A stretch of 64,000 nt of DNA from Occallatibacter gabretensis (GTDB lineage: Bacteria; Acidobacteriota; Terriglobia; Terriglobales; Acidobacteriaceae), in the NCBI RefSeq assembly GCF_001449115.1, contig NZ_LAIJ01000010.1, positions 620,001-684,000 of the forward strand, given 5' to 3'. The notes beneath the pieces are model-generated. The model was not told where the DNA came from, did no database searches, and saw only the letters and a list, made by a program, of their open reading frames with translations. This document shows, one piece after another, positions 1 through 64,000 of the stretch (position 1 is the stretch's first letter; every line of letters begins with the position of its first letter). A program made the position numbers and the translations under genes.

Positions 1-195
1 CCTGCCAATACCTGGATTCATCTCACGGCGCAGGTCGTTGGTTGCCAGATTCGGTTGACAGCCCAGCCTGTAGACTCTTCTACCCCGGCCAATGACGTTA
101 GTGTGACCGATTGCAGCTTCTCCTCTGGACAGGTCGGAGTGCGAGCGTACGATACAACAGCCCAATGGAGGTTTGTCAGCGTAATTCCCAACTGA
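1..195 (+). CDS. C-terminal fragment of a secreted concanavalin-like (LamG/GH43-type) carbohydrate protein
   Basis: The first frame is open from the window edge and stops with TGA at 193-195, giving the last 64 residues of a larger protein. The pattern NTWIHLTAQVVG, then an alternating beta-strand region, then FSSGQVGVRAYDTTAQWRFV, is typical of the closing beta-sandwich of GH43 or LamG-like lectin domains, where a 'hardly exposed to solvent, turns as a jelly roll' sheet ends with the GVRAY strand. The protein probably binds or cleaves arabinan- or xylan-type polymers, since the next gene is an arabinofuranosidase on the same strand. The N-terminus and catalytic part lie outside the window, so the exact family is not settled. 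Confidence 0.55.
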   Translation, partial: PANTWIHLTAQVVGCQIRLTAQPVDSSTPANDVSVTDCSFSSGQVGVRAYDTTAQWRFVSVIPN

Positions 196-346
196 GAAGT
201 TGGTGTCGCCGTGCCAGGCATCATGATCGCCTGGCACGGCGACCCTGCGGCCTTATGCCAACTCATGGCATGGAGTTATGCCTATGGGCCGCGTCTCTTC
301 GCTGTTTCAAATCCATTTCCTTGTGCGAAAGAAGAAATCATTGAAC

Positions 347-2413
347 ATGAAGATCCTTGACAATTCGGCACCACGGCTCATCAAGTCTCTTACCTTGCTT
401 TGTTTGTCAGTGTTGGCGGCTCCCCTCGCTTGGTCTCAGATGTCTGAGTCCTCACCGGGACTCCAGGACAAGCCTATCGCGATTCGAGTTAGCAGGCCCG
501 ACACACCGCAGGAGATAGCGCCTACGCTTTTTGGAAGTTTTCTGGAGCCTATCGGTCATTCGATTTACGGTGGGCTCTGGGCCAACGTTGTGGAGAATCC
601 TTCCTTTGAAGAGGGACTCTGGTCCGCGGAAAACCTCGAGACGCTATGGAATTCCCGTCCTGAACTTCGTGCCGCATCATCGCTCGGTCTACCGGCGCCA
701 TGGGAGCCGCTCCATGAATCCCAGGGCAACCGCTATTCTCCTGTGCGGGGAGACGCGGCGAATTCAACTCAATCCATCCTCCTGATGTCGCTGCCTGGCA
801 AGGAGGTGGGTATTCTGGAACAGGTCTATCTCCCGGTTCATCGCGAGCTCAAATTTAGCGGCAGCATTTGGCTCAAGCATATCGATGGGAACAACGCGGT
901 AAAGCTCTCCCTGCGTCGTCATGCACACCCGGCGGAAGTGCTGGCGTCGAGTATCGTCGTGGCGCCATCGGAAACCTGGGCCAAATACACATTTCACCTT
1001 GAGTTGAATCCCGGCCAGGTAGCTCCTCTTGAACCCGTCGACCTGGTGATCTCTCTCGATGGCGATGCACGCGTACTGGTCGACAACATCGGCTTGAACC
1101 CTGACGACGCTGTGGATGGCATGGACCCTGATGTCCTGACGCTGGCAAGGGAACTCCATTCTCCGGCAGTTCGCTTTGGAGGTAACTTCACCTCTGCGTA
1201 TAACTGGCATGACGGCGTGGGGCCGCTAGACATACGCGTTAGTAAATTGAACCTGGCATGGGGTATACCCGAATACAACACCTTCGGCACGCTCGAGTTT
1301 CTTCGCTTTTGCGAACTCATTCATGCACGACCCCAGATTGCACTCAACCTGGGTACCGGAACTCCGCGCGAAGCGGCTGAGTGGGTCAGCTTCGTCAACG
1401 CGCACTGGGAGGATCATCGCGGAGGGCTCACCTGGGAGCTGGGGAATGAACTCTGGGGAGACTACCAGGTGGGATATCCTGCGCCGACGCTTGCCGCGGC
1501 CGCGACCCAGGCAAATAGCGAAGCTGTCCGAAAGGTCGACCCGAGTGCCCGGCTAATCGCGACCGGAGGCGACGCAGGCGTGTTTCAGGACTGGAACGCG
1601 CAACAACTTGCCACTCCCCCTGACACCTTCAATTACCTTTCCAGTCACTTCATCATGAGCGAGGACGTACTTCTTCCCGAGGCTACAAACGAATTTCGCA
1701 CGATGGCATTGCTCGCCCTCCCATGGGGTCTTTCGCAACGAATACGCGACATGAAGCAGCAAGCCATCGATGCTCACCGGCCCAAGGTGCAGTTTGCCTT
1801 TACAGAGTGGCTGATGGGCGCCAACAACTTGCACGCTGCGCCCAATTACAGCAATTTGGGAGGCGCACTCTTTGCCGGCGGATTCCTGAATGCGATGATG
1901 CGTAACTCCGATGTTGTGTCGATTGCCAATATGACAGGGATTCTCGAGTTTGGCGGCATCTGGAAGAAGCGGGAACAGGTCTATGCCTCTTCCGCTTACT
2001 GGGTGCTGCGGAGTTACGCAAAAGCGATGCCGCGCACCTTGCTCAAGGTCGAGTCTACTTCACCCACTTTCAACATCTCGAAGGGCGTCACTCAGTTACC
2101 GGAGATCAAGGGCGCACCGTATCTCGATGTCGTCGCAGCGCTGTCGGAGGATGGAAGCAAGATTGTGCTCCTGTGCGTCAATCGCAATCTCACGCGTCCC
2201 GAATCCGCTGTTATCGATGTAAGTTTCATTGCGGTGGAAGGTGGGCCTGCTCAGGTGACGACCATTGCCGGCGATGGGATACTTGAGGCGAACGACGAAT
2301 ACAATCCGAGCCGCGTGGTCGCCGTGACACACACAGAGAGATTCACTGCCAAACATCCCTACACGTTTCCGAACGCCAGTGTAACGGTGATAGAGATACC
2401 CTTCAAGAAATGA
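347..2413 (+). CDS. Secreted alpha-L-arabinofuranosidase, GH51 family
   Basis: The product is predicted to remove terminal alpha-L-arabinofuranosyl residues from plant arabinan or arabinoxylan outside the cytoplasm. I start at the ATG at 347: it follows a purine-rich GAAAGAAG site and opens a clean signal peptide (MKILDN, hydrophobic LTLLCLSVLAAPLAW, then SQ), whereas an in-frame ATG at 278 would put a charged leader in front. A jelly-roll/carbohydrate-binding region occupies roughly residues 80-250, followed by the (beta/alpha)8 barrel. The acid/base glutamate sits in WELGNELWG (Glu368) and the nucleophile in FAFTEWLMG (Glu487), both hallmark GH51 motifs. The C-terminal beta-sandwich ends near residue 688. 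The length (688 aa) fits secreted bacterial GH51 enzymes. Confidence 0.88.
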   Translation: MKILDNSAPRLIKSLTLLCLSVLAAPLAWSQMSESSPGLQDKPIAIRVSRPDTPQEIAPTLFGSFLEPIGHSIYGGLWANVVENPSFEEGLWSAENLETLWNSRPELRAASSLGLPAPWEPLHESQGNRYSPVRGDAANSTQSILLMSLPGKEVGILEQVYLPVHRELKFSGSIWLKHIDGNNAVKLSLRRHAHPAEVLASSIVVAPSETWAKYTFHLELNPGQVAPLEPVDLVISLDGDARVLVDNIGLNPDDAVDGMDPDVLTLARELHSPAVRFGGNFTSAYNWHDGVGPLDIRVSKLNLAWGIPEYNTFGTLEFLRFCELIHARPQIALNLGTGTPREAAEWVSFVNAHWEDHRGGLTWELGNELWGDYQVGYPAPTLAAAATQANSEAVRKVDPSARLIATGGDAGVFQDWNAQQLATPPDTFNYLSSHFIMSEDVLLPEATNEFRTMALLALPWGLSQRIRDMKQQAIDAHRPKVQFAFTEWLMGANNLHAAPNYSNLGGALFAGGFLNAMMRNSDVVSIANMTGILEFGGIWKKREQVYASSAYWVLRSYAKAMPRTLLKVESTSPTFNISKGVTQLPEIKGAPYLDVVAALSEDGSKIVLLCVNRNLTRPESAVIDVSFIAVEGGPAQVTTIAGDGILEANDEYNPSRVVAVTHTERFTAKHPYTFPNASVTVIEIPFKK

Positions 2414-2526
2414 CAGGATTCCTCGAGGTTGAAGTATGCAAGTGGCGAAAGAGAGAAGAAGGAAATGAATATTTCAGGTTTTGCCTTCGGTGACACGATT
2501 AACAACAGACCGGAACTGCGTCCCGG

Positions 2527-2550
2527 GAGGGTCGGTTTTTACGGACCCTC
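2527..2550 (+). terminator. Stem-loop after the arabinofuranosidase gene
   Basis: Perfect 7-bp arms GAGGGTC and GACCCTC enclose a 10-nt loop, 114 bp after the GH51 stop codon. No T-tract follows, so this may be a factor-dependent end or a processing hairpin rather than a classical intrinsic terminator. Confidence 0.35.
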
Positions 2551-2748
2551 AACATAGCATTCCAAACAGTTTCGAACGAAATTTCACATCCTTCCGGCTC
2601 CTCCACCATCAGGTTGCGAGAACCGGCTGGGTTAAGAAACGTGGTCCAAAACTTGGTCCAGTTGTGCCCCGAAGAGGCTCCAATTTATCCTCTCGGCTCC
2701 CTTCTACTCCGTTGAAAACAAAAGTACTCCAGGTCTTCCTTTTGGGCC

Positions 2749-2785
2749 CTTAACCGACAGGTTGTAGGTTCGATTCCTACCGCGT
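2749..2785 (+). repeat. Left copy of tRNA-Lys(CTT) 3' half (att-like core)
   Basis: These 37 bp are identical to 50823-50859. Read on the plus strand they run from the anticodon loop (CTTAA) through the 3' anticodon stem, the variable loop and a complete T-arm (GTAGG-TTCGATT-CCTAC) into the acceptor strand (CGCGT). The 5' half of a tRNA is absent upstream, and the acceptor continues AAATC instead of the expected CC-A-CCA. So this is not a functional gene but a displaced or element-borne attachment copy. Tyrosine integrases commonly cross over in the anticodon loop, which matches the point where identity begins. Confidence 0.8.
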
Positions 2786-2850
2786 AAATCAATTATAATC
2801 AACAATTTACAATGCTTCTAAGCCTCCTGATCACCCTCCAAAATACAAGA

Positions 2851-2890
2851 CTGTAGGGACTTTTGTAGGGACTCTCCTTCAAAATGCTGG
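2851..2890 (+). repeat. 40-bp direct repeat, left copy, next to the att-like core
   Basis: It matches 50670-50709 at 37 of 40 positions in the same orientation. It contains a tandem TAGGGAC-TTTTG-TAGGGAC pair (12-bp period), then CTCCTTCAAAATG. Its place 65 bp from the tRNA-derived core suggests either arm-type integrase binding sites or the tail of a lost integrase gene; neither can be decided by eye. Confidence 0.6.
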
Positions 2891-3233
2891 ACAATCATTG
2901 GCGATTCTAAGCACTCCTGCTCCGTTTTTCTTACTCCAGCCGAGAGCGTCATTGTGTGACTGCTCGTTGGCCGCGGGACTCCGTTCTCCAACCCCGTGGC
3001 AACTCTTGCGGGGCGCCCCACTTCCTGCTCTTTCTGATGAGCAGGGGCTCCCTCTGCGGGCTTCTTGACGATCGATTCGAGGGCCGCGCGCGCTCTGTTT
3101 CGGAAACTAGGCAATTGTGTCGGGAGAGGTAGGGCCGAAGTTAAGGTCCTGCTGTACAGCAACAGATCGAAACAGTACCACAATGGTGGTCAGCGTAACA
3201 AAGATTTTTTCTCGATTCGCGAGTTACGTTAAT

Positions 3234-5504
3234 TTAGGCCGAATTTACATTGATTGCCGAGAGTCTAGCCGCTAACTCATGAGCGCCCTTCAGATCCAAC
3301 TCAGCACTTACAAATGAACGCAGCCGCAGTCCTTCCGGCAAGGCCCAATCCCATTTTTCGCGGATCGCATGATCTGGCTCGATCTTGAGATCATCGATAG
3401 ACGGCGGAGATCCTTCTCCGATTGCTCTAAGCACGGCAATCAAGCGCTGGTTATCCGTGGATGATACTCGAATGGCGACTCCTTCATTTGTTGCCTGAAG
3501 ACCACGTGCCGTCAGTAAGAGAGACAGCGCGTCGTGTGTCAGGTCGCCTCTCCAGCCAAGCAATAGGGTGCTAGCTCCGTCTGAAAAATACGGCTTTTGC
3601 GCCAAACTGGAAGCCTTGTACCAATCACGGGCTTCTTCAAGGAGTGAACCCGCTTTGGTGTCAAGGAATGGTATCGTGCTGGTCTCCGAAAGTACGCGCT
3701 TCATCTCTTCGCGTATATGTCCGTGGACAGCCCCGGCAATCCCGTCGAATGCCGGTGGTTTCCCGCCGCGGTCATTCACCACATAGATCACCTTGGAGTC
3801 AGGGTCGATACTTTGAACTTTCCAGCGGCGTCCCGCGAAGATGATGCGCTGTGCCGGCACAAGCGGCCTCAGGATTGGCAGAGACCCGAGATTATGGCCT
3901 TCGGCAACAACGCGGAATTCCTCGCCAGAGTTAAACGCGCTGTAGAACTCATATTGATTAATGAGTTTTTCGCCCAGCACACCCAGCAGCAGTACACCGG
4001 AACTTTCCTGAGAGATGAGGTCACGTGCTCCCAGTTCTCGAAGAAGGTCAGAAAAGTCAGCCGCTTGAATCTGGCCGAAAACGCTGCTGCGCACGAGAGT
4101 TTGCCATAGATCAACAGCCGTAGCGCCGCCCTTCTCCGCAATCACAGAAAGAAGTTGCTGAACAAGAGTAGAGGCGTGCAATGCTTCCGTCCGCGGCGGT
4201 TCAAGCCATTGTGCCAGGAGCAAACGGACTATCGAGATTGTCTGGACCAGTCCTTCGCGAATCCGGTCAGAGAATGTTGATTTGGGAGAGAGCTTTCTCT
4301 CTATAGCAAAACAACGCAAAATCGCAGGTTCATTGGCCCGCCGACCGGAACGCCCAAGCCGCTGGCGCAAGCTGGCAACAGAAGGTGGGGAACCTATCTG
4401 TGCGACGCTGCGGATATTTCCAATATCGATACCGAGTTCGAGAGTGGTAGTACATACGGCCGTAGCAGCAGCTTGACCACTCTTCAGCGCTGCCTCGGAC
4501 TCCTCCCGCAATTCGCGTGAAAGGCTTCCATGATGGGGCCAAAATTCGTTTGGAACACCCTCCCTCTCGCAGCGGCGCCGGAGTTGGTCTGCGTAGAATT
4601 CAACCGAAGAACGGCTGTTTGGGAAGATCAGGTTGTTGGTTCCGTGCAGGTGTTGATAGAGATAGTCGGCAATGGCAAATTTGGAGGCTCCTTCAGAAGT
4701 TGTCTCTTCAATCTCATCTTCCGCGATGTCATCCCGGATATTGGAATCTTCAATCTGCCGCTTGTCCGGGACGGACCATTCATCAACGTATCCTTTGACA
4801 AGCAGCTTCAGTTCATAGCCTTCGCTTGCTGCATCAATGGTCTTAACCACTTTTCCTTTGTCAATACGGAGAAATTCGGCCGCCAGGGACTTATCACCCA
4901 ACGTGGCGGATAGACCTGCACGCGGAATGCGTTTTTGGCCAGCCAATTCGAGGCGATGAAGAAGAGACTGTACCTGCTTGCCACGTTCTGAGCCAATAAA
5001 GGAGTGCAATTCATCAATCACAACACATTGAACAGCGCTGGCGAACGCAGGCATCAAGGTTCCACGATTGACGAAAAGTGCTTCCAGAGACTCGGGGGTA
5101 ATAATCATTACGCCCTTCATCTCTTTCAGAAATCGCTGCTTTTTTGAGGCAGAAATATCGCCGTGCCAGCCGAGTACGGGAACGTCCAACGGGTCACAGA
5201 TAGATGTAAGCCGCTGTGTCTGGTCGTTGATAAGTGCTTTGAGTGGGCTGATTGACAGGATGAAGCCAGATCGAGACTCATTTTGCAGCAACCTTGTCAG
5301 AAGCGGAAAGAAGGCGGCTTCCGTCTTCCCAGCCGAGGTGGCTGCAGCAAGAATCACATCGCTGGTCCCGTCCAACAAGAGAGGAATTGCCTGTTCTTGA
5401 ACGGAGCGTAGACTTTTCCACCCTTGCGACCAGATCCATTGCCGAATCCGTTCGTCAAGCAGGCCAAAAGAAGCTGTTTCAGAGTTTGAAGGTGGTAAAC
5501 TCAT
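3234..5504 (-). CDS. sngC: Lhr/BrxHI-like DEAD/DEAH-box helicase, Shango SngC-type
   Basis: Superfamily 2 helicase, last gene of a defence-type operon; it probably remodels phage or plasmid DNA together with the upstream ATPase. The motifs are in order: Walker A AATSAGKTEA (Lys about 60), motif II IDELHSF (about 163-169), motif III SATLGD, then the second RecA lobe with LIFPNSRSSVEFYADQL and motif VI QRLGRSGRR, as in Lhr and BrxHI proteins. The C-terminal third is less conserved. I start at ATG 5504 (MSLPPSNSET, GAGAG just upstream), which overlaps the ATPase gene by 26 bp and implies coupling; an earlier in-frame start at 5537 would lengthen the overlap. The order TerB protein-ATPase-helicase is what points to Shango rather than BREX. 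Confidence 0.82.
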   Translation of the reverse strand: MSLPPSNSETASFGLLDERIRQWIWSQGWKSLRSVQEQAIPLLLDGTSDVILAAATSAGKTEAAFFPLLTRLLQNESRSGFILSISPLKALINDQTQRLTSICDPLDVPVLGWHGDISASKKQRFLKEMKGVMIITPESLEALFVNRGTLMPAFASAVQCVVIDELHSFIGSERGKQVQSLLHRLELAGQKRIPRAGLSATLGDKSLAAEFLRIDKGKVVKTIDAASEGYELKLLVKGYVDEWSVPDKRQIEDSNIRDDIAEDEIEETTSEGASKFAIADYLYQHLHGTNNLIFPNSRSSVEFYADQLRRRCEREGVPNEFWPHHGSLSRELREESEAALKSGQAAATAVCTTTLELGIDIGNIRSVAQIGSPPSVASLRQRLGRSGRRANEPAILRCFAIERKLSPKSTFSDRIREGLVQTISIVRLLLAQWLEPPRTEALHASTLVQQLLSVIAEKGGATAVDLWQTLVRSSVFGQIQAADFSDLLRELGARDLISQESSGVLLLGVLGEKLINQYEFYSAFNSGEEFRVVAEGHNLGSLPILRPLVPAQRIIFAGRRWKVQSIDPDSKVIYVVNDRGGKPPAFDGIAGAVHGHIREEMKRVLSETSTIPFLDTKAGSLLEEARDWYKASSLAQKPYFSDGASTLLLGWRGDLTHDALSLLLTARGLQATNEGVAIRVSSTDNQRLIAVLRAIGEGSPPSIDDLKIEPDHAIREKWDWALPEGLRLRSFVSAELDLKGAHELAARLSAINVNSA

Positions 5505-6774
5505 CGTCGCTCTCAACTGCCAGATCGGCTTCACCACCTTTATCCTGCTTTACCGCCAATCCATCAATAAGGCCCGTCCACTTCACCTGGGGGTTCTGCT
5601 CCAGAATCGTCAGCAAATCAATGAATGACGTAATCGTGGTGCGGGGGGTGCGGAAATAGTTGTCTCCAAGGCGTTGGCTGCAGTGGTGCATGAAGGCAGG
5701 GATTGCCTCGTCGGGCATAAGATACCGCTCTGGGTCTCCCGATGCGAATACAAAGCGCAGCTTTTCAAGAAGAATCTGGAAATCTTCCGGGGTGAGCGCG
5801 GCAAGCCTGATAACAGGTCCAGTAAAATCTGCAAGCCCGTCTTTCGCAAAAGAATTTTGTACCAGGCGGGATTGCAGCGCCTGGTAGCTATAAAGTCCCC
5901 TTCGTGTATCGAGTAGAAATTCAGGAGTGCCGCCGAGCAAGAAACCGAGCCCTTCTGCTGATCCCTGCAGCGAGTCATTCAGGATACGGAGAATTTGCTC
6001 ATAGTTTGAGGTCCGCGCCTGGGTGTTGGCGAGTTTGTAGAGATTGACCATCTCATCGAGGCAAATGAGAAGACCACTATATCCGGCCAGGCGGACAAAA
6101 CGGGCGAGCAGCTTCAACTGATCGTAGACAGATGCGTCATCGACAATGGTACGAACTCCAAGTGCGGCCCGTGCCTCTGTTCGCGTAGTAAATTCCCCGC
6201 GCAGCCAGCGAATCGCATCGGCCTTCAACTGATCATTGCCTTCTTCAAATCCTCGCCAATATGCCAATACCACATCTGCGAAATCGTATCCGTTGACCAT
6301 TTCAGCCAGATGTTCAATCTTCTGCCGAACAACGCGCTCAGTCGGCGTGCCCGACTGCTCACCCTCCGTCTTTGCCTGTGCGATGAACTTTTCAAGAATT
6401 GCCGGTATCGCACCACCTTCGGGCTTGGTCCGCGTGGCCGCGCTGCGGGTCAATTCTGCATACAATGACCTGGCTTGCCCGCTGGAAGCATGGAGTCGCC
6501 GGTCTGGATTGAGGTCGGCGTGCATTGTGACAAGCTTCTTCTCAAGGGCAATGGAGCGAACAAGATTCAGGAAGAATGTCTTGCCCGCGCCATATTCCCC
6601 GATCACCAGGCGAAATGTGGAACCGCCATCGGCGATCCGATCAATATCTGAGATCAGCGTGCGCAGTTCCTGTACACGGCCTACCTGAATGAGATGTTGG
6701 CCGATGCGGGGCACGACGCCGGCACGGAGGGATTGCAGCACTGCATCCCGCTCTCTTGGGCGAATTGGAGGCAT
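5479..6774 (-). CDS. sngB: BrxD-like (DUF2791) P-loop ATPase, Shango SngB-type
   Basis: This 431-residue AAA-type ATPase resembles the BREX ATP-binding protein BrxD. The N-terminal signature GRVQELRTLISDIDRIADGG is followed by Walker A IGEYGAGKTFFLN (Lys65), and Walker B lies in GLLICLDEMVNLYK. The Ser/Thr-rich region around residue 100 (HASSGQARSLYAEL) and the PEDFQILLEKL segment are also usual in this family. Its ATG shares one base with the stop of the preceding TerB frame (TAATG), and the helicase start overlaps its end, so the genes are translationally coupled. In both BREX type 2 and Shango this ATPase is paired with an Lhr-like helicase. The role of the pair is presumably DNA translocation or sensing; that is inference. 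Confidence 0.83.
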   Translation of the reverse strand: MPPIRPRERDAVLQSLRAGVVPRIGQHLIQVGRVQELRTLISDIDRIADGGSTFRLVIGEYGAGKTFFLNLVRSIALEKKLVTMHADLNPDRRLHASSGQARSLYAELTRSAATRTKPEGGAIPAILEKFIAQAKTEGEQSGTPTERVVRQKIEHLAEMVNGYDFADVVLAYWRGFEEGNDQLKADAIRWLRGEFTTRTEARAALGVRTIVDDASVYDQLKLLARFVRLAGYSGLLICLDEMVNLYKLANTQARTSNYEQILRILNDSLQGSAEGLGFLLGGTPEFLLDTRRGLYSYQALQSRLVQNSFAKDGLADFTGPVIRLAALTPEDFQILLEKLRFVFASGDPERYLMPDEAIPAFMHHCSQRLGDNYFRTPRTTITSFIDLLTILEQNPQVKWTGLIDGLAVKQDKGGEADLAVESDDEFTTFKL

Positions 6775-7853
6775 TATTCGACACTCTCCAGAAGTTGCTG
6801 CTGAACATGGATTGGATCATCGCCATCGGTAAGTGCTTCGCCAATCAGATCAAATGCAGCATCGTTAATTTGCTCCAAAGCTCCATCCAGCATAATTTGT
6901 AGCTTGGCCGCGATAGACTCCAATTCTGTGCGGGACCAAGCGGCCCTTTGAAGTAGTTCTGACAAGAACACTTGATGGATCTGGTCAAGACCCGGTAAAA
7001 GCGATTCGCTCGATGCCACCTCATTTGCAGAAGAAACATTTGCCTCTGTCGGCTTCTCTTCTTGGGCAGCTTCCTCATCCGCGAATACGCTGGCGAGGAG
7101 TTCACTAACTTGTTCTGTCTCCCTACGGAGATACTCGAGGCGCTTGGTATTTACAGCAAAGGCCGCCTCGGAGAGCCCCTGGCCGTTCTCCACCGGCGCT
7201 GGATCTGGCGTCGGGCGGGAATGGGTTCCGTGTAGGTGGCTGTAGAGCAACTGATTGCCAATTCCCAGGGCTTTATAGACCTCTTCCAGGAACTTTACCT
7301 CTTTGGCGTCAATTACGCCGTCAGCAGCCGCAAGGGACGAAAGTAATTGAGCTATCCGCAATCGGCTTTCGCTGGACAGCGCCGCAAATCGAATCTTCAA
7401 GCTGGTCAGTGAAACAGTCTGATGAATCTGAAGACGATATTTCGCACGAAGTCGAGTACGCAGGTTGGCATCGAGATGCTGCCAAGAGGCAATCATTGCA
7501 TCCACCGCATCCGTTTCGTCCTGGCTGGCGTGACCGTCTGCGAGGGCTACACAGGCCGCAAGAGATACCGTTATCGATGCGTTCTTATAATCATTGCCCG
7601 ATCGGTCAGCGTCCGTATCAGAGATAAGAGAAAAGAGCACAATCCTTTCTCCGGGCTTGGGGCGACGCGCATCAGCAAGAACATCAGGTTCGATACCAAT
7701 GGATGCGCGCTTTAGATTATTCGCGATTTCCATGATCTTCGCCGAGGCGGTGTCTTCGGTGAAGCCCAACTGTCGCAGAAACACGTCATACAGAACAGGC
7801 TCAATTGAATCAGCGTAGCTGGTTCTTAATTCCTGCAGTCGTTTTTTTTGCAT
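6774..7853 (-). CDS. sngA: TerB-TerB_C part of a frameshifted SngA-like protein
   Basis: This frame carries the second half of what should be one SngA protein. It holds a TerB-like helical bundle (SLAACVALADGHASQDETDAVD, then LLSSLAAADGVIDAKEVKFL with acidic, metal-binding-like repeats) and an excellent TerB_C domain at the end (VFLSELLQRAAWSRTELESIA, then DGALEQINDAAFDLIGEAL, then DGDDPI). The frame stays open upstream to 7970, but the extra residues are out-of-frame reading of the first half. ATG 7853 has no good RBS and lies beside the A8 run at 7842-7849. Joining the two frames there gives a smooth PVAFWPEDAKKRLQELRTSY sequence, so independent translation is unlikely to be the ancestral state. 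Confidence 0.75.
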   Translation of the reverse strand: MQKKRLQELRTSYADSIEPVLYDVFLRQLGFTEDTASAKIMEIANNLKRASIGIEPDVLADARRPKPGERIVLFSLISDTDADRSGNDYKNASITVSLAACVALADGHASQDETDAVDAMIASWQHLDANLRTRLRAKYRLQIHQTVSLTSLKIRFAALSSESRLRIAQLLSSLAAADGVIDAKEVKFLEEVYKALGIGNQLLYSHLHGTHSRPTPDPAPVENGQGLSEAAFAVNTKRLEYLRRETEQVSELLASVFADEEAAQEEKPTEANVSSANEVASSESLLPGLDQIHQVFLSELLQRAAWSRTELESIAAKLQIMLDGALEQINDAAFDLIGEALTDGDDPIHVQQQLLESVE

Positions 7854-9843
7854 CTTCAGGCCAGAATGCAACTGGTAGATTAAGATACGCTTCAAGCGTG
7901 CCTGCTTTTTGCGGGGTTCGGCCCAGAAATCGGCTGTAGGAATCAATCGCGGCCGTACTCTGATCGACAATCTCTTTCAGAGTTTGTACGGGCGTGCTTA
8001 ACGCAGCGATATCGGGTATGCCTTTGGTATCAAGTTTGATTTCTTTGCTTCCTGGGGAATACCGGGTCCACCATGGCGTGTATGTCACTTTCAGCGGCGT
8101 TTTATTGGGTGGAATGATAAGCCCATCGCCAAATCGTTTCATATAAGTTGCCGCGAATGCTGCCCCAAATTCCTGTGGGCATCTAGTAGCTGGGGTACGG
8201 AAATAGATGGTGGGCTCGACCTCAACCCATCGCATTGCCCATTCAACAGGGATGGGCTTGCGGTCCCGCATAAAACAGCCAAGGCCGTAGCGCATGATTA
8301 GTGGAAATTCGTAGGTGCGCATCCATATATCAGGAAGCTCAGGAGTCGCACCGTTCAGGGAATAGAACGAGATGAAGTCCGCAAGCCGAATGCAGGCCTC
8401 CCTGACACTTCCCCCTGCACTAGAGAATAGCTTTGCAATGCGTAGCATCTCGTCGCGCAGCTCAGCAATCTCTTCCGCGGGGGGATCTAAAATCTTGTTT
8501 TGAATCAGGCCAAGAACCCTGTTTTCCAGGCCATAGAAATAGAGCAATCCAAGATCATTTTCGATTTGTGTTATCGCCCCTTGCGAAAGCCACCGGAGGT
8601 AACGGCATCGTACGTCAGCCGAAAGCGCTTGGTAGTCTCCGAGGTGGAACCATTCATCGGCGGATGACGGATTGTCACGCTGCACCAGGAGTTGCGGGTC
8701 AATCACAAACGGGTTGTCAGTTGCGCTTCCTTTGCCTACATAAATGAAGCCAGTGCGCAACTCAAATCCCTGAACGGTGGTTGATTCGCCCTTTCCATAC
8801 CAACGGTAGTTCTTCTCAGGCTCTTTTTTAGGAGGAGAAGGGATCGAGAAATCAGCTGTCTTGACCGTCGAGCCCATTCCGACGGTGATCATAAGCAAAT
8901 TTTCTGGTGCAGTTTGTGTACGCGGCACCGGCACTGGAGGGGGTCCGGTAGTGATACGACCGAATTCCACGTGAACTTGCTCTTTAGATGATGACGTCGT
9001 CGATTCTTGCTTTGTACTGCCAAGTTGGCGCGTCAGCAACGATTCGTAAAACGTCCGATTGGCATTGAAGTCTTGAATTAAAAGATCATTCCCGATTCGA
9101 TTGGCGCGCAGCTTTTGTATCTCGATAAGCGCAGCGGTAGCCTGATTGTGGACTGCACGAAAATTCGCTCCATCGACTTCTTCACACACACCGCTGGCCA
9201 ATTCAATTCGGGTCCGAACAGAATCACTGCTGCCAAAGGTCCAAAGCCAAGACATGAATTTGGTATGTTCAAGTACTTCATCGCGCGAATCCAGATGAGG
9301 CGAAATTGTCCTCTCAAAATGCTCTTGTGGAGATACAAAATTCTGCTCCAGCCACCGCTGAAGATAGATTGCCTGTATCAACTCTCGCTCGACATCGATG
9401 TCAAAGGGCGGCGTGGGATGTGGAATAGGAAGAGATCGGGCAGTATTCGTCAGTTGTCGGGCAATCGCCGCGATCATCGATGCGGATTTGGGGCCAACAC
9501 CATGTACCTGGGAAATCCGAAACTCATCCCATCCCTGAAGATCAGACAGCGTGCGTATACCAGCGTCTTTGAGCGCTTGGAGACGCATACCCTCACCATG
9601 CTTTTTTAATTCATCGAGGGGAATAACCCGCAATCGGGCTGCCTGCACTCCTTGTACATATTTGTTGGCTGCTCCGCCAATCGCGTCCTGAGTCCTCGAC
9701 GGTTGTTCAAGGAGCTCTTGCTTGAGTTGCTCAAGCGGCCGCAACACAGAGGTCACCCGCTTCCTTGCCCGTGAGGCGGGTGAAAGGCGATAGGTAACAA
9801 AAACTCCGGCTAAAAGGAGTAGAAACAGAAAAAGCCAGATCAT
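7810..9843 (-). CDS. sngA: Membrane-anchored TerB_N part of a frameshifted SngA-like protein
   Basis: First gene of the defence operon. From ATG 9843 it starts with one transmembrane helix (MIWLFLFLLLLAGVFVTYRL), then a coiled basic region, a helix-hairpin-helix-like DNA-binding segment (residues about 90-130: ALKDAGIRTLSDLQGWDEFR, later VHGVGPKSASMI), and a TerB_N domain in the second half (GFIYVGKG, then DYQALSADVRCRYLRWL, then LLYFYGLENRVL). A start at TTG 9876 is possible but would run through the palindrome at 9855-9873. The frame ends at 7810, shortly after a run of eight A where the TerB/TerB_C frame takes over. Shango SngA proteins carry the TerB module on a single chain, so this is either a broken gene or one rescued by slippage. 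Confidence 0.78.
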   Translation of the reverse strand: MIWLFLFLLLLAGVFVTYRLSPASRARKRVTSVLRPLEQLKQELLEQPSRTQDAIGGAANKYVQGVQAARLRVIPLDELKKHGEGMRLQALKDAGIRTLSDLQGWDEFRISQVHGVGPKSASMIAAIARQLTNTARSLPIPHPTPPFDIDVERELIQAIYLQRWLEQNFVSPQEHFERTISPHLDSRDEVLEHTKFMSWLWTFGSSDSVRTRIELASGVCEEVDGANFRAVHNQATAALIEIQKLRANRIGNDLLIQDFNANRTFYESLLTRQLGSTKQESTTSSSKEQVHVEFGRITTGPPPVPVPRTQTAPENLLMITVGMGSTVKTADFSIPSPPKKEPEKNYRWYGKGESTTVQGFELRTGFIYVGKGSATDNPFVIDPQLLVQRDNPSSADEWFHLGDYQALSADVRCRYLRWLSQGAITQIENDLGLLYFYGLENRVLGLIQNKILDPPAEEIAELRDEMLRIAKLFSSAGGSVREACIRLADFISFYSLNGATPELPDIWMRTYEFPLIMRYGLGCFMRDRKPIPVEWAMRWVEVEPTIYFRTPATRCPQEFGAAFAATYMKRFGDGLIIPPNKTPLKVTYTPWWTRYSPGSKEIKLDTKGIPDIAALSTPVQTLKEIVDQSTAAIDSYSRFLGRTPQKAGTLEAYLNLPVAFWPEDAKKTTAGIKNQLR
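7842..7849 (-). other. A8 slippery run splitting the SngA-like gene
   Basis: On the coding strand the sequence is GATGCA-AAAAAA-ACGACTG. The upstream frame reads D-A-K-K-T-T and stops 13 codons later; the downstream frame reads K-R-L-Q-E-L into the TerB domain. Removing one A joins both halves. Homopolymers of this length promote transcriptional slippage, replication slippage and sequencing errors alike. Confidence 0.75.
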
Positions 9844-9854
9844 GTGGACGAATC

Positions 9855-9873
9855 CTGATATTGACAATATCAG
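9855..9873. promoter_or_regulatory. Perfect 19-bp palindrome ahead of the defence operon (candidate operator)
   Basis: CTGATATTGACAATATCAG has 9-bp arms around a central A and ends 11 bp before the SngA-like ATG at 9843. Upstream on the minus strand, TTGCAC (9895-9890), 17 bp and TGATAT form a weak promoter-like pair whose -10 overlaps the palindrome. Such symmetry is typical of a dimeric repressor site. The adjacent S24/CI-type regulator remnant on the other strand makes autoregulated control plausible, but the link is inferred. Confidence 0.55.
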
Positions 9874-10052
9874 CAAGAAATTGAGTGGCGTGCAAGTCCT
9901 TCCTGGCGCAACCGTCTGATGGCAATAAAGTTCTCAAAACGCGCGAATCGATGAACTGCTGAAATATAGACACCTGCGGCAAAATGCTTGAGGCATTGAT
10001 TAAACTGCTGTACTGCGATCCGCCTTTCCAGACGAATGCCTCGACCTTCTAG

Positions 10053-10460
10053 TTCGTGCGTGGCCTGCGGTTCTTCGAGATCAAGATGATCGGCTCCGTG
10101 CAGGTCGGCAAGGGAACAGCAGAAAGTCAGAGCCAGCCCGTTGACATCGATAGTGCCCGCGAACTCCTGCAAAGCTGTCGAAGGAGCGGCTTTGCAGGGT
10201 TAGCGGAGATTCGATGGAGGGCGTTGGCATTCTGAATGGCGACACCGTGGTCATCCATCTGACCAAGAGGGCTGTGGTCGGAAACTACGTTGTCGTTTGG
10301 GATGGGGCCGATTCTATCGTCAAAGAATTGGCCGAAGACGAAAACAGTGCCTACTTGAATTCACACAACGCTGACAAAAAGAAGTTCCCCGACATCCGCT
10401 TGACGGATGATTTCCGGCCCCAGGAGTGTAACTGGCTTGTACCGTAGTTATAACCTGCGG
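10053..10460 (+). pseudogene. Degraded S24/LexA-CI-type autopeptidase regulator remnant
   Basis: Pieces of an S24 peptidase domain appear in successive frames. The frame from 10053 reads FFEIKMIGSVQVGKG, then PVDIDSARELL, then GFA, equivalent to the cleavage-site and first-strand region. A shift near 10195 leads into RVSGDSMEGVGILNGDTVVI with the nucleophile Ser of GDSM, then VVVWDGADSIVKELAEDE. A second shift near 10430 leads from DDFRPQ to GLYRSYN, the usual last strand. No N-terminal helix-turn-helix could be found between 9880 and 10050. With two frameshifts and no start it is almost certainly non-functional. Its position, divergent to the defence operon, suggests a former regulator of it. 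The antisense frame at 9870-10172 is a shadow. Confidence 0.65.
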
Positions 10461-10999
10461 TTCCTCCGCTGATTTGGTGTGTCACGATGAGGGTCCACCC
10501 AAACGGCTAGAAGAACCGATGTGTTCGTCTGTCAGCTTTCTGACGATAAGATTTGCGCTAAATATTTTCGTAGGATTTTTAACTAGAACGCCTGAATGAG
10601 TCATTCTGACTTATGGCAAATTGTTGCCGCAAAAAATACTTGACAGATTTGTCGTAGTTCGACGAGACTCTTCCCGTTCCTGCTTTACAACTTCAGACTA
10701 CGCCGTGCGCGGCGGCAGTAGTCGTAGCTCATGAATGGGCCCCTCGATCCGCGCGGCAGCGACTCCGACGTTGTCTCGAATGCAGTAGTGTGTTGTGTTC
10801 GTTTCCCAGATCATGGCGATGGAACGGGAATGTCAGTTGATCATTCGAGGCCGCAAATCGTGAAGAATTCCGCGTAATTGAAGCCATAAGGGCAACACTA
10901 TGGCGTACTCCGCCTGTAATGGGGAGTGTATGCCAAGTGGAGAGTTTGCTCAAAGCACACTTAATAGCGTCAAGCGAGCGATGTTGCAGAGGAGAACGT
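10461..10999. other. Intergenic stretch of 0.5 kb, no gene seen
   Basis: No ORF with family resemblance or an RBS is visible. There is a small palindrome GGCAAATTGTTGCC at 10615-10628 followed by TTGACA at 10640-10645, but no convincing -10 at the right distance. The stretch may hold the promoter for the secreted protein starting at 11000. Confidence 0.4.
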
Positions 11000-11773
11000 A
11001 TGAGAAAGTGTTTGTCGCTGATTACCCTAGCATGTCTAGCTATGACCGCCACGCGTACGCGAGCACAGCAAGGCACAACACCGCAACAGGTATTTCAATC
11101 AGCAATAGCCTCCTTAAATTCCGGAAATGTAGGCGCGCTTCAATTGTCCGGAACTATCGAGGCGCCTGCTGGAGAGGACAGCGACACTGGAACCTTTTCC
11201 GGCCAGTGCAGCATCTCGGGAACGAGTCAGCTTCAGATGCAGCTCTCGTCGGGAACGCGTACCGAGAATAGTCTGATCGCGGCGGGCGTGGCCTCCGGAA
11301 GCTGGGTAGATGAGCAAGGTACGGCACACGCTATGGCTCCCCAGAATGTGCAGACACCTGCGGCCTGGTTTTGCCCGCAAGTTGTTCTGTCGTCCATTCT
11401 CAAATCACCAGGCTCGATGACTATTCAGTTTGTCGGGAGCGAAACCAAGAATGGCATTGCAGCCCTTCATTATCTGGTTGCCCCTCCAAGTCTGAGCAGC
11501 GCGTCCGACGGGTCTTCCTCCATTTCAGCGATAGCGCAGACGGATATTTATCTCAATGCAACGACATTGCAGCCTGTAGCGTTCGATTTCAATGCCCATC
11601 CGGATAACAACGCGTTGGTGAATATTCCCATAGAAATCCAGTTCTCCAATTATGTGAATTTAGGCGGAGTGCTCGTCCCGGGAACGGTATCAAAGTACAT
11701 GAACGGTGCCCTTGTGGTCACCCTCCAAGCTACCAGCGCTACTCCTAGCGCTTCTTCGGTTACTACCAACTGA
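11000..11773 (+). CDS. Secreted hypothetical protein (257 aa)
   Basis: The function is not recognised. ATG 11000 is chosen because GGAG lies 8 bases upstream (GCAGAGGAGAACGT) and it opens a textbook signal peptide (MRKCLSLITLACLAMTATRT, cleavage near RAQQ). The mature part is rich in Ser, Gly, Thr and Gln, with alternating strand-like segments (GALQLSGTIEAPAG, then SGTSQLQMQLSSG, then IPIEIQFSNYVNLGGVLVPG). This looks like an LolA/outer-membrane lipoprotein-carrier type half-barrel measuring a lipid or polymer, but the resemblance is weak. It precedes a truncated Rhs-type protein by 28 bp, the arrangement of an export-related partner upstream of a surface protein. Confidence 0.6.
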   Translation: MRKCLSLITLACLAMTATRTRAQQGTTPQQVFQSAIASLNSGNVGALQLSGTIEAPAGEDSDTGTFSGQCSISGTSQLQMQLSSGTRTENSLIAAGVASGSWVDEQGTAHAMAPQNVQTPAAWFCPQVVLSSILKSPGSMTIQFVGSETKNGIAALHYLVAPPSLSSASDGSSSISAIAQTDIYLNATTLQPVAFDFNAHPDNNALVNIPIEIQFSNYVNLGGVLVPGTVSKYMNGALVVTLQATSATPSASSVTTN

Positions 11774-11801
11774 GACATATTTGAAGATCTGGAGACCTGT
11801 C

Positions 11802-12170
11802 ATGAAGAACGCCCGCCTGTGTTCGCTGATCCTGGTTCTATTCAGCTTTGCTTCTCATCTTGTGACTTCGCAGACTGTGGCGACCGGTACATATCAGTTC
11901 GGGTCTTTCGCAGGCGGACCGGATGCAGTTAATCTGGGAAATCTCAATGTCAATTGGCAATTTCCGATCATGAACAAGGCAGGACGGGGGCAGAATTTTG
12001 TCTTCAACCTTGCTTACGACAGCTCCATCTGGTATCCCGCTACTGTAAGTGGCTCTCAGGTATGGACGCCCATTTCACAATGGGGCTGGTCAGGATTACA
12101 ACAAAGTGTCGGATCGACCTATTATACGTACACGACGACTCTTCAGAGCACATCACAATGTCGCATATGA
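11802..12170 (+). pseudogene. 5' fragment of an Rhs-type surface protein
   Basis: From ATG 11802 (GGAG upstream) the reading begins with a signal peptide (MKNARLCSLILVLFSFASHL, cleavage after TSQ) and continues TVATGTYQFGSFAGGPDAVN, LGNLNVNWQFPIMNKAGRG and FVFNLAYDSSIWYP. This is the opening of the very large acidobacterial RHS-repeat cell-surface proteins. Those run to well over a thousand residues; here the frame stops after 122 and the following DNA belongs to a different family. So it is a truncated leftover. It could still yield a short exported peptide, but a function is unlikely. Confidence 0.7.
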
Positions 12171-12420
12171 AGGCCCGGATGGTGTGGTTGGTGGTGAGCG
12201 CCTGACTCTTGAGGCGGGAGAGTATGCGGTCGTTCGTGTCATCGATACAGCCTTGCTCCGCGATACCTGGACCTGGTTGTTGGGCCATTGGCTGGCGAAC
12301 TCCGGACGTCGAGAGAAGAACGCACCAGAGTTTGAGCGATTTTCCAGCATATCGGAAACCGGTGCACCCATTGGACCGGTTGAAATCTGGATTCCCCTCG
12401 AACCGTTCTTAAGTGATTGA
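12156..12420 (+). pseudogene. C-terminal fragment of a GyrI-like/AraC effector-binding domain
   Basis: In the frame ending at 12420 the residues LTLEAGEYAVVRVIDTALLR, then DTWTWLLGHWLANSGRR, then PEFERFSSI, then GPVEIWIPLEPF match the second half of GyrI-like small-molecule-binding domains (agGeYAvf, Wl..SG, fE.y, veiwiPl). The N-terminal half and any helix-turn-helix part are missing, and the frame fuses backwards into unrelated Rhs DNA. The start given is the approximate junction. The fragment is a relic of a multidrug- or effector-sensing protein joined to the Rhs fragment by recombination. Confidence 0.62.
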
Positions 12421-12823
12421 GTCCGCCGCTGCGGGCTTCGATCGTCGTTGAGTCGAGCGGTCGAATTCTGACTCCTGCCTTAAACTACTCTGCTGCCGCT
12501 TGCATTTAGCATTTCACTTCCGACAAAGCCGACTAAGGAGATATTCCGCTGCTTGATTCCCTTTGTGAGCAGGAGGATCGTGAGATAGCGTTTCGGCCAA
12601 AGAGGTCCTCAGAGTCGAGAATTGTCCACTCTTTCGGGGGGTGTGAAGCTCGCATCGTCTTGTTATAGTGAAGGCTCGCGAGGCATAAATGGCTTCATGC
12701 GAGCCGATCACGATACTTCCTCATATGCCGCTCTGATTGTCCGCACGGCCTTAGGCCTGAGATTGAATCGCACTGGGCGAAGTCTTTGCTCAAGCGGATT
12801 GACTCAACGGCACGGAGACAACG
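12421..12823. other. Intergenic stretch of 0.4 kb before the propeller kinase
   Basis: No gene, RNA or strong repeat is recognised. The final 20 bp carry the GGAG ribosome-binding site of the histidine kinase gene. Confidence 0.4.
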
Positions 12824-15800
12824 ATGGAACATCAGAAAAGCGATAGTCAAGGAATGCGCGGCCGTCGGATGTCGGGAGCCGATTGGAAGACATTCTTGCA
12901 TCCGCATTCTTTGGCTCAAATAATTTGGAGGCGTGCAGGCCGTTGGGTAGCGCTTCGCCCCGCTGGAAGAGGTTCAGGTCTCCCGCTCTTTGGCATGGAA
13001 TTTATCGTAATCGCGGTCTCCTTGCTTTGGACAGCGACGAACTTGTATGCCGAGAGGTGGCATGCTTCAACCTTGGGATTGCCGGCACGAGGACAAGCAC
13101 AGCCGCTTGAAGACATGGGCCACATGAGCTGGACACGGCGGGACGGGGCTCCGAGCGATATCTCGGCACTGACGCAAACCCAAGACGGATATCTGTGGAT
13201 CGGGTCAAGCGCCGGGCTCTTTCGCTTCGATGGTCTGCAATTCCAGTCCTACCCCTTCACTTCCGCGGATCCACGGCTGCCTGCCTCCGCCGTAGCGGCG
13301 CTCGCCACGGACCGCGTCGGCGGGTTGTGGATCGGCTACCGAATGGGCGGGATCAGCTATCTCCGCGACGGCAAGAAGGTGGACTACGACGAACACAACG
13401 GCCTGGTAAGCGAATCGACGGAACAGTTGCTCTGTCGCGAAGACGGCTCAGTTTGGGCAACCGCGGACGGACGGCTGATGCGCTTTACCGGAACCGGCTG
13501 GGAGAACTACTCGATCAAACATGGTCTGGTGTCTGAAGGGCTCTATTCTCTGTTCTTCGATCGCGCTGGAAACCTCTGGACTGCCGACAAGGGGCATGTC
13601 TACGAACTGAAGAAAGGGGAAGACAAGTTTGTTCCAGTAGCTGTTTCGGCAAAGGTAGTGAATCAGTTTGGACAGTTGCCGAACGGAGACATCTGGATAA
13701 GTGACGCCTGGAACAAGATCCGGCCTCTGCTCGACGACGAGCACGTGAACACGGTTCGCATCCCCGGCGTGCCGGTCATGATCGTGGACAAGGCCGGAAG
13801 CATCTGGCTGGCGAACGATTTCGGCGGGATTACGCGCATCAAGGAGCCGGGGGCCGCCTCGAGTGAGACAGAACACTACGCGCAGGCGAATGGACTGACA
13901 GACGGGCAAACGCGAACGATCCTGCAAGATCGTCAAGGCGCCATCTGGGTTGGCACTGCAAGGGGCCTGGATCGATTCCGTCCTTCGCCCGTGGTGCCGT
14001 TTCACGGGGTTCCACTCGAATACTATCCAGCGTTGGCGGCAGGCGCCAGCGGCGGCATCTGGCTCCACGATATGGATAAGCCATTGATGCGTCTGCGCGA
14101 CGGAAAATTGTCGTTTGTGAGCGAAGGCCACGGGAGCAGCTCTCTCTTTGAGGACAGCGACGGATCTGTCTGGATGCTGGACCAGATTACGCGCAGCTTC
14201 TACCGCTATTCGGAATCGGGAGGTGCACCGCTGCGGATACCCGCCCCGGTTGAAGGGATGGCTGGCGAGACGTGGTGCCTGGGAACGGACCGGCAAGGCG
14301 CCTTGCTTGCCTGTTTTGAAGGCCATGGTTTGTGGCGTTACTCGGGCAAGTGGGAACATGTAGACGCGCCCGGTATGCCGCGCGAAGCACCGCTTTCGCT
14401 GATGAAAGGATCCAGGGGCCGGATTTGGCTGGGATACGCGCGAAATGAAATTGTGCTTGATGATCCAGGCGGGTACCGCACATTCGGACGCGAACAGGGC
14501 CTGGAGGTGAATAGCGTTTTCACTTTCTACGAGACCAGTAACTTGGTCTTCGCGGGTGGCTCCGACGGTTTGGCCTACTTCGATGGCATGCGCTTTCACA
14601 CATTGCAGCTTCGCACTCCCGGCTTGCTGCGGGGCATTTCAGGCATCGTAAAAGACCGGTTTGGCGACCTCTGGCTGAATGCCGGGTCTGGCGTCGTCCG
14701 TCTGCCTGAGGTGGAGTGGAGCAAGGCCGTTCAGCAGCCGAAGTATGCGATGGATTATCAGCTGCTGAATGAGCAGGACGGTCTGATCGGTGCGCCGACT
14801 CAGAGTAAACCCACCCCGTCGGCAATTGTCGACAAGAGCGGTCTTCTCTGGTTTGCAACTTCCGGCCGTCTGGTCTCAATCGATCCTGCGATGGCAAGCC
14901 GGGGGTTCTCGAAGCCGAGCGTACAACTGCAGTCCGTGGCCGTGAACGGCGTCCTCCGCCATGCCACGGAAGGTGAACCGATCTCTCTCGGTTCGATCCC
15001 GCTGAAGACCCTGGAGTTCGACTACATCGGTGTCGATCTTAATTCTCCTGATCGGGTAGCCTATCAATATATGCTTGAGGGCCAGGACCATGAGTGGCAG
15101 GACGTTGGTAGTCGTAGACAGGCCTTTTATACGAATCTCCCGCCGGGTACGTATCATTTTCGGGTAAGGGCGGCGAGCGGCACGGGGCCATGGGCAGAGT
15201 TGCCGGCGGCGATGAAGCTCACAGTCAATGCTCCGTTTTATCGGACAATCTGGTTCTACCTGCTAATTATGCTGCCGGTTTTTGGCCTCATTTGGCTGAT
15301 CTATCGAATGCGCGTGCAACACATCACGGCCAAAATGCGAGCGCGTCTTGAAGCACGAGCTCAGGAACGCATCCGCATTGCGAGAGATTTACACGATACG
15401 CTGCTTCAAGGAATCCAAGGGTTGATACTCCGCTTTCACTACGCCACAGAGCGGTTGACGGCTGAGGAACCGGCACGGGCGATGCTTCGCGATGCCTTGG
15501 TTCGCGCTGACCGGGTGATCAGCGAGGGCCGCGAGAAAGTCAGAGAGTTACGCGCGGAGGCTGCTCTGCCTGGCGATCTTGAAAAGAATCTCCGCAGGGC
15601 CGCGGAAGCGCTTCAAGTCGACGGTGGCGCCCCGGTCAAGTTAACTGTGAAAGGCCAACCGAGAACGCTGCGGCCAGCGGTTCAGCACGAGCTTTACTCG
15701 ATTGGAAGGGAGGCTCTCACGAATTCGATACGGCACGCGCAGGCCACCGAGATTGTTTTGGAACTGAACTACGATGTGAATCAATTGCGTGTTTGCTGCC

Positions 15801-16150
15801 GCGATAATGGTTGCGGTGTTGGAACCGAAGTGGGGCGTTCAGGATTCAGGCGTGGACACTGGGGAATTCCGGGTATGCGTGAGCGGGCTCGAGATCTGGG
15901 AGCCGAATTCGAATTCGCGAGCTCGGCTGAAATTGGCACTCGAATCGACGTCTGCCTTGAAGCGCGACGAGCTTATGCTCGAAGAGAGAGCGGTTTCCCG
16001 TGGAAAAACCAATCATCGCGATGGCTGACGGCCATGCGAGAGTTCCTGCCGGGTCGGTACGCATTTGCTGATGAAGATCTTGCAGATATTTCCCTCAAGG
16101 ACGACTCTCTAGAGGGTCCGGACTTGCCGGGAATTGGCGATCTCGAGTAG
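12824..16150 (+). CDS. Propeller-type sensor histidine kinase (Reg_prop, Y_Y_Y, HisKA_3, HATPase)
   Basis: A 1108-residue membrane-bound sensor kinase. A signal/anchor segment (FIVIAVSLLWTATNLY, about residues 60-75) is followed by repeated two-component propeller blades (DGYLWIGSSAGLFRFDG, GGLWIGYRMGG, GAIWVGTARGLDRF) forming two periplasmic beta-propellers, then a Y_Y_Y domain (YQYMLEGQDHEWQDV) and one transmembrane helix (IWFYLLIMLPVFGLIWLIY). The cytoplasmic kinase has the HisKA_3 phospho-acceptor in IARDLHDTLLQG (His857) and HATPase motifs NSIRHA, DNGCGVG and GIPGMRERA. The C-terminal 60 residues after the ATPase are unlike the family. No response regulator follows; NarL-type regulators at 23.7 and 46.7 kb are possible partners. 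Such sensors in related bacteria often read oligosaccharides. Confidence 0.88.
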   Translation: MEHQKSDSQGMRGRRMSGADWKTFLHPHSLAQIIWRRAGRWVALRPAGRGSGLPLFGMEFIVIAVSLLWTATNLYAERWHASTLGLPARGQAQPLEDMGHMSWTRRDGAPSDISALTQTQDGYLWIGSSAGLFRFDGLQFQSYPFTSADPRLPASAVAALATDRVGGLWIGYRMGGISYLRDGKKVDYDEHNGLVSESTEQLLCREDGSVWATADGRLMRFTGTGWENYSIKHGLVSEGLYSLFFDRAGNLWTADKGHVYELKKGEDKFVPVAVSAKVVNQFGQLPNGDIWISDAWNKIRPLLDDEHVNTVRIPGVPVMIVDKAGSIWLANDFGGITRIKEPGAASSETEHYAQANGLTDGQTRTILQDRQGAIWVGTARGLDRFRPSPVVPFHGVPLEYYPALAAGASGGIWLHDMDKPLMRLRDGKLSFVSEGHGSSSLFEDSDGSVWMLDQITRSFYRYSESGGAPLRIPAPVEGMAGETWCLGTDRQGALLACFEGHGLWRYSGKWEHVDAPGMPREAPLSLMKGSRGRIWLGYARNEIVLDDPGGYRTFGREQGLEVNSVFTFYETSNLVFAGGSDGLAYFDGMRFHTLQLRTPGLLRGISGIVKDRFGDLWLNAGSGVVRLPEVEWSKAVQQPKYAMDYQLLNEQDGLIGAPTQSKPTPSAIVDKSGLLWFATSGRLVSIDPAMASRGFSKPSVQLQSVAVNGVLRHATEGEPISLGSIPLKTLEFDYIGVDLNSPDRVAYQYMLEGQDHEWQDVGSRRQAFYTNLPPGTYHFRVRAASGTGPWAELPAAMKLTVNAPFYRTIWFYLLIMLPVFGLIWLIYRMRVQHITAKMRARLEARAQERIRIARDLHDTLLQGIQGLILRFHYATERLTAEEPARAMLRDALVRADRVISEGREKVRELRAEAALPGDLEKNLRRAAEALQVDGGAPVKLTVKGQPRTLRPAVQHELYSIGREALTNSIRHAQATEIVLELNYDVNQLRVCCRDNGCGVGTEVGRSGFRRGHWGIPGMRERARDLGAEFEFASSAEIGTRIDVCLEARRAYARRESGFPWKNQSSRWLTAMREFLPGRYAFADEDLADISLKDDSLEGPDLPGIGDLE

Positions 16151-16276
16151 TAACGTTCGAAGGTATTGATTCAATAGTCGATCAGATTGGATGAGGGAAG
16201 GCGTGCGATTGGCTCATCTGCGCCGATTCGTTGCAGAACGACGCGGCATTCGCTTAACATCCACCACGAGGACCGC

Positions 16277-16555
16277 ATGAATAATTCAACCCAGGTCACC
16301 CGAAGCCGGTTTGAGATTGAGCAGGATGGACAGGTCAGCTACCTGAAATTCGAAACAGGTGGCCTTGGCTGGATGACGATCTGGCATACGGAAGTTCCTC
16401 AGGAGCAGCGGGGCAAGGGCCTCGATTCTGAGCTGGTCACAAGGGCATTCCAATATGCCAATGATCTTTCTTTGCAGGTTGAGGCAATCTGCCTACTTGC
16501 CAAACACCTACTCGACAAACATCCGGAATTGGAAGCCAAGTTCAGGAAGAAGTAG
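16277..16555 (+). CDS. Small GNAT-like N-acetyltransferase (YjdJ/COG2388 type)
   Basis: A 92-residue protein started at ATG 16277 behind GAGG. The sequence FEIEQDGQVSYLKFETGG, then IWHTEVPQEQRGKGLDSELV, shows the acetyl-CoA-binding loop in QRGKGL, as in the minimal single-domain GNATs of the YjdJ group, where the motif is usually RGKGIA. The C-terminal LSLQVEAICLLAKHLLDKHP replaces the common 'P.Cpya..yl..hp' strand. The substrate is unknown. It lies 126 bp after the propeller kinase on the same strand. Confidence 0.75.
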   Translation: MNNSTQVTRSRFEIEQDGQVSYLKFETGGLGWMTIWHTEVPQEQRGKGLDSELVTRAFQYANDLSLQVEAICLLAKHLLDKHPELEAKFRKK

Positions 16556-16623
16556 TCACGCTGAAGCTCACCTCTATAGGTGCGAGCTTCAAGACGAGAC
16601 AGCAACAAGCCTGAAGTCTCCTT

Positions 16624-17418
16624 CTAAAGAATTGCGCGGACCACCCCGCCATCCACTCGCAATGCTGCGCCATTCGTTGCCGAAGAAAGTTCCCCTGCCA
16701 AGTAGGTGACCATGGCCGCAACTTCCTCTACGCAGGCGAAGCGTTTTAGCAAGGAAGACGGTCGCGCGTGTTCGAAGAACTCTTTCGCGACTTGCTCCTT
16801 CGATTTGTTCTGCTGCTTCGCCAATGCTTCAACAAAGCCGCCCACGCCTTCCGACTCGGTAGGGCCGGCCAAAATGCTGTTTACTGTGATGCCAGTTCCG
16901 GCTACAGATTCCGCGATTCCGCGCGCTACGGCAACCTGGGCTGTCTTGGTCATACCGTAGTGGACCATTTCGGCCGGAATTTGTACGGCTGACTCGCTCG
17001 AGATAAAAAGAATGCGGCCCCAATTCTTCTTCAGCATGCCTGCAAGGTAGTGCCGAGAAAGCCGTACTCCACTCATCACGTTTACTTCAAACAATCTGTA
17101 CCAATCCGTGTCGGGAATCTCTGCAAATGGTTTCGGCTCGAAGATGCCAACGTTGTTCACCAACACATCCACCAGGGGCAATGTCGAAATTACCCTTTCA
17201 GCGCCATCTGCACTCGAGAAATCCGCGACAATGCCTTCCACTTCTGCGGACCGGTTATTCGAGCGAAGCGAGAGAATGGCAGCATCGACGCGGTGCTGGG
17301 TGCGGCCATTCACGTAGACACGTGCGCCCTCGTCAGCAAGTGATTTTGCGATCGCAAAACCGATGCCAGCAGTCGATCCGGTTACGAGTGCGGTCTTGCC
17401 CTTCAATTTGAGATCCAC
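16624..17418 (-). CDS. SDR-family NAD(P)-dependent oxidoreductase
   Basis: A classical short-chain dehydrogenase of 264 residues. The start is a GTG at 17418: GGAGG lies 6 bases upstream, and the protein then begins VDLKLKGKTALVTGSTAGIG, with the Rossmann TGxxxGxG motif right at the N-terminus as the family requires; the longer frame to 17502 would add an unrelated leader. Further motifs are NNVG (NNAG class), the active-site Ser in LFISSESAV and YGMTK (YxxxK), and the C-terminal DGGVVRAIL. The SFDAA-like lid EFFEHARPSSLLKRFACVEE is present. The substrate is unknown. It is the last gene of the minus-strand run starting with the sigma factor. Confidence 0.88.
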   Translation of the reverse strand: MDLKLKGKTALVTGSTAGIGFAIAKSLADEGARVYVNGRTQHRVDAAILSLRSNNRSAEVEGIVADFSSADGAERVISTLPLVDVLVNNVGIFEPKPFAEIPDTDWYRLFEVNVMSGVRLSRHYLAGMLKKNWGRILFISSESAVQIPAEMVHYGMTKTAQVAVARGIAESVAGTGITVNSILAGPTESEGVGGFVEALAKQQNKSKEQVAKEFFEHARPSSLLKRFACVEEVAAMVTYLAGELSSATNGAALRVDGGVVRAIL

Positions 17419-17465
17419 AACTATCCTCCAGAAAGTACCTACGGATATTTGATGCCCTGGAAACA

Positions 17466-17921
17466 TTACTTGATTTTCTTCTGACGAGCCGCGGACTGAC
17501 AAACTTGAATATAGTTCTGCATTTGCTGCAGTCGTGCTGCCCCCGGAGCTGATGCTTCCGTCAATTGTTCCAGGTTCGCAAAAAGTTCCGGAAGACAGTT
17601 TCGCGTTCGAAATTCTGCAATGTAGGGCTTTATTTTGGCGAATTGAAAATACATCTCACTGCAGCACGCATAGACGAGATTCTCTTCGAGCGCGCCCTGA
17701 AATACCATAGCCGCAACCATGTCCCAGTATCCGAATACCTGCAAAACGTAGGCGCTGTGCACCGGGTCCCCCATGGTAGCCAGGAGATCGTCGATGGAGC
17801 CCGGGAGGAATTCTCCCCCGACGTATGTGCGCGCAAGACGCATTACTGGCTCTCGCCGCAATTCGTATAAGCGGATGATCAGTTCCGCCTGTTGTATCGC
17901 TAGAGTCGTAACTTCCTTCAT
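17466..17921 (-). CDS. Hypothetical alpha-helical protein, DUF4760-like
   Basis: ATG 17921 follows a strong GGAGG, giving 151 residues with no signal peptide. The sequence is helical throughout: IQQAELIIRLYELRREPVMR, then VFGYWDMVAAMVFQGALEEN, then YIAEFRTRNCLPELFANLEQ. The order and the GYWD and YFQFAKIKP segments recall DUF4760-type proteins, though only loosely. It sits between a cyclic-nucleotide-binding kinase (39 bp before) and the SDR gene (47 bp after) and is probably co-transcribed with them. No catalytic motif can be seen. Confidence 0.6.
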   Translation of the reverse strand: MKEVTTLAIQQAELIIRLYELRREPVMRLARTYVGGEFLPGSIDDLLATMGDPVHSAYVLQVFGYWDMVAAMVFQGALEENLVYACCSEMYFQFAKIKPYIAEFRTRNCLPELFANLEQLTEASAPGAARLQQMQNYIQVCQSAARQKKIK

Positions 17922-17960
17922 ATGAACCTCCGAATAACTTCCTGACAAGTCCGCTTCAGG

Positions 17961-19493
17961 TCAGTAAATCTGTAGCCGATTCGTTGGCAGCCGGACCTGG
18001 AAACAGGTTGAACCAGGCCTTGAGACTAAGCTGACCGATCCAAAATGCTTCTCGATTATGCGACGTACGGTATCCAGACCTAGCCCCAGGCCCTGGCCTA
18101 AGGGCTTCGTGGTGAAGAACGGTTCAAAAATCCGAGATACCACGTCATCGCCGATGCCCGAACCGTTGTCACATATTTCAACGAAGGCCATCTCACCTTT
18201 CGGCTTTGTCGTAATCGTTAACGTTCCTTGTCCGTTCATCGCGTAGATTGCGTTCTCGAGGAGAGCGGTCCACACCTGACTCAGTTCCGCTCCAAAGCCA
18301 GTAACGAGCGGAGTTGCCGGATCGTAATCCAGCGAGACCTGGACTTGCTGAAGTCTTGGGCGAAGGAGCGTCAAAGCATTGCCCAAAGACTCTGACAGGT
18401 TCACCTCCTGGATCTGTGCCTGATCCATGTAGGCATAATCTTGAATGGCCGTGATGATTTCGAAGATCCTCCGCGCGGAGCCAGACAAAGCGGTTGTGAG
18501 ATGCATCGCGCGCACGGACCGGGAAAGACTACTGAGAACATGCGGGAGGGCGTCCTTCTCGAAATCCGTCAGCATTTCATCAAGATGAATGGTCTGAATG
18601 TCTCCTCTGGCCAGTTCCGGGGCTATCTCCCACGCTCTCAAGATGTCATGAAGTTCGAGCCACTCCTCAATACGCTCTTCGCGATCCAGACTTGCGAGAG
18701 AGGTCTCGCCTTCGGTGGCCGCGAAAGATGCTGAGGATTTGAGTGCTCCTCGGCACACGAACTCGCTCCATCGAAGATAACTTTGTAGCTCTGAATCGGA
18801 GCGAAACAGGCGGCCCAGATTACAGAGTTCCTCCGCGCGATTGGTGACCGCATTGAGGCTCAGAGCGGCCCCGCGAATTGCCGACGCGGGATTCTTCAGC
18901 TCATGTGAGAGATTCGCTGCCAGCTTGCCTAGCGAAATCAACTTTTCTGCCTGCAGGTCTGCCGTCTTAAAGTCTCTGCTCCTATCAAGGAGGATAGAAA
19001 CGCACCGCTGAGTCATCGAAGGTATCGCAACAATCATTTCGGCAAAAAAACTTTCGTGAATCTCCAGCAGCCACAGGGAATCGGAGCTGCAGCCCTCTCC
19101 GCCCCAACGTTCCATCCGCGAATAGGGAAGTTTGCCGGTGATCTGGGCGGTACGGCCAATCGTGAGGAGCACGGACCCCGAATTTCTTCGGTGCACATAG
19201 ATCTCTCCTCTTAAGATGATCATCATGTGATGAGCAGGTTCGTTTTCACGAAATACCACGCTCCGATCGGCGGTGATTCGGTTTAGACCATGCTCGGCGA
19301 GCCAGCGGAATTCCGCCTCATTCAATCCGCGGAGAAGCTCCACTTGTTCAAGTGCTTCAAGGACTTCAGTGATTCCTAAAGTTGTCCTTTGCCAAGATTC
19401 GTCGGCCTCAGCTTCAATTTCAAGGCCTGGCAGTTTTCCAATTCTCACAGCGGGGAGCAGTTCCACGTCTGAGCCTACGTTGGGCGTGTCCAT
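17961..19493 (-). CDS. Soluble histidine kinase with N-terminal CRP-like cyclic-nucleotide-binding domain
   Basis: A 510-residue kinase without membrane segments. Residues 45-170 form a CRP-type beta-roll (LLRGLNEAEFRWLAEHGL, then VVFRENEPAHHMMIILRGEI), a possible nucleotide or redox input domain. The HisKA helix has LAANLSHELKNPASAIRG with phospho-acceptor His197. The HATPase has ENAIYAMN, DNGSGIGDD and GQGLGLGLDTVRRI. No receiver domain or response regulator is adjacent. The gene lies 86 bp after an ECF sigma factor gene, suggesting a joint stress-response unit. AAGGTG precedes the ATG at 19493. Confidence 0.88.
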   Translation of the reverse strand: MDTPNVGSDVELLPAVRIGKLPGLEIEAEADESWQRTTLGITEVLEALEQVELLRGLNEAEFRWLAEHGLNRITADRSVVFRENEPAHHMMIILRGEIYVHRRNSGSVLLTIGRTAQITGKLPYSRMERWGGEGCSSDSLWLLEIHESFFAEMIVAIPSMTQRCVSILLDRSRDFKTADLQAEKLISLGKLAANLSHELKNPASAIRGAALSLNAVTNRAEELCNLGRLFRSDSELQSYLRWSEFVCRGALKSSASFAATEGETSLASLDREERIEEWLELHDILRAWEIAPELARGDIQTIHLDEMLTDFEKDALPHVLSSLSRSVRAMHLTTALSGSARRIFEIITAIQDYAYMDQAQIQEVNLSESLGNALTLLRPRLQQVQVSLDYDPATPLVTGFGAELSQVWTALLENAIYAMNGQGTLTITTKPKGEMAFVEICDNGSGIGDDVVSRIFEPFFTTKPLGQGLGLGLDTVRRIIEKHFGSVSLVSRPGSTCFQVRLPTNRLQIY

Positions 19494-19579
19494 ATTTCAC
19501 CTTCCGGAGTAAGAGTCCTCGGGCCTATCCGCGAGTCCGATGCCGAAAAAACTACGAAGCGACGGCATTGAGTAGCAAG

Positions 19580-20191
19580 CTATGAAAGGGATGCGCGCAA
19601 TGCCTTTTTGGCGCGCATCATCCGCGATTTTGTCGCCGCGACGGTTATGCCTGTGCGTTGAGCGATCTCTTTGAGCGATCCATCAGTTTGTTGACGAATC
19701 TCGATCACTTGTCGGTAGGGAGTGGGGAGACGCGAAATCGCCGTTCGCAGGCGCACGTCGTTCTCGTGATCTATGAAGAGTTCCTCCGCGTTTGCGCGTC
19801 GATCCGCAATCTCCCAATGCGATTGATTCTTGCCGGCATCCGCAGGTTCGTCCGCAGATCTCTCTGGGCGAACGCGCCTTCTGCGCAGCATCATGAACGC
19901 CGAGTTGAGACTGATGCGTGTCAGCCAGGTTGAAAATGTTGAAGCCTGGTTGAAGTTCTTGAAATGTACGTAGGCTTTTAGGATCGACTCCTGCAGGACA
20001 TCTTCGGCGTCTTCATGATTCTTGGTGATTTTGAAGAGCATGATGAGGATGCGCCTTGAGCAGCGGGAGCAGAGTTCAGTAAACGCCCACTCATGACCAT
20101 CCTGCGCTGCCAATACAAGGAGCTCATCACTGAAGGGAACGTGCGGCTCTGCGCCTCTCGACGAGTATTGCGTACTGCCAAAATGATCCAT
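19580..20191 (-). CDS. ECF-family RNA polymerase sigma factor
   Basis: A 203-residue sigma-70 family factor. Region 2 runs from about residue 35 (AFTELCSRCSRRILIMLFKI, then HEDAEDVLQESILKAYVH, then FSTWLTRISLNSAFMMLRRR), and region 4 near the end has LPTPYRQVIEIRQQTDGSLK followed by the helix-turn-helix AQRTGITVAATKSRMMRAKK. The linker is longer than in minimal ECFs. No anti-sigma factor is next to it; instead the CNB-histidine kinase follows. GGAGG lies about 10 bases before the ATG. Confidence 0.9.
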   Translation of the reverse strand: MDHFGSTQYSSRGAEPHVPFSDELLVLAAQDGHEWAFTELCSRCSRRILIMLFKITKNHEDAEDVLQESILKAYVHFKNFNQASTFSTWLTRISLNSAFMMLRRRRVRPERSADEPADAGKNQSHWEIADRRANAEELFIDHENDVRLRTAISRLPTPYRQVIEIRQQTDGSLKEIAQRTGITVAATKSRMMRAKKALRASLS

Positions 20192-20448
20192 GGTAATGTG
20201 TCCTCCTCAGTTTGCTGAACTGGGAAATGCCCCTGTTGCAATCAGGAAAGATTCGGTATGAAGCTCGCTTATGTTGCTGGGTCAAAACTATAGGAGTCTG
20301 CAATTCGTATAAACCCTCTTTAAGGCGTCGGCGGCATGCCCATTTTGGGTACCTGGATATTTGAGAGGCGCACTTTACGAGTATCTGAACGTCGAAGAGC
20401 AACGACGGGCCTTGCGGGTGTTGTTTAGCTTATTACCGATCGTTCCCT

Positions 20449-21315
20449 CTAGCCCTTCCACGGCGCGAGAAAGGTCAAGAGCGCTTGGTTGACGAGATCT
20501 GGCCTCTCCTCGTGGGGTAGGTGGCCGCATTCGGGAAGCGAAAGGAATTCGAGGGAGTTAGAGTAATGACTCCACACCTCCCGAAAATCCCAAAGCTTTC
20601 CGCCGGCAGCAAAATCCTCGCCCCAAAGTACAAGAGTTGGCATATCGAGTAACGAGCCTTCATCGCACCTGTCCTGCATCACGTCTGTCATAGCTGCGCG
20701 ATAGTCTTCGAAGGCGCCTCGGAGTGCTCCAGGCCTGCTGTATGCCCTAACGTAGACGCCGATTTCACGCTCGGTGAGCAACTCGGGATTATGGCACCAG
20801 GAAGATAGGATATGGCGTAGCCACATCTCCTCACGCCCAGTGATTAGAGCTTCGGGGAGATCCTGCACTGCATTGAACAGGAAAAACCAGTGGGTGCGTG
20901 CGACTTCGGTGTTCATTCTCTCGAAAATTGTGCGCGTCGGGATATTGTCAAGCGCGGCGAATCGGCTCACGGCCTCGGGAAAGTCCTTGGCTAACCTTAG
21001 CGCGACCCTGGCGCCCCGATCGTGTCCGATCACGGCCGCGCGTTCGATCCCCAAGGAGTGCATGAGCCCCAGAATATCGCGAGCCATTGTTTTCTTGTCA
21101 TAGCCACTGCTGGGCTTTTGTGTCTCTCCGTAACCGCGTAGATCGGGAGCGATGACTCGGTAATGCTTTGCTAATATCGGCAGCTGATGCCGCCAGGCAT
21201 ACCACGTCTCCGGGAAGCCGTGCAGAAGCACTACGGGAGGTCCCTTACCTATCTCGACGTAATGGATTTTCAAGCCATTGACGGTGACGGTATGATGCGT
21301 TGGGCTGAGTTCCAT
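20449..21315 (-). CDS. Alpha/beta hydrolase, epoxide hydrolase/haloacetate dehalogenase type
   Basis: A 288-residue cytoplasmic hydrolase. The oxyanion motif VVLLHGFPETWYAWRHQLP, DLRGYGETQKP, and the nucleophile elbow IGHDRGARVALRL with an aspartate (not serine) are those of epoxide hydrolases and fluoroacetate/haloalkane dehalogenases. The acid and His are in LVLWGEDFAA and ECGHLPHEERPDLV. The cap domain has HWFFLFNAVQDLPEALITGR. The substrate cannot be read; the length and HGFPETWYAWR are closest to the haloacetate dehalogenase group. It lies 119 bp downstream of a second alpha/beta hydrolase gene on the same strand. Confidence 0.85.
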   Translation of the reverse strand: MELSPTHHTVTVNGLKIHYVEIGKGPPVVLLHGFPETWYAWRHQLPILAKHYRVIAPDLRGYGETQKPSSGYDKKTMARDILGLMHSLGIERAAVIGHDRGARVALRLAKDFPEAVSRFAALDNIPTRTIFERMNTEVARTHWFFLFNAVQDLPEALITGREEMWLRHILSSWCHNPELLTEREIGVYVRAYSRPGALRGAFEDYRAAMTDVMQDRCDEGSLLDMPTLVLWGEDFAAGGKLWDFREVWSHYSNSLEFLSLPECGHLPHEERPDLVNQALLTFLAPWKG

Positions 21316-21434
21316 CGTTTACTCGAAAAAGAAAGTGACAGTAGGTGAGGCGACAAAACATTTCATCAAGTCAGGCACGTGGCTACGGGATTCAAAAAAC
21401 TGGCGGGCCGCACACGCGACCCGCTCAGTGCCGC

Positions 21435-22256
21435 TTATGCTCGAATGAACTCCAGAAGATCCATGTTGATGACATCGGCGTGAATGATGGGCATTCCATG
21501 CGGGAAGCCGGGGTAGACCTTCAGAGTGGCGTCTTTGGCCAACTTGGCTGTCAGTGCACCGGCATCAGGGAAGGGAACGATCTGATCGTCGTCTCCATGC
21601 ATGACGAGCATGGGGATATCGATCTTCTTGAGTTCCTCCGTGAAGTCGGTTTCAGAGAATGCTTTGATGCAGTCGTAAGAGCCCTTGATGCCGCTCTGCA
21701 TACCCTGATACCAGAAGCTCTCTCGGACGCCGTCGGAGATTTTAGCTCCGGAGCGGTTATAGCCGAAGAAGGGGAGCGAAAGGTCTTTGTAGAACTGAGA
21801 GCGGTCGTTAACGACGCCAGTACGGATGCTGTCGAGAGCTTCAATGGGAGTGCCGCCGGGGTTGGAAGCGGACTTCACCATGATGGGCGGGACCGCGCTG
21901 ATGAGGACTGCCTTCGCGACTCGGCTCGAACCATGCCGGCTGAGGTAACGTACAACTTCTCCTCCGCCGGTCGAATGGCCCACCATCACAGCTTTCTTCA
22001 GGTCCAGGGCTTCGAACAATGCGGCAAGGTCATCCGCGTAGGTGTTCATCTCGTTCCCCTGCCATGTCTGCGCGGAACGCCCGTGGCTGCGGCGATCGTG
22101 AGCGATCACGCGATAGCCCTGCTGCCCGAGGAAGAGCATTTGAGCATCCCAAGCGTCAGCATTCAAAGGCCAGCCATGCGAGAAAACAACTGGTTGGCCT
22201 GATCCCCAGTCCTTGTAGTAGATCGTAGTCCCATCTTTTGCGGTAATTGTGCTCAT
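21435..22256 (-). CDS. Alpha/beta hydrolase, non-heme chloroperoxidase/arylesterase type
   Basis: Start at ATG 22256 ([10 protein letters not shown]), with GAGGA upstream; the longer frame begins at TTG 22268. The 273-residue protein has [24 protein letters not shown], and the nucleophile in [10 protein letters not shown] (Ser95). The acid and His are in [12 protein letters not shown] and [11 protein letters not shown]. These are the marks of cofactor-free haloperoxidases, which are really serine esterases with perhydrolase activity. It is one of three close paralogues in the window (33264-34085 and 34282-35262), the only one without either a plus-strand context or a Tat signal. Confidence 0.87.
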
Positions 22257-22531
22257 GCGTTTCCTCAATTCTGGTTGGCCGGTTTCGCTTGTGTTGTCCC
22301 GTGCCGCGAGGCACGATCGTAGTCGTCAGGATTCGGATACCTTCTGGCAATGTCGAAGCAGCATCCCTAGATTTGATTGTTGAGCAGACGGAATTAGATG
22401 GGTACCTACCGTCGAGGGTCTTGGAGATAACCCATTCGAGTAGGCACATGACGCAACTGCGCGTTGGCCAACGCGCGGCTCTCCGGTCTCGCCGTCATGA
22501 ATAACTGAATAAGGTGAATGGCAATCCGCTA

Positions 22532-23494
22532 CTACACACCGCGGTAAACGAGGCTCGTAAATAATTCGGGCGAAACAAATCCTCCCGATAAAGCCCGATC
22601 GTAGCTCGCCGTCGGCTTTGCAGCGATTGCAGCAGGAAGCGGCAGACCTCTCTTTTTCAGTTCCGATACCCGCCCGCGCACGTCCACGAGCATATTGTAA
22701 AAGGAGACCAGCTGAATTCGCCTGCCGACATCTCCGTGTCCTGGAAGAACCAAGGTCTCAGCATCCGTACGCGCCAAATTCTCAGACGATGCGGCAATCA
22801 TCCCATCAATGCTCCCGCCGCTATCGTAGTCGATGAATGGATAGTAGCCATTGAACCATGCATCGCCCGCATGAAGCACATTCGCATTCTCAAAGAATAC
22901 GGAGACGTCGGAATCGGTATGTGCCGGCGTGTAACGTCTCATTACAATTCTCTGTTCGTTCAGCCGCAATTCATGGGATTGGCTGAAAAGGACCGTGGGC
23001 AACGCCGCGACGGGCGAAGGCTCAAAGTCGATGGAGAATGCCGGAATCGATTGTCTTTGGGTCATGCGTTTGCGCGTGTTCTCGTGCGCTATGATGACAG
23101 CGCCATCGCGATGCATCCATTGATTCCCGTCCGTATGGTCGAAGTGCCAATGAGTATTCAGTAAATGGCGCACCGGACCCGGAGAAATGGCGTTCAAAGC
23201 TGCCTTCACCTGTGGTTCAGAAGTTGCCAATCCGCTATCAACGGCAACTAAACCATCCGCGCCAGGCAGAACGATGACGTTGCCGCCAGATCCCATCAAG
23301 AAACGGAGATCACCTCGAAGACTACGGATCTGAATCTTCGCGGTCTTTCCCGAAGCCCTGAATTGTGCTCCGGTCAGGGAAGCTTCCTGAGCAGATAGCT
23401 TCGCAACAATGGAGGGGAGAAATGCAGTAGCGACGGCCGCGATGCCGCCCGAGACAAATAAACGGCGCGAAATGGTGAGACTGGCTGAACCCAT
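22532..23494 (-). CDS. Tat-exported metallo-beta-lactamase-fold hydrolase
   Basis: Start at ATG 23494, 4 bases after AGGAGG; a frame extending to 23569 lacks an RBS. The N-terminus has a twin-arginine signal (SRRLFVSGGIAAVATAFLP). The fold's metal motif is LNTHWHFDHTDGN (HxHxDH), with a further HAGDAW and LPGHGDV providing the later ligands. This arrangement fits the MBL-fold group around quinoprotein relay/cyclase-like periplasmic hydrolases; a true beta-lactamase is not excluded, but the motif order is general. It acts outside the cytoplasm. Its neighbours are alpha/beta hydrolases on the same strand. Confidence 0.85.
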   Translation of the reverse strand: MGSASLTISRRLFVSGGIAAVATAFLPSIVAKLSAQEASLTGAQFRASGKTAKIQIRSLRGDLRFLMGSGGNVIVLPGADGLVAVDSGLATSEPQVKAALNAISPGPVRHLLNTHWHFDHTDGNQWMHRDGAVIIAHENTRKRMTQRQSIPAFSIDFEPSPVAALPTVLFSQSHELRLNEQRIVMRRYTPAHTDSDVSVFFENANVLHAGDAWFNGYYPFIDYDSGGSIDGMIAASSENLARTDAETLVLPGHGDVGRRIQLVSFYNMLVDVRGRVSELKKRGLPLPAAIAAKPTASYDRALSGGFVSPELFTSLVYRGV

Positions 23495-23669
23495 GACGCC
23501 TCCTGATGCCGGCGACAAAAAGGGCATCGCCGGCCTTCGCGAACTGTTCTTTCCCAAGCATTGTCTCAAAGAGATGACAGGAGCAAAGCTTCGATGGTGT
23601 TCATACGAGACAACCCTTTGGGGTATGTAGAAGCTCTTGAGAAAAAACTTCGACTCGTTGGACAGCTAC

Positions 23670-24323
23670 TTAGTAGGATTCACCGGAAGTCTCGAAACAA
23701 CCCAGGAAGCCGCGTTTCAGGCCGATCATAACCGCATGCGTTCGATCATTGGCTTGCAGCTTTGCCAGGATGCTCTTCATGTGTCCCTTGACGGTGTCTT
23801 CGGAAATCAGCAATCTCTCGGCGACGATTTTATTTGCACAGCCCCCTGCTACTTCGCGTAGAACTTCGATTTCGCGCTCAGATAAGTGATCCGCGCTCAC
23901 ATGTTCTGCGATATTAGAGGCAATCTCCATCGGTATCCGCCTTATCCCTGATCGAGCCGCCCGTATTGCGTCAACTAGTTCCCTTCGGGAGAGTCCTTTG
24001 AGCAGATATCCGACAGCTCCAAGCTTAAAGGCTCGTGTAGCCTTGATGTCGCCTGCGTATCTGGTGAGAATTACGATCTTCGCCTGGGGAAATTCCTCAC
24101 GAATCGCAGCAGTTGCGTCCAACCCATCCATCAGCGGCATACTCACATCCATCAAGGTAATTGTCGGCATGAATTTGCGAAAGGCAGCAAGGGACTCGAG
24201 CCCGTTGGTCGCTTCGGCCACCAATTGCATGTCATTCTCTTGGTGGAGTGCAAACCTGACACCATCGCGCACAAGCGGATGATCATCGACACACATCACA
24301 CGGATTGGATCTGCATTTTGCAT
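23670..24323 (-). CDS. NarL/FixJ-type response regulator (REC plus LuxR HTH)
   Basis: A 217-residue regulator. The receiver has VMCVDDHPLVRDG (acidic pair), the phospho-acceptor Asp in TLMDVSMPLMDG, and the conserved Lys in YLLKGLSRRELVDAI. The LuxR helix-turn-helix is LSEREIEVLREVAGGCANKI, then SEDTVKGHMKSILAKL. GGGAG precedes ATG 24323. It is about 60% similar by eye to the regulator at 46657-47286, including the GHMK recognition helix, so both may bind related sites. No kinase is next to it; the propeller kinase at 12.8 kb (HisKA_3) is the class that usually pairs with NarL regulators. It is divergent from the Ser/Thr kinase gene. Confidence 0.88.
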   Translation of the reverse strand: MQNADPIRVMCVDDHPLVRDGVRFALHQENDMQLVAEATNGLESLAAFRKFMPTITLMDVSMPLMDGLDATAAIREEFPQAKIVILTRYAGDIKATRAFKLGAVGYLLKGLSRRELVDAIRAARSGIRRIPMEIASNIAEHVSADHLSEREIEVLREVAGGCANKIVAERLLISEDTVKGHMKSILAKLQANDRTHAVMIGLKRGFLGCFETSGESY

Positions 24324-24533
24324 AGGGCTCCCCCTTTACGCCTTCGAGCATGCGCGGGGCGGCACCTTAGGTAAATGCAGTGAAGGTCAATTGAACATCA
24401 ATTTGTGACAAATGGCCTGAAGGATGCTGATTCTAAACGGTCGGCATTTTCTCTCGGTACAATGAGTTCACCCTCGATTCGTGGATTCCCGTTTTCCGGA
24501 TACGGAGATGAGGTGGAGATCTTCGGGAGATCC

Positions 24534-27500
24534 ATGCAGCCTCATCAGCGAATCCGAGTGCGGCTCGGATCTTTCGAACTCAATCTGGAGACGGGGGAGC
24601 TATGTTCCCTTGATCTCGAGTCGGCTGTCCAGAGGACATTCCTTCCGGAAAAGCCGTTCCGAGTCCTTCGTGTCCTGGTTGAGCTTAATGGGGAGCTCGG
24701 GAGTCGTGACGAAATAAGGCGACGGCTCTGGCCGAACGATACAGTTGTCGATTTCGAACATAGTATTAACGTAGCGATCGCAACCCTGAGGCGCGCATTT
24801 GGGGATTCGGCCACTGAACCGAAATATATTGAAACGGTGCCGCGACGAGGATATCGACTTGTCATTCCCGTAGAGTGGGTGACCGCTGTTGATCGTCAGA
24901 ACGCAGTTTTGCCCTACGATCTCTCACCTGAAGATGGCCGATCTGCGAGTGAAACCGGCGCTGGGCCCATTGGCAGAAAAGTCTCTCATTTTCGCGTGAT
25001 TGAGGTGATCGGCGGCGGCGGAATGGGAATGGTATACCGGGCAGAAGACCTGAAACTGGGCCGCCAGGTTGCGCTGAAGTTTCTTCCCGAGGAAATGGCC
25101 GGTGACCCGGCCTCTCTCAAACGCTTCGAGCGCGAGGCGCAAACTGCATCGGCTCTCAACCATCCCAATATCTGCACGATTTTCGAAATCGAAGATTACG
25201 ATGGCCAGCCAATCATCGTCATGGAATTGCTGCACGGGAAAACGCTGCGGGATAAACTTGCGGAATCCGGCGAAACGAAGATGCCTCTGGACGACCTTCT
25301 CCAGATTGCACTAGAGACCTGCGATGGGTTGCAGGCAGCGCACGCGAAGGGAATCATCCATCGAGATATTAAGCCGGCCAATATCTTCATTACTCGCGAA
25401 GGATCGGCCAAAATACTGGATTTTGGACTGGCGAAGCTTGTCGAGTCCGACGAGGATGGAGGTCGGGAACAGCCGGACTCCGTGCACTCTACCAATCCGC
25501 TGATCAGATTCAAGGCGCCAATCGGCTTGGATACGGGATTGAGCAGAACGGGCCTCGCGATGGGGACAACCAGCTACATGTCGCCAGAACAGGTTCGGAG
25601 GGAAAAGCTGGATGCCCGTACCGACCTGTTTTCATTTGGTCTTGTGCTCTTTGAAATGGCGACCGGCGAACGAGCATTTCCTGGAAATAGCGCTGCGGAA
25701 GTGCATCAAGCCCTGCTGCATGAGAAGGCGACCCGAATTCGCGAATTGAATCCCGCCATCCCTCCGATGCTTCAAGCGGTCATTGAAAAAGCACTTGAGA
25801 AGGAGCCTGGCAAACGTTATGGTTCGGCAGCGGAGATGCGCGGTGCTTTGGAACGAGTTCCAAGTCCACGGAGTCTGCGGCTGCGTCGAATCCGCAACTG
25901 GATTGCAGCGGCAGCTCTGATCCTCTTAGCAGCTACAGTAGCTATTGTCTCCTGGCGATATCTTCACAGATTTCAGCTCGCAGCCGGTGACACGATTGTC
26001 ATTGCCGACATTACCAATCGCACCAGCGATCCCGTGCTCGACGATGCTCTGAATTTCGCTCTTCCCGTCGAACTATCGCAGACGCCTTTTCTCCAGGTTC
26101 TCGCGCAGGATAAGGTGCGAGAAACGATGACTCTGCTTCATCACCCTATTGACGGAAAAGTGACACCGGAAATTGCTCGCGAAGTATGTTTGAAGACCAA
26201 CAGCAAAGCAGTGGTTACCAGCGCTATCGCCGACGCCGGCAACAATTACCGCATTCTTTTGACTGGAGTTAACTGCAGTACTGGTCAAATATTCGCCAGT
26301 TCTGAACAGGACGCGCCGCTCCGCAATGGGGTGGTTCATGCACTTGGAGTTGCGGGCGCTCAATTGCGGAGAAGAATGGGCGAGCCAGGGGACTTACTGA
26401 AGAAGTTTAACAAGCCCCTGGAACTGGCAACTTCGTGGTCGCCTGAGGCCCTGCAACTCTTGTCTCAAGGCTTTAAGAAACAGCTCTCACGGGATATCCG
26501 AGCCACCATTCCACTCTACGAGCGGGCGATTGGTATCGACCCATCCTTCGCGCTGGCATACGCCACTGTGGGAATATCCTATCTCTACGCCGGTAAACCT
26601 GCGGAGTCATTGGCTGCCGAGAAAAAGGCTTATGAACTGCGGGAAAGGCTGACCGGCCAACTCAAGTTTCTCGCGGAAACACTATATTACGATGTTGGGC
26701 TTGGGGATTTGCAAAAATCCTATCCTATATATGAGGAATGGATCCAGACTTTCCCGTTGGATGGCGTAGGGCGTCATAACTTCGCCGCGTCGCTTCTTAT
26801 CCTCGGAGACTATGATCGAGCCGCTTCCGAGGCTCGCGAAGCAATTCGGCTGATGCCTTTGCTGCGCGACGGTAGCTACCGCCCGTTGATGCAGGCCACC
26901 ACCTACGCGGGGCATCTGGAGGAAGCTAAAGCAATCTTTGATGAGGCGAAGTCCCGAAATTTCGACGACGTGGAAATCCACGACTTGAGAAGCCTAATTG
27001 CTTTTCTTCAGCATGACGCTCCCGGCATGCGACAAGAGTTGAGCTGGTTCAACGACCACGGTCGAAAGAAAAACGCTCTTTGGAGGGAATTGGAGATTGA
27101 ATGCTACTACGGGCATTTTGCAGAAGCGCGTCGCCTGTTACCGAATTACAACGAACTCCAGGCGACCGGCAATGCCCGGGGGCAGCTTACTCCCGGCACA
27201 ATTGATCTCGCGTTGCAGGAAGCTGAAGCCGGGGATACCACAAACGCCGCCCGACAGTTGGGAAGCACGACACAGCTCCATGGGAGTCGCGCCGAACAGG
27301 CAAGTCTTGCTTTGGTCTTCGCTCGAACGGGAAATAGTGAGGAATCAAAGAGACTGGCCGACGACATCAGTCGAGAGTCGCCGGAGGATACTATCACCCA
27401 GCTTTACTTGCTTCCTACGATCTGGGCGTCGATCGAACTCCGCCAGAACAGGCCAGCGAGCGCGATAGAATTGCTGCGTCCCGCAGAAAGATACGAGTTG

Positions 27501-27803
27501 GCGTACCCAACGAGTCTCAACAGTGTTTATCCAGCTTATGTTCGCGGCCTCGCGTATCTGCAGATGGGCCAGGGAAAGCAAGCGGCAGGAGAATTCCAGA
27601 AGCTGATCGATCATTCTGCGCTTGTCGGAAGGTGGGTTACAGGCGCGCTCGCGTACCTTCAGCTTGGACGAGCGCAGGCAATGATGGGAGATAACGCCGA
27701 TGCCCGAAAATCGTACCAAACTTTTCTGGCCATTTGGAAAGGCGCTGATCCTGATCTCCCGGCTTACAAACAGGCGAAGTCAGAGTTCGCCGCCCTCCGA
27801 TAA
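24534..27803 (+). CDS. Winged-helix DNA-binding, membrane Ser/Thr protein kinase with TPR domain
   Basis: A three-part fusion. ATG 24534 follows GGGAG and begins just before the OmpR-type winged helix (LGSFELNLETGEL to YIETVPRRGYRLVIPV); GTG 24405 and ATG 24462 are in-frame alternatives that would add up to 43 residues. A Hanks-type kinase follows: glycine loop GGGGMGMVYRAED, Lys182 in VALKFLPEE, catalytic HRDIKPANIF (Asp278), DFG at 296, and the APE-region SYMSPEQVRREKLDARTDLF. A transmembrane helix (WIAAAALILLAATVAIVSW) leads to a long extracytoplasmic TPR-like region. The arrangement suggests a membrane receptor that can touch DNA. It is divergent from the NarL-type gene. Confidence 0.87.
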   Translation: MQPHQRIRVRLGSFELNLETGELCSLDLESAVQRTFLPEKPFRVLRVLVELNGELGSRDEIRRRLWPNDTVVDFEHSINVAIATLRRAFGDSATEPKYIETVPRRGYRLVIPVEWVTAVDRQNAVLPYDLSPEDGRSASETGAGPIGRKVSHFRVIEVIGGGGMGMVYRAEDLKLGRQVALKFLPEEMAGDPASLKRFEREAQTASALNHPNICTIFEIEDYDGQPIIVMELLHGKTLRDKLAESGETKMPLDDLLQIALETCDGLQAAHAKGIIHRDIKPANIFITREGSAKILDFGLAKLVESDEDGGREQPDSVHSTNPLIRFKAPIGLDTGLSRTGLAMGTTSYMSPEQVRREKLDARTDLFSFGLVLFEMATGERAFPGNSAAEVHQALLHEKATRIRELNPAIPPMLQAVIEKALEKEPGKRYGSAAEMRGALERVPSPRSLRLRRIRNWIAAAALILLAATVAIVSWRYLHRFQLAAGDTIVIADITNRTSDPVLDDALNFALPVELSQTPFLQVLAQDKVRETMTLLHHPIDGKVTPEIAREVCLKTNSKAVVTSAIADAGNNYRILLTGVNCSTGQIFASSEQDAPLRNGVVHALGVAGAQLRRRMGEPGDLLKKFNKPLELATSWSPEALQLLSQGFKKQLSRDIRATIPLYERAIGIDPSFALAYATVGISYLYAGKPAESLAAEKKAYELRERLTGQLKFLAETLYYDVGLGDLQKSYPIYEEWIQTFPLDGVGRHNFAASLLILGDYDRAASEAREAIRLMPLLRDGSYRPLMQATTYAGHLEEAKAIFDEAKSRNFDDVEIHDLRSLIAFLQHDAPGMRQELSWFNDHGRKKNALWRELEIECYYGHFAEARRLLPNYNELQATGNARGQLTPGTIDLALQEAEAGDTTNAARQLGSTTQLHGSRAEQASLALVFARTGNSEESKRLADDISRESPEDTITQLYLLPTIWASIELRQNRPASAIELLRPAERYELAYPTSLNSVYPAYVRGLAYLQMGQGKQAAGEFQKLIDHSALVGRWVTGALAYLQLGRAQAMMGDNADARKSYQTFLAIWKGADPDLPAYKQAKSEFAALR

Positions 27804-27884
27804 TACCTATTCAATCGCTCTGTTACAAGACCCACAGTTACTAGGGGGTGGCATCCATAATATCTTTGCGCACTGCCGAGTGCA

Positions 27885-28469
27885 TCATCGAAGCGGTGAT
27901 GTACTGTCGCCGATCTTGTCGGCCGTCTCGAGCGGAACACGGCATCCATTGAGAAAGCGGCTCAGCAAGTTGAACCACGAGATAATCAGGATAAACTTGC
28001 GGCAAACGACTTCGTCATATCGATTCAACAGCTCGGACAGAGTATCGTCCGTCAATGTGGCTGTACACGAAAGTTCATCCGCGGCTTTGCATACCAGAAC
28101 GTAGTCGAGGTTGATCCCGGTGACCGGGCCGTCGCACGCAGCAGCTTCGATCTCCTCATCCGTGAGCCCCGCATTCTTTCCCAAAACCACATTGGCCTGC
28201 CACTCGTAGGGCGAGTTGAGAACCTTGGCTGCCCTGAGCATAATCATCTCGCGGGTCCGAGGATCGATTCCTTCCGCTTGAAACATGGCCTTGATGAACG
28301 CAACGGTCGGCGGGTACATGTCCTCGGTGCCGGCCATCATCTTAATCACGTTCAATGTCATCTTCGGGTCATAGCTGTCGCCGATGATTCTTCCCGCTTC
28401 TTCATCTGATGGCAGTGGAATTGTGATTTGCGAAGGGAGTGGGTTTGGTCGATACATGTTCGGCTCCAT
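27885..28469 (-). CDS. Carboxymuconolactone decarboxylase-family (AhpD-like) protein
   Basis: About 195 residues. The core IKAMFQAEGIDPRTREMIML, then RAAKVLNSPYEWQANVV, matches CMD/AhpD-like helical bundles, with the helix pair that carries the redox Cys in AhpD; here the motif is PYEWQAN without a CxxC, so a peroxidase role is unlikely. It precedes UbiD divergently and may take part in the same aromatic route. The start is uncertain: ATG 28511, 28469 and 28457 are all in frame, and none has a strong RBS; 28469 is a compromise. The C-terminal 60 residues (VCRKFILIISWFNLLSRFLN) look like a hydrophobic extension and are unusual for the family. Confidence 0.7.
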   Translation of the reverse strand: MEPNMYRPNPLPSQITIPLPSDEEAGRIIGDSYDPKMTLNVIKMMAGTEDMYPPTVAFIKAMFQAEGIDPRTREMIMLRAAKVLNSPYEWQANVVLGKNAGLTDEEIEAAACDGPVTGINLDYVLVCKAADELSCTATLTDDTLSELLNRYDEVVCRKFILIISWFNLLSRFLNGCRVPLETADKIGDSTSPLR

Positions 28470-28816
28470 TGCCCGGATCAATGCGAACTGGTCCGTGGCC
28501 TGACGATGCATTTAAGTGTCGTTTATACAGAGGAAAGCCGCAGACCCGAAAAGGGGCTCCCGTTCCAGCCATTTCGGGTATCGCCTTCGAGTTCCAAGCG
28601 AGGTCTCCGCCAGTTGATGCGTGAGTTTGTTGCGACTACCCGAATTGGTTGACGAAGAGCACACCCAAGGGGTGTCCTCGGTTCTTGATTCTCCGACTAA
28701 CCTCGGGATCAAGGCGGCAGGTTTGAACCGCGGAGTGAAATGGTTTGGAGTCGGAACATGGTTCCAGCCTAAGAGTTCATCCGCAATCACCGTTGCTTCT
28801 CCGCCGGAGGATACCA
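28470..28816. other. Divergent spacer between the CMD and UbiD genes with two inverted repeats
   Basis: This spacer should hold both promoters. ACCCGAAA (28544-28551) and TTTCGGGT (28572-28579) form a perfect 8-bp inverted repeat with 20 bp between arms, and ACACCCAAGGGGTGT (28661-28675) is a 6-bp-arm hairpin with a 3-nt loop. Either may be an operator for the aromatic gene cluster. Confidence 0.45.
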
Positions 28817-30412
28817 ATGGCCCAAAAGAGCCTTGCCGAATTCATTGACACATTGGAGCAGAATGGCTTGCTTCGCCGCTATTCGGATGAAAAACGGGTC
28901 GACGAACTTCCCAAACTGATGGAAGACAACCCCGATCAGGCGATCCTGGTCGAGCGCGTAGCGGACTGTGCTTTTCCATTTTTCGCGAATGGATACGGCT
29001 CGCGCGCCATGTATGCGCTCTCATTGGAATGCGGATTAAAAGAGGTCGGAAGCGAGATCGCGCGCCGGTCCAATATTCACTATAAAGCGGAGCTTGTGGA
29101 GACGGCTCCTTGCAAAGACGTGATTCTGCGAGGTGATGATGTTGACCTGACAATCCTCCCGCTGTTCAATCATCATCCTCGAGACGGCCAGGCCTACATC
29201 AATGACACGCGCATCGTGACCCGAAATCCTGTGACGGGAGAAATCAACGATGCCATCCAGCGGATGATGTATCGCTCGAAGAACATGACCAACGTGGACA
29301 TGAGGGCGTGGTTCCACGGTGGTTCCATTGCAGGCCAGCGATATCACGAGTTGGGCAAGGATATGCCCATAGCAGTTTGTATCGGTGGTCCAACTCTGGA
29401 CAAGATCGCATCGATGATGCGTCATCCAGGCGCTAGGATCGACGGGTGGGACAAACTGGGCGGGTTTCTGGGTGAGCCCGCCAAGATCGTGAAGTGCGAG
29501 ACAAACGATCTTACGGTTCCAGCGAATGCGGAGATCGTCCTGGAAGGCCGCGTTGTCACAAGCGAAGGCATGATCCACGACGAAGGTCCATATGGCGAGT
29601 TTCCGGGAACATATGGAGCCGGACTTCCAAGAAATTGGAATGTGATTATTGACTGCATCACATACCGCAAAGGAGCAATCTATCAGCACGCCACAATCGG
29701 CGGACTTCATCCGGGCAAGACTGACATGTACGCATTCCAGCAAGCGATCGAAGGCGAGCTCTTCGAGAAGCTGCAACGCGCCGGTATCCTGGTGCAGGAT
29801 GTCGTCGCTCCCGCGGATTGTGGCGGCAATGTTGCGTACGCGCGCATCAAGGCAGTGGGAGGCGGCGATGCGATGCAGACGCTCGGGGTGATGCTAACTG
29901 GCTGCAGGCAGTACATGCCGAAGATCGCGTATGTGTTCGATGAGGACGTCGATATCTACGATGATGGCCGCGTGAAGTGGGCACAGGCTTGGCGCTACAA
30001 CCCCGGCCGTGGCACATTGATCGTGCCAGGGCAGAATACTATGCCGCTCGATCCAAGTCTTCGTCAGCCTGAGCCTCCTTTCAGCGTCACCAAGATCGGC
30101 TTTGATTGCACCATGGGCGCCGGTGCTATTCAGGCTGACTTCGAAGCGTGTGTGGTCACAGAGCCGATCAACCAGCCAGACAGTTCAAGCCCACTCGAAG
30201 AAGCCGAGATTGTTGCCGAGATGAGGCATTTCATTCGCGATGTGCCGAGGACGTGGCAGGAGATTCTGGAACACTTCGCGGGTCAACCGTATCCGGTTGT
30301 CTATCGTGCCTTTGGCCAATTGCGGCCCACACTTGGACGGAGAGCGAACGCGAGCCCAAACTTCCCATATACATTTTCTGAGGCCGGCGACTTTGTCGAG
30401 GGAAGCGAGTAA
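28817..30412 (+). CDS. ubiD: UbiD-family prenylated-FMN (de)carboxylase
   Basis: Start at ATG 28817, 6 bases after GGAGG; the frame to 28745 adds an unlikely leader. The 531-residue enzyme reversibly decarboxylates an aromatic or alpha,beta-unsaturated acid using prFMN made by the adjacent UbiX. Family marks are LAEFIDTLEQNGLLRR at the N-terminus, then HHPRDGQAYIN, then the signature GMIHDEGPYGEFPGTYG with the catalytic Glu, and SVTKIGFDCTMGAG near the end. The protocatechuate- or vanillate-type substrate classes cannot be told apart by eye. Divergent CMD, then UbiX, SRPBCC, LLM oxidoreductase and VOC genes make a compact catabolic cluster. Confidence 0.92.
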   Translation: MAQKSLAEFIDTLEQNGLLRRYSDEKRVDELPKLMEDNPDQAILVERVADCAFPFFANGYGSRAMYALSLECGLKEVGSEIARRSNIHYKAELVETAPCKDVILRGDDVDLTILPLFNHHPRDGQAYINDTRIVTRNPVTGEINDAIQRMMYRSKNMTNVDMRAWFHGGSIAGQRYHELGKDMPIAVCIGGPTLDKIASMMRHPGARIDGWDKLGGFLGEPAKIVKCETNDLTVPANAEIVLEGRVVTSEGMIHDEGPYGEFPGTYGAGLPRNWNVIIDCITYRKGAIYQHATIGGLHPGKTDMYAFQQAIEGELFEKLQRAGILVQDVVAPADCGGNVAYARIKAVGGGDAMQTLGVMLTGCRQYMPKIAYVFDEDVDIYDDGRVKWAQAWRYNPGRGTLIVPGQNTMPLDPSLRQPEPPFSVTKIGFDCTMGAGAIQADFEACVVTEPINQPDSSSPLEEAEIVAEMRHFIRDVPRTWQEILEHFAGQPYPVVYRAFGQLRPTLGRRANASPNFPYTFSEAGDFVEGSE

Positions 30413-30508
30413 CGTTCGAGGCCCCGAAATCGGCTTCCAGCGCGAGCTCAAATAATCGCGCTCGAGATTACGAATGATGGTTCGGCTTTATCGCCAGGAG
30501 CGAAGCAC

Positions 30509-31144
30509 ATGAAACGGATCATCGTGGGAATCTCGGGTGCTACCGGAGCTATCTATGGAATTCGCCTCCTGCAAATCCTTCATGGAGTGGCCTCGCTGGA
30601 GACACATCTGGTCCTGAGTCCAGCGGCACGCAGAACGATTTTGCTCGAAACCGCCTATTCCGTGGAAGAGGTTGAATCGATGGCGACATGTGTCCATCGC
30701 TCTGCCGATATCGCAGCAAGTATATCGTCTGGTTCTTTTCGTTCGAGCGGAATGATTGTTGCACCATGTTCGATGAAGACCGTATCCGGGATCGCGACCT
30801 CCTATTCCGACAACTTGCTCCTGCGGGCAGCAGACGTAATGCTCAAAGACCGGAGACCGCTGGTCCTGCTTGTCCGCGAGACGCCCATGCATCTCGGTCA
30901 CCTGCGTCTTCTGGTGAGGATCGCGGAAATGGGAGGAATTGTCATGCCTCCTGTGCCGGCATTCTACCAACGGCCTGCAACTCTGGAAGACGTGATCGAT
31001 CACACGCTCAACCGAGCATTGGATCTACTGGGAATCGAGCTCGAACAGGATCTATTTGAACGTTGGAAAGGTCCACAGTGTTCAGTGAACAGGCAGAGCA
31101 ACCAACTAAACGACCGTCTCATCCCGGCTGCATTCGAGAATTAG
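30509..31144 (+). CDS. ubiX: UbiX-family flavin prenyltransferase (prFMN synthase)
   Basis: A 211-residue flavoprotein that joins dimethylallyl phosphate to FMN, supplying the cofactor for UbiD immediately upstream (97 bp). The signatures are IVGISGATGAIYGIRLLQIL, IVAPCSMKTVSGIATSYSDN, RPLVLLVRETPMHLGHLRLL and GGIVMPPVPAFYQRP. AGGAG precedes the ATG. The C-terminus carries 25 residues more than E. coli-type enzymes (QCSVNRQSNQLNDRLI), of no obvious function. Pairing with UbiD is obligatory in known systems, so the cluster should be self-sufficient. Confidence 0.93.
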   Translation: MKRIIVGISGATGAIYGIRLLQILHGVASLETHLVLSPAARRTILLETAYSVEEVESMATCVHRSADIAASISSGSFRSSGMIVAPCSMKTVSGIATSYSDNLLLRAADVMLKDRRPLVLLVRETPMHLGHLRLLVRIAEMGGIVMPPVPAFYQRPATLEDVIDHTLNRALDLLGIELEQDLFERWKGPQCSVNRQSNQLNDRLIPAAFEN

Positions 31145-31203
31145 GTCGATTTCGAATAGTGAGCATTTGATCATCTCCGAATCGACGAATCAAAGGAGGT
31201 TCT

Positions 31204-31629
31204 ATGGTTACGCACTCACACAGGATACTCATCAACGCCCCGAAGCGGGAAGTCTTCAACGCAATTACAACCGAAGAGGGCCTGCAGGGGTGGTATACGC
31301 CGACGACTCAAGGCGGGGCTCGGCATGGAGAGCAGATCAAGCTCCATTTCAAGACCAAGGAAGGTCCGCTCCACTGGAAGATTGAGGTGATTAAGCCAGG
31401 CACAACGGTGCGCTGGGAGTGTTTGGAAGGTCCAGGATCTGCGGCTGGAACGAAGGCTATCTTCCATCTCGTAGAAAAAGGAGAGGGCAGTACATCGGTG
31501 GATCTCGATCATGAGGGAAATGATGAGTCAGACGACAAGCTGAGAGTCTGCAACACAATGTGGGGTGTGTTGATGTCGCACCTCAAGAAGTACGCAGAGA
31601 CCAAGAACCCGGAACCGGCCTTTCATTAG
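31204..31629 (+). CDS. SRPBCC-fold (AHSA1/START-like) protein
   Basis: A 141-residue single-domain protein with AHSA1-type sequence: HRILINAPKREVFNAITTEE, then GLQGWYTPTTQGGARHGEQI, then WKIEVIKPGTTVRWECLEG. The fold makes a hydrophobic pocket that binds lipids or aromatics; no catalytic function is evident. AAAGGAGG sits 4 bases before the ATG. It lies between UbiX and the LLM oxidoreductase and may shuttle or shelter a hydrophobic intermediate, by analogy with other catabolic operons. Confidence 0.82.
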   Translation: MVTHSHRILINAPKREVFNAITTEEGLQGWYTPTTQGGARHGEQIKLHFKTKEGPLHWKIEVIKPGTTVRWECLEGPGSAAGTKAIFHLVEKGEGSTSVDLDHEGNDESDDKLRVCNTMWGVLMSHLKKYAETKNPEPAFH

Positions 31630-31670
31630 ATCGATTCACTTGGGGACACGTTCGACAAAGAGGAATTGCA

Positions 31671-32783
31671 ATGAAGTTGGGCGCTCTGTTGATGCCGACA
31701 CATCCCCCTGAACGAAGCATCCGGGACGGGCAGGCTTGGGATCTCGAGGAACTTCAACGACTCGATTCACTCGGGTTCGAAGAGGCGTGGATCGGTGAAC
31801 ATTTCACCTCCAACTGGGAGCCGTGCCCAGCGCCTGACCTCTTGATCGCTCAAGCGCTCTGTCGCACCGAGAGAATAATGTTGGGGCCGTTAGGACATCT
31901 TCTTCCATATCATCATCCGATTGAACTCGCACACCGCGTTGCATATCTGGATCACATGGCGGCAGGCCGGTATCAATTGGGAGTCGGCATCAGCGCGTTG
32001 CCAACGGATCATCAAGTATTCGGCCTTGATGTGAGTGGGGGACGCAACCGGCGCATGACCTTTGAGGCGCTAGACATTATCACCTCGCTTTGGACTCAGG
32101 GTCCGCGCGATTTCACTGGTGAATTCTGGTCGACCGGAAAGCCAGAAAGCCTCTATACGCTTGGTTATCATTTGCAGCCGTTCCAGCTCCCTCACCCGGC
32201 AATTGCGATCGCGGGCCTGACGCCGGGCTCTGAGAACCACAAGCTCGCGGGCGAAAAGGGATATATCCCTGTGAGCCTGAGCATCAGTCCAGACCCAGCT
32301 TTCACGTCCGCTCATTGGACCGCGGTGCTTGAGGGCGCGGCTCGCACGGGACGGACGCCCGATCGTAAGGACTGGCGGATCATCCGGGACGTTTACGTGG
32401 CGCCAACAGACAAAGAGGCACAACGACTCGCAATTGAGGGCAACATGGGCCGGTGCTGGAGGGAGTTTCTATTGCCTCTCTATTTTCATCTTGGTCTTGG
32501 TAATTTGCTTAAGACTCATCCGGCCATGCCGGATGCCGCGGTTGATCTCGAATACCTCGCTGAGAATCTTTGGCTCGTCGGATCTCCGGCTACCGTGACG
32601 AAACGGATTCAGAAGTTACAAGAAGGGACGGGGGGGTTTGGACATTTGCTTATTGTCTCCTACGATGCATCGGACCAACGAGAGGCCTGGGAACGAAACC
32701 TGCAACTGCTTGTGGAGGAAGTCTTGCCTGAGATGGATCATGCAACGTTCTGTGAGCAGGGGTCTGGGAGGCAGTCCGCATGA
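31671..32783 (+). CDS. LLM-class F420/FMN-dependent oxidoreductase
   Basis: A 370-residue bacterial luciferase-like monooxygenase. ATG 31671 follows GAGGAA; the frame upstream to 31560 runs through the SRPBCC gene. Features are WDLEELQRLDSLGFEEAWIG, EHFTSNWEPCPAPDLLIAQA, LPYHHPIELAHRVAYLDHMA and the GAGYH-equivalent QLGVGISALPTDHQVFGL. Close relatives act on hydrocarbons, phenols or nitro compounds with reduced flavin; the sequence cannot say which. It overlaps the VOC gene by 4 bp (ATGA), so the two products are probably made together. Confidence 0.88.
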   Translation: MKLGALLMPTHPPERSIRDGQAWDLEELQRLDSLGFEEAWIGEHFTSNWEPCPAPDLLIAQALCRTERIMLGPLGHLLPYHHPIELAHRVAYLDHMAAGRYQLGVGISALPTDHQVFGLDVSGGRNRRMTFEALDIITSLWTQGPRDFTGEFWSTGKPESLYTLGYHLQPFQLPHPAIAIAGLTPGSENHKLAGEKGYIPVSLSISPDPAFTSAHWTAVLEGAARTGRTPDRKDWRIIRDVYVAPTDKEAQRLAIEGNMGRCWREFLLPLYFHLGLGNLLKTHPAMPDAAVDLEYLAENLWLVGSPATVTKRIQKLQEGTGGFGHLLIVSYDASDQREAWERNLQLLVEEVLPEMDHATFCEQGSGRQSA

Positions 32784-33142
32784 GTTATATCGCCCTTGCC
32801 ACCGATTCCTTCAATGACGTCGCTTTCTTTTACGGGGAGCTGCTCGGATTTCCTGTCGTTGCAGAATGGGATCGCCCAAATGGTCGAGGGCGTCGATACG
32901 ACCTGGGTGGCTTGACGCTTGAGATTCTCGACAACAGCCGCGAACGTCAACGCTTGGATCTCTACAATCCAGGCGAGCGAACACATATTGTCGTCGAGGT
33001 AGACGATCTTGAGGCTCTGCGGCGCCGGCTCCAGCTTGTCACTCCAAACCCGCAAAACGTGTCCTGGGGTGCACGGCTCTTTCAATTGCGCGATCCGGAT
33101 GGCATTCCCGTGACCTTCTTGGAATGGATGCCATTGTCATAG
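32780..33142 (+). CDS. Glyoxalase/bleomycin-resistance (VOC) fold protein
   Basis: A 120-residue VOC protein overlapping the LLM oxidoreductase stop by 4 bp. Two beta-alpha-beta-beta-beta modules are visible (IALATDSFNDVAFFYGELLG, then GFPVVAEWDRPNGRGRRYDL; later GLTLEILDN, THIVVEVDDLEALRRR and LRDPDGIPVTFLEW). The metal-binding Glu is in LEIL and the second in TFLE. Length and context suggest a metal-dependent isomerase or ring-cleaving lyase on the product of the upstream monooxygenase; resistance-type binding is the alternative. Confidence 0.82.
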   Translation: MSYIALATDSFNDVAFFYGELLGFPVVAEWDRPNGRGRRYDLGGLTLEILDNSRERQRLDLYNPGERTHIVVEVDDLEALRRRLQLVTPNPQNVSWGARLFQLRDPDGIPVTFLEWMPLS

Positions 33143-33156
33143 CGGAAGACGAACAG

Positions 33157-33177
33157 TTGCCGCGAATCGCGGGGCAA
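33157..33177 (+). terminator. Hairpin after the UbiD-VOC cluster
   Basis: TTGCCGCGA-A-TCGCGG, followed by GGCAA, forms a tight GC-rich stem 15 bp after the VOC stop codon. No T-run follows, so it is a possible end of the UbiD-UbiX-SRPBCC-LLM-VOC transcript, with modest support. Confidence 0.35.
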
Positions 33178-33263
33178 TTGTGGAGTGGCACGAAGCTTCT
33201 AGTGGTTTGACATGGACGCAGTACAAATCAATTCACCGTTAGGGGTGACAGAAACGAGGATAT

Positions 33264-34085
33264 ATGAGTACATTTCTTGCACATGATGGAACGAAGCTGT
33301 TTTATAGGGACTGGGGCACAGGCCAGCCGATCATCTTCTCGCATGCGTGGCCGGCGAGTGCGGATGAATGGGACCCGCAGATGTTCTTTTTCGCAAACCA
33401 AGGCTACCGTGCGATCGCCTTCGATCGCAGGGGACATGGAAGGTCTGAGCAGACCTGGCAGGGCAACGATATAGACACGTATGCGGATGACCTCGCCGCC
33501 TTGCTTGAGACTCTCGATCTGAATGACGCGATTCTAGTAGGGCACTCTACGGGCGGGGGCGACGTCGCCCGCTATATTGGCCGGCATGGATTATCGCGCG
33601 TCGCAAAAATCGTGTTTCTTGCCTCGGTAACACCCGGAATGCTCCAGAGCGTCACGAACCCAGGGGGATGGCCCCTCGAAGTGTTTGATGGGCTGCGCGA
33701 TGCGCTCGTGAAGAATCGTTCTCAGGTTTACAAGGACGGAACGCTAACCTTTTATAGCTTCGACCGGCCGGGAGTTGAGGTCAACAAGGGCATTCAAGAC
33801 AAGTATTGGTTCCAAGGCATGCAGGGTAGTTTGAAGGCGCATTATGACTGCGTCAAGGCCTTCTCAGAACCGGACTTTACTGAGGACTTAGAAAAAATTG
33901 ACGTACCGACGCTGGTGATGCACAGCGAAGACGATGAAGGGGTCCCCTATTCTTTTACCGGCGCCCGCACAGCAAGAATCGTCAAGAACGCTAAACTGAA
34001 GACCTACAAGGAACTTTCGCACGGTATGGCCGAAACTCATCCCGACTTGATCAACGCCGATCTGTTGGCATTCTTTCGTGAGTGA
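33264..34085 (+). CDS. Alpha/beta hydrolase, non-heme chloroperoxidase type (paralogue 2)
   Basis: A 273-residue relative of 21435-22256 and 34282-35262. Its [42 protein letters not shown] and HSEDDEGVPYSF set out the family triad (nucleophile Ser95). GAGG lies 5 bases before the ATG. Unlike the paralogues it is on the plus strand and lacks a signal peptide. Because it faces the minus-strand copy tail-to-tail across a 13-bp inverted repeat (34138-34206), the pair looks like a duplication that inverted. Confidence 0.86.
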   Translation: MSTFLAHDGTKLFYRDWGTGQPIIFSHAWPASADEWDPQMFFFANQGYRAIAFDRRGHGRSEQTWQGNDIDTYADDLAALLETLDLNDAILVGHSTGGGDVARYIGRHGLSRVAKIVFLASVTPGMLQSVTNPGGWPLEVFDGLRDALVKNRSQVYKDGTLTFYSFDRPGVEVNKGIQDKYWFQGMQGSLKAHYDCVKAFSEPDFTEDLEKIDVPTLVMHSEDDEGVPYSFTGARTARIVKNAKLKTYKELSHGMAETHPDLINADLLAFFRE

Positions 34086-34137
34086 TGCAAGCATGAGCGA
34101 ATCGTCGATCGGCGCAGACTACATCACTTCGAACAAT

Positions 34138-34206
34138 GTCCCCCATCACTCTCACGTCGAAGAATGTTCACAATCGCACGTGTAGCCGTGACAAGTGATG
34201 GGGGAC
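34138..34206. repeat. Long imperfect hairpin between convergent hydrolase genes
   Basis: GTCCCCCATCACT (34138-34150) and AGTGATGGGGGAC (34194-34206) are perfect 13-bp inverted arms. The inner TCACG/CGTGA pair (34152-34156 and 34187-34191) extends the stem. The element sits between two convergent paralogous genes, where it could serve as a bidirectional terminator or be a small mobile-repeat remnant. Confidence 0.5.
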
Positions 34207-34281
34207 CACATGCAGAAGATCCGGCAACGGGAAGTTGCAATGATCGCATTTGCGAGACTGTGCCCTTTGCACCTCAGCTTA

Positions 34282-35262
34282 CTACGATCTGATGAACGCT
34301 AGCAGATCAGGATTAATAACGTCCGCATGGGAAATCGGCATACCATGGGGGAATCCGGGATAGACCTTGAGCTGGGCATTCTTGACGATCTTCGCTGTTA
34401 GTGCACCCGTGTCGGCAAACGGAACGATCTGATCATCGTCGCCGTGCATCACCAGCGTCGGAATATTAATCTTCTTCAGATCGTCGGTGAAGTCGGTTTC
34501 AGAAAAAGCTCGAATGCAGTCGTAGTGGCCTTTGATGCCGCCCTGCATTCCCTGGAGCCAGAAGTTCTCCTGAATCCCTTCGGAGACTGTTGCGCCTGGC
34601 CGGTTATAGCCGAAGAAGGGCAGCGTGAGGTCTCTATAGAACTGCGCCCGGTCGGCCGCGACACCGGATCGGATCCCATCAAAGACATTGATCGGTAGAC
34701 CGCCGGGATTCATTTCGGTCTTCAGCATGAAAGGGACGACGGAAGAAATCAGCACGGCCTTCGCCACGCGCTTTGACCCGTGACGCCCGATGTAACGAGC
34801 CACTTCACCGCCGCCGGTGGAGTGACCAACCATGATAGCTTTCTTCAGGTCTAGCGTCTCGAAGAGGAATGCGAGGTCGTCCGCATAGGTATTCATCTCA
34901 TTCCCGTCCCAGGTTTGCCCTGAGCGGCCATGGCTTCGGCGGTCATGCGCGATCACCCGATAACCACGCTGGCCCAGATATTGCATCTGAGAATCCCACG
35001 CGTCTGCGTTCAACGGCCAGCCGTGCGAGAAAACGACCGGCTGGCCTTCGCCCCAATCCTTGAAATAGATCGTCGTTCCGTCCTTGACGGTGATCGTCTT
35101 AGTACCGTTGTCAGTCGAAAGCTTCTGATTGCTCAATGTGGCAAGAGAGCTTGAAGCAATTGCGCGATGAGGTAACAGCAACGCCGTCGCAGACGCTGCA
35201 GCAGCGGTCATCACAAAATCGCGGCGGCTAAGTCTGGTTTGTACATTCTCCTGTATGGACAT
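34282..35262 (-). CDS. Tat-exported chloroperoxidase-type alpha/beta hydrolase (paralogue 3)
   Basis: A 326-residue hydrolase starting at ATG 35262; AAGGAAA lies upstream and the frame beyond it is a shadow of the MaoC gene. The N-terminal 50 residues are a twin-arginine signal ([20 protein letters not shown]) plus a spacer ending in SNQKLST. The mature domain, from [18 protein letters not shown], has the triad motifs [41 protein letters not shown] and [11 protein letters not shown]. Identity to the 21435-22256 protein is high, especially in [12 protein letters not shown], so this may be the exported version of the same activity. Confidence 0.88.
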
Positions 35263-35336
35263 TATCTTTTCCTTTCGGCTATGCGGCGGATCTCGTTTGT
35301 GGCCGGCCTCGATGGGCGCAGATGGTTGGCTGAGAT

Positions 35337-35843
35337 CTATTCCAGCTTCAATCGATATTTGTGCTGTCCTGACAGGACAAGTTCCTTGTGCTGGTTGAAG
35401 ACGGTGACGCTCGTTGTGACCGTCCCGTTCGGTGCGTCGATAGAGAGCTCGACAATTTCCAGAGCGGGATAAAGCGTGTCGCCGGAGTGAACCTCCTTCA
35501 GGAATTTGCAAGACAGCTCGGTGAAACCGATGAACACCTCCCCGATGTAATGAGGAAACAGTGTCGCTCCAGGGGCGGTGAATGCGAGCACTTGTAGCCC
35601 GTGCACGACCGGGGCAGAATGGCCATGCCGTGCTGCCCACACTGCGTCATAATGTACCGGATGATTGTCCGCAGAAACGGTTTGAAATGCAGCTGCGTGT
35701 GCATCCGTCAACGTGCGGCTTGGCGCCCGGAAAATGTCTCCTACCCGAAGATCTTCGAATCGTTTCGCAGGCACTATCAGAAACGCTGCAGGATCAAACG
35801 ACGTCGCAGTCTGGGGTGCTCCGTGAAGCTTTTCATCAACCAT
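35337..35843 (-). CDS. MaoC-like hot-dog fold dehydratase/thioesterase
   Basis: A 168-residue MaoC-type protein. The hydratase motif lies in [20 protein letters not shown] (the DxNxxH-type stretch), followed by [20 protein letters not shown]. The domain's extended beta-sheet includes [20 protein letters not shown] and [19 protein letters not shown]. It probably hydrates an enoyl-CoA or similar thioester; without a CoA ligase in sight the substrate is open. GAGGAG lies 6 bases before ATG 35843. Next genes on the strand are alpha/beta hydrolases. Confidence 0.85.
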
Positions 35844-35912
35844 TGCAAACTCCTCTACTAAGGCTTTGTTAGAAGGCCGACTGTCCGCACCTCACTGTGG
35901 ACGCCTGCATTT

Positions 35913-36611
35913 TCATTTGCTCAATGCGAGTTTTGCCGCCTCATCGATGACTGCTGCGATAGTTTCCGGCATCTCAAGAATCGACATGTGACAAGTAGAG
36001 ATGGTTGTTGTTACTGCGCCCATCTTCTCGGCAGATGCTTGCTCCATGGCGGGCGGAAGCATTTGATCTTTGGCGGAGATCACAGCCCATGTGGGTTTGG
36101 TCTTCCACGCCGCAACTGTCAGCTTTTCGTCGAACATCGGCCCATAGCTCTGGCCTTGCACCGCGAGAAAAAGCTTTCTCTCTGCCAGAGGAAGGCCCTC
36201 TGCGATTCGCTCGAGCATGCCTTCGGCGGTTACCGTTGCGAATTTCTCGCTATCGACCCGAATCTGCTTTTGACCTTCGGTCCGTCCGAACGGACCGCTC
36301 GCATCATTAGCAGATTGCCCGACCTCGGGCGCGTAGGCCGTGACGTAGACAAGCCCCGCAACCTTAAGATCGTCGCCCGCCTGCGTGATCACGGCCCCTC
36401 CCCAGGAGTGGCCAACAAGAAGTACCGGGCCATCTTGCAGAGCGATGATTCTCTTTGTGAAGGCGACTTCATCTGCGAGTGAAATCAGAGGGTTCTGTAC
36501 GGCAACCGCGTTATAACCCAATTGCTGAAGGATGGGGATGACCTTTGACCAACTTGAACCGTCGGCGAACGCTCCGTGAACAAGCACTATGTTTTTGACA
36601 ACTGCGGACAT
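35913..36611 (-). CDS. Cytoplasmic salicylate esterase-like (EstC/HNL-type) alpha/beta hydrolase
   Basis: A 232-residue plant-MES/HNL-like hydrolase. NIVLVHGAFADGSSWSKVIP, then IIALQDGPVLLVGHSWGGAV (nucleophile Ser in GHSWGG), then VYVTAYAPEVGQSAND and the His in ISTCHMSILEMPETIA are its markers. AGGAG precedes the ATG. It is about 70% identical by eye to the next gene (36672-37466) but without a signal peptide. The pair seems to be a recent tandem duplication with split localisation. Confidence 0.86.
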   Translation of the reverse strand: MSAVVKNIVLVHGAFADGSSWSKVIPILQQLGYNAVAVQNPLISLADEVAFTKRIIALQDGPVLLVGHSWGGAVITQAGDDLKVAGLVYVTAYAPEVGQSANDASGPFGRTEGQKQIRVDSEKFATVTAEGMLERIAEGLPLAERKLFLAVQGQSYGPMFDEKLTVAAWKTKPTWAVISAKDQMLPPAMEQASAEKMGAVTTTISTCHMSILEMPETIAAVIDEAAKLALSK

Positions 36612-36671
36612 GATGATCTCCTGCGATAAAGCGTGGTCTCTCTTGTTGATTCAGAAAATGAGCACGTCTGT

Positions 36672-37466
36672 TCACTTGCTCAAAGAACTCTTTGCCGCGT
36701 CGTCAATCACTTCGGCGACTCTCGCGGGTTCCTGGAGCATTGCGAGATGGCATGTCTGCAATGTAACGGCAGTCGCACCAATCTTTTTGGCTTGCGCTTC
36801 TTCCATGGCCGGTGGGAGCATGCGATCGTCCGCCGAAATGACAACCCAGGACGGCTTTGTCTTCCATGCTGCGATAGTAAGCTTCTCACCGAACATTGGG
36901 CCGTAGCTCTGTCCCTGAACAGCAAATACCAGTTTGCGTTCTGCCATGCGCAAGCCTTGCGCGAAGTCGTTGAGAATTCCCTCGGAGGTCATTGAAGCGA
37001 ACTTCTCACTGTCGACGCGAATCTGCTTCTGACCTTCTGTCAACCCATAGGGACCACTGGCGTCGTTCGCAGACTGTCCGACCTCAGGCGCGTAGGCAGC
37101 GACATAAACTAGTCCAGCGACCTTCGGATCATCGCCCGCCTGGGTGATGACAGCCCCACCCCATGAATGACCGACCAGGATGACTGGACCATCTTGCAGA
37201 GCGATGATTCGCTTCGTGGCCGCGACATCATCGGCCAACGACGTCAACGGGTTCTGGACCGCGGTCACGTGGTAGCCATTTGCTTCGAGAAGAGTAATGA
37301 CCTTCGACCAGCTTGTGCCGTCTGCGAATGCGCCGTGGACCAGCACGATATTCGTAACAGATGCTTTGGAAGATTGCTTCTGTGCCATCAGCGGCGCTGC
37401 CGGAAGAATGGCAAAGGCCAGACTGACAAAAACACTCAGCCCCGAATAGAAGTTCTCATGAAACAT
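36672..37466 (-). CDS. Secreted EstC/HNL-type alpha/beta hydrolase
   Basis: Exported paralogue of the gene just downstream (60 bp). The N-terminus is a signal peptide (FVSLAFAILPAAPLMAQ) and the mature protein starts KQSSKASVTNIVLVHGAFAD. It keeps VGHSWGGAVITQAGDD, the lid with GQSANDASGPYGLTEGQ, and the His in LQTCHLAMLQEPARVA. GGAG precedes ATG 37466. The N-terminal extension is the chief difference from its paralogue, suggesting the same ester substrate is attacked on both sides of the membrane. Confidence 0.87.
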   Translation of the reverse strand: MFHENFYSGLSVFVSLAFAILPAAPLMAQKQSSKASVTNIVLVHGAFADGTSWSKVITLLEANGYHVTAVQNPLTSLADDVAATKRIIALQDGPVILVGHSWGGAVITQAGDDPKVAGLVYVAAYAPEVGQSANDASGPYGLTEGQKQIRVDSEKFASMTSEGILNDFAQGLRMAERKLVFAVQGQSYGPMFGEKLTIAAWKTKPSWVVISADDRMLPPAMEEAQAKKIGATAVTLQTCHLAMLQEPARVAEVIDDAAKSSLSK

Positions 37467-37728
37467 AGATTTCTCCGCGATAGTCGATGAGATTTCGACA
37501 CGTTCGATTGCGTGAACAAATCAACTTCTACGAGGGCCGGAAGTTAGACCAAATCTCGCAGGATGAGTGACTCGCTCAGAGGCGTCGATGCCGAGTACGA
37601 CTGATCCACAGTATGGGCGAGAATCTTCCCCATTGAACGCCCCTTAAGAGTGGAGATCGAGAGACCTCATAGGGTAGCGAGATCCAAACAACGGGCACCC
37701 CGACGCTTAATCTTTAATCAATATCGAT

Positions 37729-38640
37729 CTACGGAGCTACTGAGTGAATCTCCGCGATGTATCCGCCGGGGAACTGCACGATTGCTGATATACGGTTCTC
37801 AATAGGTGTAGAGGGGACGAGCAGTTTAGCTCCGAGCGATGTCGCCTTCTTCAAGGTTGAGTCGAGGTCCGCAACTTCGTATCCGGTTGTCTCACTGCCA
37901 TGAGGAAAAGGCAACCGGCGGTCCGTCACGAAGATTGTCATCTTTCCGAAGTTCGACGCGACGCGGAGTCGCCGGAAAGTAATCTCCGGCAAGCCTATTT
38001 CGGCCCCCGGAGCAGCCGTTTCATCGGACACCACTCGTCCACCTGAGAATGCGAGAAAACTGCGCATGAATTTCTCGACATCATCCGGAGAGACATACAC
38101 GCGATTCTCCGGCACAGTGACAAATGGAGCATAGGAAGGCTTAGTGGTGTGCCAATAGATCTGAGTCATAACGCCCCCCGGCCATTGAATCACGGCATCG
38201 AGTCCGATGGGGTCGGGAAAGGGTGTCACAACAACAGCCGCTCCTGTGGCTTTGGCCTTCTCGATTGCTGCATTCATGTCAGTGACCAGATACCCTGTTC
38301 GCTCAGAGCCAAAGGGAGTGGGAATGGGAGTTCTGAACCCGAATGCCGACACGGTTCCTACGGGTGTCTGCAGCAGTTGAGAGCTTGTCAGACTTGGCGT
38401 TGGAGTCACTGTAGTGACTACCTGCTTGGTGCTTGTTCCGCCAAATGTACCGAGGAAGCTGGCGACAAATGCGTCAACCTTGGCTGGCGCCACGTACACG
38501 TGTGTCGTGTCATATTGAGGCGCTACTGCGATGGTGGACGAAGCCGTAACCGTTGCCGCCTGCGTGAACGCGATCGATGGAAGGCTCGTAACGCTTAAAA
38601 CCATTGTGGCTATTGTGAGGATGGATGCGGTACGACGCAT
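37729..38640 (-). CDS. Exported two-module VOC/glyoxalase protein
   Basis: A 303-residue protein with a signal peptide (LTIATMVLSVTSLPSIAFTQ) and two tandem VOC domains: THVYVAPAKVDAFVASFLGT to SYAPFVT, and NRVYVSPDDVEKFMRSFLAF to the C-terminus. Each has a VTD-type strand (YLVTDMNAAIEKAKATGAAV; YEVADLDSTLKKATSLGAKL) and a PFPDPIG or STPIEN loop. GGAGG lies 9 bases before the ATG. Secretion is unusual for VOC enzymes; binding of a toxic small molecule or a periplasmic lyase are possibilities. Confidence 0.8.
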   Translation of the reverse strand: MRRTASILTIATMVLSVTSLPSIAFTQAATVTASSTIAVAPQYDTTHVYVAPAKVDAFVASFLGTFGGTSTKQVVTTVTPTPSLTSSQLLQTPVGTVSAFGFRTPIPTPFGSERTGYLVTDMNAAIEKAKATGAAVVVTPFPDPIGLDAVIQWPGGVMTQIYWHTTKPSYAPFVTVPENRVYVSPDDVEKFMRSFLAFSGGRVVSDETAAPGAEIGLPEITFRRLRVASNFGKMTIFVTDRRLPFPHGSETTGYEVADLDSTLKKATSLGAKLLVPSTPIENRISAIVQFPGGYIAEIHSVAP

Positions 38641-38951
38641 AGCGTATTTCCTCCAGGTTACTCAAGAGAACCGTAATTCAAGATTAACTCTCCAGTCACT
38701 ACCCGATGGGGTGGGCAGAGAACGGCACCATTGGGGATTCCCAAACACACCGCGGCGTGGGATTCTCATTGCTGGCGCTATTTCGTAGGCCAAGCGATGT
38801 TTTAGTCATTGCCGAAATCGGACATTCGAGACCCATCTGCCTTCAAGTATGTCTTTGCTTGCCCTTGCAAGGCGAAGAGATCCGCAATCGCTGTTCGCCG
38901 GTATGGGGATGAGAAATTCAAGGCCTGTGAAGGCCTGAGAGCTGGAGGGCG
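38641..38951. other. Divergent promoter region between the VOC and lipoprotein genes
   Basis: No gene is seen. The only oddity is a short direct repeat AAGGCCTG-TG-AAGGCCTG at about 38919-38936, just before the RBS of the lipoprotein gene. Confidence 0.4.
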
Positions 38952-39500
38952 ATGAGCGCACGATTGACGAGACATGGAGTCGGTGGCCGCGTGGCAAGTC
39001 ATGGAGCACTTATTGGTTTCTTGCTCCTTGGATGTGCAACGATAGACAGCGGGGCGAATCAAGGTGGTTTAAAGCGGAGGAACAGCATGCAGAAAGAACC
39101 AACTCCATTAGTGACGAGTGAGGTTCGATTGGTTGATGCGGCTGGCAAAACGCGGATGCTTCTCTCCATTCAATCAGGTTTGCCGATCATGCAATTGCTG
39201 AACGAAGACGGGACGCCGGGCTTATCTGCATCACTCGATGCCGCTGGGCATGGGTCGCTGAAGCTTCACAACCCGGTGGCGCATGGTCCGGATGCGGCGA
39301 TCGAAATTGATGAAAAGGGAGCTCATGTCAAGTTCGATCGCTCCAGTGGCTCTTCGGCTTATCTGTTCTTAAATAATGCGGGCGAGTCGGGAGTGGTTTT
39401 GATTGATAATCATGGCAAGCGCCGCGTCAACATACTTGTGAAAGAGGATGGAAGCTCAGCTATCGAGCGGTTAGACGATCTGGGGAAGACGCTTCCTTGA
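38952..39500 (+). CDS. Hypothetical lipoprotein (182 aa)
   Basis: The family is not recognised. ATG 38952 follows GGAGG. The signal has a lipobox LLLGC (Cys28) after HGALIGFLLL, so the mature protein should be acylated. The mature part repeats an alternating pattern of short strands with Gly/Asp turns (LLSIQSGLPIMQLLNEDG, then SASLDAAGHGSLKLHN, then AIEIDEKGAHVKFDRSSG, then VVLIDNHGKRRVNILVKEDG), a right-handed beta-helix-like rhythm seen in other acidobacterial surface proteins. It points away from the gene run on the minus strand. Confidence 0.65.
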   Translation: MSARLTRHGVGGRVASHGALIGFLLLGCATIDSGANQGGLKRRNSMQKEPTPLVTSEVRLVDAAGKTRMLLSIQSGLPIMQLLNEDGTPGLSASLDAAGHGSLKLHNPVAHGPDAAIEIDEKGAHVKFDRSSGSSAYLFLNNAGESGVVLIDNHGKRRVNILVKEDGSSAIERLDDLGKTLP

Positions 39501-39513
39501 CATCGAAGAGCAT

Positions 39514-40158
39514 TCAGGAAAGTCCATCCTCAATCAGGCGACGTGCTGACTCAATCTCCTCGCGGAGAATTGTATGGGGACGGCCTTGATAACGGTCCGC
39601 CTTCACGGATGCACCCATTTCTACGAAGACTTCTTGAGTCGCCTGGACGCGCTCCCATGGAACATGCGGATCGGGGTCACCGGAACTGAGTAGGATCGGC
39701 ATGCGGTCGAGATTGCCGGCATGGTGCAGTTCTGAACCCATCGGGCCGATGAGACCACCGGTAAATGCGACCAACGCCGCGTAACGTGCTGGATGCCTGG
39801 CAACAAACTCCGATGCCAGGCAAGCACCTTGTGAAAAGCCCACGATCCCGATCCGTTGAACTCCGATTCCCGCTGACGTTATCTTTGCTATGCATGCGCC
39901 AACTTTGGCTATCGCAGAGCTCAGCCAAGGTTCATTCATTGCGATGGACGCAAGAAATGAATTTGGGTACCAGGTGTGCTGCGCCGCCTGGGGAGCAAGG
40001 TAGGCGGTGGACTCGTTGCCCAACTCTTCGCTCAAGCTGAGAATGTCTTCCGCAGAGCCGCCGCGACCGCGCAGCAGAATTAGCGCAGAGCGTGCTTGTG
40101 AGAGCGCGACTCCGGCTATAAGGATTGGCTCATTACCGTGCGGATCATCTCCCGTCAT
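39514..40158 (-). CDS. Dienelactone hydrolase/phospholipase-carboxylesterase-type alpha/beta hydrolase
   Basis: A 214-residue esterase of the YpfH/carboxylesterase 2 group. Its start ATG 40158 overlaps the previous gene's end by 14 bp. ALILLRGRGGSAEDILSLSE is the oxyanion loop (RGRGG), the nucleophile elbow is IGIVGFSQGACLASEF, and the acid and His are in SSGDPDPHVPW and RPHTILREEIESA. Coupling with a ring-cleaving dioxygenase suggests it hydrolyses the lactone or ester coming from ring cleavage. Confidence 0.85.
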   Translation of the reverse strand: MTGDDPHGNEPILIAGVALSQARSALILLRGRGGSAEDILSLSEELGNESTAYLAPQAAQHTWYPNSFLASIAMNEPWLSSAIAKVGACIAKITSAGIGVQRIGIVGFSQGACLASEFVARHPARYAALVAFTGGLIGPMGSELHHAGNLDRMPILLSSGDPDPHVPWERVQATQEVFVEMGASVKADRYQGRPHTILREEIESARRLIEDGLS

Positions 40159-41125
40159 CGATAGACCTCTGATAGTGGAGCGAGATGGTGGGAAGCACAT
40201 TTTCAATCGCGCCACGCTCAGATTCGAGCCAAGGCGGAAGCTTGAGCGATTCTCCGAGTGATTCAAGCGGTTCATCGAAACTGAAGCCCGGCGGGTCTGT
40301 TGCTATCTCGAAGAGCACACCGCCTGGTTCGCGAAAGTAGATGGAATGAAAGTACGTGCGGTCAAGAACCGGGGTTACGTTCAAGGGAAACCGCCTGAGT
40401 TCTTCCCGCCAGTATCGTTGCGCTGCATCGTCATTGGCCCGGAAGGCGATGTGGTGTACGCTCCCGGAACCCATGCGGCCGTGCATCAGCTGAGTCTGAA
40501 CCAGCACATCGACGTGACGGCCGAAGGCATTTCCATCAGCGCTGAATCGATATCTGTTTCCTTCTTCACCGGCTCTGCGAAATCCCATTCTCTCCAAAAC
40601 TTCGGCTGTCGATTCGAATCCGGCCTGGCATAGGGTGACTCCAAAGAAGCCGCGGATGGCATTCTCAGATTGCACATCGCTATTGCGAGGAGTGCGACTC
40701 GGATTGGCGTCTTCATGTGCGATCAGTTCAATGCGCATGCCATCCGGGTCGGCAAAACCAAGCACCGAGTTCCCAAATCTAGTTGCCAGACGCTGCGCAT
40801 GCACACCGGCAATCAATAGCCGCGACTCCCAGAACGCGAGGGAATCCGTAGGAACGCTGAAGGCCGTCGCCGAAGTCTCGCCCACTCCGAGTGATCCCCG
40901 CGTGGCGTGCGGCCAAGGGAAGAAAGTGAGGATGGTTCCCGGTGAACCGAGATCATCCCCAAAATAAAAATGGTATGTACCCGGATCGTCGAAGTTGACA
41001 GTTCTCTTAACGAAGCGAAGTCCGAGCAGTTTGGTGTAGAAGTCCAGATTTCGTTGCGGATTTGACGCGATTGCGGTCACGTGATGAAGGCCCACAATCG
41101 GCGGGGGATTTGTTGTTTCAGGCAT
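40145..41125 (-). CDS. VOC-type ring-cleaving (extradiol-like) dioxygenase
   Basis: A 326-residue two-domain protein of the MhqO/LinE-like group. ATG 41125 follows GGAGG; the frame to TTG 41137 is unnecessary. The first VOC module starts VGLHHVTAIASNPQRNLDFY and GTYHFYFGDDLGSPGTILTF, and the second has SVHHIAFRANDDAAQRYWRE and IYFREPGGVLFEIATDPPGF, giving the 2-His-1-Glu metal set (HH, H and E). Such enzymes open (chloro)hydroquinones or other hydroxylated rings. It is followed by an esterase gene and preceded by an outer-membrane channel gene (34 bp). Confidence 0.86.
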   Translation of the reverse strand: MPETTNPPPIVGLHHVTAIASNPQRNLDFYTKLLGLRFVKRTVNFDDPGTYHFYFGDDLGSPGTILTFFPWPHATRGSLGVGETSATAFSVPTDSLAFWESRLLIAGVHAQRLATRFGNSVLGFADPDGMRIELIAHEDANPSRTPRNSDVQSENAIRGFFGVTLCQAGFESTAEVLERMGFRRAGEEGNRYRFSADGNAFGRHVDVLVQTQLMHGRMGSGSVHHIAFRANDDAAQRYWREELRRFPLNVTPVLDRTYFHSIYFREPGGVLFEIATDPPGFSFDEPLESLGESLKLPPWLESERGAIENVLPTISLHYQRSIDDGR

Positions 41126-41159
41126 CGCTTCCTCCAAGCCTTGGTTGTTCCATGTGCGG

Positions 41160-42581
41160 TTAAAACTTGTAGCCGGCCCACAACGCCCAGTAATTGAGAT
41201 TACGGCTCGGCTGTGTTTGTTTCAAGAACCCGCCTGGGTAGAAAACTCCGTAGTCAGCTTGAAACCATATATGACGGTCAGCTTGCCATCGGACCTCAGT
41301 GCCCGGCCTATCTCCGACATAGCGGGCTCTGCTATTGCCTGCCGCACGGATTAGCGTTCCAGGCACCGAATAAACTCCGTCAAGAACATTTTCCCGCCAC
41401 TGGAAGAGCCAGTCCGTGGAAACGGTCACGGATCGTGGTAATTGCGTCTGGACACGCGGATGAATGTCAACGAAGTTCAAAGGCCCTGGTCCCGTTGTTG
41501 CCAGAACGCCGAAGTAGTTGCCCATGGGAAAAAGTGGGTTGAATGTGCCTAACGAATTTGTCTGGGGATTATCCCCGCTTGAGATATCGGCTTTCGCACT
41601 GAACCGCGGCTTAAGACGCATGTTAGGGAGGCTATAGCCTGTGTCGCTGGCCACGGTCCATGCTTTGATGTTCGCAGAACCGAAGGTGCCAAACTGCCAC
41701 AAGGCTTCGTCGTCAAAGTCCCATCCGGCTTTTTCCGCGGACTGGGCGCGGTAGATCCTAGATCCGATCGTATGGCGAAGTTCGCGCGCTGTACCTCTCT
41801 CGAATGTCGCTCGTTTTCGATCGAGGCCAAGATAATACGCGTCCATCGAAATCGATTTCGTCAGCGCTCTTGTCGAGTAGACGCCCCAGAACCCAACCGC
41901 GTGGTTGGGGGCGTTGTCGAAGAAACCAGGGTTGTCGAGGTCGGGCCGCATGGCGAACCCATCAATCTTCCACGCATTGAGGTTCGACTTAATCTTGAAG
42001 CCGTCGAAACTGAGGCGGACGTTCGGGCCCTCTCGAACATCGATCAATCGACCCGAGCCATACTCCATCTCCTGTCTGCCGGTCCGGAGCTTAACCCAGT
42101 TGGTGCTCCCAGCGGTGCCTACTTCGAGGAAGCCAGCTTGAAAATCGAGCTTCTTTTCATCAATGGGCCGCGGACCACCGTCGCGGAACGAATTCAAGCC
42201 GCTCTTCAGCTCGACGAAGGAGCTTATGTGCTCCCCATAATGAAAGTCGAAGGAGAGCATGTATCTTTCGTTCAGATATCCATTGGTGTACGGTTCCTGG
42301 CCCCAATTATCATTCCCAATCTGCTCCCATACCTCGCGGGCTTCGCCGGCAATCGTGAGATACGAAGAGGCTGCATTGCGATGGAATGGGATGTACTTGA
42401 TCTGATCCCAGCGGTCTTGCTTCAGTTCAGGATTACGAAGAAAAGTCCAGTCCTCGTCTTCGCGGAGTAGTTGGTATTTGCGGCTGACTTCTGGGACCTG
42501 GTCGGTGCTGACGGATTGAGCGAGAATCCGTGAAGAATCGAGGAGAGCAAAACCTACCAACAAGCAAGCTATTCTTCCCAT
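41160..42581 (-). CDS. Outer-membrane alginate-export-type beta-barrel channel
   Basis: A 473-residue barrel starting at ATG 42581, whose signal peptide is MGRIACLLVGFALLDSSRI, cleavage near LAQS; the frame upstream overlaps the aquaporin gene. It has the Alginate_exp features LSFDFHYGEHISSFVELKSG, VKLRTGRQEMEYGSGRLIDV, and the final strand NLNYWALWAGYKF with a terminal Phe, as Omp85 substrates need. The family often serves as a porin for aromatic or uronate substrates, fitting an uptake role in front of the dioxygenase. No SD sequence is obvious. Confidence 0.85.
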   Translation of the reverse strand: MGRIACLLVGFALLDSSRILAQSVSTDQVPEVSRKYQLLREDEDWTFLRNPELKQDRWDQIKYIPFHRNAASSYLTIAGEAREVWEQIGNDNWGQEPYTNGYLNERYMLSFDFHYGEHISSFVELKSGLNSFRDGGPRPIDEKKLDFQAGFLEVGTAGSTNWVKLRTGRQEMEYGSGRLIDVREGPNVRLSFDGFKIKSNLNAWKIDGFAMRPDLDNPGFFDNAPNHAVGFWGVYSTRALTKSISMDAYYLGLDRKRATFERGTARELRHTIGSRIYRAQSAEKAGWDFDDEALWQFGTFGSANIKAWTVASDTGYSLPNMRLKPRFSAKADISSGDNPQTNSLGTFNPLFPMGNYFGVLATTGPGPLNFVDIHPRVQTQLPRSVTVSTDWLFQWRENVLDGVYSVPGTLIRAAGNSRARYVGDRPGTEVRWQADRHIWFQADYGVFYPGGFLKQTQPSRNLNYWALWAGYKF

Positions 42582-42663
42582 GTGTATGATGTCTGCGCCC
42601 CTTCTTGAGTTTCCGTTCGATATACCGAGAAATTCTATCCTCACGGCGCTCTCCAATATCCAG

Positions 42664-43455
42664 TCAGCCGATCGTTCCACACAACCGATGGGTGAGTACC
42701 TGGCGACGTTTCTGAATCCATAGCCGCAACCATGCCGCAAACGCCGCTCCCACCATGGGTGCCAGCAAATAGACCCAAAGGAAGTGTGTTTGTCCCGAGG
42801 CGATTGCCGGTCCGAATTGACGAGCGGGATTGAGACTGCCGCCGCTGGCTGTTCCAAGAACTGCAATTCCTGTTCCGACTAGCGCGCCGATAATCCAAGG
42901 AACGAATTTCGCAAGCCGATGAACGGAGAGGCAGATTCCAACCAAAAAGACGATCACTGCCATGCCGGCAGATTCGGTTACAAAGACCTGTATGGCCGAC
43001 CATCCTGTTGCCGGTTGAAGTACGGCAAACGCCACAGGCGGATTGGAAACAATCGATCCCCATACTCCTCGCGCAGCGATTACGCCGAGTACAGAGCCGA
43101 GCAACTGGGCGACGGAGTAGGGAATGACGGCTCTTCCCGGAAACACCCCGAACCTCCACATCGCGAAAGAAATGGCAGGATTGGTATGCGCGCCGGAAAT
43201 CCTGCCTGGAGGGCTGAGAATGAGTCCTGCAAGAAGCAATGCGACCGCGGTGCCGACGATCCACAGCTCAGCATGAATATCCGGGATGGCGTGAGAGACG
43301 AGCGATGGTCCTATCACCCACCTCACAATGGTCGTCACTCCAAAGAGCAAAACGAAAGTGAGGATCAACTCATACGTACTGTCGCGGGTCAACCGGATTA
43401 ACGTCTGACGATCGATTCCCTTCGGCAATGCTTGAGACCGATCCAATGTTCCCAT
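42664..43455 (-). CDS. Aquaporin/MIP-family channel
   Basis: A 263-residue inner-membrane channel. ATG 43455 is chosen because the frame above it overlaps the amidohydrolase gene. Both NPA boxes are intact: SGAHTNPAISFA and GGSLNPARQFGP. Transmembrane helices appear as YELILTFVLLFGVTTIVRWV, LWIVGTAVALLLAGLIL, VIPYSVAQLLGSVLGVIAAR, FVTESAGMAVIVFLVGICLS and WIIGALVGTGIAVLGTA. It could carry glycerol, water or a small neutral metabolite; in this operon a neutral substrate of the amidohydrolase is conceivable. Confidence 0.88.
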   Translation of the reverse strand: MGTLDRSQALPKGIDRQTLIRLTRDSTYELILTFVLLFGVTTIVRWVIGPSLVSHAIPDIHAELWIVGTAVALLLAGLILSPPGRISGAHTNPAISFAMWRFGVFPGRAVIPYSVAQLLGSVLGVIAARGVWGSIVSNPPVAFAVLQPATGWSAIQVFVTESAGMAVIVFLVGICLSVHRLAKFVPWIIGALVGTGIAVLGTASGGSLNPARQFGPAIASGQTHFLWVYLLAPMVGAAFAAWLRLWIQKRRQVLTHRLCGTIG

Positions 43456-43489
43456 CCTGTTGACCCTAGTTAGACCGTTCGACTTGATG

Positions 43490-45307
43490 TTAGAAGGCAA
43501 AGCAGTCGCAGCCCAGGCCCCACAACGATTCTCCAAGACGCACGGACTTTGGCAGAGATGCCGAAGCATGGTGACCAGAACATCCGTGATGCAGGAGCGC
43601 GGCAACAGCTGACGCGGGCGTGTGATAGCCACCATAGTGCACCGTTGGCGCCCAGTCCAGTGCAGCGGGCAATGGGGGCGGAGCCAAATCACTGAAGCCC
43701 TGAGCCGCATAAACGACTTCACCGCCAACTACGGTAAGGACAGATTGCAGCCCTTTGATTTCCTCTTCAGCTACAGCGAAGTAATCCGACGACAGCACTG
43801 CGAAGTCGGCAAGTTGACCAGGCGCCAGAGATCCCTTCACATCTTCTTCAGTCGAAAACCAACTGCTGCCATGCGTGTAGAGGTGAAGTGCTTCTTCGCG
43901 GGTCATGCGATTTGCATCGTCGTAGAGGCGCAGTCCGCCCACTGTGCGACCGGATACCAGCCAATAGAGCGACACATAGGGGTTGAAGCTGGCTACGCGG
44001 GTAGCATCCGTCCCGGCTCCAACATTTGCGCCCATCTGCAGCATCCGCCGGATGGGTGGCGTCCTTTTGGCCGCTTCCGCGCCATAGCGATGGACAAAGT
44101 ATTCTCCCTGGAACGCCATGCGGTGCTGCACCGCTATGCCTCCCCCGAGAGCTACAGTGCGCTCAATGTTCCGATCGGAGATCGTTTCGGCATGATCGAA
44201 AAACCAATGCAGACCGCTGAGTGGAATGTCGCGGTTGACCTTCTCGAATACATTTAAAAACCTCTCGATAGACTCGTTGTATGTGGCATGTAGGCGGAAT
44301 GGCCAGCGTTTTTCGGCGAGCAGGCGGACCACTTCCTCGAGTTTGGTTTCGAGGACCGCGTCGAGATCGGGTCGGGGCTCCAGAAAGTCCTCAAAGTCGG
44401 CAGCGGAAAAGACAAGCATCTCGCCGGCGCCATTGAGCCGCAAAGTGTGGTCGCCTTGATAGAGCGATGCTGAAGATGTCCACTTGCTGAAGTCTTCGAT
44501 CTCATGATTTGGGCGCTGGGTGAATAGGTTGTAAGCAATACGCAGCGTCATCTGCCCGCGCTTATGCAACTCCTCGACAACCGTATAGTCGTCTGGGTAA
44601 TTCTGGAATCCTCCGCCTGCGTCAATCGCGCTGGTGATGCCAAGCCGGTTCAGTTCACGCATGAAGTGGCGGGTAGAGATCAACTGATCCTCATAGCTGA
44701 GCAGAGGTCCTTTGGCAAGCGTTGAATAGAGGATTCCGGCGTTCGGCCTGGCGATCAACATGCCGGTTGGAACGCCGCGCTTGTCGCGCTGGATTTCTCC
44801 GCCTAATGGATCCGGCGTGTCTTTGGTGTAGCCCACCGCACGCAATGCAGCCGCATTCAACATCGCCCGGTCATACAAGTGCAGGACGAAAACAGGAGTA
44901 TCGGGTGCGGCTTCGTTGATCTCCGCGAGAGTTGGCATACGCCGCTCCGCAAACTGAAATTCCGTCCAGCCGCCGACGACACGGACCCACTGCGGAGCTG
45001 GTGTTCGAGCTGCCTGTTCCTTCAGCATCCTCATGGCATCTGCATGGGAGGGAACGCCATCCCAGCGAAGCTCCAAATTGTAATGAAGGCCGCCGCGGAT
45101 CACATGCAAATGAGAATCGTTGAGGCCGGGAATCACTGTGTGGCCACCGAGATCGACGACTTCCGTACTTGAATCACGACCGGGAAGCAAGTCTGAAGAA
45201 GCGCCAATAGCAACGATCTTTCCATCGGCGACCGTCATCGCTTCGGCGAAGTATGGGATGGAATTCGTCGCAATCTTTCCGTTGAAGTAAATCGTCTTCT
45301 GGGCCAA
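43490..45307 (-). CDS. YtcJ-like metal-dependent amidohydrolase
   Basis: A 605-residue cytoplasmic amidohydrolase of the YtcJ family. TTG 45307 is taken as the start because GGAGG lies 5 bases upstream and it opens MAQKTIYFNGKIATNSI. The metal-site motifs are IPGLNDSHLHVIRGGL, LHLYDRAM, and further down LHWFFDHAETISDR, GGIAVQHRMAF and GAGTDATRVASFNPYVSLYW. The C-terminal tail (HHGCSGHHASASLPKSVRLG) is His-rich. The enzyme probably opens a cyclic amide or aromatic amide side chain. It lies 34 bp before the aquaporin gene. Confidence 0.85.
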   Translation of the reverse strand: MAQKTIYFNGKIATNSIPYFAEAMTVADGKIVAIGASSDLLPGRDSSTEVVDLGGHTVIPGLNDSHLHVIRGGLHYNLELRWDGVPSHADAMRMLKEQAARTPAPQWVRVVGGWTEFQFAERRMPTLAEINEAAPDTPVFVLHLYDRAMLNAAALRAVGYTKDTPDPLGGEIQRDKRGVPTGMLIARPNAGILYSTLAKGPLLSYEDQLISTRHFMRELNRLGITSAIDAGGGFQNYPDDYTVVEELHKRGQMTLRIAYNLFTQRPNHEIEDFSKWTSSASLYQGDHTLRLNGAGEMLVFSAADFEDFLEPRPDLDAVLETKLEEVVRLLAEKRWPFRLHATYNESIERFLNVFEKVNRDIPLSGLHWFFDHAETISDRNIERTVALGGGIAVQHRMAFQGEYFVHRYGAEAAKRTPPIRRMLQMGANVGAGTDATRVASFNPYVSLYWLVSGRTVGGLRLYDDANRMTREEALHLYTHGSSWFSTEEDVKGSLAPGQLADFAVLSSDYFAVAEEEIKGLQSVLTVVGGEVVYAAQGFSDLAPPPLPAALDWAPTVHYGGYHTPASAVAALLHHGCSGHHASASLPKSVRLGESLWGLGCDCFAF

Positions 45308-45349
45308 AGGATCCTCCGGGCAATTCAGGACTTCTATTAGAAGAGCGGT

Positions 45350-45373
45350 CAGGGAAGGCTTCCACCTTCCCTG
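45350..45373 (-). terminator. Intergenic hairpin between isochorismatase-type and amidohydrolase genes
   Basis: CAGGGAAGG and CCTTCCCTG form a perfect 9-bp stem with a 6-nt loop in the 72-bp spacer. No T-tract follows on the minus strand, so an attenuator or mRNA-processing hairpin is as likely as a terminator. Confidence 0.35.
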
Positions 45374-45379
45374 TCTTGC

Positions 45380-46075
45380 TTACTTGTGCGCCGCCAGTTC
45401 AAGAGGCGGAGTCCATGTGGGGAAGTGCGTCTGCGCCGTACCATGCACCATGGTGTATGCGTACTCCACGCCTACTCCATACGCGCCAGCGTGATTTTTC
45501 ACGATTTCAACGACGCCGTCATAGGTCTCCTTCAAGGCCCAATCTCTTTGCCATTCGAGCATCACCTGAATCCAGGTCACCGGCTTGGCTCCGGCTTGCT
45601 CTACGCGGCGCATGGCTGCGTTGTGGGTTCTCAGGTCTAGATCGCCGCTCAGATCTTCAACGACGTATACCGCGTATCCGTCGGAAATGGCCTGAACTGT
45701 CGGGTAAGTAACACAAGCTTGAGTCCAGAGGCCGGCGAGAACAATCTTCTTGCGCCCAGTGGCCTTGATGGCGGCCACAAAGTTCGCATCGTCCCAGGCG
45801 TTCATTGTGCTGCGCTCGATCGGCGTTTGATCGGGGTATTGAGCCTTCAGTTGGGGCCAGATATACCCGCTGAGCGACTTGCTCTCAACGGTGCTGAGAA
45901 TGAGCGGAACGTCGAATAGCTTGGCGGCTTTGGAAAAGCCAACAACATTGTTGATGAGCGTCTGGCGGTCGATGCTGGTGACACCGAACAGCATTTGCGG
46001 TTGATGATCGATGAGAGCCACGACGCAGTTGTCTGGCGTGAGCAGTCCTTTTTCACTTCGTTTTGCGAGTGACAT
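45380..46075 (-). CDS. Isochorismatase-fold cysteine hydrolase
   Basis: A 231-residue cysteine hydrolase. The triad is readable: Asp23 in ALIDHQPQM, Lys at about 109-110 in ATGRKKIVLAGL, and the nucleophile Cys121 in WTQACVTYP. A C-terminal extension MVHGTAQTHFPTWTPPLELA is unusual. GAGAGG lies just before the ATG. It heads the minus-strand operon to 39514. A similar enzyme is encoded at 47437-48066; such hydrolases cleave amides or vinyl ethers, for example nicotinamide, ureidoacrylate or isochorismate. Confidence 0.87.
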   Translation of the reverse strand: MSLAKRSEKGLLTPDNCVVALIDHQPQMLFGVTSIDRQTLINNVVGFSKAAKLFDVPLILSTVESKSLSGYIWPQLKAQYPDQTPIERSTMNAWDDANFVAAIKATGRKKIVLAGLWTQACVTYPTVQAISDGYAVYVVEDLSGDLDLRTHNAAMRRVEQAGAKPVTWIQVMLEWQRDWALKETYDGVVEIVKNHAGAYGVGVEYAYTMVHGTAQTHFPTWTPPLELAAHK

Positions 46076-46656
46076 AATCCTCTCTCCCTTTGATAGCGTT
46101 GGCAGCGGCAGTTAGTGCGGATGGAGCGCAATGCTTCGGAGCGCAGGCACTGAAGTGAAGGCTGTATCCCGCGCGAGGTGATCTTGCCTGGACACCGACT
46201 TTCCTGCTGTGCTCAAGCTAAGTGACAACCGAGACTTGACCACGCCCCTTTCGAGTCGGAAGGAAGGGGCCATTTGTGAGTCCTCTCCGGCGCCCCAGTT
46301 GGGTGCCCCATCCGAACGGCAACTCGAATCAAACCGAACCAGGGTAATCATCCGACCTGAAGAAAGAGGTCGCATTAACTTCGACCAACCCTTTCGTGTC
46401 GTTCAGCAGGGCTTGCCGTGAGTTAGAGTGAAACTGTCGAGTGCGCCCAGGTGAGCGCTTCGATGGGATTCCCTAACGCAAGCGAATTCGCTTCATGGCA
46501 GATTGAGGCTATTGAAGAGCAGTGCCTTGGATCTGAGTGTTAAACATCGGGCATAGTTTGGTGATGAGCAATAGGACTGCTCGGATTAGCACTTCTCTTG
46601 CACGCTCTGTTGAGGGCCTTCAAAATTGTCGTCAGGTCGATACTGGGAGGCATGCT
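46076..46656. other. Intergenic region between divergent genes, 0.58 kb
   Basis: No gene is seen: the ORFs here lack RBS and family resemblance. It must hold the promoter of the six-gene minus-strand operon and that of the NarL-type regulator at 46657, whose RBS GGGAGG is 7 bases before its ATG. No strong palindrome was found. Confidence 0.4.
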
Positions 46657-47286
46657 ATGGCTGTTTCGGACCGAATCCGAATTCTGTGCGCTGACGATCA
46701 TCCGTTGGTGCGGGACGGCATTGCATTTGCAATCCAACAGCACGCTGACATGGAACTGGTAGCCGAGGCGAACAACGGCGTTGATGCGGTGCTTGCGTTT
46801 CGGCAGTACAGGCCCGACGTGACCCTGATGGACTTGCGCATGCCGCAAATGAACGGAATTGACGCGACGATGGCTATTCGAGGCGAGTTCCCGAATGCAC
46901 GCATCGTTATCCTCACTACATATTCTGGAGATATCCAGGCCTCTCGCGCATTAAAGGTAGGAGCGGTGGGCTACCTGCTGAAGGGCATGTTCCGAACGGA
47001 GTTGATCAGCACCATCCGGCGCGTCCATTCAGGCCAGCGGCATATTCCCGCAGAGATTGCTTCGGAGATAGCAGAGCACTTCGTTGCCGATGCTCTTTCT
47101 GAGCGAGAGATCGAGGTGCTGCGTTGCGTTGCGGACGGTTGCGCTAACAAGGTGGTCGCGGACAGGCTCCTTATCACTGAAGATACGGTAAAAGGGCATA
47201 TGAAGAATATCCTTGCGAAACTTCAGGCCAACGACCGAACCCATGCGGTGATGATTGCGATGAAACGCGGCTTCCTCGACGATTGA
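46657..47286 (+). CDS. NarL/FixJ-type response regulator, second copy
   Basis: A 209-residue response regulator started at ATG 46657 behind GGGAGG; the frame extends upstream to 46537 without an RBS. Receiver: ILCADDHPLVRDG, phospho-Asp in TLMDLRMPQMNG, Thr in ILTTYSGDI and Lys in YLLKGMFRTEL. DNA-binding: LSEREIEVLRCVADGCANKV, then TEDTVKGHMKNILAKLQAND. It closely resembles 23670-24323, and its placement divergent from the catabolic operon suggests it may govern it. No kinase is adjacent. Confidence 0.88.
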   Translation: MAVSDRIRILCADDHPLVRDGIAFAIQQHADMELVAEANNGVDAVLAFRQYRPDVTLMDLRMPQMNGIDATMAIRGEFPNARIVILTTYSGDIQASRALKVGAVGYLLKGMFRTELISTIRRVHSGQRHIPAEIASEIAEHFVADALSEREIEVLRCVADGCANKVVADRLLITEDTVKGHMKNILAKLQANDRTHAVMIAMKRGFLDD

Positions 47287-47436
47287 TGGTCGAGGCGAAG
47301 ATTGATTCCGGTTGCGATGGATTTCTACTGAAATGTGGGGCATGATTGCTACTCGATCGGGGGGTGACAGTGCCGAGTTGCGCCGCTAAAGTTGTCTCAG
47401 CCGGCAGCAGTCCACCAAACGGCCCGGAGGAATGTC

Positions 47437-48066
47437 ATGACAGGATCTGAAACTCTTCTTAAGCCTGAGCAATGTGCTCTGCTGCTCGTGGACTTCCAGG
47501 CCGGGCTGGCGTTCGGCGTAGAGTCTTTCGCCAGGCAGACACTGCTCAACAACGCCGTAGCATTGGCACGCACCGCAATCGCATTCAAGGTGCCGGTCGT
47601 CGCCTCTACATCCGCGAGCCGGGTTTACAGTGGCCCAATGCTCCCGGCGTTGCAAGAGGCACTGCCGTCCGTCACTCCAGTGGAGCGACGGAATATGAAT
47701 GTTTGGGAAGATGACGTGGCACATCGCGCCGTGATGGACACAGGGCGCAAGAGGCTGATTGTTGCTGGATTGTTGACGGAAGCCTGTGTTTCCTTCCCGG
47801 TGCTCTCCGCCCTAAATGACGGATTTGAAGTCTTCGTGGTTGCCGATGCATGCGGCGGGCTGAGCCCGGCGGGACATGACCTGGCTCTGCGTCGGATGGA
47901 ATCGGCAGGCGCACAGTTGACCAGCTGGATTCAAGTTCTGCTCGAATTCCAGCGCGACTGGACGCGGCACGAAACCTATGAGGATGCGCGGAGTATCGTG
48001 GTCGCAAACGGCGGAGGCTACGGGATGGGCTTGGCTTATGCGCGTGAGATGATCCATCCCGCCTGA
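47437..48066 (+). CDS. Isochorismatase-fold cysteine hydrolase, second copy
   Basis: A 209-residue relative of 45380-46075 on the other strand, with Asp19 in LLLVDFQAGL, Lys105 in DTGRKRLIVAGL and Cys117 in TEACVSFPV. It lacks the C-terminal extension of the other copy. GGAGG is 6 bases before the ATG. Some 150 bp after the NarL-type regulator, it may share the transcript. The substrate is unknown. Confidence 0.87.
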   Translation: MTGSETLLKPEQCALLLVDFQAGLAFGVESFARQTLLNNAVALARTAIAFKVPVVASTSASRVYSGPMLPALQEALPSVTPVERRNMNVWEDDVAHRAVMDTGRKRLIVAGLLTEACVSFPVLSALNDGFEVFVVADACGGLSPAGHDLALRRMESAGAQLTSWIQVLLEFQRDWTRHETYEDARSIVVANGGGYGMGLAYAREMIHPA

Positions 48067-48241
48067 GGACGAACAATGCGGCTCCTCATCGTGAGTGACG
48101 CCGCTACCCAAGGCAAAACATCGCGCCCCGCTAAGTGCTGCGCGCGGCCAACGTCATCCTGGTAGAAGGGCGAGCATGTGCCGCCAGTCAGCCCGTGCAC
48201 TTTCCAAGGACACTTTAAGAGAGCAAAAGGAGAAATAAATC

Positions 48242-48757
48242 ATGGCAAATACTTCTGAACTTATTGGGCGGCGCAAGGCTGGATTGACGACGCCTTCCGA
48301 CATCGCTCCGGAAGCAGTCAGGGACATCACGGGAGCATTGAACGTACTGCTCGCCGACGTGTTCACGCTTTATCTCAAGATCAAGAATTTCCATTGGCAC
48401 ATGAGCAGTCCGCATTTCCGCGACTATCATCTGCTTCTCGACGATCAAGGCGATCAGCTCTTCGCAATGACCGACGAAATCGCCGAACGGGCTCGCAAGA
48501 TCGGCGGTACCACCGTCCGTTCCATTGGACACATCGCTCGCTTGCGGCGCATCCAGGATAATGATGCGGAGTTTGTCACTCCGGCCGATATGTTGAGCGA
48601 ACTGCGCGAAGACGAAAAGGCGCTTCTATTGAGCCATCGCGCCGTGCATGTGCTTTGCGATGACGCGGGAGATGTGGCCACGGCGAGCCTTCTCGAGAAC
48701 TGGATCGATCAGAGCCAGCGACGCATTTGGTTCCTGTTCGAAACAACCCGTAGCTAA
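48242..48757 (+). CDS. dps: Dps/ferritin-like DNA-protection protein
   Basis: A 171-residue Dps, which stores iron as ferric oxide and shields DNA from hydroxyl radicals. The ferroxidase ligands at the subunit interface are visible as LYLKIKNFHWHMSSPHFRDY, then HLLLDDQGDQLFAMTDEIAE (His, Asp and Glu). AAGGAG precedes the ATG by 9 bases. The N-terminal tail is basic enough (GRRKAG) to touch DNA. It is placed between a regulator/hydrolase pair and an exporter, a stress context. Confidence 0.92.
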   Translation: MANTSELIGRRKAGLTTPSDIAPEAVRDITGALNVLLADVFTLYLKIKNFHWHMSSPHFRDYHLLLDDQGDQLFAMTDEIAERARKIGGTTVRSIGHIARLRRIQDNDAEFVTPADMLSELREDEKALLLSHRAVHVLCDDAGDVATASLLENWIDQSQRRIWFLFETTRS

Positions 48758-48836
48758 ACTGTTCACGGACCGAAGAGTAGTCAGACCGCTCTGAGGCGGG
48801 TGCCCTCGGCAATTCATGATGTAATGTCACAAAGCG

Positions 48837-50153
48837 ATGACCAAGGTCTCTCAATCAGACGCGGTTAACTCTCCAGGTCCGTGGGGCCCGCTTCGTAATT
48901 CAACGTTCCGAGGCCTGCTTCTATCCAACCTGGTCTCGGACATTGGTACGTTCATGCAGAGCGTCGGCGCAGCGTGGCTGATGACCTCTCTGACGAATAA
49001 TCCTCTCTATATTGCACTCATTCAAACCGCAACTGCCTTACCCTTTTTTCTGCTCGCTCTGCCGGCGGGTTCCATAGGCGACATCTTCGATCGCCGAAAG
49101 TTGATTCTTTGCACCGAAGTCTGGATGCTCGCGGTCGCCGTCGCGCTCACGGTTGCAACAGTCTTCGGAGGGATGACTCCATGGCTACTGCTCCTGCTTA
49201 CGCTCGGATTGTCAATTGGAGATGCTTTCGAATCTCCTTCCTGGCGGGCAATATTTCCCGAGTTGGTCGATAAAGAGGAGCTGCCTGCAGCGCTGGTCTT
49301 GAATGGAATTGAGTTCAACCTCGCTCGCGCGTTGGGTCCGGGGATAGGCGGCTTCATCGTGGCGGCCCTAGGAGTGGGTGCTGCATTTGCCTTCAACGCC
49401 TTCTCGTTTCTGGGAGTGATTGCCGTCGTTGCGCGGTGGAAGAGGCCTACCCGAAAGAGCACACTGCCGTTAGAGACCTTCCGGGGCGGGACCGCTGCGG
49501 CGGTCCGCTACGTCCGCTATTCACCAGGGGTTCGTACGCTTCTGCTTCGGTCGGCAATTCTCATCTTTTTCACCAGTTCCTTCTGGGCGCTCTTGCCGAC
49601 GGCAGTGAAGTCCATAAGCACGAACCCAATTACATACGGCTTCCTGCTGGGGTTCTTCGGACTGAGCGCAGTCGCGGGAGCAATGGTTCTGCAACGGACT
49701 CGTTCAAAGATTTCCTCCGAGGCATTGTTATCTTTCGCCACGGTTGCATTCGCCATAGTCATTTTGAGCATGGCCCTGTTGCGCTCGCCTGCCATCCTCT
49801 GCCTGCTGATGCTTTTGGGCGGCGCGTCGTGGACATCGGTCATGTCCCTGTTCAACATCATGGTGCAGGAACTTGCCCCGGATTGGATTCGCGCTAGGGT
49901 GCTTGCCGTCTATCTTTTTGTTTTTCAGGGAAGCGTTGCATTTGGGAGCACCCTTTGGGGATATGTTGCGTTGCACCGGGGTGTCCATGAAGCTCTGGTG
50001 TTCGCCGCCATTGGAACAGGAGCTTGTGTTTTGCTGCAGCTTCTATTCAGGCTGCCGGCTATTCCAGCCGATCTCAGTTCATGGAATCATTGGGTCAAAC
50101 CAACCATACTTGAAGCACCAAACCCCTTCCTGGGACCCGTGCTGGCACGGTGA
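48837..50153 (+). CDS. MFS exporter (MFS_3/EntS-like), lacking its usual C-terminal domain
   Basis: A 438-residue transporter with about 12 transmembrane helices. LRNSTFRGLLLSNLVSDIGT, then MQSVGAAWLMTSLTNNPLYI, then PAGSIGDIFDRRKLIL and ARALGPGIGGFIVAALGVGA are MFS_3 marks. Many homologues carry a C-terminal antibiotic-monooxygenase-like domain on the same chain; here the frame ends at TGA 50151-50153 and that domain begins in another frame at 50150. No SD sequence is obvious. A drug or siderophore is the likely substrate. Confidence 0.88.
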   Translation: MTKVSQSDAVNSPGPWGPLRNSTFRGLLLSNLVSDIGTFMQSVGAAWLMTSLTNNPLYIALIQTATALPFFLLALPAGSIGDIFDRRKLILCTEVWMLAVAVALTVATVFGGMTPWLLLLLTLGLSIGDAFESPSWRAIFPELVDKEELPAALVLNGIEFNLARALGPGIGGFIVAALGVGAAFAFNAFSFLGVIAVVARWKRPTRKSTLPLETFRGGTAAAVRYVRYSPGVRTLLLRSAILIFFTSSFWALLPTAVKSISTNPITYGFLLGFFGLSAVAGAMVLQRTRSKISSEALLSFATVAFAIVILSMALLRSPAILCLLMLLGGASWTSVMSLFNIMVQELAPDWIRARVLAVYLFVFQGSVAFGSTLWGYVALHRGVHEALVFAAIGTGACVLLQLLFRLPAIPADLSSWNHWVKPTILEAPNPFLGPVLAR

Positions 50154-50500
50154 AGTACACGATCGATCCATCGAAAGCTGCGGAGTTTCTACATCTGATC
50201 CACAAATACCAGAGGGTTCGCCGCCGCGATGGCGCAACAAGTTGGGGCATCTTCGTCGATACCAAAGCTCCGAACATCTACCTGGAGTCCTTCAAAGTTG
50301 ATTCATGGGCTGAACATGAGCGTCAGCATGATCGTTTCACAGTGGCAGATCGTGACATTGAAGAGCGAGTGCTGGGGTATGCTATCAAGCCTGTCGAAGT
50401 CAAACATTTTATCTATGCTCGGGAAAGGGCTTCCCGGAGTCCTCTGCAAGCCCGGCAGTTTCCTCCTTCGATCAATGAGGTGACAAGCCCCTTCGTATAA
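50150..50500 (+). CDS. ABM-like C-terminal domain of the MFS exporter, separate overlapping frame
   Basis: A 116-residue dimeric alpha-beta barrel-type domain. VKYTIDPSKAAEFLHLIHKY, then RRRDGATSWGIFVDTKAPNI, then ESFKVDSWAEHERQHDRFTV match the domain that closes MFS_3 proteins. It starts with GTG 50150, sharing GTGA with the MFS stop, so it may be translated by coupling, or it may be the second half of a frameshifted fusion (one -1 shift restores a continuous reading). The function of the domain in the exporter is not known. Confidence 0.72.
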   Translation: MKYTIDPSKAAEFLHLIHKYQRVRRRDGATSWGIFVDTKAPNIYLESFKVDSWAEHERQHDRFTVADRDIEERVLGYAIKPVEVKHFIYARERASRSPLQARQFPPSINEVTSPFV

Positions 50501-50669
50501 ATACTCGAAATCCCAGAGGGAAGTGCGGTGAAGGCTCTTGCCTGGGCCACCTTTGGACGGTCCCTGCCTTTGTGAGTTGGTAGCGCGAAAGCGACCTGTT
50601 TTTGAGATCGCATCTGAGCGGGACGTGCCATTCGACTTCTGTCGCCAAAGGTGAAAGCACCCACAATCG

Positions 50670-50709
50670 CTGTAGGGATTTTTGTAGGGACACTCCTTCA
50701 AAATGGTGG
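50670..50709 (+). repeat. 40-bp direct repeat, right copy
   Basis: It differs from 2851-2890 at three positions (10, 23 and 37 of the repeat). The tandem TAGGGA-TTTTTG-TAGGGAC pair is kept, and its second unit is also matched in inverse by GTCCCTACA at 50723-50731. It lies 113 bp before the right tRNA-derived core, whereas the left copy lies 65 bp after the left core. Confidence 0.6.
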
Positions 50710-50820
50710 GTATTTAGGGGTAGTCCCTACACTCCACCTCGTCGAATCGATTTCTGTAACGGCATAGAAACAAGCAAGATAGGGCAATATCGAGCACTGC
50801 CGAGCAAGGCAGGATTCTAG

Positions 50821-50865
50821 CTCTTAACCGACAGGTTGTAGGTTCGATTCCTACCGCGTCCACCA
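50821..50865 (+). repeat. tRNA-Lys(CTT) 3' half with CCA end (right att-like copy)
   Basis: The sequence reads from the anticodon loop CTCTTAA (anticodon CTT) through CCGAC, variable loop, T-arm and acceptor strand CGCGTCC-A-CCA. The CCA end is intact here and missing in the left copy, so this is probably the original chromosomal 3' end of the tRNA gene, displaced by integration. The 5' half is absent from the window; an intact tRNA-Lys would lie to the left of it. Confidence 0.8.
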
Positions 50866-51027
50866 AAGAATCAATAATTTAGAACAAAGTTTAAACTCAA
50901 GATTGTGCTCACTGTGCCCATGCTTTCAGGTTTTCTCTTGTTCCCCGCGCAAAGTCCAAGAGATTTTGACCCGTGCCACCAGACCATCTAATGAGCGTCT
51001 TCCAGAGATACCTATTTCAACAAGTTC

Positions 51028-51204
51028 CTAGGTCCATCTGGATAGAACCCAGTAGAACGCGATGAAAGCAAGTACGAATATCCAAGCTACGAAGAACCCA
51101 ATGACATCGATTCGATAGCGCCTGAACGTGAACGTGCTTTGCAGCTTCAATAGATCTCGCAAAATTGATGCCTGGCCATTCTCGTCTTCATGCAGCCTAT
51201 TCAA
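51028..51204 (-). CDS. 58-residue membrane protein coupled to the sodium/solute symporter
   Basis: This small gene starts with TTG at 51204, inside the symporter gene's last codons (8-bp overlap), with GGAGG 6 bases upstream. It ends with TAG at 51028-51030. The N-terminal 28 residues are charged (NRLHEDENGQASILRDLLK), then FRRYRIDVIGFFVAWIFVLA begins one hydrophobic helix ending in FYWVLSRWT. It resembles no named family to my eye. Strong SD, overlap and a perfect single helix argue that it is real. A small subunit of the symporter is the likeliest role, as small partners are known for other SSS transporters. Confidence 0.62.
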   Translation of the reverse strand: MNRLHEDENGQASILRDLLKLQSTFTFRRYRIDVIGFFVAWIFVLAFIAFYWVLSRWT

Positions 51205-52672
51205 GTACGGCCTCCGAAAGTATGTCGTTGTCTACTGCAGGTCTTTGCAAGTATCCGAAAATGCGGTTCATTCTGACCGGCTCCTCAGGTTCTCCAAAAT
51301 AGCTTCCTGCGATCATTCCAGCGATGCCGACGAGGAGGCTGGCCAGGGAAGCCCATGCATTTGAGGCGCCAATGTGCTTCGCACCGAAGAAGATTATCGC
51401 GGAACCGAGAGTGCTTATCCATGCTCCATATCGATTTGCTCGAGGCCAGATGATCCCTATCCAGAAGCTCACGCCCAGAAACGGCAGGATGCTGATGAAG
51501 TGCACCGTTGCTGCCACTACAGACGGCATTGTTGTTCCGCACACGAAGCCTGCAGCGGTAACCATCACGGAGGCCGTACGAGCAACCTTCAGATAGTGGC
51601 CATCCTCTTTATTCGAGGCGATCAGTGGCCGATAGATATTCTCGGTAAACAACGCAGCTGCATCGATCATGAATGCTGAGCAGGTTGCCATCGCCGTGGC
51701 CATAATGGACGCTGTCATCAGCCCAATGAGCCCTGCGGGAAGCACCAATCTTACGACCATGCCGAATGCCTTCTCCCGCTCTCCGAAGGCGAGACCGGGC
51801 AAGAGGACGGCGGCTAGGATTCCGGTGAGCGTCCACCCGACGGTGCAGAAGCGCTTCACGAAGTTCCCATACGTCCACCCAATTCTGCAGTTCCACTCGG
51901 TCTTTCCTGTCGAAGCAACTGCCATCATGTGCGGCTGTGCGACGATCCCTGCCAATCCGCTAATGACCAGCATGGTGACATTGAATGAGCTCAGTTCTCC
52001 GCCTGCTGCGCCAAATATGGTGAAGTAATCCGGCTTTAGAGCGTGATGAAGTCCTGCTAACCCTCCAACTTTCGGCAGCCCGAACGGGAGGACGAGAAAC
52101 GAGAGCACCACAAGGAGAATGCCCTGGACACAGTCCGTCACGGCGGCTGCAACCAGGCCGCCCGCTACGCCATAGATCGTGAAAATGATCGCGACTGTAA
52201 TTGAAATGGAGCATTCCGGGAGTCCGGTAATGGCAGAAACTGTTTCGCTGGTTCCCTTGATAGCGATGCCCTGCCATAGCGCAAGGAGATAAAGGCAAAA
52301 TGCGGCGTACATAACCGCGTAGGGCCGTCCATAGCGCAGTTGGAAAAAGTCTGCGGTGGTCGTGAGGCGCAAACGTCTGAAGACTGGCGCCAGTATCCAG
52401 TAAAAAGGGGTCGTAAAAAGCCACATCCACTGATACCAGATCCCGGACAAGCCGCCAGTGTAAGCCGCTCCTGCAACACCGACGGCCTGATCAGAATGCG
52501 TACCCGTACCCAGAGCCTGGGCGATCATGATGGTCTTACCGAAGGCGCGATTGCCGACGAAGAACTTCTTCGAATTTGTCACGCCACGGCTCACGCGAAG
52601 GCCCAGCACCAGTATGCCGCCGAGGTAGGCTGCGATTACGAACCAATCAAGTGCAGAAAGATTCACTCGCAT
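51197..52672 (-). CDS. Sodium:solute symporter (SSS family)
   Basis: A 491-residue inner-membrane symporter starting at ATG 52672; a frame to 52759 has no RBS. The SSS marks are LDWFVIAAYLGGILVLGLRV, FFVGNRAFGKTIMIAQALGT (the FFVGNR motif) and YGRPYAVMYAAFCLYL. About 13 helices are visible. The partner gene overlaps its end. With a NagA-like enzyme divergent to it, a sugar or amino-sugar substrate is likely, though this symporter class also carries other solutes. Confidence 0.88.
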   Translation of the reverse strand: MRVNLSALDWFVIAAYLGGILVLGLRVSRGVTNSKKFFVGNRAFGKTIMIAQALGTGTHSDQAVGVAGAAYTGGLSGIWYQWMWLFTTPFYWILAPVFRRLRLTTTADFFQLRYGRPYAVMYAAFCLYLLALWQGIAIKGTSETVSAITGLPECSISITVAIIFTIYGVAGGLVAAAVTDCVQGILLVVLSFLVLPFGLPKVGGLAGLHHALKPDYFTIFGAAGGELSSFNVTMLVISGLAGIVAQPHMMAVASTGKTEWNCRIGWTYGNFVKRFCTVGWTLTGILAAVLLPGLAFGEREKAFGMVVRLVLPAGLIGLMTASIMATAMATCSAFMIDAAALFTENIYRPLIASNKEDGHYLKVARTASVMVTAAGFVCGTTMPSVVAATVHFISILPFLGVSFWIGIIWPRANRYGAWISTLGSAIIFFGAKHIGASNAWASLASLLVGIAGMIAGSYFGEPEEPVRMNRIFGYLQRPAVDNDILSEAVLE

Positions 52673-52889
52673 GGAATATCCGGGAGCTCCCGATCTAGCA
52701 GTATGTTCTGGCAACGATCCATCCAACAATCCACGGTGTCCTCCTTTGCGATGGTCCATCGCTCAATTCATGATCGTCAATTTAGGACTGCTGCAGCTTG
52801 CCATTATCGGGGACGCGAACTCCGTGTAATAGTATGTCCGTGCGGCACATTCTGTTCCAAGCGGTTCTCCGCATGTAGTCTTGAGGCCT

Positions 52890-53846
52890 ATGGCGTATTT
52901 TGATCTTCAGTTGAATGGCTATGCCGGTGTTGATTTTAACGGTGATGTCTTAGATCACGCATCGCTGGAAAGGGTCTGCCAGAGACTGGAATCTCAGGGC
53001 GTGGGCGGAATTCTGGCTACAGTGATCACGGACTCCATTGAGGTGATGGAGGCACGTCTGGGCCGCATTGCCATGCTTCTGGAGCATCACCCCAAACTCC
53101 AGCGCATCATCAAAGGCATTCATGTCGAAGGTCCATTCATCAATCCAAACCCCGGATATCGCGGTGCACATCCGGAAGATGCAATCATTCCAGCTGATAC
53201 GTCCCTCATGGAGCGCCTGCTTACTGCAGGCCGCGACTTTGTGCGGCTGGTTACGCTTGCGCCCGAGTTCGATAGCGGGCTGAGGGTTACTCGACTGCTT
53301 TCTGATAAGGGAATCATAGTTTCTGCTGGCCATACGGACGCATCTCTCGACCAACTACGGGCTGCGATGGATAACGGTCTTGTCATGTTTACTCATGTTG
53401 GTAACGGCTGCCCGGCGTCGATGCCACGCCACGACAACATTATCCAAAGGGTTCTTAGCTTACGAGGAAAACTCTGGCTCTGCTTCATCGCCGACGGTGT
53501 GCACATCCCATTCTTCGTGTTGCGCAATTACCTCGACCTCATTGGCTTGGAAAAAACCATTGTCGTTACGGACGGCATCGCTGCCTCGGATCTCGGCCCC
53601 GGAAGATATACACTCGGCCGGTGGGAGTTGAACATTGGGGACGACCTTATTGCACGTGCACCGGATAGCTCGCACTTGCTGGGATCTACTGTGACCATGC
53701 CTCGCACCTTTCATAACCTGACCAAAATCCTTGGTCTACCGGCGACCTCTGCACGATTGTTGATGGAGGATAATCCGCACGGAGTATTCGCAAACACATT
53801 CAAGGACGCCCCGTTCCGGAGCCCGGCTTCAACCCAGGGACGATAA
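52890..53846 (+). CDS. NagA-like amidohydrolase (N-acetylglucosamine-6-phosphate deacetylase family)
   Basis: A 318-residue enzyme from ATG 52890 (GAGG upstream; TTG 52881 is an alternative). DLQLNGYAGVDFNGDVLDHA, then GIHVEGPFINPNPGYRGAHP (metal Glu), then VSAGHTDASLDQLRAAMD, then FIADGVHIPFFVLRNYLDLI, then VVTDGIAASDLGPGRY (catalytic Asp) match the family. Odd points: the usual HLFNAM is replaced by HVGNGCPASM, and the N-terminal beta-sandwich of NagA is missing, so the protein is 60 residues short. Activity on N-acetylated sugars is uncertain. Confidence 0.8.
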   Translation: MAYFDLQLNGYAGVDFNGDVLDHASLERVCQRLESQGVGGILATVITDSIEVMEARLGRIAMLLEHHPKLQRIIKGIHVEGPFINPNPGYRGAHPEDAIIPADTSLMERLLTAGRDFVRLVTLAPEFDSGLRVTRLLSDKGIIVSAGHTDASLDQLRAAMDNGLVMFTHVGNGCPASMPRHDNIIQRVLSLRGKLWLCFIADGVHIPFFVLRNYLDLIGLEKTIVVTDGIAASDLGPGRYTLGRWELNIGDDLIARAPDSSHLLGSTVTMPRTFHNLTKILGLPATSARLLMEDNPHGVFANTFKDAPFRSPASTQGR

Positions 53847-53860
53847 CTGCTGTCTCATGT

Positions 53861-55189
53861 TCATGGTCCGGCAGGCAGCGGTTGGACGCTAATAAGATCC
53901 ATCTCCTCGCTTCCATTGCGGTTGATTTGGGTCAGCGTGTAAACAGTGCTATCTTCTGCAACCACGAGTGCCTGCTCATTTGCAGCGGGCTCACCCGTAT
54001 CAAGCATGACCTGGCCGTGGTCGTGGTACTTGTTTTTCGAAATATCGTACGTAATAAGATGTGACCCCTCTTCGTTTTTGCTTCCGACAGAAAGCGGCGA
54101 GCCGGTCAGGTAATAAAGCAGGTTGTTGCGTGTATCCAGGGCGAGTCCGAGATAGCCGTACCCGGATTTGTCGGCCATCCCCGTCCGTTTAGATGGCTCG
54201 GAGGTCAGCCTCTCCAAAACCTCAACACTGCGGGCGCCCGGATCAAATCGGAACAGGTATCCTGATGCGCCGTTGACTGCGTAGATGGCGTTGTCGTTGG
54301 GGTTCCACACGGCAGCCCGCCAGTTGTACGCCATTCCTGGCTTAGTGGGGTCGAGGTCGCCGAAGTAATCTTTGCGCAGGTTCACGCCTGGAATCGTTTC
54401 GACCTGGTCAGTGTCGTAAATATATCTGTGGATCAAGCCCTCACCGCTGGTGAAATATGCCGACCCATCCCGAGGGTCAACAACGATTCGCCGGCAGATC
54501 GCCCGGTAGGTACTACCGACTTCTCCGCTCTCTCCGGCGGCAAAGAATGTACCGAAATCCCTGAGTTGCTTTGTAACGAGGTCAAAGGTGAGAAAGTGTC
54601 CGGTAGGCCAGGTAATTCCGTATAGCCTGCCGCGTTTTACATCCATATTGAAGCTGATGATGCCCTCTCCGAGAGGAGCAATCGCAAGCGATTCAAATCT
54701 GCCGGTTTTGAGGTCGTAGGACAGAAAATGACCTCCCGGGTAAGGAAGATAGCCGTTTGGTGGAGCAGCATTTCTCTCTACTCCGCTTTCTTTGTTGTAG
54801 TAGCCGAGGTGAGTGGAAAAATATAGCTTGCCGTCACGCTCGATAAAGTTCACGTGACTCTTGCCCTGCGCGACGGCCTTAACCTCTCCCTGTCCAGTCG
54901 CCGTATTCAAGTCGGCAATGTGAGTAATGACGCCTGTCTTCGGGGCGAGCGAATACATCTGGCCGGGGACGTTATACGCGGCCGAGTCAATCACGTAGTA
55001 CAACTTGCCGTCAGAGGCGAATCCCATGCCGTTATACGATTCTCCGATCCCCGCAGCGGCAGGAAAATGAGAATTGTAAGTTCTGGCGTGCAATACAGGC
55101 GGGCCCCCTGCTTGCGCGAAGGACAAAGCCTCGAGCAGAATCCCGCAGAGCAGAATAGTGCATCCGTGAATGCCAAGTCGGCTTAACAC
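53861..55189 (-). CDS. Secreted beta-propeller protein of unknown function
   Basis: About 442 residues. A GTG at 55189 begins a signal peptide (LSRLGIHGCTILLCGILLEA, then LSFAQAGG); the frame runs on to TTG 55258 but its extra residues are not needed. Repeated blade-like stretches follow: ESYNGMGFASDGKLYYVIDS, DGKLYFSTHLGYYNKESG, DPRDGSAYFTSGEGLIHRYI and DTRNNLLYYLTGSPLS, a propeller of roughly six blades. No catalytic motif is seen. It is convergent with the NagA-like gene (14 bp apart). Confidence 0.7.
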   Translation of the reverse strand: MLSRLGIHGCTILLCGILLEALSFAQAGGPPVLHARTYNSHFPAAAGIGESYNGMGFASDGKLYYVIDSAAYNVPGQMYSLAPKTGVITHIADLNTATGQGEVKAVAQGKSHVNFIERDGKLYFSTHLGYYNKESGVERNAAPPNGYLPYPGGHFLSYDLKTGRFESLAIAPLGEGIISFNMDVKRGRLYGITWPTGHFLTFDLVTKQLRDFGTFFAAGESGEVGSTYRAICRRIVVDPRDGSAYFTSGEGLIHRYIYDTDQVETIPGVNLRKDYFGDLDPTKPGMAYNWRAAVWNPNDNAIYAVNGASGYLFRFDPGARSVEVLERLTSEPSKRTGMADKSGYGYLGLALDTRNNLLYYLTGSPLSVGSKNEEGSHLITYDISKNKYHDHGQVMLDTGEPAANEQALVVAEDSTVYTLTQINRNGSEEMDLISVQPLPAGP

Positions 55190-55456
55190 AAAGATTTCAG
55201 CGCCCCAAACTCCAGAAATGATGAAAAGTATCCCGCGACACGTCACCGCTGGCTGCAACTTCTGAGAGCAGTCAGCGGACCTTGCGGCAATAGCGCCTGC
55301 GCGGTCACGACAAACGCGTGCATGACGAGACAGACCAATCTGACAATAGGCCCGAGCGCAATGTCAATGAAATTTTGCACGAATATGTGAAAGAATTGCA
55401 GAGCGTTTATACTGCCGTGTAAAACCGCGTATGAATTTGAAGGGGTGGCAGAAGCA

Positions 55457-57541
55457 ATGAATCGCAGAGATTTCATGGGAACGGTAGTGGGCAGCTACGC
55501 CTTGGCAAAGCTAAGCGGCGGAAGTGTATACGGCTTCGCCTCCGCAGTGGTTGCTGATTCTAGACCTCAAAGATCCTGGATTGAAAACGGGTTGATCGAT
55601 GCCGGGGGGACGCATGAACCGTATATCTTCGTTGTCCGCCGCGGCGGTCAAGCTGTTAACTCACGGGAGATCTACGAGCGCGCTCAGAGTGAGGAAGTCA
55701 TTCGACTGCTTCATAGCCAGGGCGTGGAGGTGTTTCACACTCATTTTTACAAGGGGTTCGGCATGGCGGCCGAGATGCAGGAGATGCAGGATACCGTTCG
55801 TGCCGCGGTCCTTGCTCATCGCTACCAAATGAAGGTAGACACATACATTCAGTGGGACACCATGATGTATGAAACGTTCTTTGCAGAGGAGCCTCAAGCA
55901 GAACATTGGATCCAGCGCGATGCGGCCGGTCAGCCGATCATGCTGACGTACGGCTATCAGCAGTCCTTTCGCTATCGTCCTTGTTTTTCGAACCAGCAGT
56001 ATCTTGATTATCTAAAAAAGGTCGTTCGCTTTGCGGTCCAGGAAGTAAAAACGGACTTCATTCACTTCGACAATTTTGATGTTAACCCGGAGCCGGACTC
56101 CTGCCATTGCGAGCAATGCAAGATAGGCTTCCGAGCGCGACTGCGCAAGAAGTACTCCGAAGTACAGCTGAAAGAACGTCTGGGATTTACGAATGTCTCG
56201 TACGTAAACCCACCGCTATGGAACCGCTTCAATCCTCCGGAACAGCTTGATATTATCTCGGATCCGGTCTTCCAGGAGTGGATCGACTATCGCTGTCAGA
56301 CGATGGCTGACGCCCTGGATCAGATGGTCACAGAGATTCGGTCATTGAACCCGGAGATCGTCATAGAGATCAACTCGGGTGGTATTTCGGGCGACAACAG
56401 CCCGTGGGGAGGCGGTATCGATCAAGCGCGGTTGCTGAAAAAAACCCAGGTATTCTGGGCTGAGTCAGCCACTCAACCGAAGTACTTGTCCGATAACACG
56501 CTGATTTCAACAGTGCGGACCTATAAGTTGGCGAGAACATTTCGGAACGTAGCATTCACTTATACATCGGAAAGCGAGGCTGCGCTTGGGGAATGCCTGG
56601 CATTCAATCAGACGATCGGCTACGCCGGGGGAAGTCCGCTGTCGCCACTGATGTTGAAGTACATTGATTTTTACAGAAAGAATCGGGATTTGTACGTCGG
56701 CACTCAGGATGTTGCATCCGTGGCTGTACTCCGGTCCTATGCCTCGATCACTTATAACCATGCACGCGCGGGACTCAGCGCAATCCTGATGGAGCAAGCT
56801 TTGATCCAGTCCAATGTTCCGTTTCATATGATCTTCGACGAACATCTTGAGTCGTTGTCTCCCTCCAAATGCAAAGTGCTGATACTTCCTAATTCGGAAT
56901 GCTTGTCTGATAGCCAGATCGCGCTAATCCGCCGGTTTGTGGAGGCTGGTGGCGGATTGATCGCTACTGAACAGACCGGGCTTTACGATACCTGGCGCCG
57001 GGTGAGGCTTACACCTGGACTACAGGGTCTTGTGGCTGATCCCAGCCCTTCGATATCCAAAAATGTGAATACGGGTACGACCATGCGGAACGAAGTTGGG
57101 GAAGGCCGCGTCGCCTACATACCGGCAATAGAATTCGATGGCACGATGCCTCCGCCGGAACCGTATTTCACGATCGGAATGTCGTTTTGGAAACGGCCAA
57201 AGAACTGGAGGCAACTGATCGATGCAATCGCATGGGCATCGCACGGAGATATTCCACTTGAAGTGCAAGGGCCGGAGTATTTGATCGCGAATGTGGTCGA
57301 ACAATCAGATCGACGCCGCAGACTGGTGCATCTGGTCAATTGCGATGCCGAGCATGTTTCGTCCATCGCAGGTGTAAAAGTGCGGTGCGCTTTGGATGTC
57401 GGAGAGTCCGTCGCGGCCGTCAGGTTTTACTCTCCCGATACATCTGGCGGGGAGCTGCTCAAGAGTGAGTCCAGGGACGGAATGGTTTCATTCGCAGTTC
57501 CGAGCTTCAAGGTCTACGGTGTTGTGGAACTGAGTGCTTGA
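55457..57541 (+). CDS. GH42-like putative glycosidase with Tat-type signal
   Basis: A 694-residue protein. ATG 55457 opens MNRRDFMGTVVGSYALAKLS, a twin-arginine-type signal; GTG 55445 would add four residues. The barrel reads EVFHTHFYKGFGMAAEMQE, VKTDFIHFDNFDVNPEPDSC, HCEQCKIGFRARLRKKY and IVIEINSGGISGDNSPWGGG, similar to uncharacterised barrel glycosidases. The later CKVLILPNSECLSDSQIAL, then IRRFVEAGGGLIATEQTG, is the trimerisation-like (GATase-fold) domain of GH42. The catalytic acids cannot be named with certainty. It is the first of two genes in line with the DUF5107 protein. Confidence 0.7.
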   Translation: MNRRDFMGTVVGSYALAKLSGGSVYGFASAVVADSRPQRSWIENGLIDAGGTHEPYIFVVRRGGQAVNSREIYERAQSEEVIRLLHSQGVEVFHTHFYKGFGMAAEMQEMQDTVRAAVLAHRYQMKVDTYIQWDTMMYETFFAEEPQAEHWIQRDAAGQPIMLTYGYQQSFRYRPCFSNQQYLDYLKKVVRFAVQEVKTDFIHFDNFDVNPEPDSCHCEQCKIGFRARLRKKYSEVQLKERLGFTNVSYVNPPLWNRFNPPEQLDIISDPVFQEWIDYRCQTMADALDQMVTEIRSLNPEIVIEINSGGISGDNSPWGGGIDQARLLKKTQVFWAESATQPKYLSDNTLISTVRTYKLARTFRNVAFTYTSESEAALGECLAFNQTIGYAGGSPLSPLMLKYIDFYRKNRDLYVGTQDVASVAVLRSYASITYNHARAGLSAILMEQALIQSNVPFHMIFDEHLESLSPSKCKVLILPNSECLSDSQIALIRRFVEAGGGLIATEQTGLYDTWRRVRLTPGLQGLVADPSPSISKNVNTGTTMRNEVGEGRVAYIPAIEFDGTMPPPEPYFTIGMSFWKRPKNWRQLIDAIAWASHGDIPLEVQGPEYLIANVVEQSDRRRRLVHLVNCDAEHVSSIAGVKVRCALDVGESVAAVRFYSPDTSGGELLKSESRDGMVSFAVPSFKVYGVVELSA

Positions 57542-57600
57542 GCTTCCGGCGCAGCCTGCATTCTCAATGATGGGTGACCGTGTAAAGAGGGAGTTTTTAG

Positions 57601-60600
57601 ATGAGCGGGTGCAGTATACCGTCATTCACCATATGCTGGAAAGGTTTACTCAGGGCAGCCTTGAAGTTGTTGCTTGCTGCAACACTCGTTGCAGGCTTCA
57701 GCAGTGCCTCTGTCGCGCAGGTAAAGGTGTGGCAGGGCACTCTTGCTCTGCCGACATATGAAGAGGGACCTCCGGATCCCAACCCTCCTTTCGATACATA
57801 TGCAACAACGGAGTTCAATTACCCTTATACTTTGCGCACAAGCCTCAGTGGCACGAAGAAGGTGCATGCCTGGCGTGCCCTCTTTCTTGAAAACGAATAT
57901 TTGAAATGCACCATACTCCCCGATGTCGGAGGGCACCTTTATACCTGCATGGACAAACTGAGCGGCCAGTCCATGTTTTATGCCAACACCTCCATCAAGA
58001 AAGCGGAGATCGGGCACCGGGGAGCTTGGGCCGCGTTCGGTGTTGAGTACAATTTTCCGGTTTCACACAACTGGACAACGCTCTCTCCTGTCGACTTCGC
58101 TTGTTCCAACCATCAGGACGGCAGCGCTTCGGTGACCATCGGCAATATCGATCGCCCTTATGGAATGCAGTGGAACGTGGAACTGATCTTGCGGCCACGC
58201 TCCACGCTACTGGAAGAGCGCGTTACACTTTACAACCGAAGCGATGTTCGCCACCGCTTCTACTGGTGGGATAACGCGGGTGTGCGGGTGTGGGACGACT
58301 CGCGTCTCCAATATCCGATGCACTATGTGGCCTCGCATGGATTCACCGACGTATATTCATGGCCTACGTTAATACCGGGAGGTAAGGACCTAAGCATTCT
58401 TGGTAACGAAACTGACGGTCCGGTCTCCTATTTTTCGCATGGAACGCAAGAGAACTTCATGGGCGTCTGGAGTCCGAGGACAAATACCGGCACGGCTCAG
58501 TACTCCGAGTATCAGGATTTGCCGGCGAAAAAGGTCTGGTCGTGGGGCTCAGACCCTGCCGGTGTCATGTGGCGCGAAGCGTTATCGGATGACCACAGCG
58601 GTTATGTAGAGATCCAGGCCGGGCTCTTCCGCAACCAGGAAACATACTCCTTCCTCGATCCAGGCCAGACGATTCAGTTCAGCGAAGTATGGATGCCTGT
58701 CCGCGGAACGGGTGGAATTTCACGAGCAAACCCTGCGGGCGTGCTTTATCTGGATACAAAGGGAACCAAGATCTCCGCTGCTCTGAATGTGAACCGGAGA
58801 ATCCCGGGTGCCCACCTGTCGCTGACTCAGGGAGATAAGACGTTGTGGACCTCTACTCTGGATCTCAGCCCCGAGAAGACCTGGTCCCGGACTGTCACCA
58901 CCTCTGGGCAAAACGCGCCAGTCACCTTCGAATTGACTGACCGTCATGGTAAGTCTCTCTTGAAACAGACTGAAGGAGAGTATGACGTCGATCCTGCGTC
59001 TGCGATTCATACTGGGCCACAGCAGGTTTTTTCGCCTCCCTCGCCGGAACAGAGAACTGAAGATCAATGGCTACAGGTAGCTATGGACCAAGAGCTACAG
59101 GGACAGATTCTGTTGGCGATGATCACATATAAGAGCGGGCTTGCAGCATTTCCCGATAGCGCTTCTCTGAAGATTGCCGCTGGGCGTCTTGCGGCTTCTT
59201 TACAGCGCTACCAAGAGGCCGAGCCGCTTCTGAAGGCCGCGCAGCAACTGGATACGCCAAACTCCGTAACTGCCTACTATCTCGGAATCGCGGAAGAGGG
59301 GCTGGGCCATGTGCGTGAGGCTGAGACCGCATTCGACATCGCTTACAGGCAGGCCTCTTACCGCGCGGCCGCCGCGCTGAAGCTTGCAGGATTGCACGCA
59401 CGTGAAGGACAGTTACAGCGTGCAATGCAACTTGCGGAGACAGCCGAGGATCTCGAACCTCTGAATTATGAGGCTCACGAAAAGGTGGCGATATTGGCGC
59501 GCGCCACAGGAGATGCCGCGCGGGCAGACGAGATTGCGCGTGCGGTTATCGAGACAGAACCGACAAGCGATTTGCTGAAAAACGAGCTCGGCACGCCGGA
59601 TCTGCCCCATCTGGCGGCTGATCCATACCGCGTGCTCCACGTCGCAACGGAATACATGGAACTGGGGCAATATCGCAACGCGTTGGACCTGCTCGAGCGG
59701 GGATACCCCGCAGTTCCCGTCGAGCAGACCGAGCCGGGTTCCGTGCTGCCCCAGTCGCATCCCATGGTCGGTTACTATGCTGCTTACTGCAGGTCGAAGC
59801 TCGGCATGGAGGCTGGCCAGAGCTGGCGCGATGCTTCGCGGCTCTCTACGGCATTTATATTCTCTTCCACCGGAATGGATCATCTCGTCCTTGAGACCGC
59901 GCTACTGGCGAATCCAGCGGATGCCACCGCGCACTATCTGCTTGGCACGCTGCTGTTCTCCAAAGGGCTATATGACGAAGGAATGCGGCATTGGACTCAA
60001 GCCTTGCAAATTGCCCCAGGACTTCAGGTTGTGGGAGCCGATCTGGGCCGTGCCTGGCTCGACCTGAAGCATGATCCGCAGCGCGCGCTCACGTATTTCG
60101 AGGGCGGCCTCAAAAATGATCGTCTCAACCCGGCCGTCTACATCGGAGCTGACGAAACGATGAGCCTCACCCACGTTTCGCCGCAGAAACGTGAAGCTGC
60201 CTTATCGCGTTATCCGGATGTCGATTCGCCGCATTCCACCATGCCTGAGAGCCTTGCTTATGAATTGGCGCTTACACGCGCTGAGGCAGCAGAGTTCCGG
60301 CGGGCAGAGACGCTTCTCCAAGGCCGATTCTTCGCAAGCGAAGAGGGCGGGATCACCGCGGATGAGGTGCTATTCGAAGTTGAACTGATGCATGCAGAGA
60401 CTGAGGCTCAATCCGGCGGCTGTCCGGCTGCGGATGCTCTCCTGGCGGGCGACCTTGCCCGGCTGAGCAAAAACGGCGCCTCATCGCAAGGCTACTTCAG
60501 AATGGCAACCATCGCGAAGACCTGCAGCCAGCCGGACCTTGCGCAGGCTCTGCTTGAGAAAGCGGGACGCGGACGCCGCTTTGCCGACCTTCTATGGACT

Positions 60601-60864
60601 TACATGGCCCTGCAAAGCCTGGGAAGCCCTGATGCGCTCCACGTTATGCAGCAGATGCAGCAGTCGATTCTCGTCGTCGGGAATATAAACGAGCCCAGCT
60701 TATACACCAGTTATCACTGGTACGGTGTTGGCCTGTTGCAACGCGCATTGAACCAGCCAGACCAGGCTATCCATTCCTTCCAGAACGCGCTGATGCTCCC
60801 GGACGAATGGATGGCACACCACTTGTCGCGCGTAGCCCTGGAGCAGCTCACGGCACAGCCCTGA
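57601..60864 (+). CDS. Secreted DUF5107-TPR protein
   Basis: A 1087-residue exported protein whose signal peptide is LKLLLAATLVAGFSSASVAQ. GGGAG is 8 bases before the ATG. The N-terminal half is a DUF5107 beta-sandwich (FLENEYLKCTILPDVGGHLY, then DKLSGQSMFYANTSIKKAEI, then GVEYNFPVSHNWTTLSPVDF), a fold akin to aldose epimerases and GH sandwich domains. The C-terminal half is TPR-type (LLKAAQQLDTPNSVTAYYLG, EEGLGHVREAETAFDIAYRQ). It follows the glycosidase gene by 59 bp. The family's role is unknown; links to oligosaccharide handling are inferred from such neighbours. Confidence 0.83.
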   Translation: MSGCSIPSFTICWKGLLRAALKLLLAATLVAGFSSASVAQVKVWQGTLALPTYEEGPPDPNPPFDTYATTEFNYPYTLRTSLSGTKKVHAWRALFLENEYLKCTILPDVGGHLYTCMDKLSGQSMFYANTSIKKAEIGHRGAWAAFGVEYNFPVSHNWTTLSPVDFACSNHQDGSASVTIGNIDRPYGMQWNVELILRPRSTLLEERVTLYNRSDVRHRFYWWDNAGVRVWDDSRLQYPMHYVASHGFTDVYSWPTLIPGGKDLSILGNETDGPVSYFSHGTQENFMGVWSPRTNTGTAQYSEYQDLPAKKVWSWGSDPAGVMWREALSDDHSGYVEIQAGLFRNQETYSFLDPGQTIQFSEVWMPVRGTGGISRANPAGVLYLDTKGTKISAALNVNRRIPGAHLSLTQGDKTLWTSTLDLSPEKTWSRTVTTSGQNAPVTFELTDRHGKSLLKQTEGEYDVDPASAIHTGPQQVFSPPSPEQRTEDQWLQVAMDQELQGQILLAMITYKSGLAAFPDSASLKIAAGRLAASLQRYQEAEPLLKAAQQLDTPNSVTAYYLGIAEEGLGHVREAETAFDIAYRQASYRAAAALKLAGLHAREGQLQRAMQLAETAEDLEPLNYEAHEKVAILARATGDAARADEIARAVIETEPTSDLLKNELGTPDLPHLAADPYRVLHVATEYMELGQYRNALDLLERGYPAVPVEQTEPGSVLPQSHPMVGYYAAYCRSKLGMEAGQSWRDASRLSTAFIFSSTGMDHLVLETALLANPADATAHYLLGTLLFSKGLYDEGMRHWTQALQIAPGLQVVGADLGRAWLDLKHDPQRALTYFEGGLKNDRLNPAVYIGADETMSLTHVSPQKREAALSRYPDVDSPHSTMPESLAYELALTRAEAAEFRRAETLLQGRFFASEEGGITADEVLFEVELMHAETEAQSGGCPAADALLAGDLARLSKNGASSQGYFRMATIAKTCSQPDLAQALLEKAGRGRRFADLLWTYMALQSLGSPDALHVMQQMQQSILVVGNINEPSLYTSYHWYGVGLLQRALNQPDQAIHSFQNALMLPDEWMAHHLSRVALEQLTAQP

Positions 60865-61258
60865 TACAGCAGCCGTCGCCATGCATTGGGGAATATGTTT
60901 TCTTGCACTGCAAGCGATTTGATAAGCGAAGGAAAAACACCGTTACGCAGGCTGCCGTGAACCACTTAAATCGCTGGTTTTAAGGCACATCGCCATGCTT
61001 ATGTGAAATACAGCAACAGATCAAAGAAATATTTCACAAAAATGAGATATTTTCATTGCTTTTTCTGATCGCACTGCTCTATAAGTTGTCATTCGCACAT
61101 TTCGGCCGCTGTAGTTTCGAAATTTATTTGCAGTTGTTCGGAACTACTCGGGGATATGGAAAACGAATCTGCCTTGGAAAGGGAACCAGTGGCTCCCCGC
61201 GCCAGGAGGATAGCGGAGTGAACAATACCGCTATACACGATTCTCAAGTGAGGGTTAT
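60865..61258. other. AT-rich promoter region before the TonB receptor
   Basis: No gene is seen. GAAATATTTC (61025-61034) is a perfect 10-bp palindrome, followed 12 bp later by the related GATATTTTC. The receptor's RBS GAGGG lies 4-5 bases before its ATG. The palindrome is a candidate operator. Confidence 0.4.
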
Positions 61259-64000
61259 ATGAGCAGGGAATGGATAGTGAGATCGTTTTATCTTCTTGTT
61301 TTGTGCTTGAGCGGAACAGCGGCAATGGCTCAAACAGTTACCGGTTCTGTGCGCGGCGTGATATCCGACCCCACCGATGCTCGATTGGCTGGAGCAAAGG
61401 TGACCATCACTAACGCTGGCACCGGAGTCACTGGACAAACCATTACCGACAAAAGCGGATTGTATGATTTTGAGTTTCTGGTGCTTGGAAGCTACACCGT
61501 TTCCGCAACCGCGCCAGGCTTCGAAACTGGCAGCGTAGGTCCATTCCAATTGCAGATTGACCAGATCGCAACGGCCGATGTGCATCTACAAATCGGCAAG
61601 GCGTCTGTCACCGTGAACGTGGGGGAGCACTCACTGTTGTTGAACACAGAAAACTCCACCGTGAGCACGTCAATCAGTTCGAATACATTGGAAAACATGC
61701 CTTTGGATGGGCTGAATGTTCAAACCGCGACTCTGTACTTGCCGGGATCAGTCAATCCAAATTCTGCTCTGATGGGCGGAACGCAAGGCACCGAGCGCGA
61801 TGCCTTTACCGTGCATGAGGGCTCACCGTCGGATGTTCAGCCGTCATTCAATGGTAATCGTCAGCAGTCAAACAGTTATATTCTGGACGGCGTCGATATC
61901 AATGAGACTCTGCAAAATGGTCTCGGTTACAATCCTTCGCCCTACTCGATACAGGAAGTTCATGTCATCACCGGTAATGCGGACGCCGAGTATGGGAACG
62001 TAAACGGCGGCGAAATCGTGATGGTCACGAAGAACGGAAGCAACCAGTTTCATGGAAGCATCTTTGGATTTCATGAGGGCGGTGGACTTACCGCCAATAC
62101 CTGGGCGAACAAGAACGTCGGAAGCCCGAGAGCCAGTTATACGCAAAATCAGTTTGGTGCGGCGGTAGGCGGGCCCATCTTCAAAAACAAGCTGTTCTTC
62201 TTCGGCAACTATGAAGGGTTCCGCAATAACTCTACCGGCATAGGTTCGGCGGGTGTCCCCACTTCGGCAATGCGCGGCCTTTCCACTTCATCAGGGCCTA
62301 ACGACACGGCTTCGACTTGTCCAGCTGGTTATGGGGATTTTGCTGCAGCGGTGTCTTATTACGGAATGACCGGTTTGTGGAATACGACCAATGGATACAA
62401 TAACGAAACTCTCTATCCGGGCCCTACCGGTAATTGCGTACCAATCAATCCAAACAATCAATTGTTTGCGTTTCTGCTGAAGAATCCCCAGGCTTTTCCA
62501 CTGCCCAACCATGCCCCTGCGCCCGGTGCCCTACTTGGTGGTAATTATCAAGGAATCAGTTCTAACACCACGCATAATGATCAGGGCGATCTTCGTTTGG
62601 ACTATACCATCAATTCTAAAGATACTCTGATGGCCAAATTCAGCTATGGCGATGCATGGGACCAGCCTCTTCAGGTTCCCGTGGCAGCGGTAATCCCGTT
62701 TACCGATGACTACCCGTTCACCAACATCGCAGCCGCATGGACGCACATTTTCTCGCCAACGATAGTCAACAACGCTCGTGTTGGATTTACCCGCATCTCT
62801 CTCGATGCCAGTATTCCGAAGGATCTATCAGGACTCTTTGGGACGGACGGGAATAGCAAGACCGGCATCGGTATGCCTTCGAGTTTCAGCCAGACAAGTC
62901 CTGGTTTTTCTTACATTGATGTGAGCAGCGGGGAGGGCTGGGATATTAGTAATTTTGGCTCAGAGCCGCCTATTCAAGGCTTCGCCGTCGATAACAATTT
63001 CGATTACAACGACGTCCTGAATTGGGAGCATGGTAAACACATAACTAAGTTTGGAGTTGAATTTCTGCGCTATCAGCAGAATTACTTTAGCTCGAGCGAT
63101 ACCGGTGGCACGCTGGGATATTTTGGGTATAACGGCAATGATACGGCTAACTGGAATAATTGCTGTGACGAAGGTTATGGGTTTGCTGAATTTCTTCTCG
63201 ATACCGCTTCCAAGGCTCAGATTTCCGGAGTTCAAGGCCCGTTCGGCCAACGCCAATGGCGTGATGCGGTTTATGTGCAAGATGACTGGAAGGTAACTCA
63301 AAATCTGACCTTGAATCTGGGCCTGCGATATTCCTACGAACAGCCGAATTATGAAGTTAACAACAAGATGGTCAATGTCAATCTGGCCTATGCGAAAGGA
63401 AAGCCCGCTGGCACTCCGATCAACTCCATGCTGGAGTTCGCGGGTCAAAAAAATGCAACCACCGGCACGACAAATAGCCGGGCTCTTATAAACCCCTATT
63501 ACCTGGGCTTTATGCCGCGCATTGGGTTTGCCTATAAAATGACTCCCAGTTTGGTCGTTCGCGGCGGCTACGGGAGCACCGACGAGTTGGAATCTACGGG
63601 ATCGTCTCTGCGCATGACGCAGAACGTGCAATTCCAGCCCGCAGTTACGAACAACTCGACAGGCCCCACTGGCACAACGCAGGGAAATGTCTTTTCACTA
63701 AGCAATGGCCTTGTTGGAAATCCGGCTGCAGCCTCCGGCGCCGGAGCCCAGTATTATGCCTGGGACCCGAATATGCGGCCGGCCGTGATCCAGCAATTTA
63801 ACCTGAATCTTCAATATCAGATCGGCGAGCACACGACGGTGCAGGCAGGCTATGTTGGCCAGACGGGCCAGCATCTGGCTGTTCCTTTGTGGGCTAATCA
63901 ATACACCAGTGACGACACATGTGCGAATCTTGGATCAGCAGCGGAGATTGACAGTTGCTACCAGACGATCGAGCCATACTTTGCGCTTGTCGGCAATCCA
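61259..64000 (+). CDS. Oar-like TonB-dependent receptor, 3' end beyond the window
   Basis: The first 914 residues of an outer-membrane receptor. The signal peptide is SFYLLVLCLSGTAAMAQ. A carboxypeptidase-regulatory-like domain follows (TGSVRGVISDPTDARLAGAK, then TDKSGLYDFEFLVLGSYTVS), then a plug with FNGNRQQSNSYILDGVDINE and VITGNADAEYGNVNGGEIVM, then barrel strands such as GGPIFKNKLFFFGNYEGF. The ATG at 61259 has GAGGG upstream. This type is massively expanded in acidobacteria and linked to plant-polymer degradation. Its C-terminal strand is outside the window. Confidence 0.9.
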   Translation, partial: MSREWIVRSFYLLVLCLSGTAAMAQTVTGSVRGVISDPTDARLAGAKVTITNAGTGVTGQTITDKSGLYDFEFLVLGSYTVSATAPGFETGSVGPFQLQIDQIATADVHLQIGKASVTVNVGEHSLLLNTENSTVSTSISSNTLENMPLDGLNVQTATLYLPGSVNPNSALMGGTQGTERDAFTVHEGSPSDVQPSFNGNRQQSNSYILDGVDINETLQNGLGYNPSPYSIQEVHVITGNADAEYGNVNGGEIVMVTKNGSNQFHGSIFGFHEGGGLTANTWANKNVGSPRASYTQNQFGAAVGGPIFKNKLFFFGNYEGFRNNSTGIGSAGVPTSAMRGLSTSSGPNDTASTCPAGYGDFAAAVSYYGMTGLWNTTNGYNNETLYPGPTGNCVPINPNNQLFAFLLKNPQAFPLPNHAPAPGALLGGNYQGISSNTTHNDQGDLRLDYTINSKDTLMAKFSYGDAWDQPLQVPVAAVIPFTDDYPFTNIAAAWTHIFSPTIVNNARVGFTRISLDASIPKDLSGLFGTDGNSKTGIGMPSSFSQTSPGFSYIDVSSGEGWDISNFGSEPPIQGFAVDNNFDYNDVLNWEHGKHITKFGVEFLRYQQNYFSSSDTGGTLGYFGYNGNDTANWNNCCDEGYGFAEFLLDTASKAQISGVQGPFGQRQWRDAVYVQDDWKVTQNLTLNLGLRYSYEQPNYEVNNKMVNVNLAYAKGKPAGTPINSMLEFAGQKNATTGTTNSRALINPYYLGFMPRIGFAYKMTPSLVVRGGYGSTDELESTGSSLRMTQNVQFQPAVTNNSTGPTGTTQGNVFSLSNGLVGNPAAASGAGAQYYAWDPNMRPAVIQQFNLNLQYQIGEHTTVQAGYVGQTGQHLAVPLWANQYTSDDTCANLGSAAEIDSCYQTIEPYFALVGNP

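Follow-up and report, generated by a model that had tools for sequence, protein, structure and literature searches.

The question raised by this locus of Occallatibacter gabretensis (Acidobacteriota) is whether six adjacent genes for hydrolases, membrane channels and a dioxygenase act together, and on what kind of compound. The window, i.e. the whole stretch of 64,000 nucleotides that was analysed, contains the following features that bear on it.

12824..16150, plus strand: propeller sensor histidine kinase (Reg_prop/Y_Y_Y/HisKA_3/HATPase_c)
37729..38640, minus strand: dup38, two-module VOC-fold protein, apparently exported (structural match; without Pfam family)
39514..40158 (scanned as 39514-40155), minus strand: gene 6, MhqD-like phospholipase/carboxylesterase (Abhydrolase_2, E 8.4e-17)
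40145..41125, minus strand: gene 5, MhqO-type extradiol (hydroquinone) dioxygenase, VOC fold (Pfam Glyoxalase/VOC)
41160..42581 from the ATG (scanned as 41160-42638), minus strand: gene 4, outer-membrane barrel of the Alginate_exp family (Pfam, 228 bits; cut-off 25.2)
42664..43455, minus strand: gene 3, aquaporin, MIP family, AqpM-like (Pfam MIP, E 7.3e-30)
43490..45307, minus strand, TTG start: gene 2, Amidohydro_3 (YtcJ-type) amidohydrolase with a Cys/His-rich C-terminal tail (Pfam Amidohydro_3, E 2.5e-128)
45380..46075, minus strand: gene 1, YcaC-like cysteine hydrolase, isochorismatase fold (Pfam Isochorismatase, E 5.9e-25)
46657..47286 (ATG at 46657), plus strand: NarL-type response regulator, divergent (Response_reg and GerE)
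47392..48066, plus strand: second YcaC-like hydrolase (Isochorismatase, E 9.9e-28)
48242..48757, plus strand: Dps/ferritin-like protein (Ferritin, E 2.2e-25)
48837..50153, plus strand: MFS_3 transporter, main part (MFS_3, E 6.9e-129)
50150..50500, plus strand: short ORF that aligns with the C-terminal portion of MFS_3 (model positions 430-520)

All six ORFs lie on the minus strand and are free of internal stops. Genes 1 to 5 are separated by 72, 34, 82 and 34 bp, respectively, and genes 5 and 6 overlap by 14 bp, in agreement with the initial annotation, which had described six same-strand genes with gaps of 34-82 bp or overlap. Its six family assignments were borne out by Pfam (Isochorismatase, Amidohydro_3, MIP, Alginate_exp, Glyoxalase/VOC and Abhydrolase_2), as were an outer-membrane-barrel family in the set and a NarL-type regulator divergent from the head of the six genes, at a distance of 581 bp. 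The interval it had proposed does contain the six genes but is too narrow as a unit, since the linked set extends from ~37.7 to ~50.5 kb and includes the second YcaC-like gene, Dps, the MFS_3 transporter and dup38. Scans of the locus for promoters (3 versus a shuffle mean of 6.5) and terminators (12 versus 12.6 in shuffles) gave no signal above shuffles. The gene cluster is very probably real, and the six genes form one putative operon within a larger, horizontally spread cluster.

A search of the 5.35-Mb genome (E ≤ 0.001) detected three YcaC, two Alginate_exp and two dup38 homologues, every one of them within 6 kb of one of two close amidohydrolase copies. The only other homologue of gene 4 found in the genome adjoins the second amidohydrolase copy, and at other places the genome has five more amidohydrolase matches, all weak (27-39% identity). 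A crude chance estimate (p to the 7th power) was set aside as evidence because it treated duplicated copies as independent.

The comparison was extended to 81 family loci, namely L005 and L021-L100, the latter being the best 80 of at least 589 confirmed stretches. A YcaC-like gene was found by tblastn within 1.5 kb in 68 of these 81 loci and in none of 16 control loci of distant amidohydrolases, which had flanks of ~1.5 kb (shorter on one side in L008, L015 and L020, at contig ends). Among the 13 family loci without YcaC at this distance, L021 and L027 are truncated where their contigs stop; in L028, YcaC adjoins a tandem second amidohydrolase. When YcaC was counted by ORF clusters instead, it was found at 53 of the best 80 of at least 589 loci, with near (up to 2.5 kb)/far counts of 53/0, followed by ABM-TM (35/0), MFS_3 (25/1), DoxX (23/0) and XapX (22/0). 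Less specific at the same 80 loci were the alpha/beta hydrolase cluster C4 (18/6), pirin (2/8) and dup38 (3/2), and ordinary chromosomal neighbours gave 9-10 near and 6 far. The locus counts are not independent, because 69 of the 80 loci are from Pseudomonadota. By coordinates and sequences, some loci appear to be the same DNA (L001 in L102, L002/L103, L003/L021/L104, L005/L105 and L046/L110). The conserved core is a pair of predicted enzymes, the YcaC-like hydrolase and a distinctive amidohydrolase. Of the co-occurrence that the initial annotation proposed to look for, the core part therefore holds, whereas the six genes are not conserved as an exact set, the full order being seen only in the window among the loci examined; lack of conservation, named in that annotation as contrary to its reading, applies to the six-gene order and not to the core.

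The six genes belong to a larger cluster that occurs, reshuffled, in unrelated plant- and soil-associated bacteria. In a related genus most of the set lies within 13 kb, without aquaporin or Dps, and one locus, L106, unites XapX, YcaC, MhqO, esterase, MFS_3, YcaC, dup38, amidohydrolase, Alginate_exp and NarL. A Rhizobium plasmid carries in a row dioxygenase, YcaC, XapX, amidohydrolase, YcaC, DoxX and dup38. On Rhizobiaceae plasmids an MhqO-type dioxygenase is located upstream of YcaC, XapX and amidohydrolase (L141 dioxygenase against 3oaj, E 9.2e-75), and at four such loci (L112, L116, L133 and L141) the dioxygenase occurs without a gene 6-type esterase. Dioxygenase and esterase within 6 kb of the amidohydrolase were detected at none of the 81 family loci (L005, fetched too short, and the best 80 of at least 589); L105, a longer stretch of L005, has both and represents, with L106, two other genomes of the phylum. 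Ring cleavage is therefore regarded as an accessory step, given the lack of the pair at these 81 loci and of the esterase beside the Rhizobiaceae dioxygenase.

The distribution is patchy. Within the phylum, an amidohydrolase match at E ≤ 1e-120 was found in 4 of 396 genomes, the window's own included, and the amidohydrolase is present on 353 plasmid records at E ≤ 1e-150, most often of Rhizobium, Sinorhizobium and Pantoea. The cluster is joined by an NmrA oxidoreductase with an HxlR regulator in Rahnella, an FMN reductase in Priestia and a gene annotated 'putative quinol monooxygenase' in Rhizobium. Dps, DoxX, XapX, pirin, ABM and two-component regulators adjoin the core in one or more taxa, and the regulators vary by taxon (NarL, LysR, FixJ and AraC). 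A link to copper-RiPP systems (HvfX/bufferin) was rejected, as the DoxX of the L110 cluster scored 31.5 bits against HvfX, below the cut-off of 80.

Gene 2 passes the Pfam Amidohydro_3 gathering score (430 bits versus 29.7), and its relatives span several phyla, mostly at 58-77% identity. H66, H68, H340, H372 and D434 are invariant in an alignment of 32 sequences, and we take them to be the metal-binding His/His...His...His...Asp set. The Cys/His-rich tail ends in GCxC[FW]A[FV]. This strict motif is present in 86 of 98 amidohydrolase rows, duplicate loci included; the 12 misses comprise six single-residue variants (by eye), three rows from one truncated contig and three without the tail. The predicted structure (pLDDT 77.1) is uninformative on the tail, because residues 559-605 fall below pLDDT 50 and are disordered there. 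Fold searches matched two uncharacterised Pyrococcus proteins, presumably YtcJ-like hydrolases (3icj and 3igh, Z 35.0 and 36.9 over 444 and 455 residues); with these as the nearest solved structures, the searches did not narrow the substrate. In a quick-method tree, gene 2 groups with its own genome's second copy and with two relatives from the same genus; because 14 of the 41 inner branches are open, no transfer route is claimed for the amidohydrolase. AepA, an exoenzyme-regulator annotation of amidohydrolases, was dropped, the literature search having found no paper with both terms.

Gene 1 matches E. coli YcaC (1yac, E 2.5e-39), with the Asp and Cys blocks aligned. The two isochorismatase-fold proteins score 158.1 and 157.1, below the NCBIfam YcaC equivalog cut-off (NF041461, 310), and are accordingly named YcaC-like only. 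Counterparts of the second copy are 68-69% identical in Rhizobium (L141, L133) and 76% in L106. Against the functional explanation preferred below, it may be observed that the amidohydrolase and the YcaC-like protein, the most conserved parts of the cluster, are without known substrate.

The ring-cleaving dioxygenase of the initial annotation stands as ring-cleaving-type by sequence, gene 5 being a clear relative of MhqO-type hydroquinone dioxygenases. It matches MhqO (3oaj, E 6.6e-87 over residues 11-311) and 2,6-dichloro-p-hydroquinone 1,2-dioxygenase (4huz, E 6.1e-48), and its glHHvta, vHHiaf and lfEiat blocks align with 3oaj as the His, His, Glu iron site, a motif described for MhqO-type dioxygenases (PMC12673573). 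Gene 6 matches 4h0c (E 9.8e-52) and has a GFSQG motif; at 36.3 bits it is below the MhqD equivalog cut-off of NCBIfam (NF047577, 325) and is named MhqD-like only. Of the phylum's 16 dioxygenase loci, window included, 12 have such an esterase directly beside the dioxygenase.

Gene 3 has both NPA motifs, its nearest solved structure being AqpM (3ne2, E 8.6e-25). It falls below the NCBIfam equivalog cut-off for Aquaporin Z (51.7 versus 256) and is assigned to the MIP family only. An aquaporin within 6 kb of the amidohydrolase was found at one (L023) of the 81 family loci (L005 and the best 80 of at least 589). At L023, which belongs to Edaphobacter lichenicola X5P2, genes for YcaC, amidohydrolase, aquaporin, dup38 and barrel stand in a row. 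For gene 4, the start at 42581 yields an apparent signal peptide; a phmmer search retrieved no solved chain, AlgE included, at E ≤ 1. The protein is assigned by profile to the Alginate_exp family and is not filed as an alginate exporter.

Relatives of the NarL regulator (44-63% identity) occur in amidohydrolase loci L106, L115, L107, L025 and L077. In L106 and L115 a propeller-type kinase adjoins it, and the kinase at 12824..16150 is a possible partner of the regulator in the window. Dps relatives lie within the fetched stretches of L083, L115, L137, L138 and L134, the last without amidohydrolase, and 27 of the 81 family loci (L005 and the best 80 of at least 589) have an MFS_3 relative no more than 6 kb away. 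The short ORF at 50150..50500, which we take to be ABM/YgiN-like, has a counterpart fused to the transporter in L106, where a 539-aa ORF covers MFS_3 model positions 2-523. The protein dup38 (like VOCdup, a working name coined in this analysis; signal peptides were assessed by eye) gave no match in Pfam or NCBIfam. Its predicted model (pLDDT 74.9) best matched 3oxh (Z 20.0, rmsd 3.0 over 222), followed by AbxF (Z 17) and extradiol dioxygenases (Z up to 16.6). Homologues are present on 51 plasmid records at E ≤ 1e-20; YcaC was found in 6 of 9 dup38 plasmid loci, and dup38 occurs without amidohydrolase in stretches of G197 and G142 and in L134 and L139.

Most likely, the cluster helps the cell to import reactive phenols and quinones of plant type, to degrade them or to render them harmless. 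That it is an inducible, horizontally spread module handling quinone- or phenol-type electrophiles (most likely hydroquinones, quinones or related plant phenols) has, in our judgement, an even chance of being correct. Such handling is favoured because MhqO- and MhqD-like proteins, ABM, DoxX, NmrA oxidoreductase with HxlR, FMN reductase and Dps accompany the cluster here or elsewhere. Its expression would be switched on by the sensor kinase and the NarL regulator. The compound would enter the periplasm through the Alginate_exp barrel, where the exported dup38 may act on it, and its hydrolysis in the cytoplasm, or that of its adducts, would fall to the amidohydrolase and both YcaC-like hydrolases. 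The MhqO-type dioxygenase would open the hydroquinone ring and the MhqD-like esterase would hydrolyse the product, while residues would be exported by the MFS_3 transporter and iron-driven oxidative damage limited by Dps. The aquaporin could be a local add-on passing small neutral molecules. Tentatively, this may be an undescribed, widely transmitted reactive-aromatics module built on a new amidohydrolase subfamily, whose conserved Cys/His tail (ending GCxC[FW]A[FV]) would bind metal or trap the electrophile. The amidohydrolase would be coupled with a YcaC-like hydrolase, joined in some soil Acidobacteriota and Rhizobiaceae by a ring-opening dioxygenase of the MhqO type.

The initial annotation had proposed uptake and stepwise cleavage of an amide-bearing or cyclic aromatic. 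The linked set, the barrel and the ring-cleaving-type dioxygenase agree with this, but no result supports an amide-bearing substrate, the nearest solved amidohydrolase structures being uncharacterised. Use of such a compound as food, with uptake by barrel and aquaporin, amide cleavage by the YcaC-like hydrolase and amidohydrolase and then ring opening, seems rather unlikely. One strand does carry a member of an outer-membrane-barrel family together with hydrolases and a dioxygenase of ring-cleaving type, genes of UbiD type, UbiX type (Flavoprotein), luciferase-like monooxygenase and the carboxymuconolactone-decarboxylase family lie ~7-12 kb away in the window, and a lignin dimer induces UbiD and mhq genes according to PMC12673573. 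However, no downstream ring-cleavage pathway was recognised within the unit, the dioxygenase is missing from most cluster relatives (among L005 and the best 80 of at least 589 loci), and neither structural nor sequence matches support amide specificity.

It is unlikely that the locus is a general stress island, in which the genes share a response to oxidative or envelope stress and their products work on separate small metabolites outside any common pathway. The stress-type neighbours of the core (Dps, DoxX, XapX, pirin, ABM and two-component regulators) and the change of regulator from taxon to taxon would fit such an island, but a single shared chemistry is suggested by how tightly YcaC and the amidohydrolase are coupled and by their repeated appearance together. 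Chance assembly of common, functionally unlinked genes is highly improbable: it would explain the six-gene order unique to the window and the rarity of the aquaporin, but YcaC, Alginate_exp and dup38 were found nowhere in the genome except beside the two close amidohydrolase copies, the association recurs in L106 and on plasmids of Rhizobium, Burkholderia and Novosphingobium, and for the core chance is already contradicted.

If quinones or plant phenols are indeed handled, the cluster would be a shared tool for life near plants and in humus-rich soil. The amidohydrolase is carried by 353 plasmid records of the collection searched, although none of the annotations encountered assigns it a specific function. 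The genome-wide linkage makes its partners testable together, and the tail gives mutational work on this uncharacterised amidohydrolase subfamily a precise target.

A full-text literature search, judged by titles and abstract openings from incomplete result lists, did not find the combined cluster described, and the available parts of PMC4201530 and PMC9068703 contain nothing on it. Among known proteins, 3icj and 3igh of Pyrococcus share the fold of gene 2 at only 20-22% identity, its Cys/His tail being outside the aligned range. YcaC, the cysteine hydrolase of E. coli and P. aeruginosa, resembles gene 1 over its whole length, with aligned Asp and Cys blocks, but the proteins described here reach about half the curated score and occur as two copies in one cluster. 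The E. coli ycaC gene is downregulated in a ycaN deletion, according to PMC9068703. Genes 5 and 6 resemble the MhqE-MhqD pair of the MhqR-controlled quinone detoxification systems mhqED and mhqNOP (S. aureus and B. subtilis), with adjacent genes for an MhqE/O-type dioxygenase and an MhqD-type phospholipase/carboxylesterase; in S. aureus, mhqE-mhqD is induced 35- to 67-fold by methylhydroquinone, as reported in PMC6798810. Unlike those systems, in which MhqR is of the MarR type, the neighbouring regulator here is NarL-type, the pair ends a putative operon with YcaC-like, amidohydrolase, aquaporin and barrel genes, and the esterase is far below the MhqD cut-off (36.3 versus 325). PMC12673573 describes clusters of MhqO and a C-C hydrolase in lignin degraders. 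The five-gene operon of Paenibacillus sp. B2 (MhqO, MhqD, azoreductase MhqP, MarR and MFS), as given there, differs from ours in having neither amidohydrolase nor YcaC, and its recombinant MhqO was inactive in that study. On the other hand, this mhqPOD system, which is linked to the lignin dimer DDVA, resembles the present cluster, as do the Agrobacterium and Ochrobactrum dioxygenase/hydrolase pairs, in having an MhqO, an alpha/beta hydrolase and an MFS transporter, and UbiD, which is induced there together with the mhq genes by the lignin dimer (PMC12673573), has a counterpart in the UbiD-type gene of the window.

The linkage of the six genes described in the initial annotation was confirmed and proved to be understated; the unit exceeds six genes. 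All six ORFs belong to the families named there. They are separated by spacers of 72, 34, 82 and 34 bp, followed by a 14-bp overlap at the last junction, values that rest on the starts chosen for the Alginate_exp barrel (ATG 42581, giving an apparent signal peptide) and the esterase (ATG 40158). The NarL-type regulator is indeed divergent, and 581 bp separate its ATG (46657) from the first gene. In simple scans, promoter and terminator signals were no more frequent than in shuffled sequence.

Features of the six-gene row and its surroundings
12824-16150: propeller sensor kinase
23670-24323: second NarL-type regulator, sharing 69% identity with the one that starts at 46657
37729-38640: dup38, apparently exported, downstream of the esterase and past the small convergent gene
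38952-39500: small convergent gene assigned to no Pfam family, between the esterase and dup38
39514-46075, minus strand: the six ORFs
43490-43675: Cys/His-rich C-terminal tail of the amidohydrolase, ending in GCxC[FW]A[FV], conserved within the subfamily across several phyla
Beyond the NarL gene: second YcaC-like hydrolase
Beyond the NarL gene: Dps-like ferritin
Beyond the NarL gene: MFS_3 transporter, its C-terminal part a separate short ORF

The dup38 protein has no Pfam or NCBIfam family. Its predicted model (pLDDT 74.9) adopts a two-module VOC fold. The best match is 3oxh, superposed over 222 residues with Z 20.0 and rmsd 3.0; next come AbxF, at a Z of about 17, and numerous extradiol dioxygenases, the highest of them at Z 16.6. 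The propeller kinase and second NarL-type regulator, 15-27 kb from the putative operon, possibly belong to the same signalling set as the cluster. Genes of the carboxymuconolactone-decarboxylase family, UbiD-type, UbiX-type (Flavoprotein) and luciferase-like monooxygenase lie close together at 27885-32783, representing further aromatic-type chemistry close to the cluster. Several alpha/beta-hydrolase-looking ORFs occur at 20449-22268 and 33264-37466, some in tandem (35913-36611, 36672-37466), with the Pfam check covering 34282-35262 and 36672-37466 only; such hydrolases accompany the cluster in other taxa too.

This putative operon, ordinary in appearance, is one version of a cluster that recurs across phyla. 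A genome-contig scan yielded at least 589 confirmed relatives of the amidohydrolase, of which the best 80 (64-74% identity in the best segment) were kept. With the short locus L005 added, a YcaC-like gene lay within 1.5 kb of the amidohydrolase in 68 of 81 family loci, against 0/16 control loci of distant amidohydrolases (<45% identity), three of them shortened on one side. ORF clusters up to 2.5 kb from the amidohydrolase were compared with those farther away within the same best 80 loci: YcaC (53 near versus 0 far), ABM-TM (35 versus 0), MFS_3 (25 versus 1), DoxX (23 versus 0) and XapX/DUF1427 (22 versus 0) were concentrated near it, with lower specificity for alpha/beta hydrolase C4 (18 versus 6), dup38 (3 versus 2) and pirin (2 versus 8). 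Within 6 kb, Alginate_exp and dup38 were each found in 6/81 family loci, and the aquaporin in 1/81. Neither the MhqO-type dioxygenase nor the esterase turned up in any of the 81, although both are present in L105, the extended stretch of L005. On these counts the full six-gene set is rare, whereas its core is widely spread.

The amidohydrolase tail begins after about residue 545 of the family. Cys and His make up 13.6% of the last 65 residues versus 2.6% of the rest, and the strict terminal motif G-C-x-C-[FWLYI]-A-[FVIL], with one extra residue permitted, is present in 86 of 98 rows; the Pseudomonadota tail reads roughly HxCxGxCxVHxHxHD...FWGxxGCSCFAF. It is missing from more distant relatives (a second copy in L028, and loci L108 and L109), although the latter two loci keep YcaC-like and Alginate_exp-type neighbours. 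The tail is disordered in the predicted model; our guess is that it binds metal or traps an electrophile.

Several loci join the parts. L106, from another genus of the window's family, carries XapX, YcaC-2, dioxygenase, esterase, MFS_3, YcaC-1, dup38, amidohydrolase, Alginate_exp and a receiver-GerE regulator, together with a protein that looks to us like DoxX, without a family match, and a NarL regulator adjoining a propeller sensor kinase; it gave no aquaporin or Dps match. Its MFS_3 is a single 539-aa ORF, versus two overlapping ORFs at 48837-50500 in the window, a natural split or a frameshift. L105 contains amidohydrolase, YcaC, a 43% identical relative of the small convergent gene adjoining both, dioxygenase, esterase, alpha/beta hydrolase and dup38. 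In Novosphingobium (L115), the row comprises propeller kinase, NarL, alpha/beta hydrolase, Dps, YcaC, XapX, amidohydrolase, dup38, DoxX, Alginate_exp and YoaK; Paraburkholderia (L111) and Burkholderia (L135) each have YcaC, amidohydrolase, DoxX, dup38 and Alginate_exp.

Among nine plasmid loci fetched via dup38 (L133-L141), YcaC was present in six and the amidohydrolase lay within about 9 kb of dup38 in seven, being only partly inside the stretch in L140 and in pieces in L133; it was absent from the fetched stretches of L134 and L139. The L133 match (Rhizobium, 5483-7173) is broken as though frameshifted, as is a dioxygenase match on a Sinorhizobium plasmid (L112, 6616-7525). In the Chimaeribacter plasmid cluster L139, which has YcaC and DUF1427 genes, an IS5-like insertion sequence (9868-10836) adjoins dup38. 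The Rhizobium plasmid pSK04 (L141) is annotated with LysR, VOC, hydrolase, XapX, amidohydrolase, hydrolase, DoxX, glyoxalase, YoaK and alpha/beta hydrolase; the VOC protein is MhqO-like (3oaj, E 9.2e-75), the second hydrolase shares 68% identity with the second YcaC of the window, and the "glyoxalase" is dup38 (63%). Two genomes (G197 and G142) have dup38 without the amidohydrolase in their stretches.

The host genome has two close amidohydrolase copies, the second 77% identical and on another contig, and five weak matches (27-39% identity). In single-protein searches of this genome (E<=0.001), all homologues found of YcaC (three), Alginate_exp (two) and dup38 (two) lie within 6 kb of one or the other close copy; the one further aquaporin match is weak and lies elsewhere. 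In a sample of 396 genomes of the window's phylum, four, the window's own included, matched the amidohydrolase at E<=1e-120, one with only 41% identity. Among 59 nearer relatives, close copies at 75-80% occur in three more genomes of the same genus, one of these copies being a fragment. At E<=1e-150, 353 of 72,556 plasmid records matched, with Rhizobium (96), Sinorhizobium (82) and Pantoea (52) as leading hosts and a Bacillota (Priestia) plasmid included. The patchy distribution and high identity suggest horizontal transfer of the amidohydrolase, with which its tree is compatible, yet not decisive.

The literature searched gives no function for the cluster, and we infer one from gene content. 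Over its full length the VOC protein is related to MhqO and dichlorohydroquinone dioxygenase, and it has the His, His and Glu blocks. Partner genes include an NmrA-type oxidoreductase and HxlR regulator in Rahnella (L044), an FMN reductase in Priestia (L114) and an annotated quinol monooxygenase in L141. Taken together with the Mhq-type pair, these partners make electrophiles of the quinone or phenol type likelier substrates than amides. The initial interpretation, uptake and stepwise cleavage of an amide-bearing or cyclic aromatic, is supported in part. The dioxygenase-esterase pair is an independent unit in the window's phylum, where 14 of 247 genomes supplied 16 dioxygenase loci and the esterase adjoins the dioxygenase in 12 of these, counting the window. 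The same arrangement is described for S. aureus MhqE-MhqD, induced 35- to 67-fold under methylhydroquinone (PMC6798810), and it also resembles the dioxygenase-hydrolase pairs described in lignin-degrading bacteria (PMC12673573).
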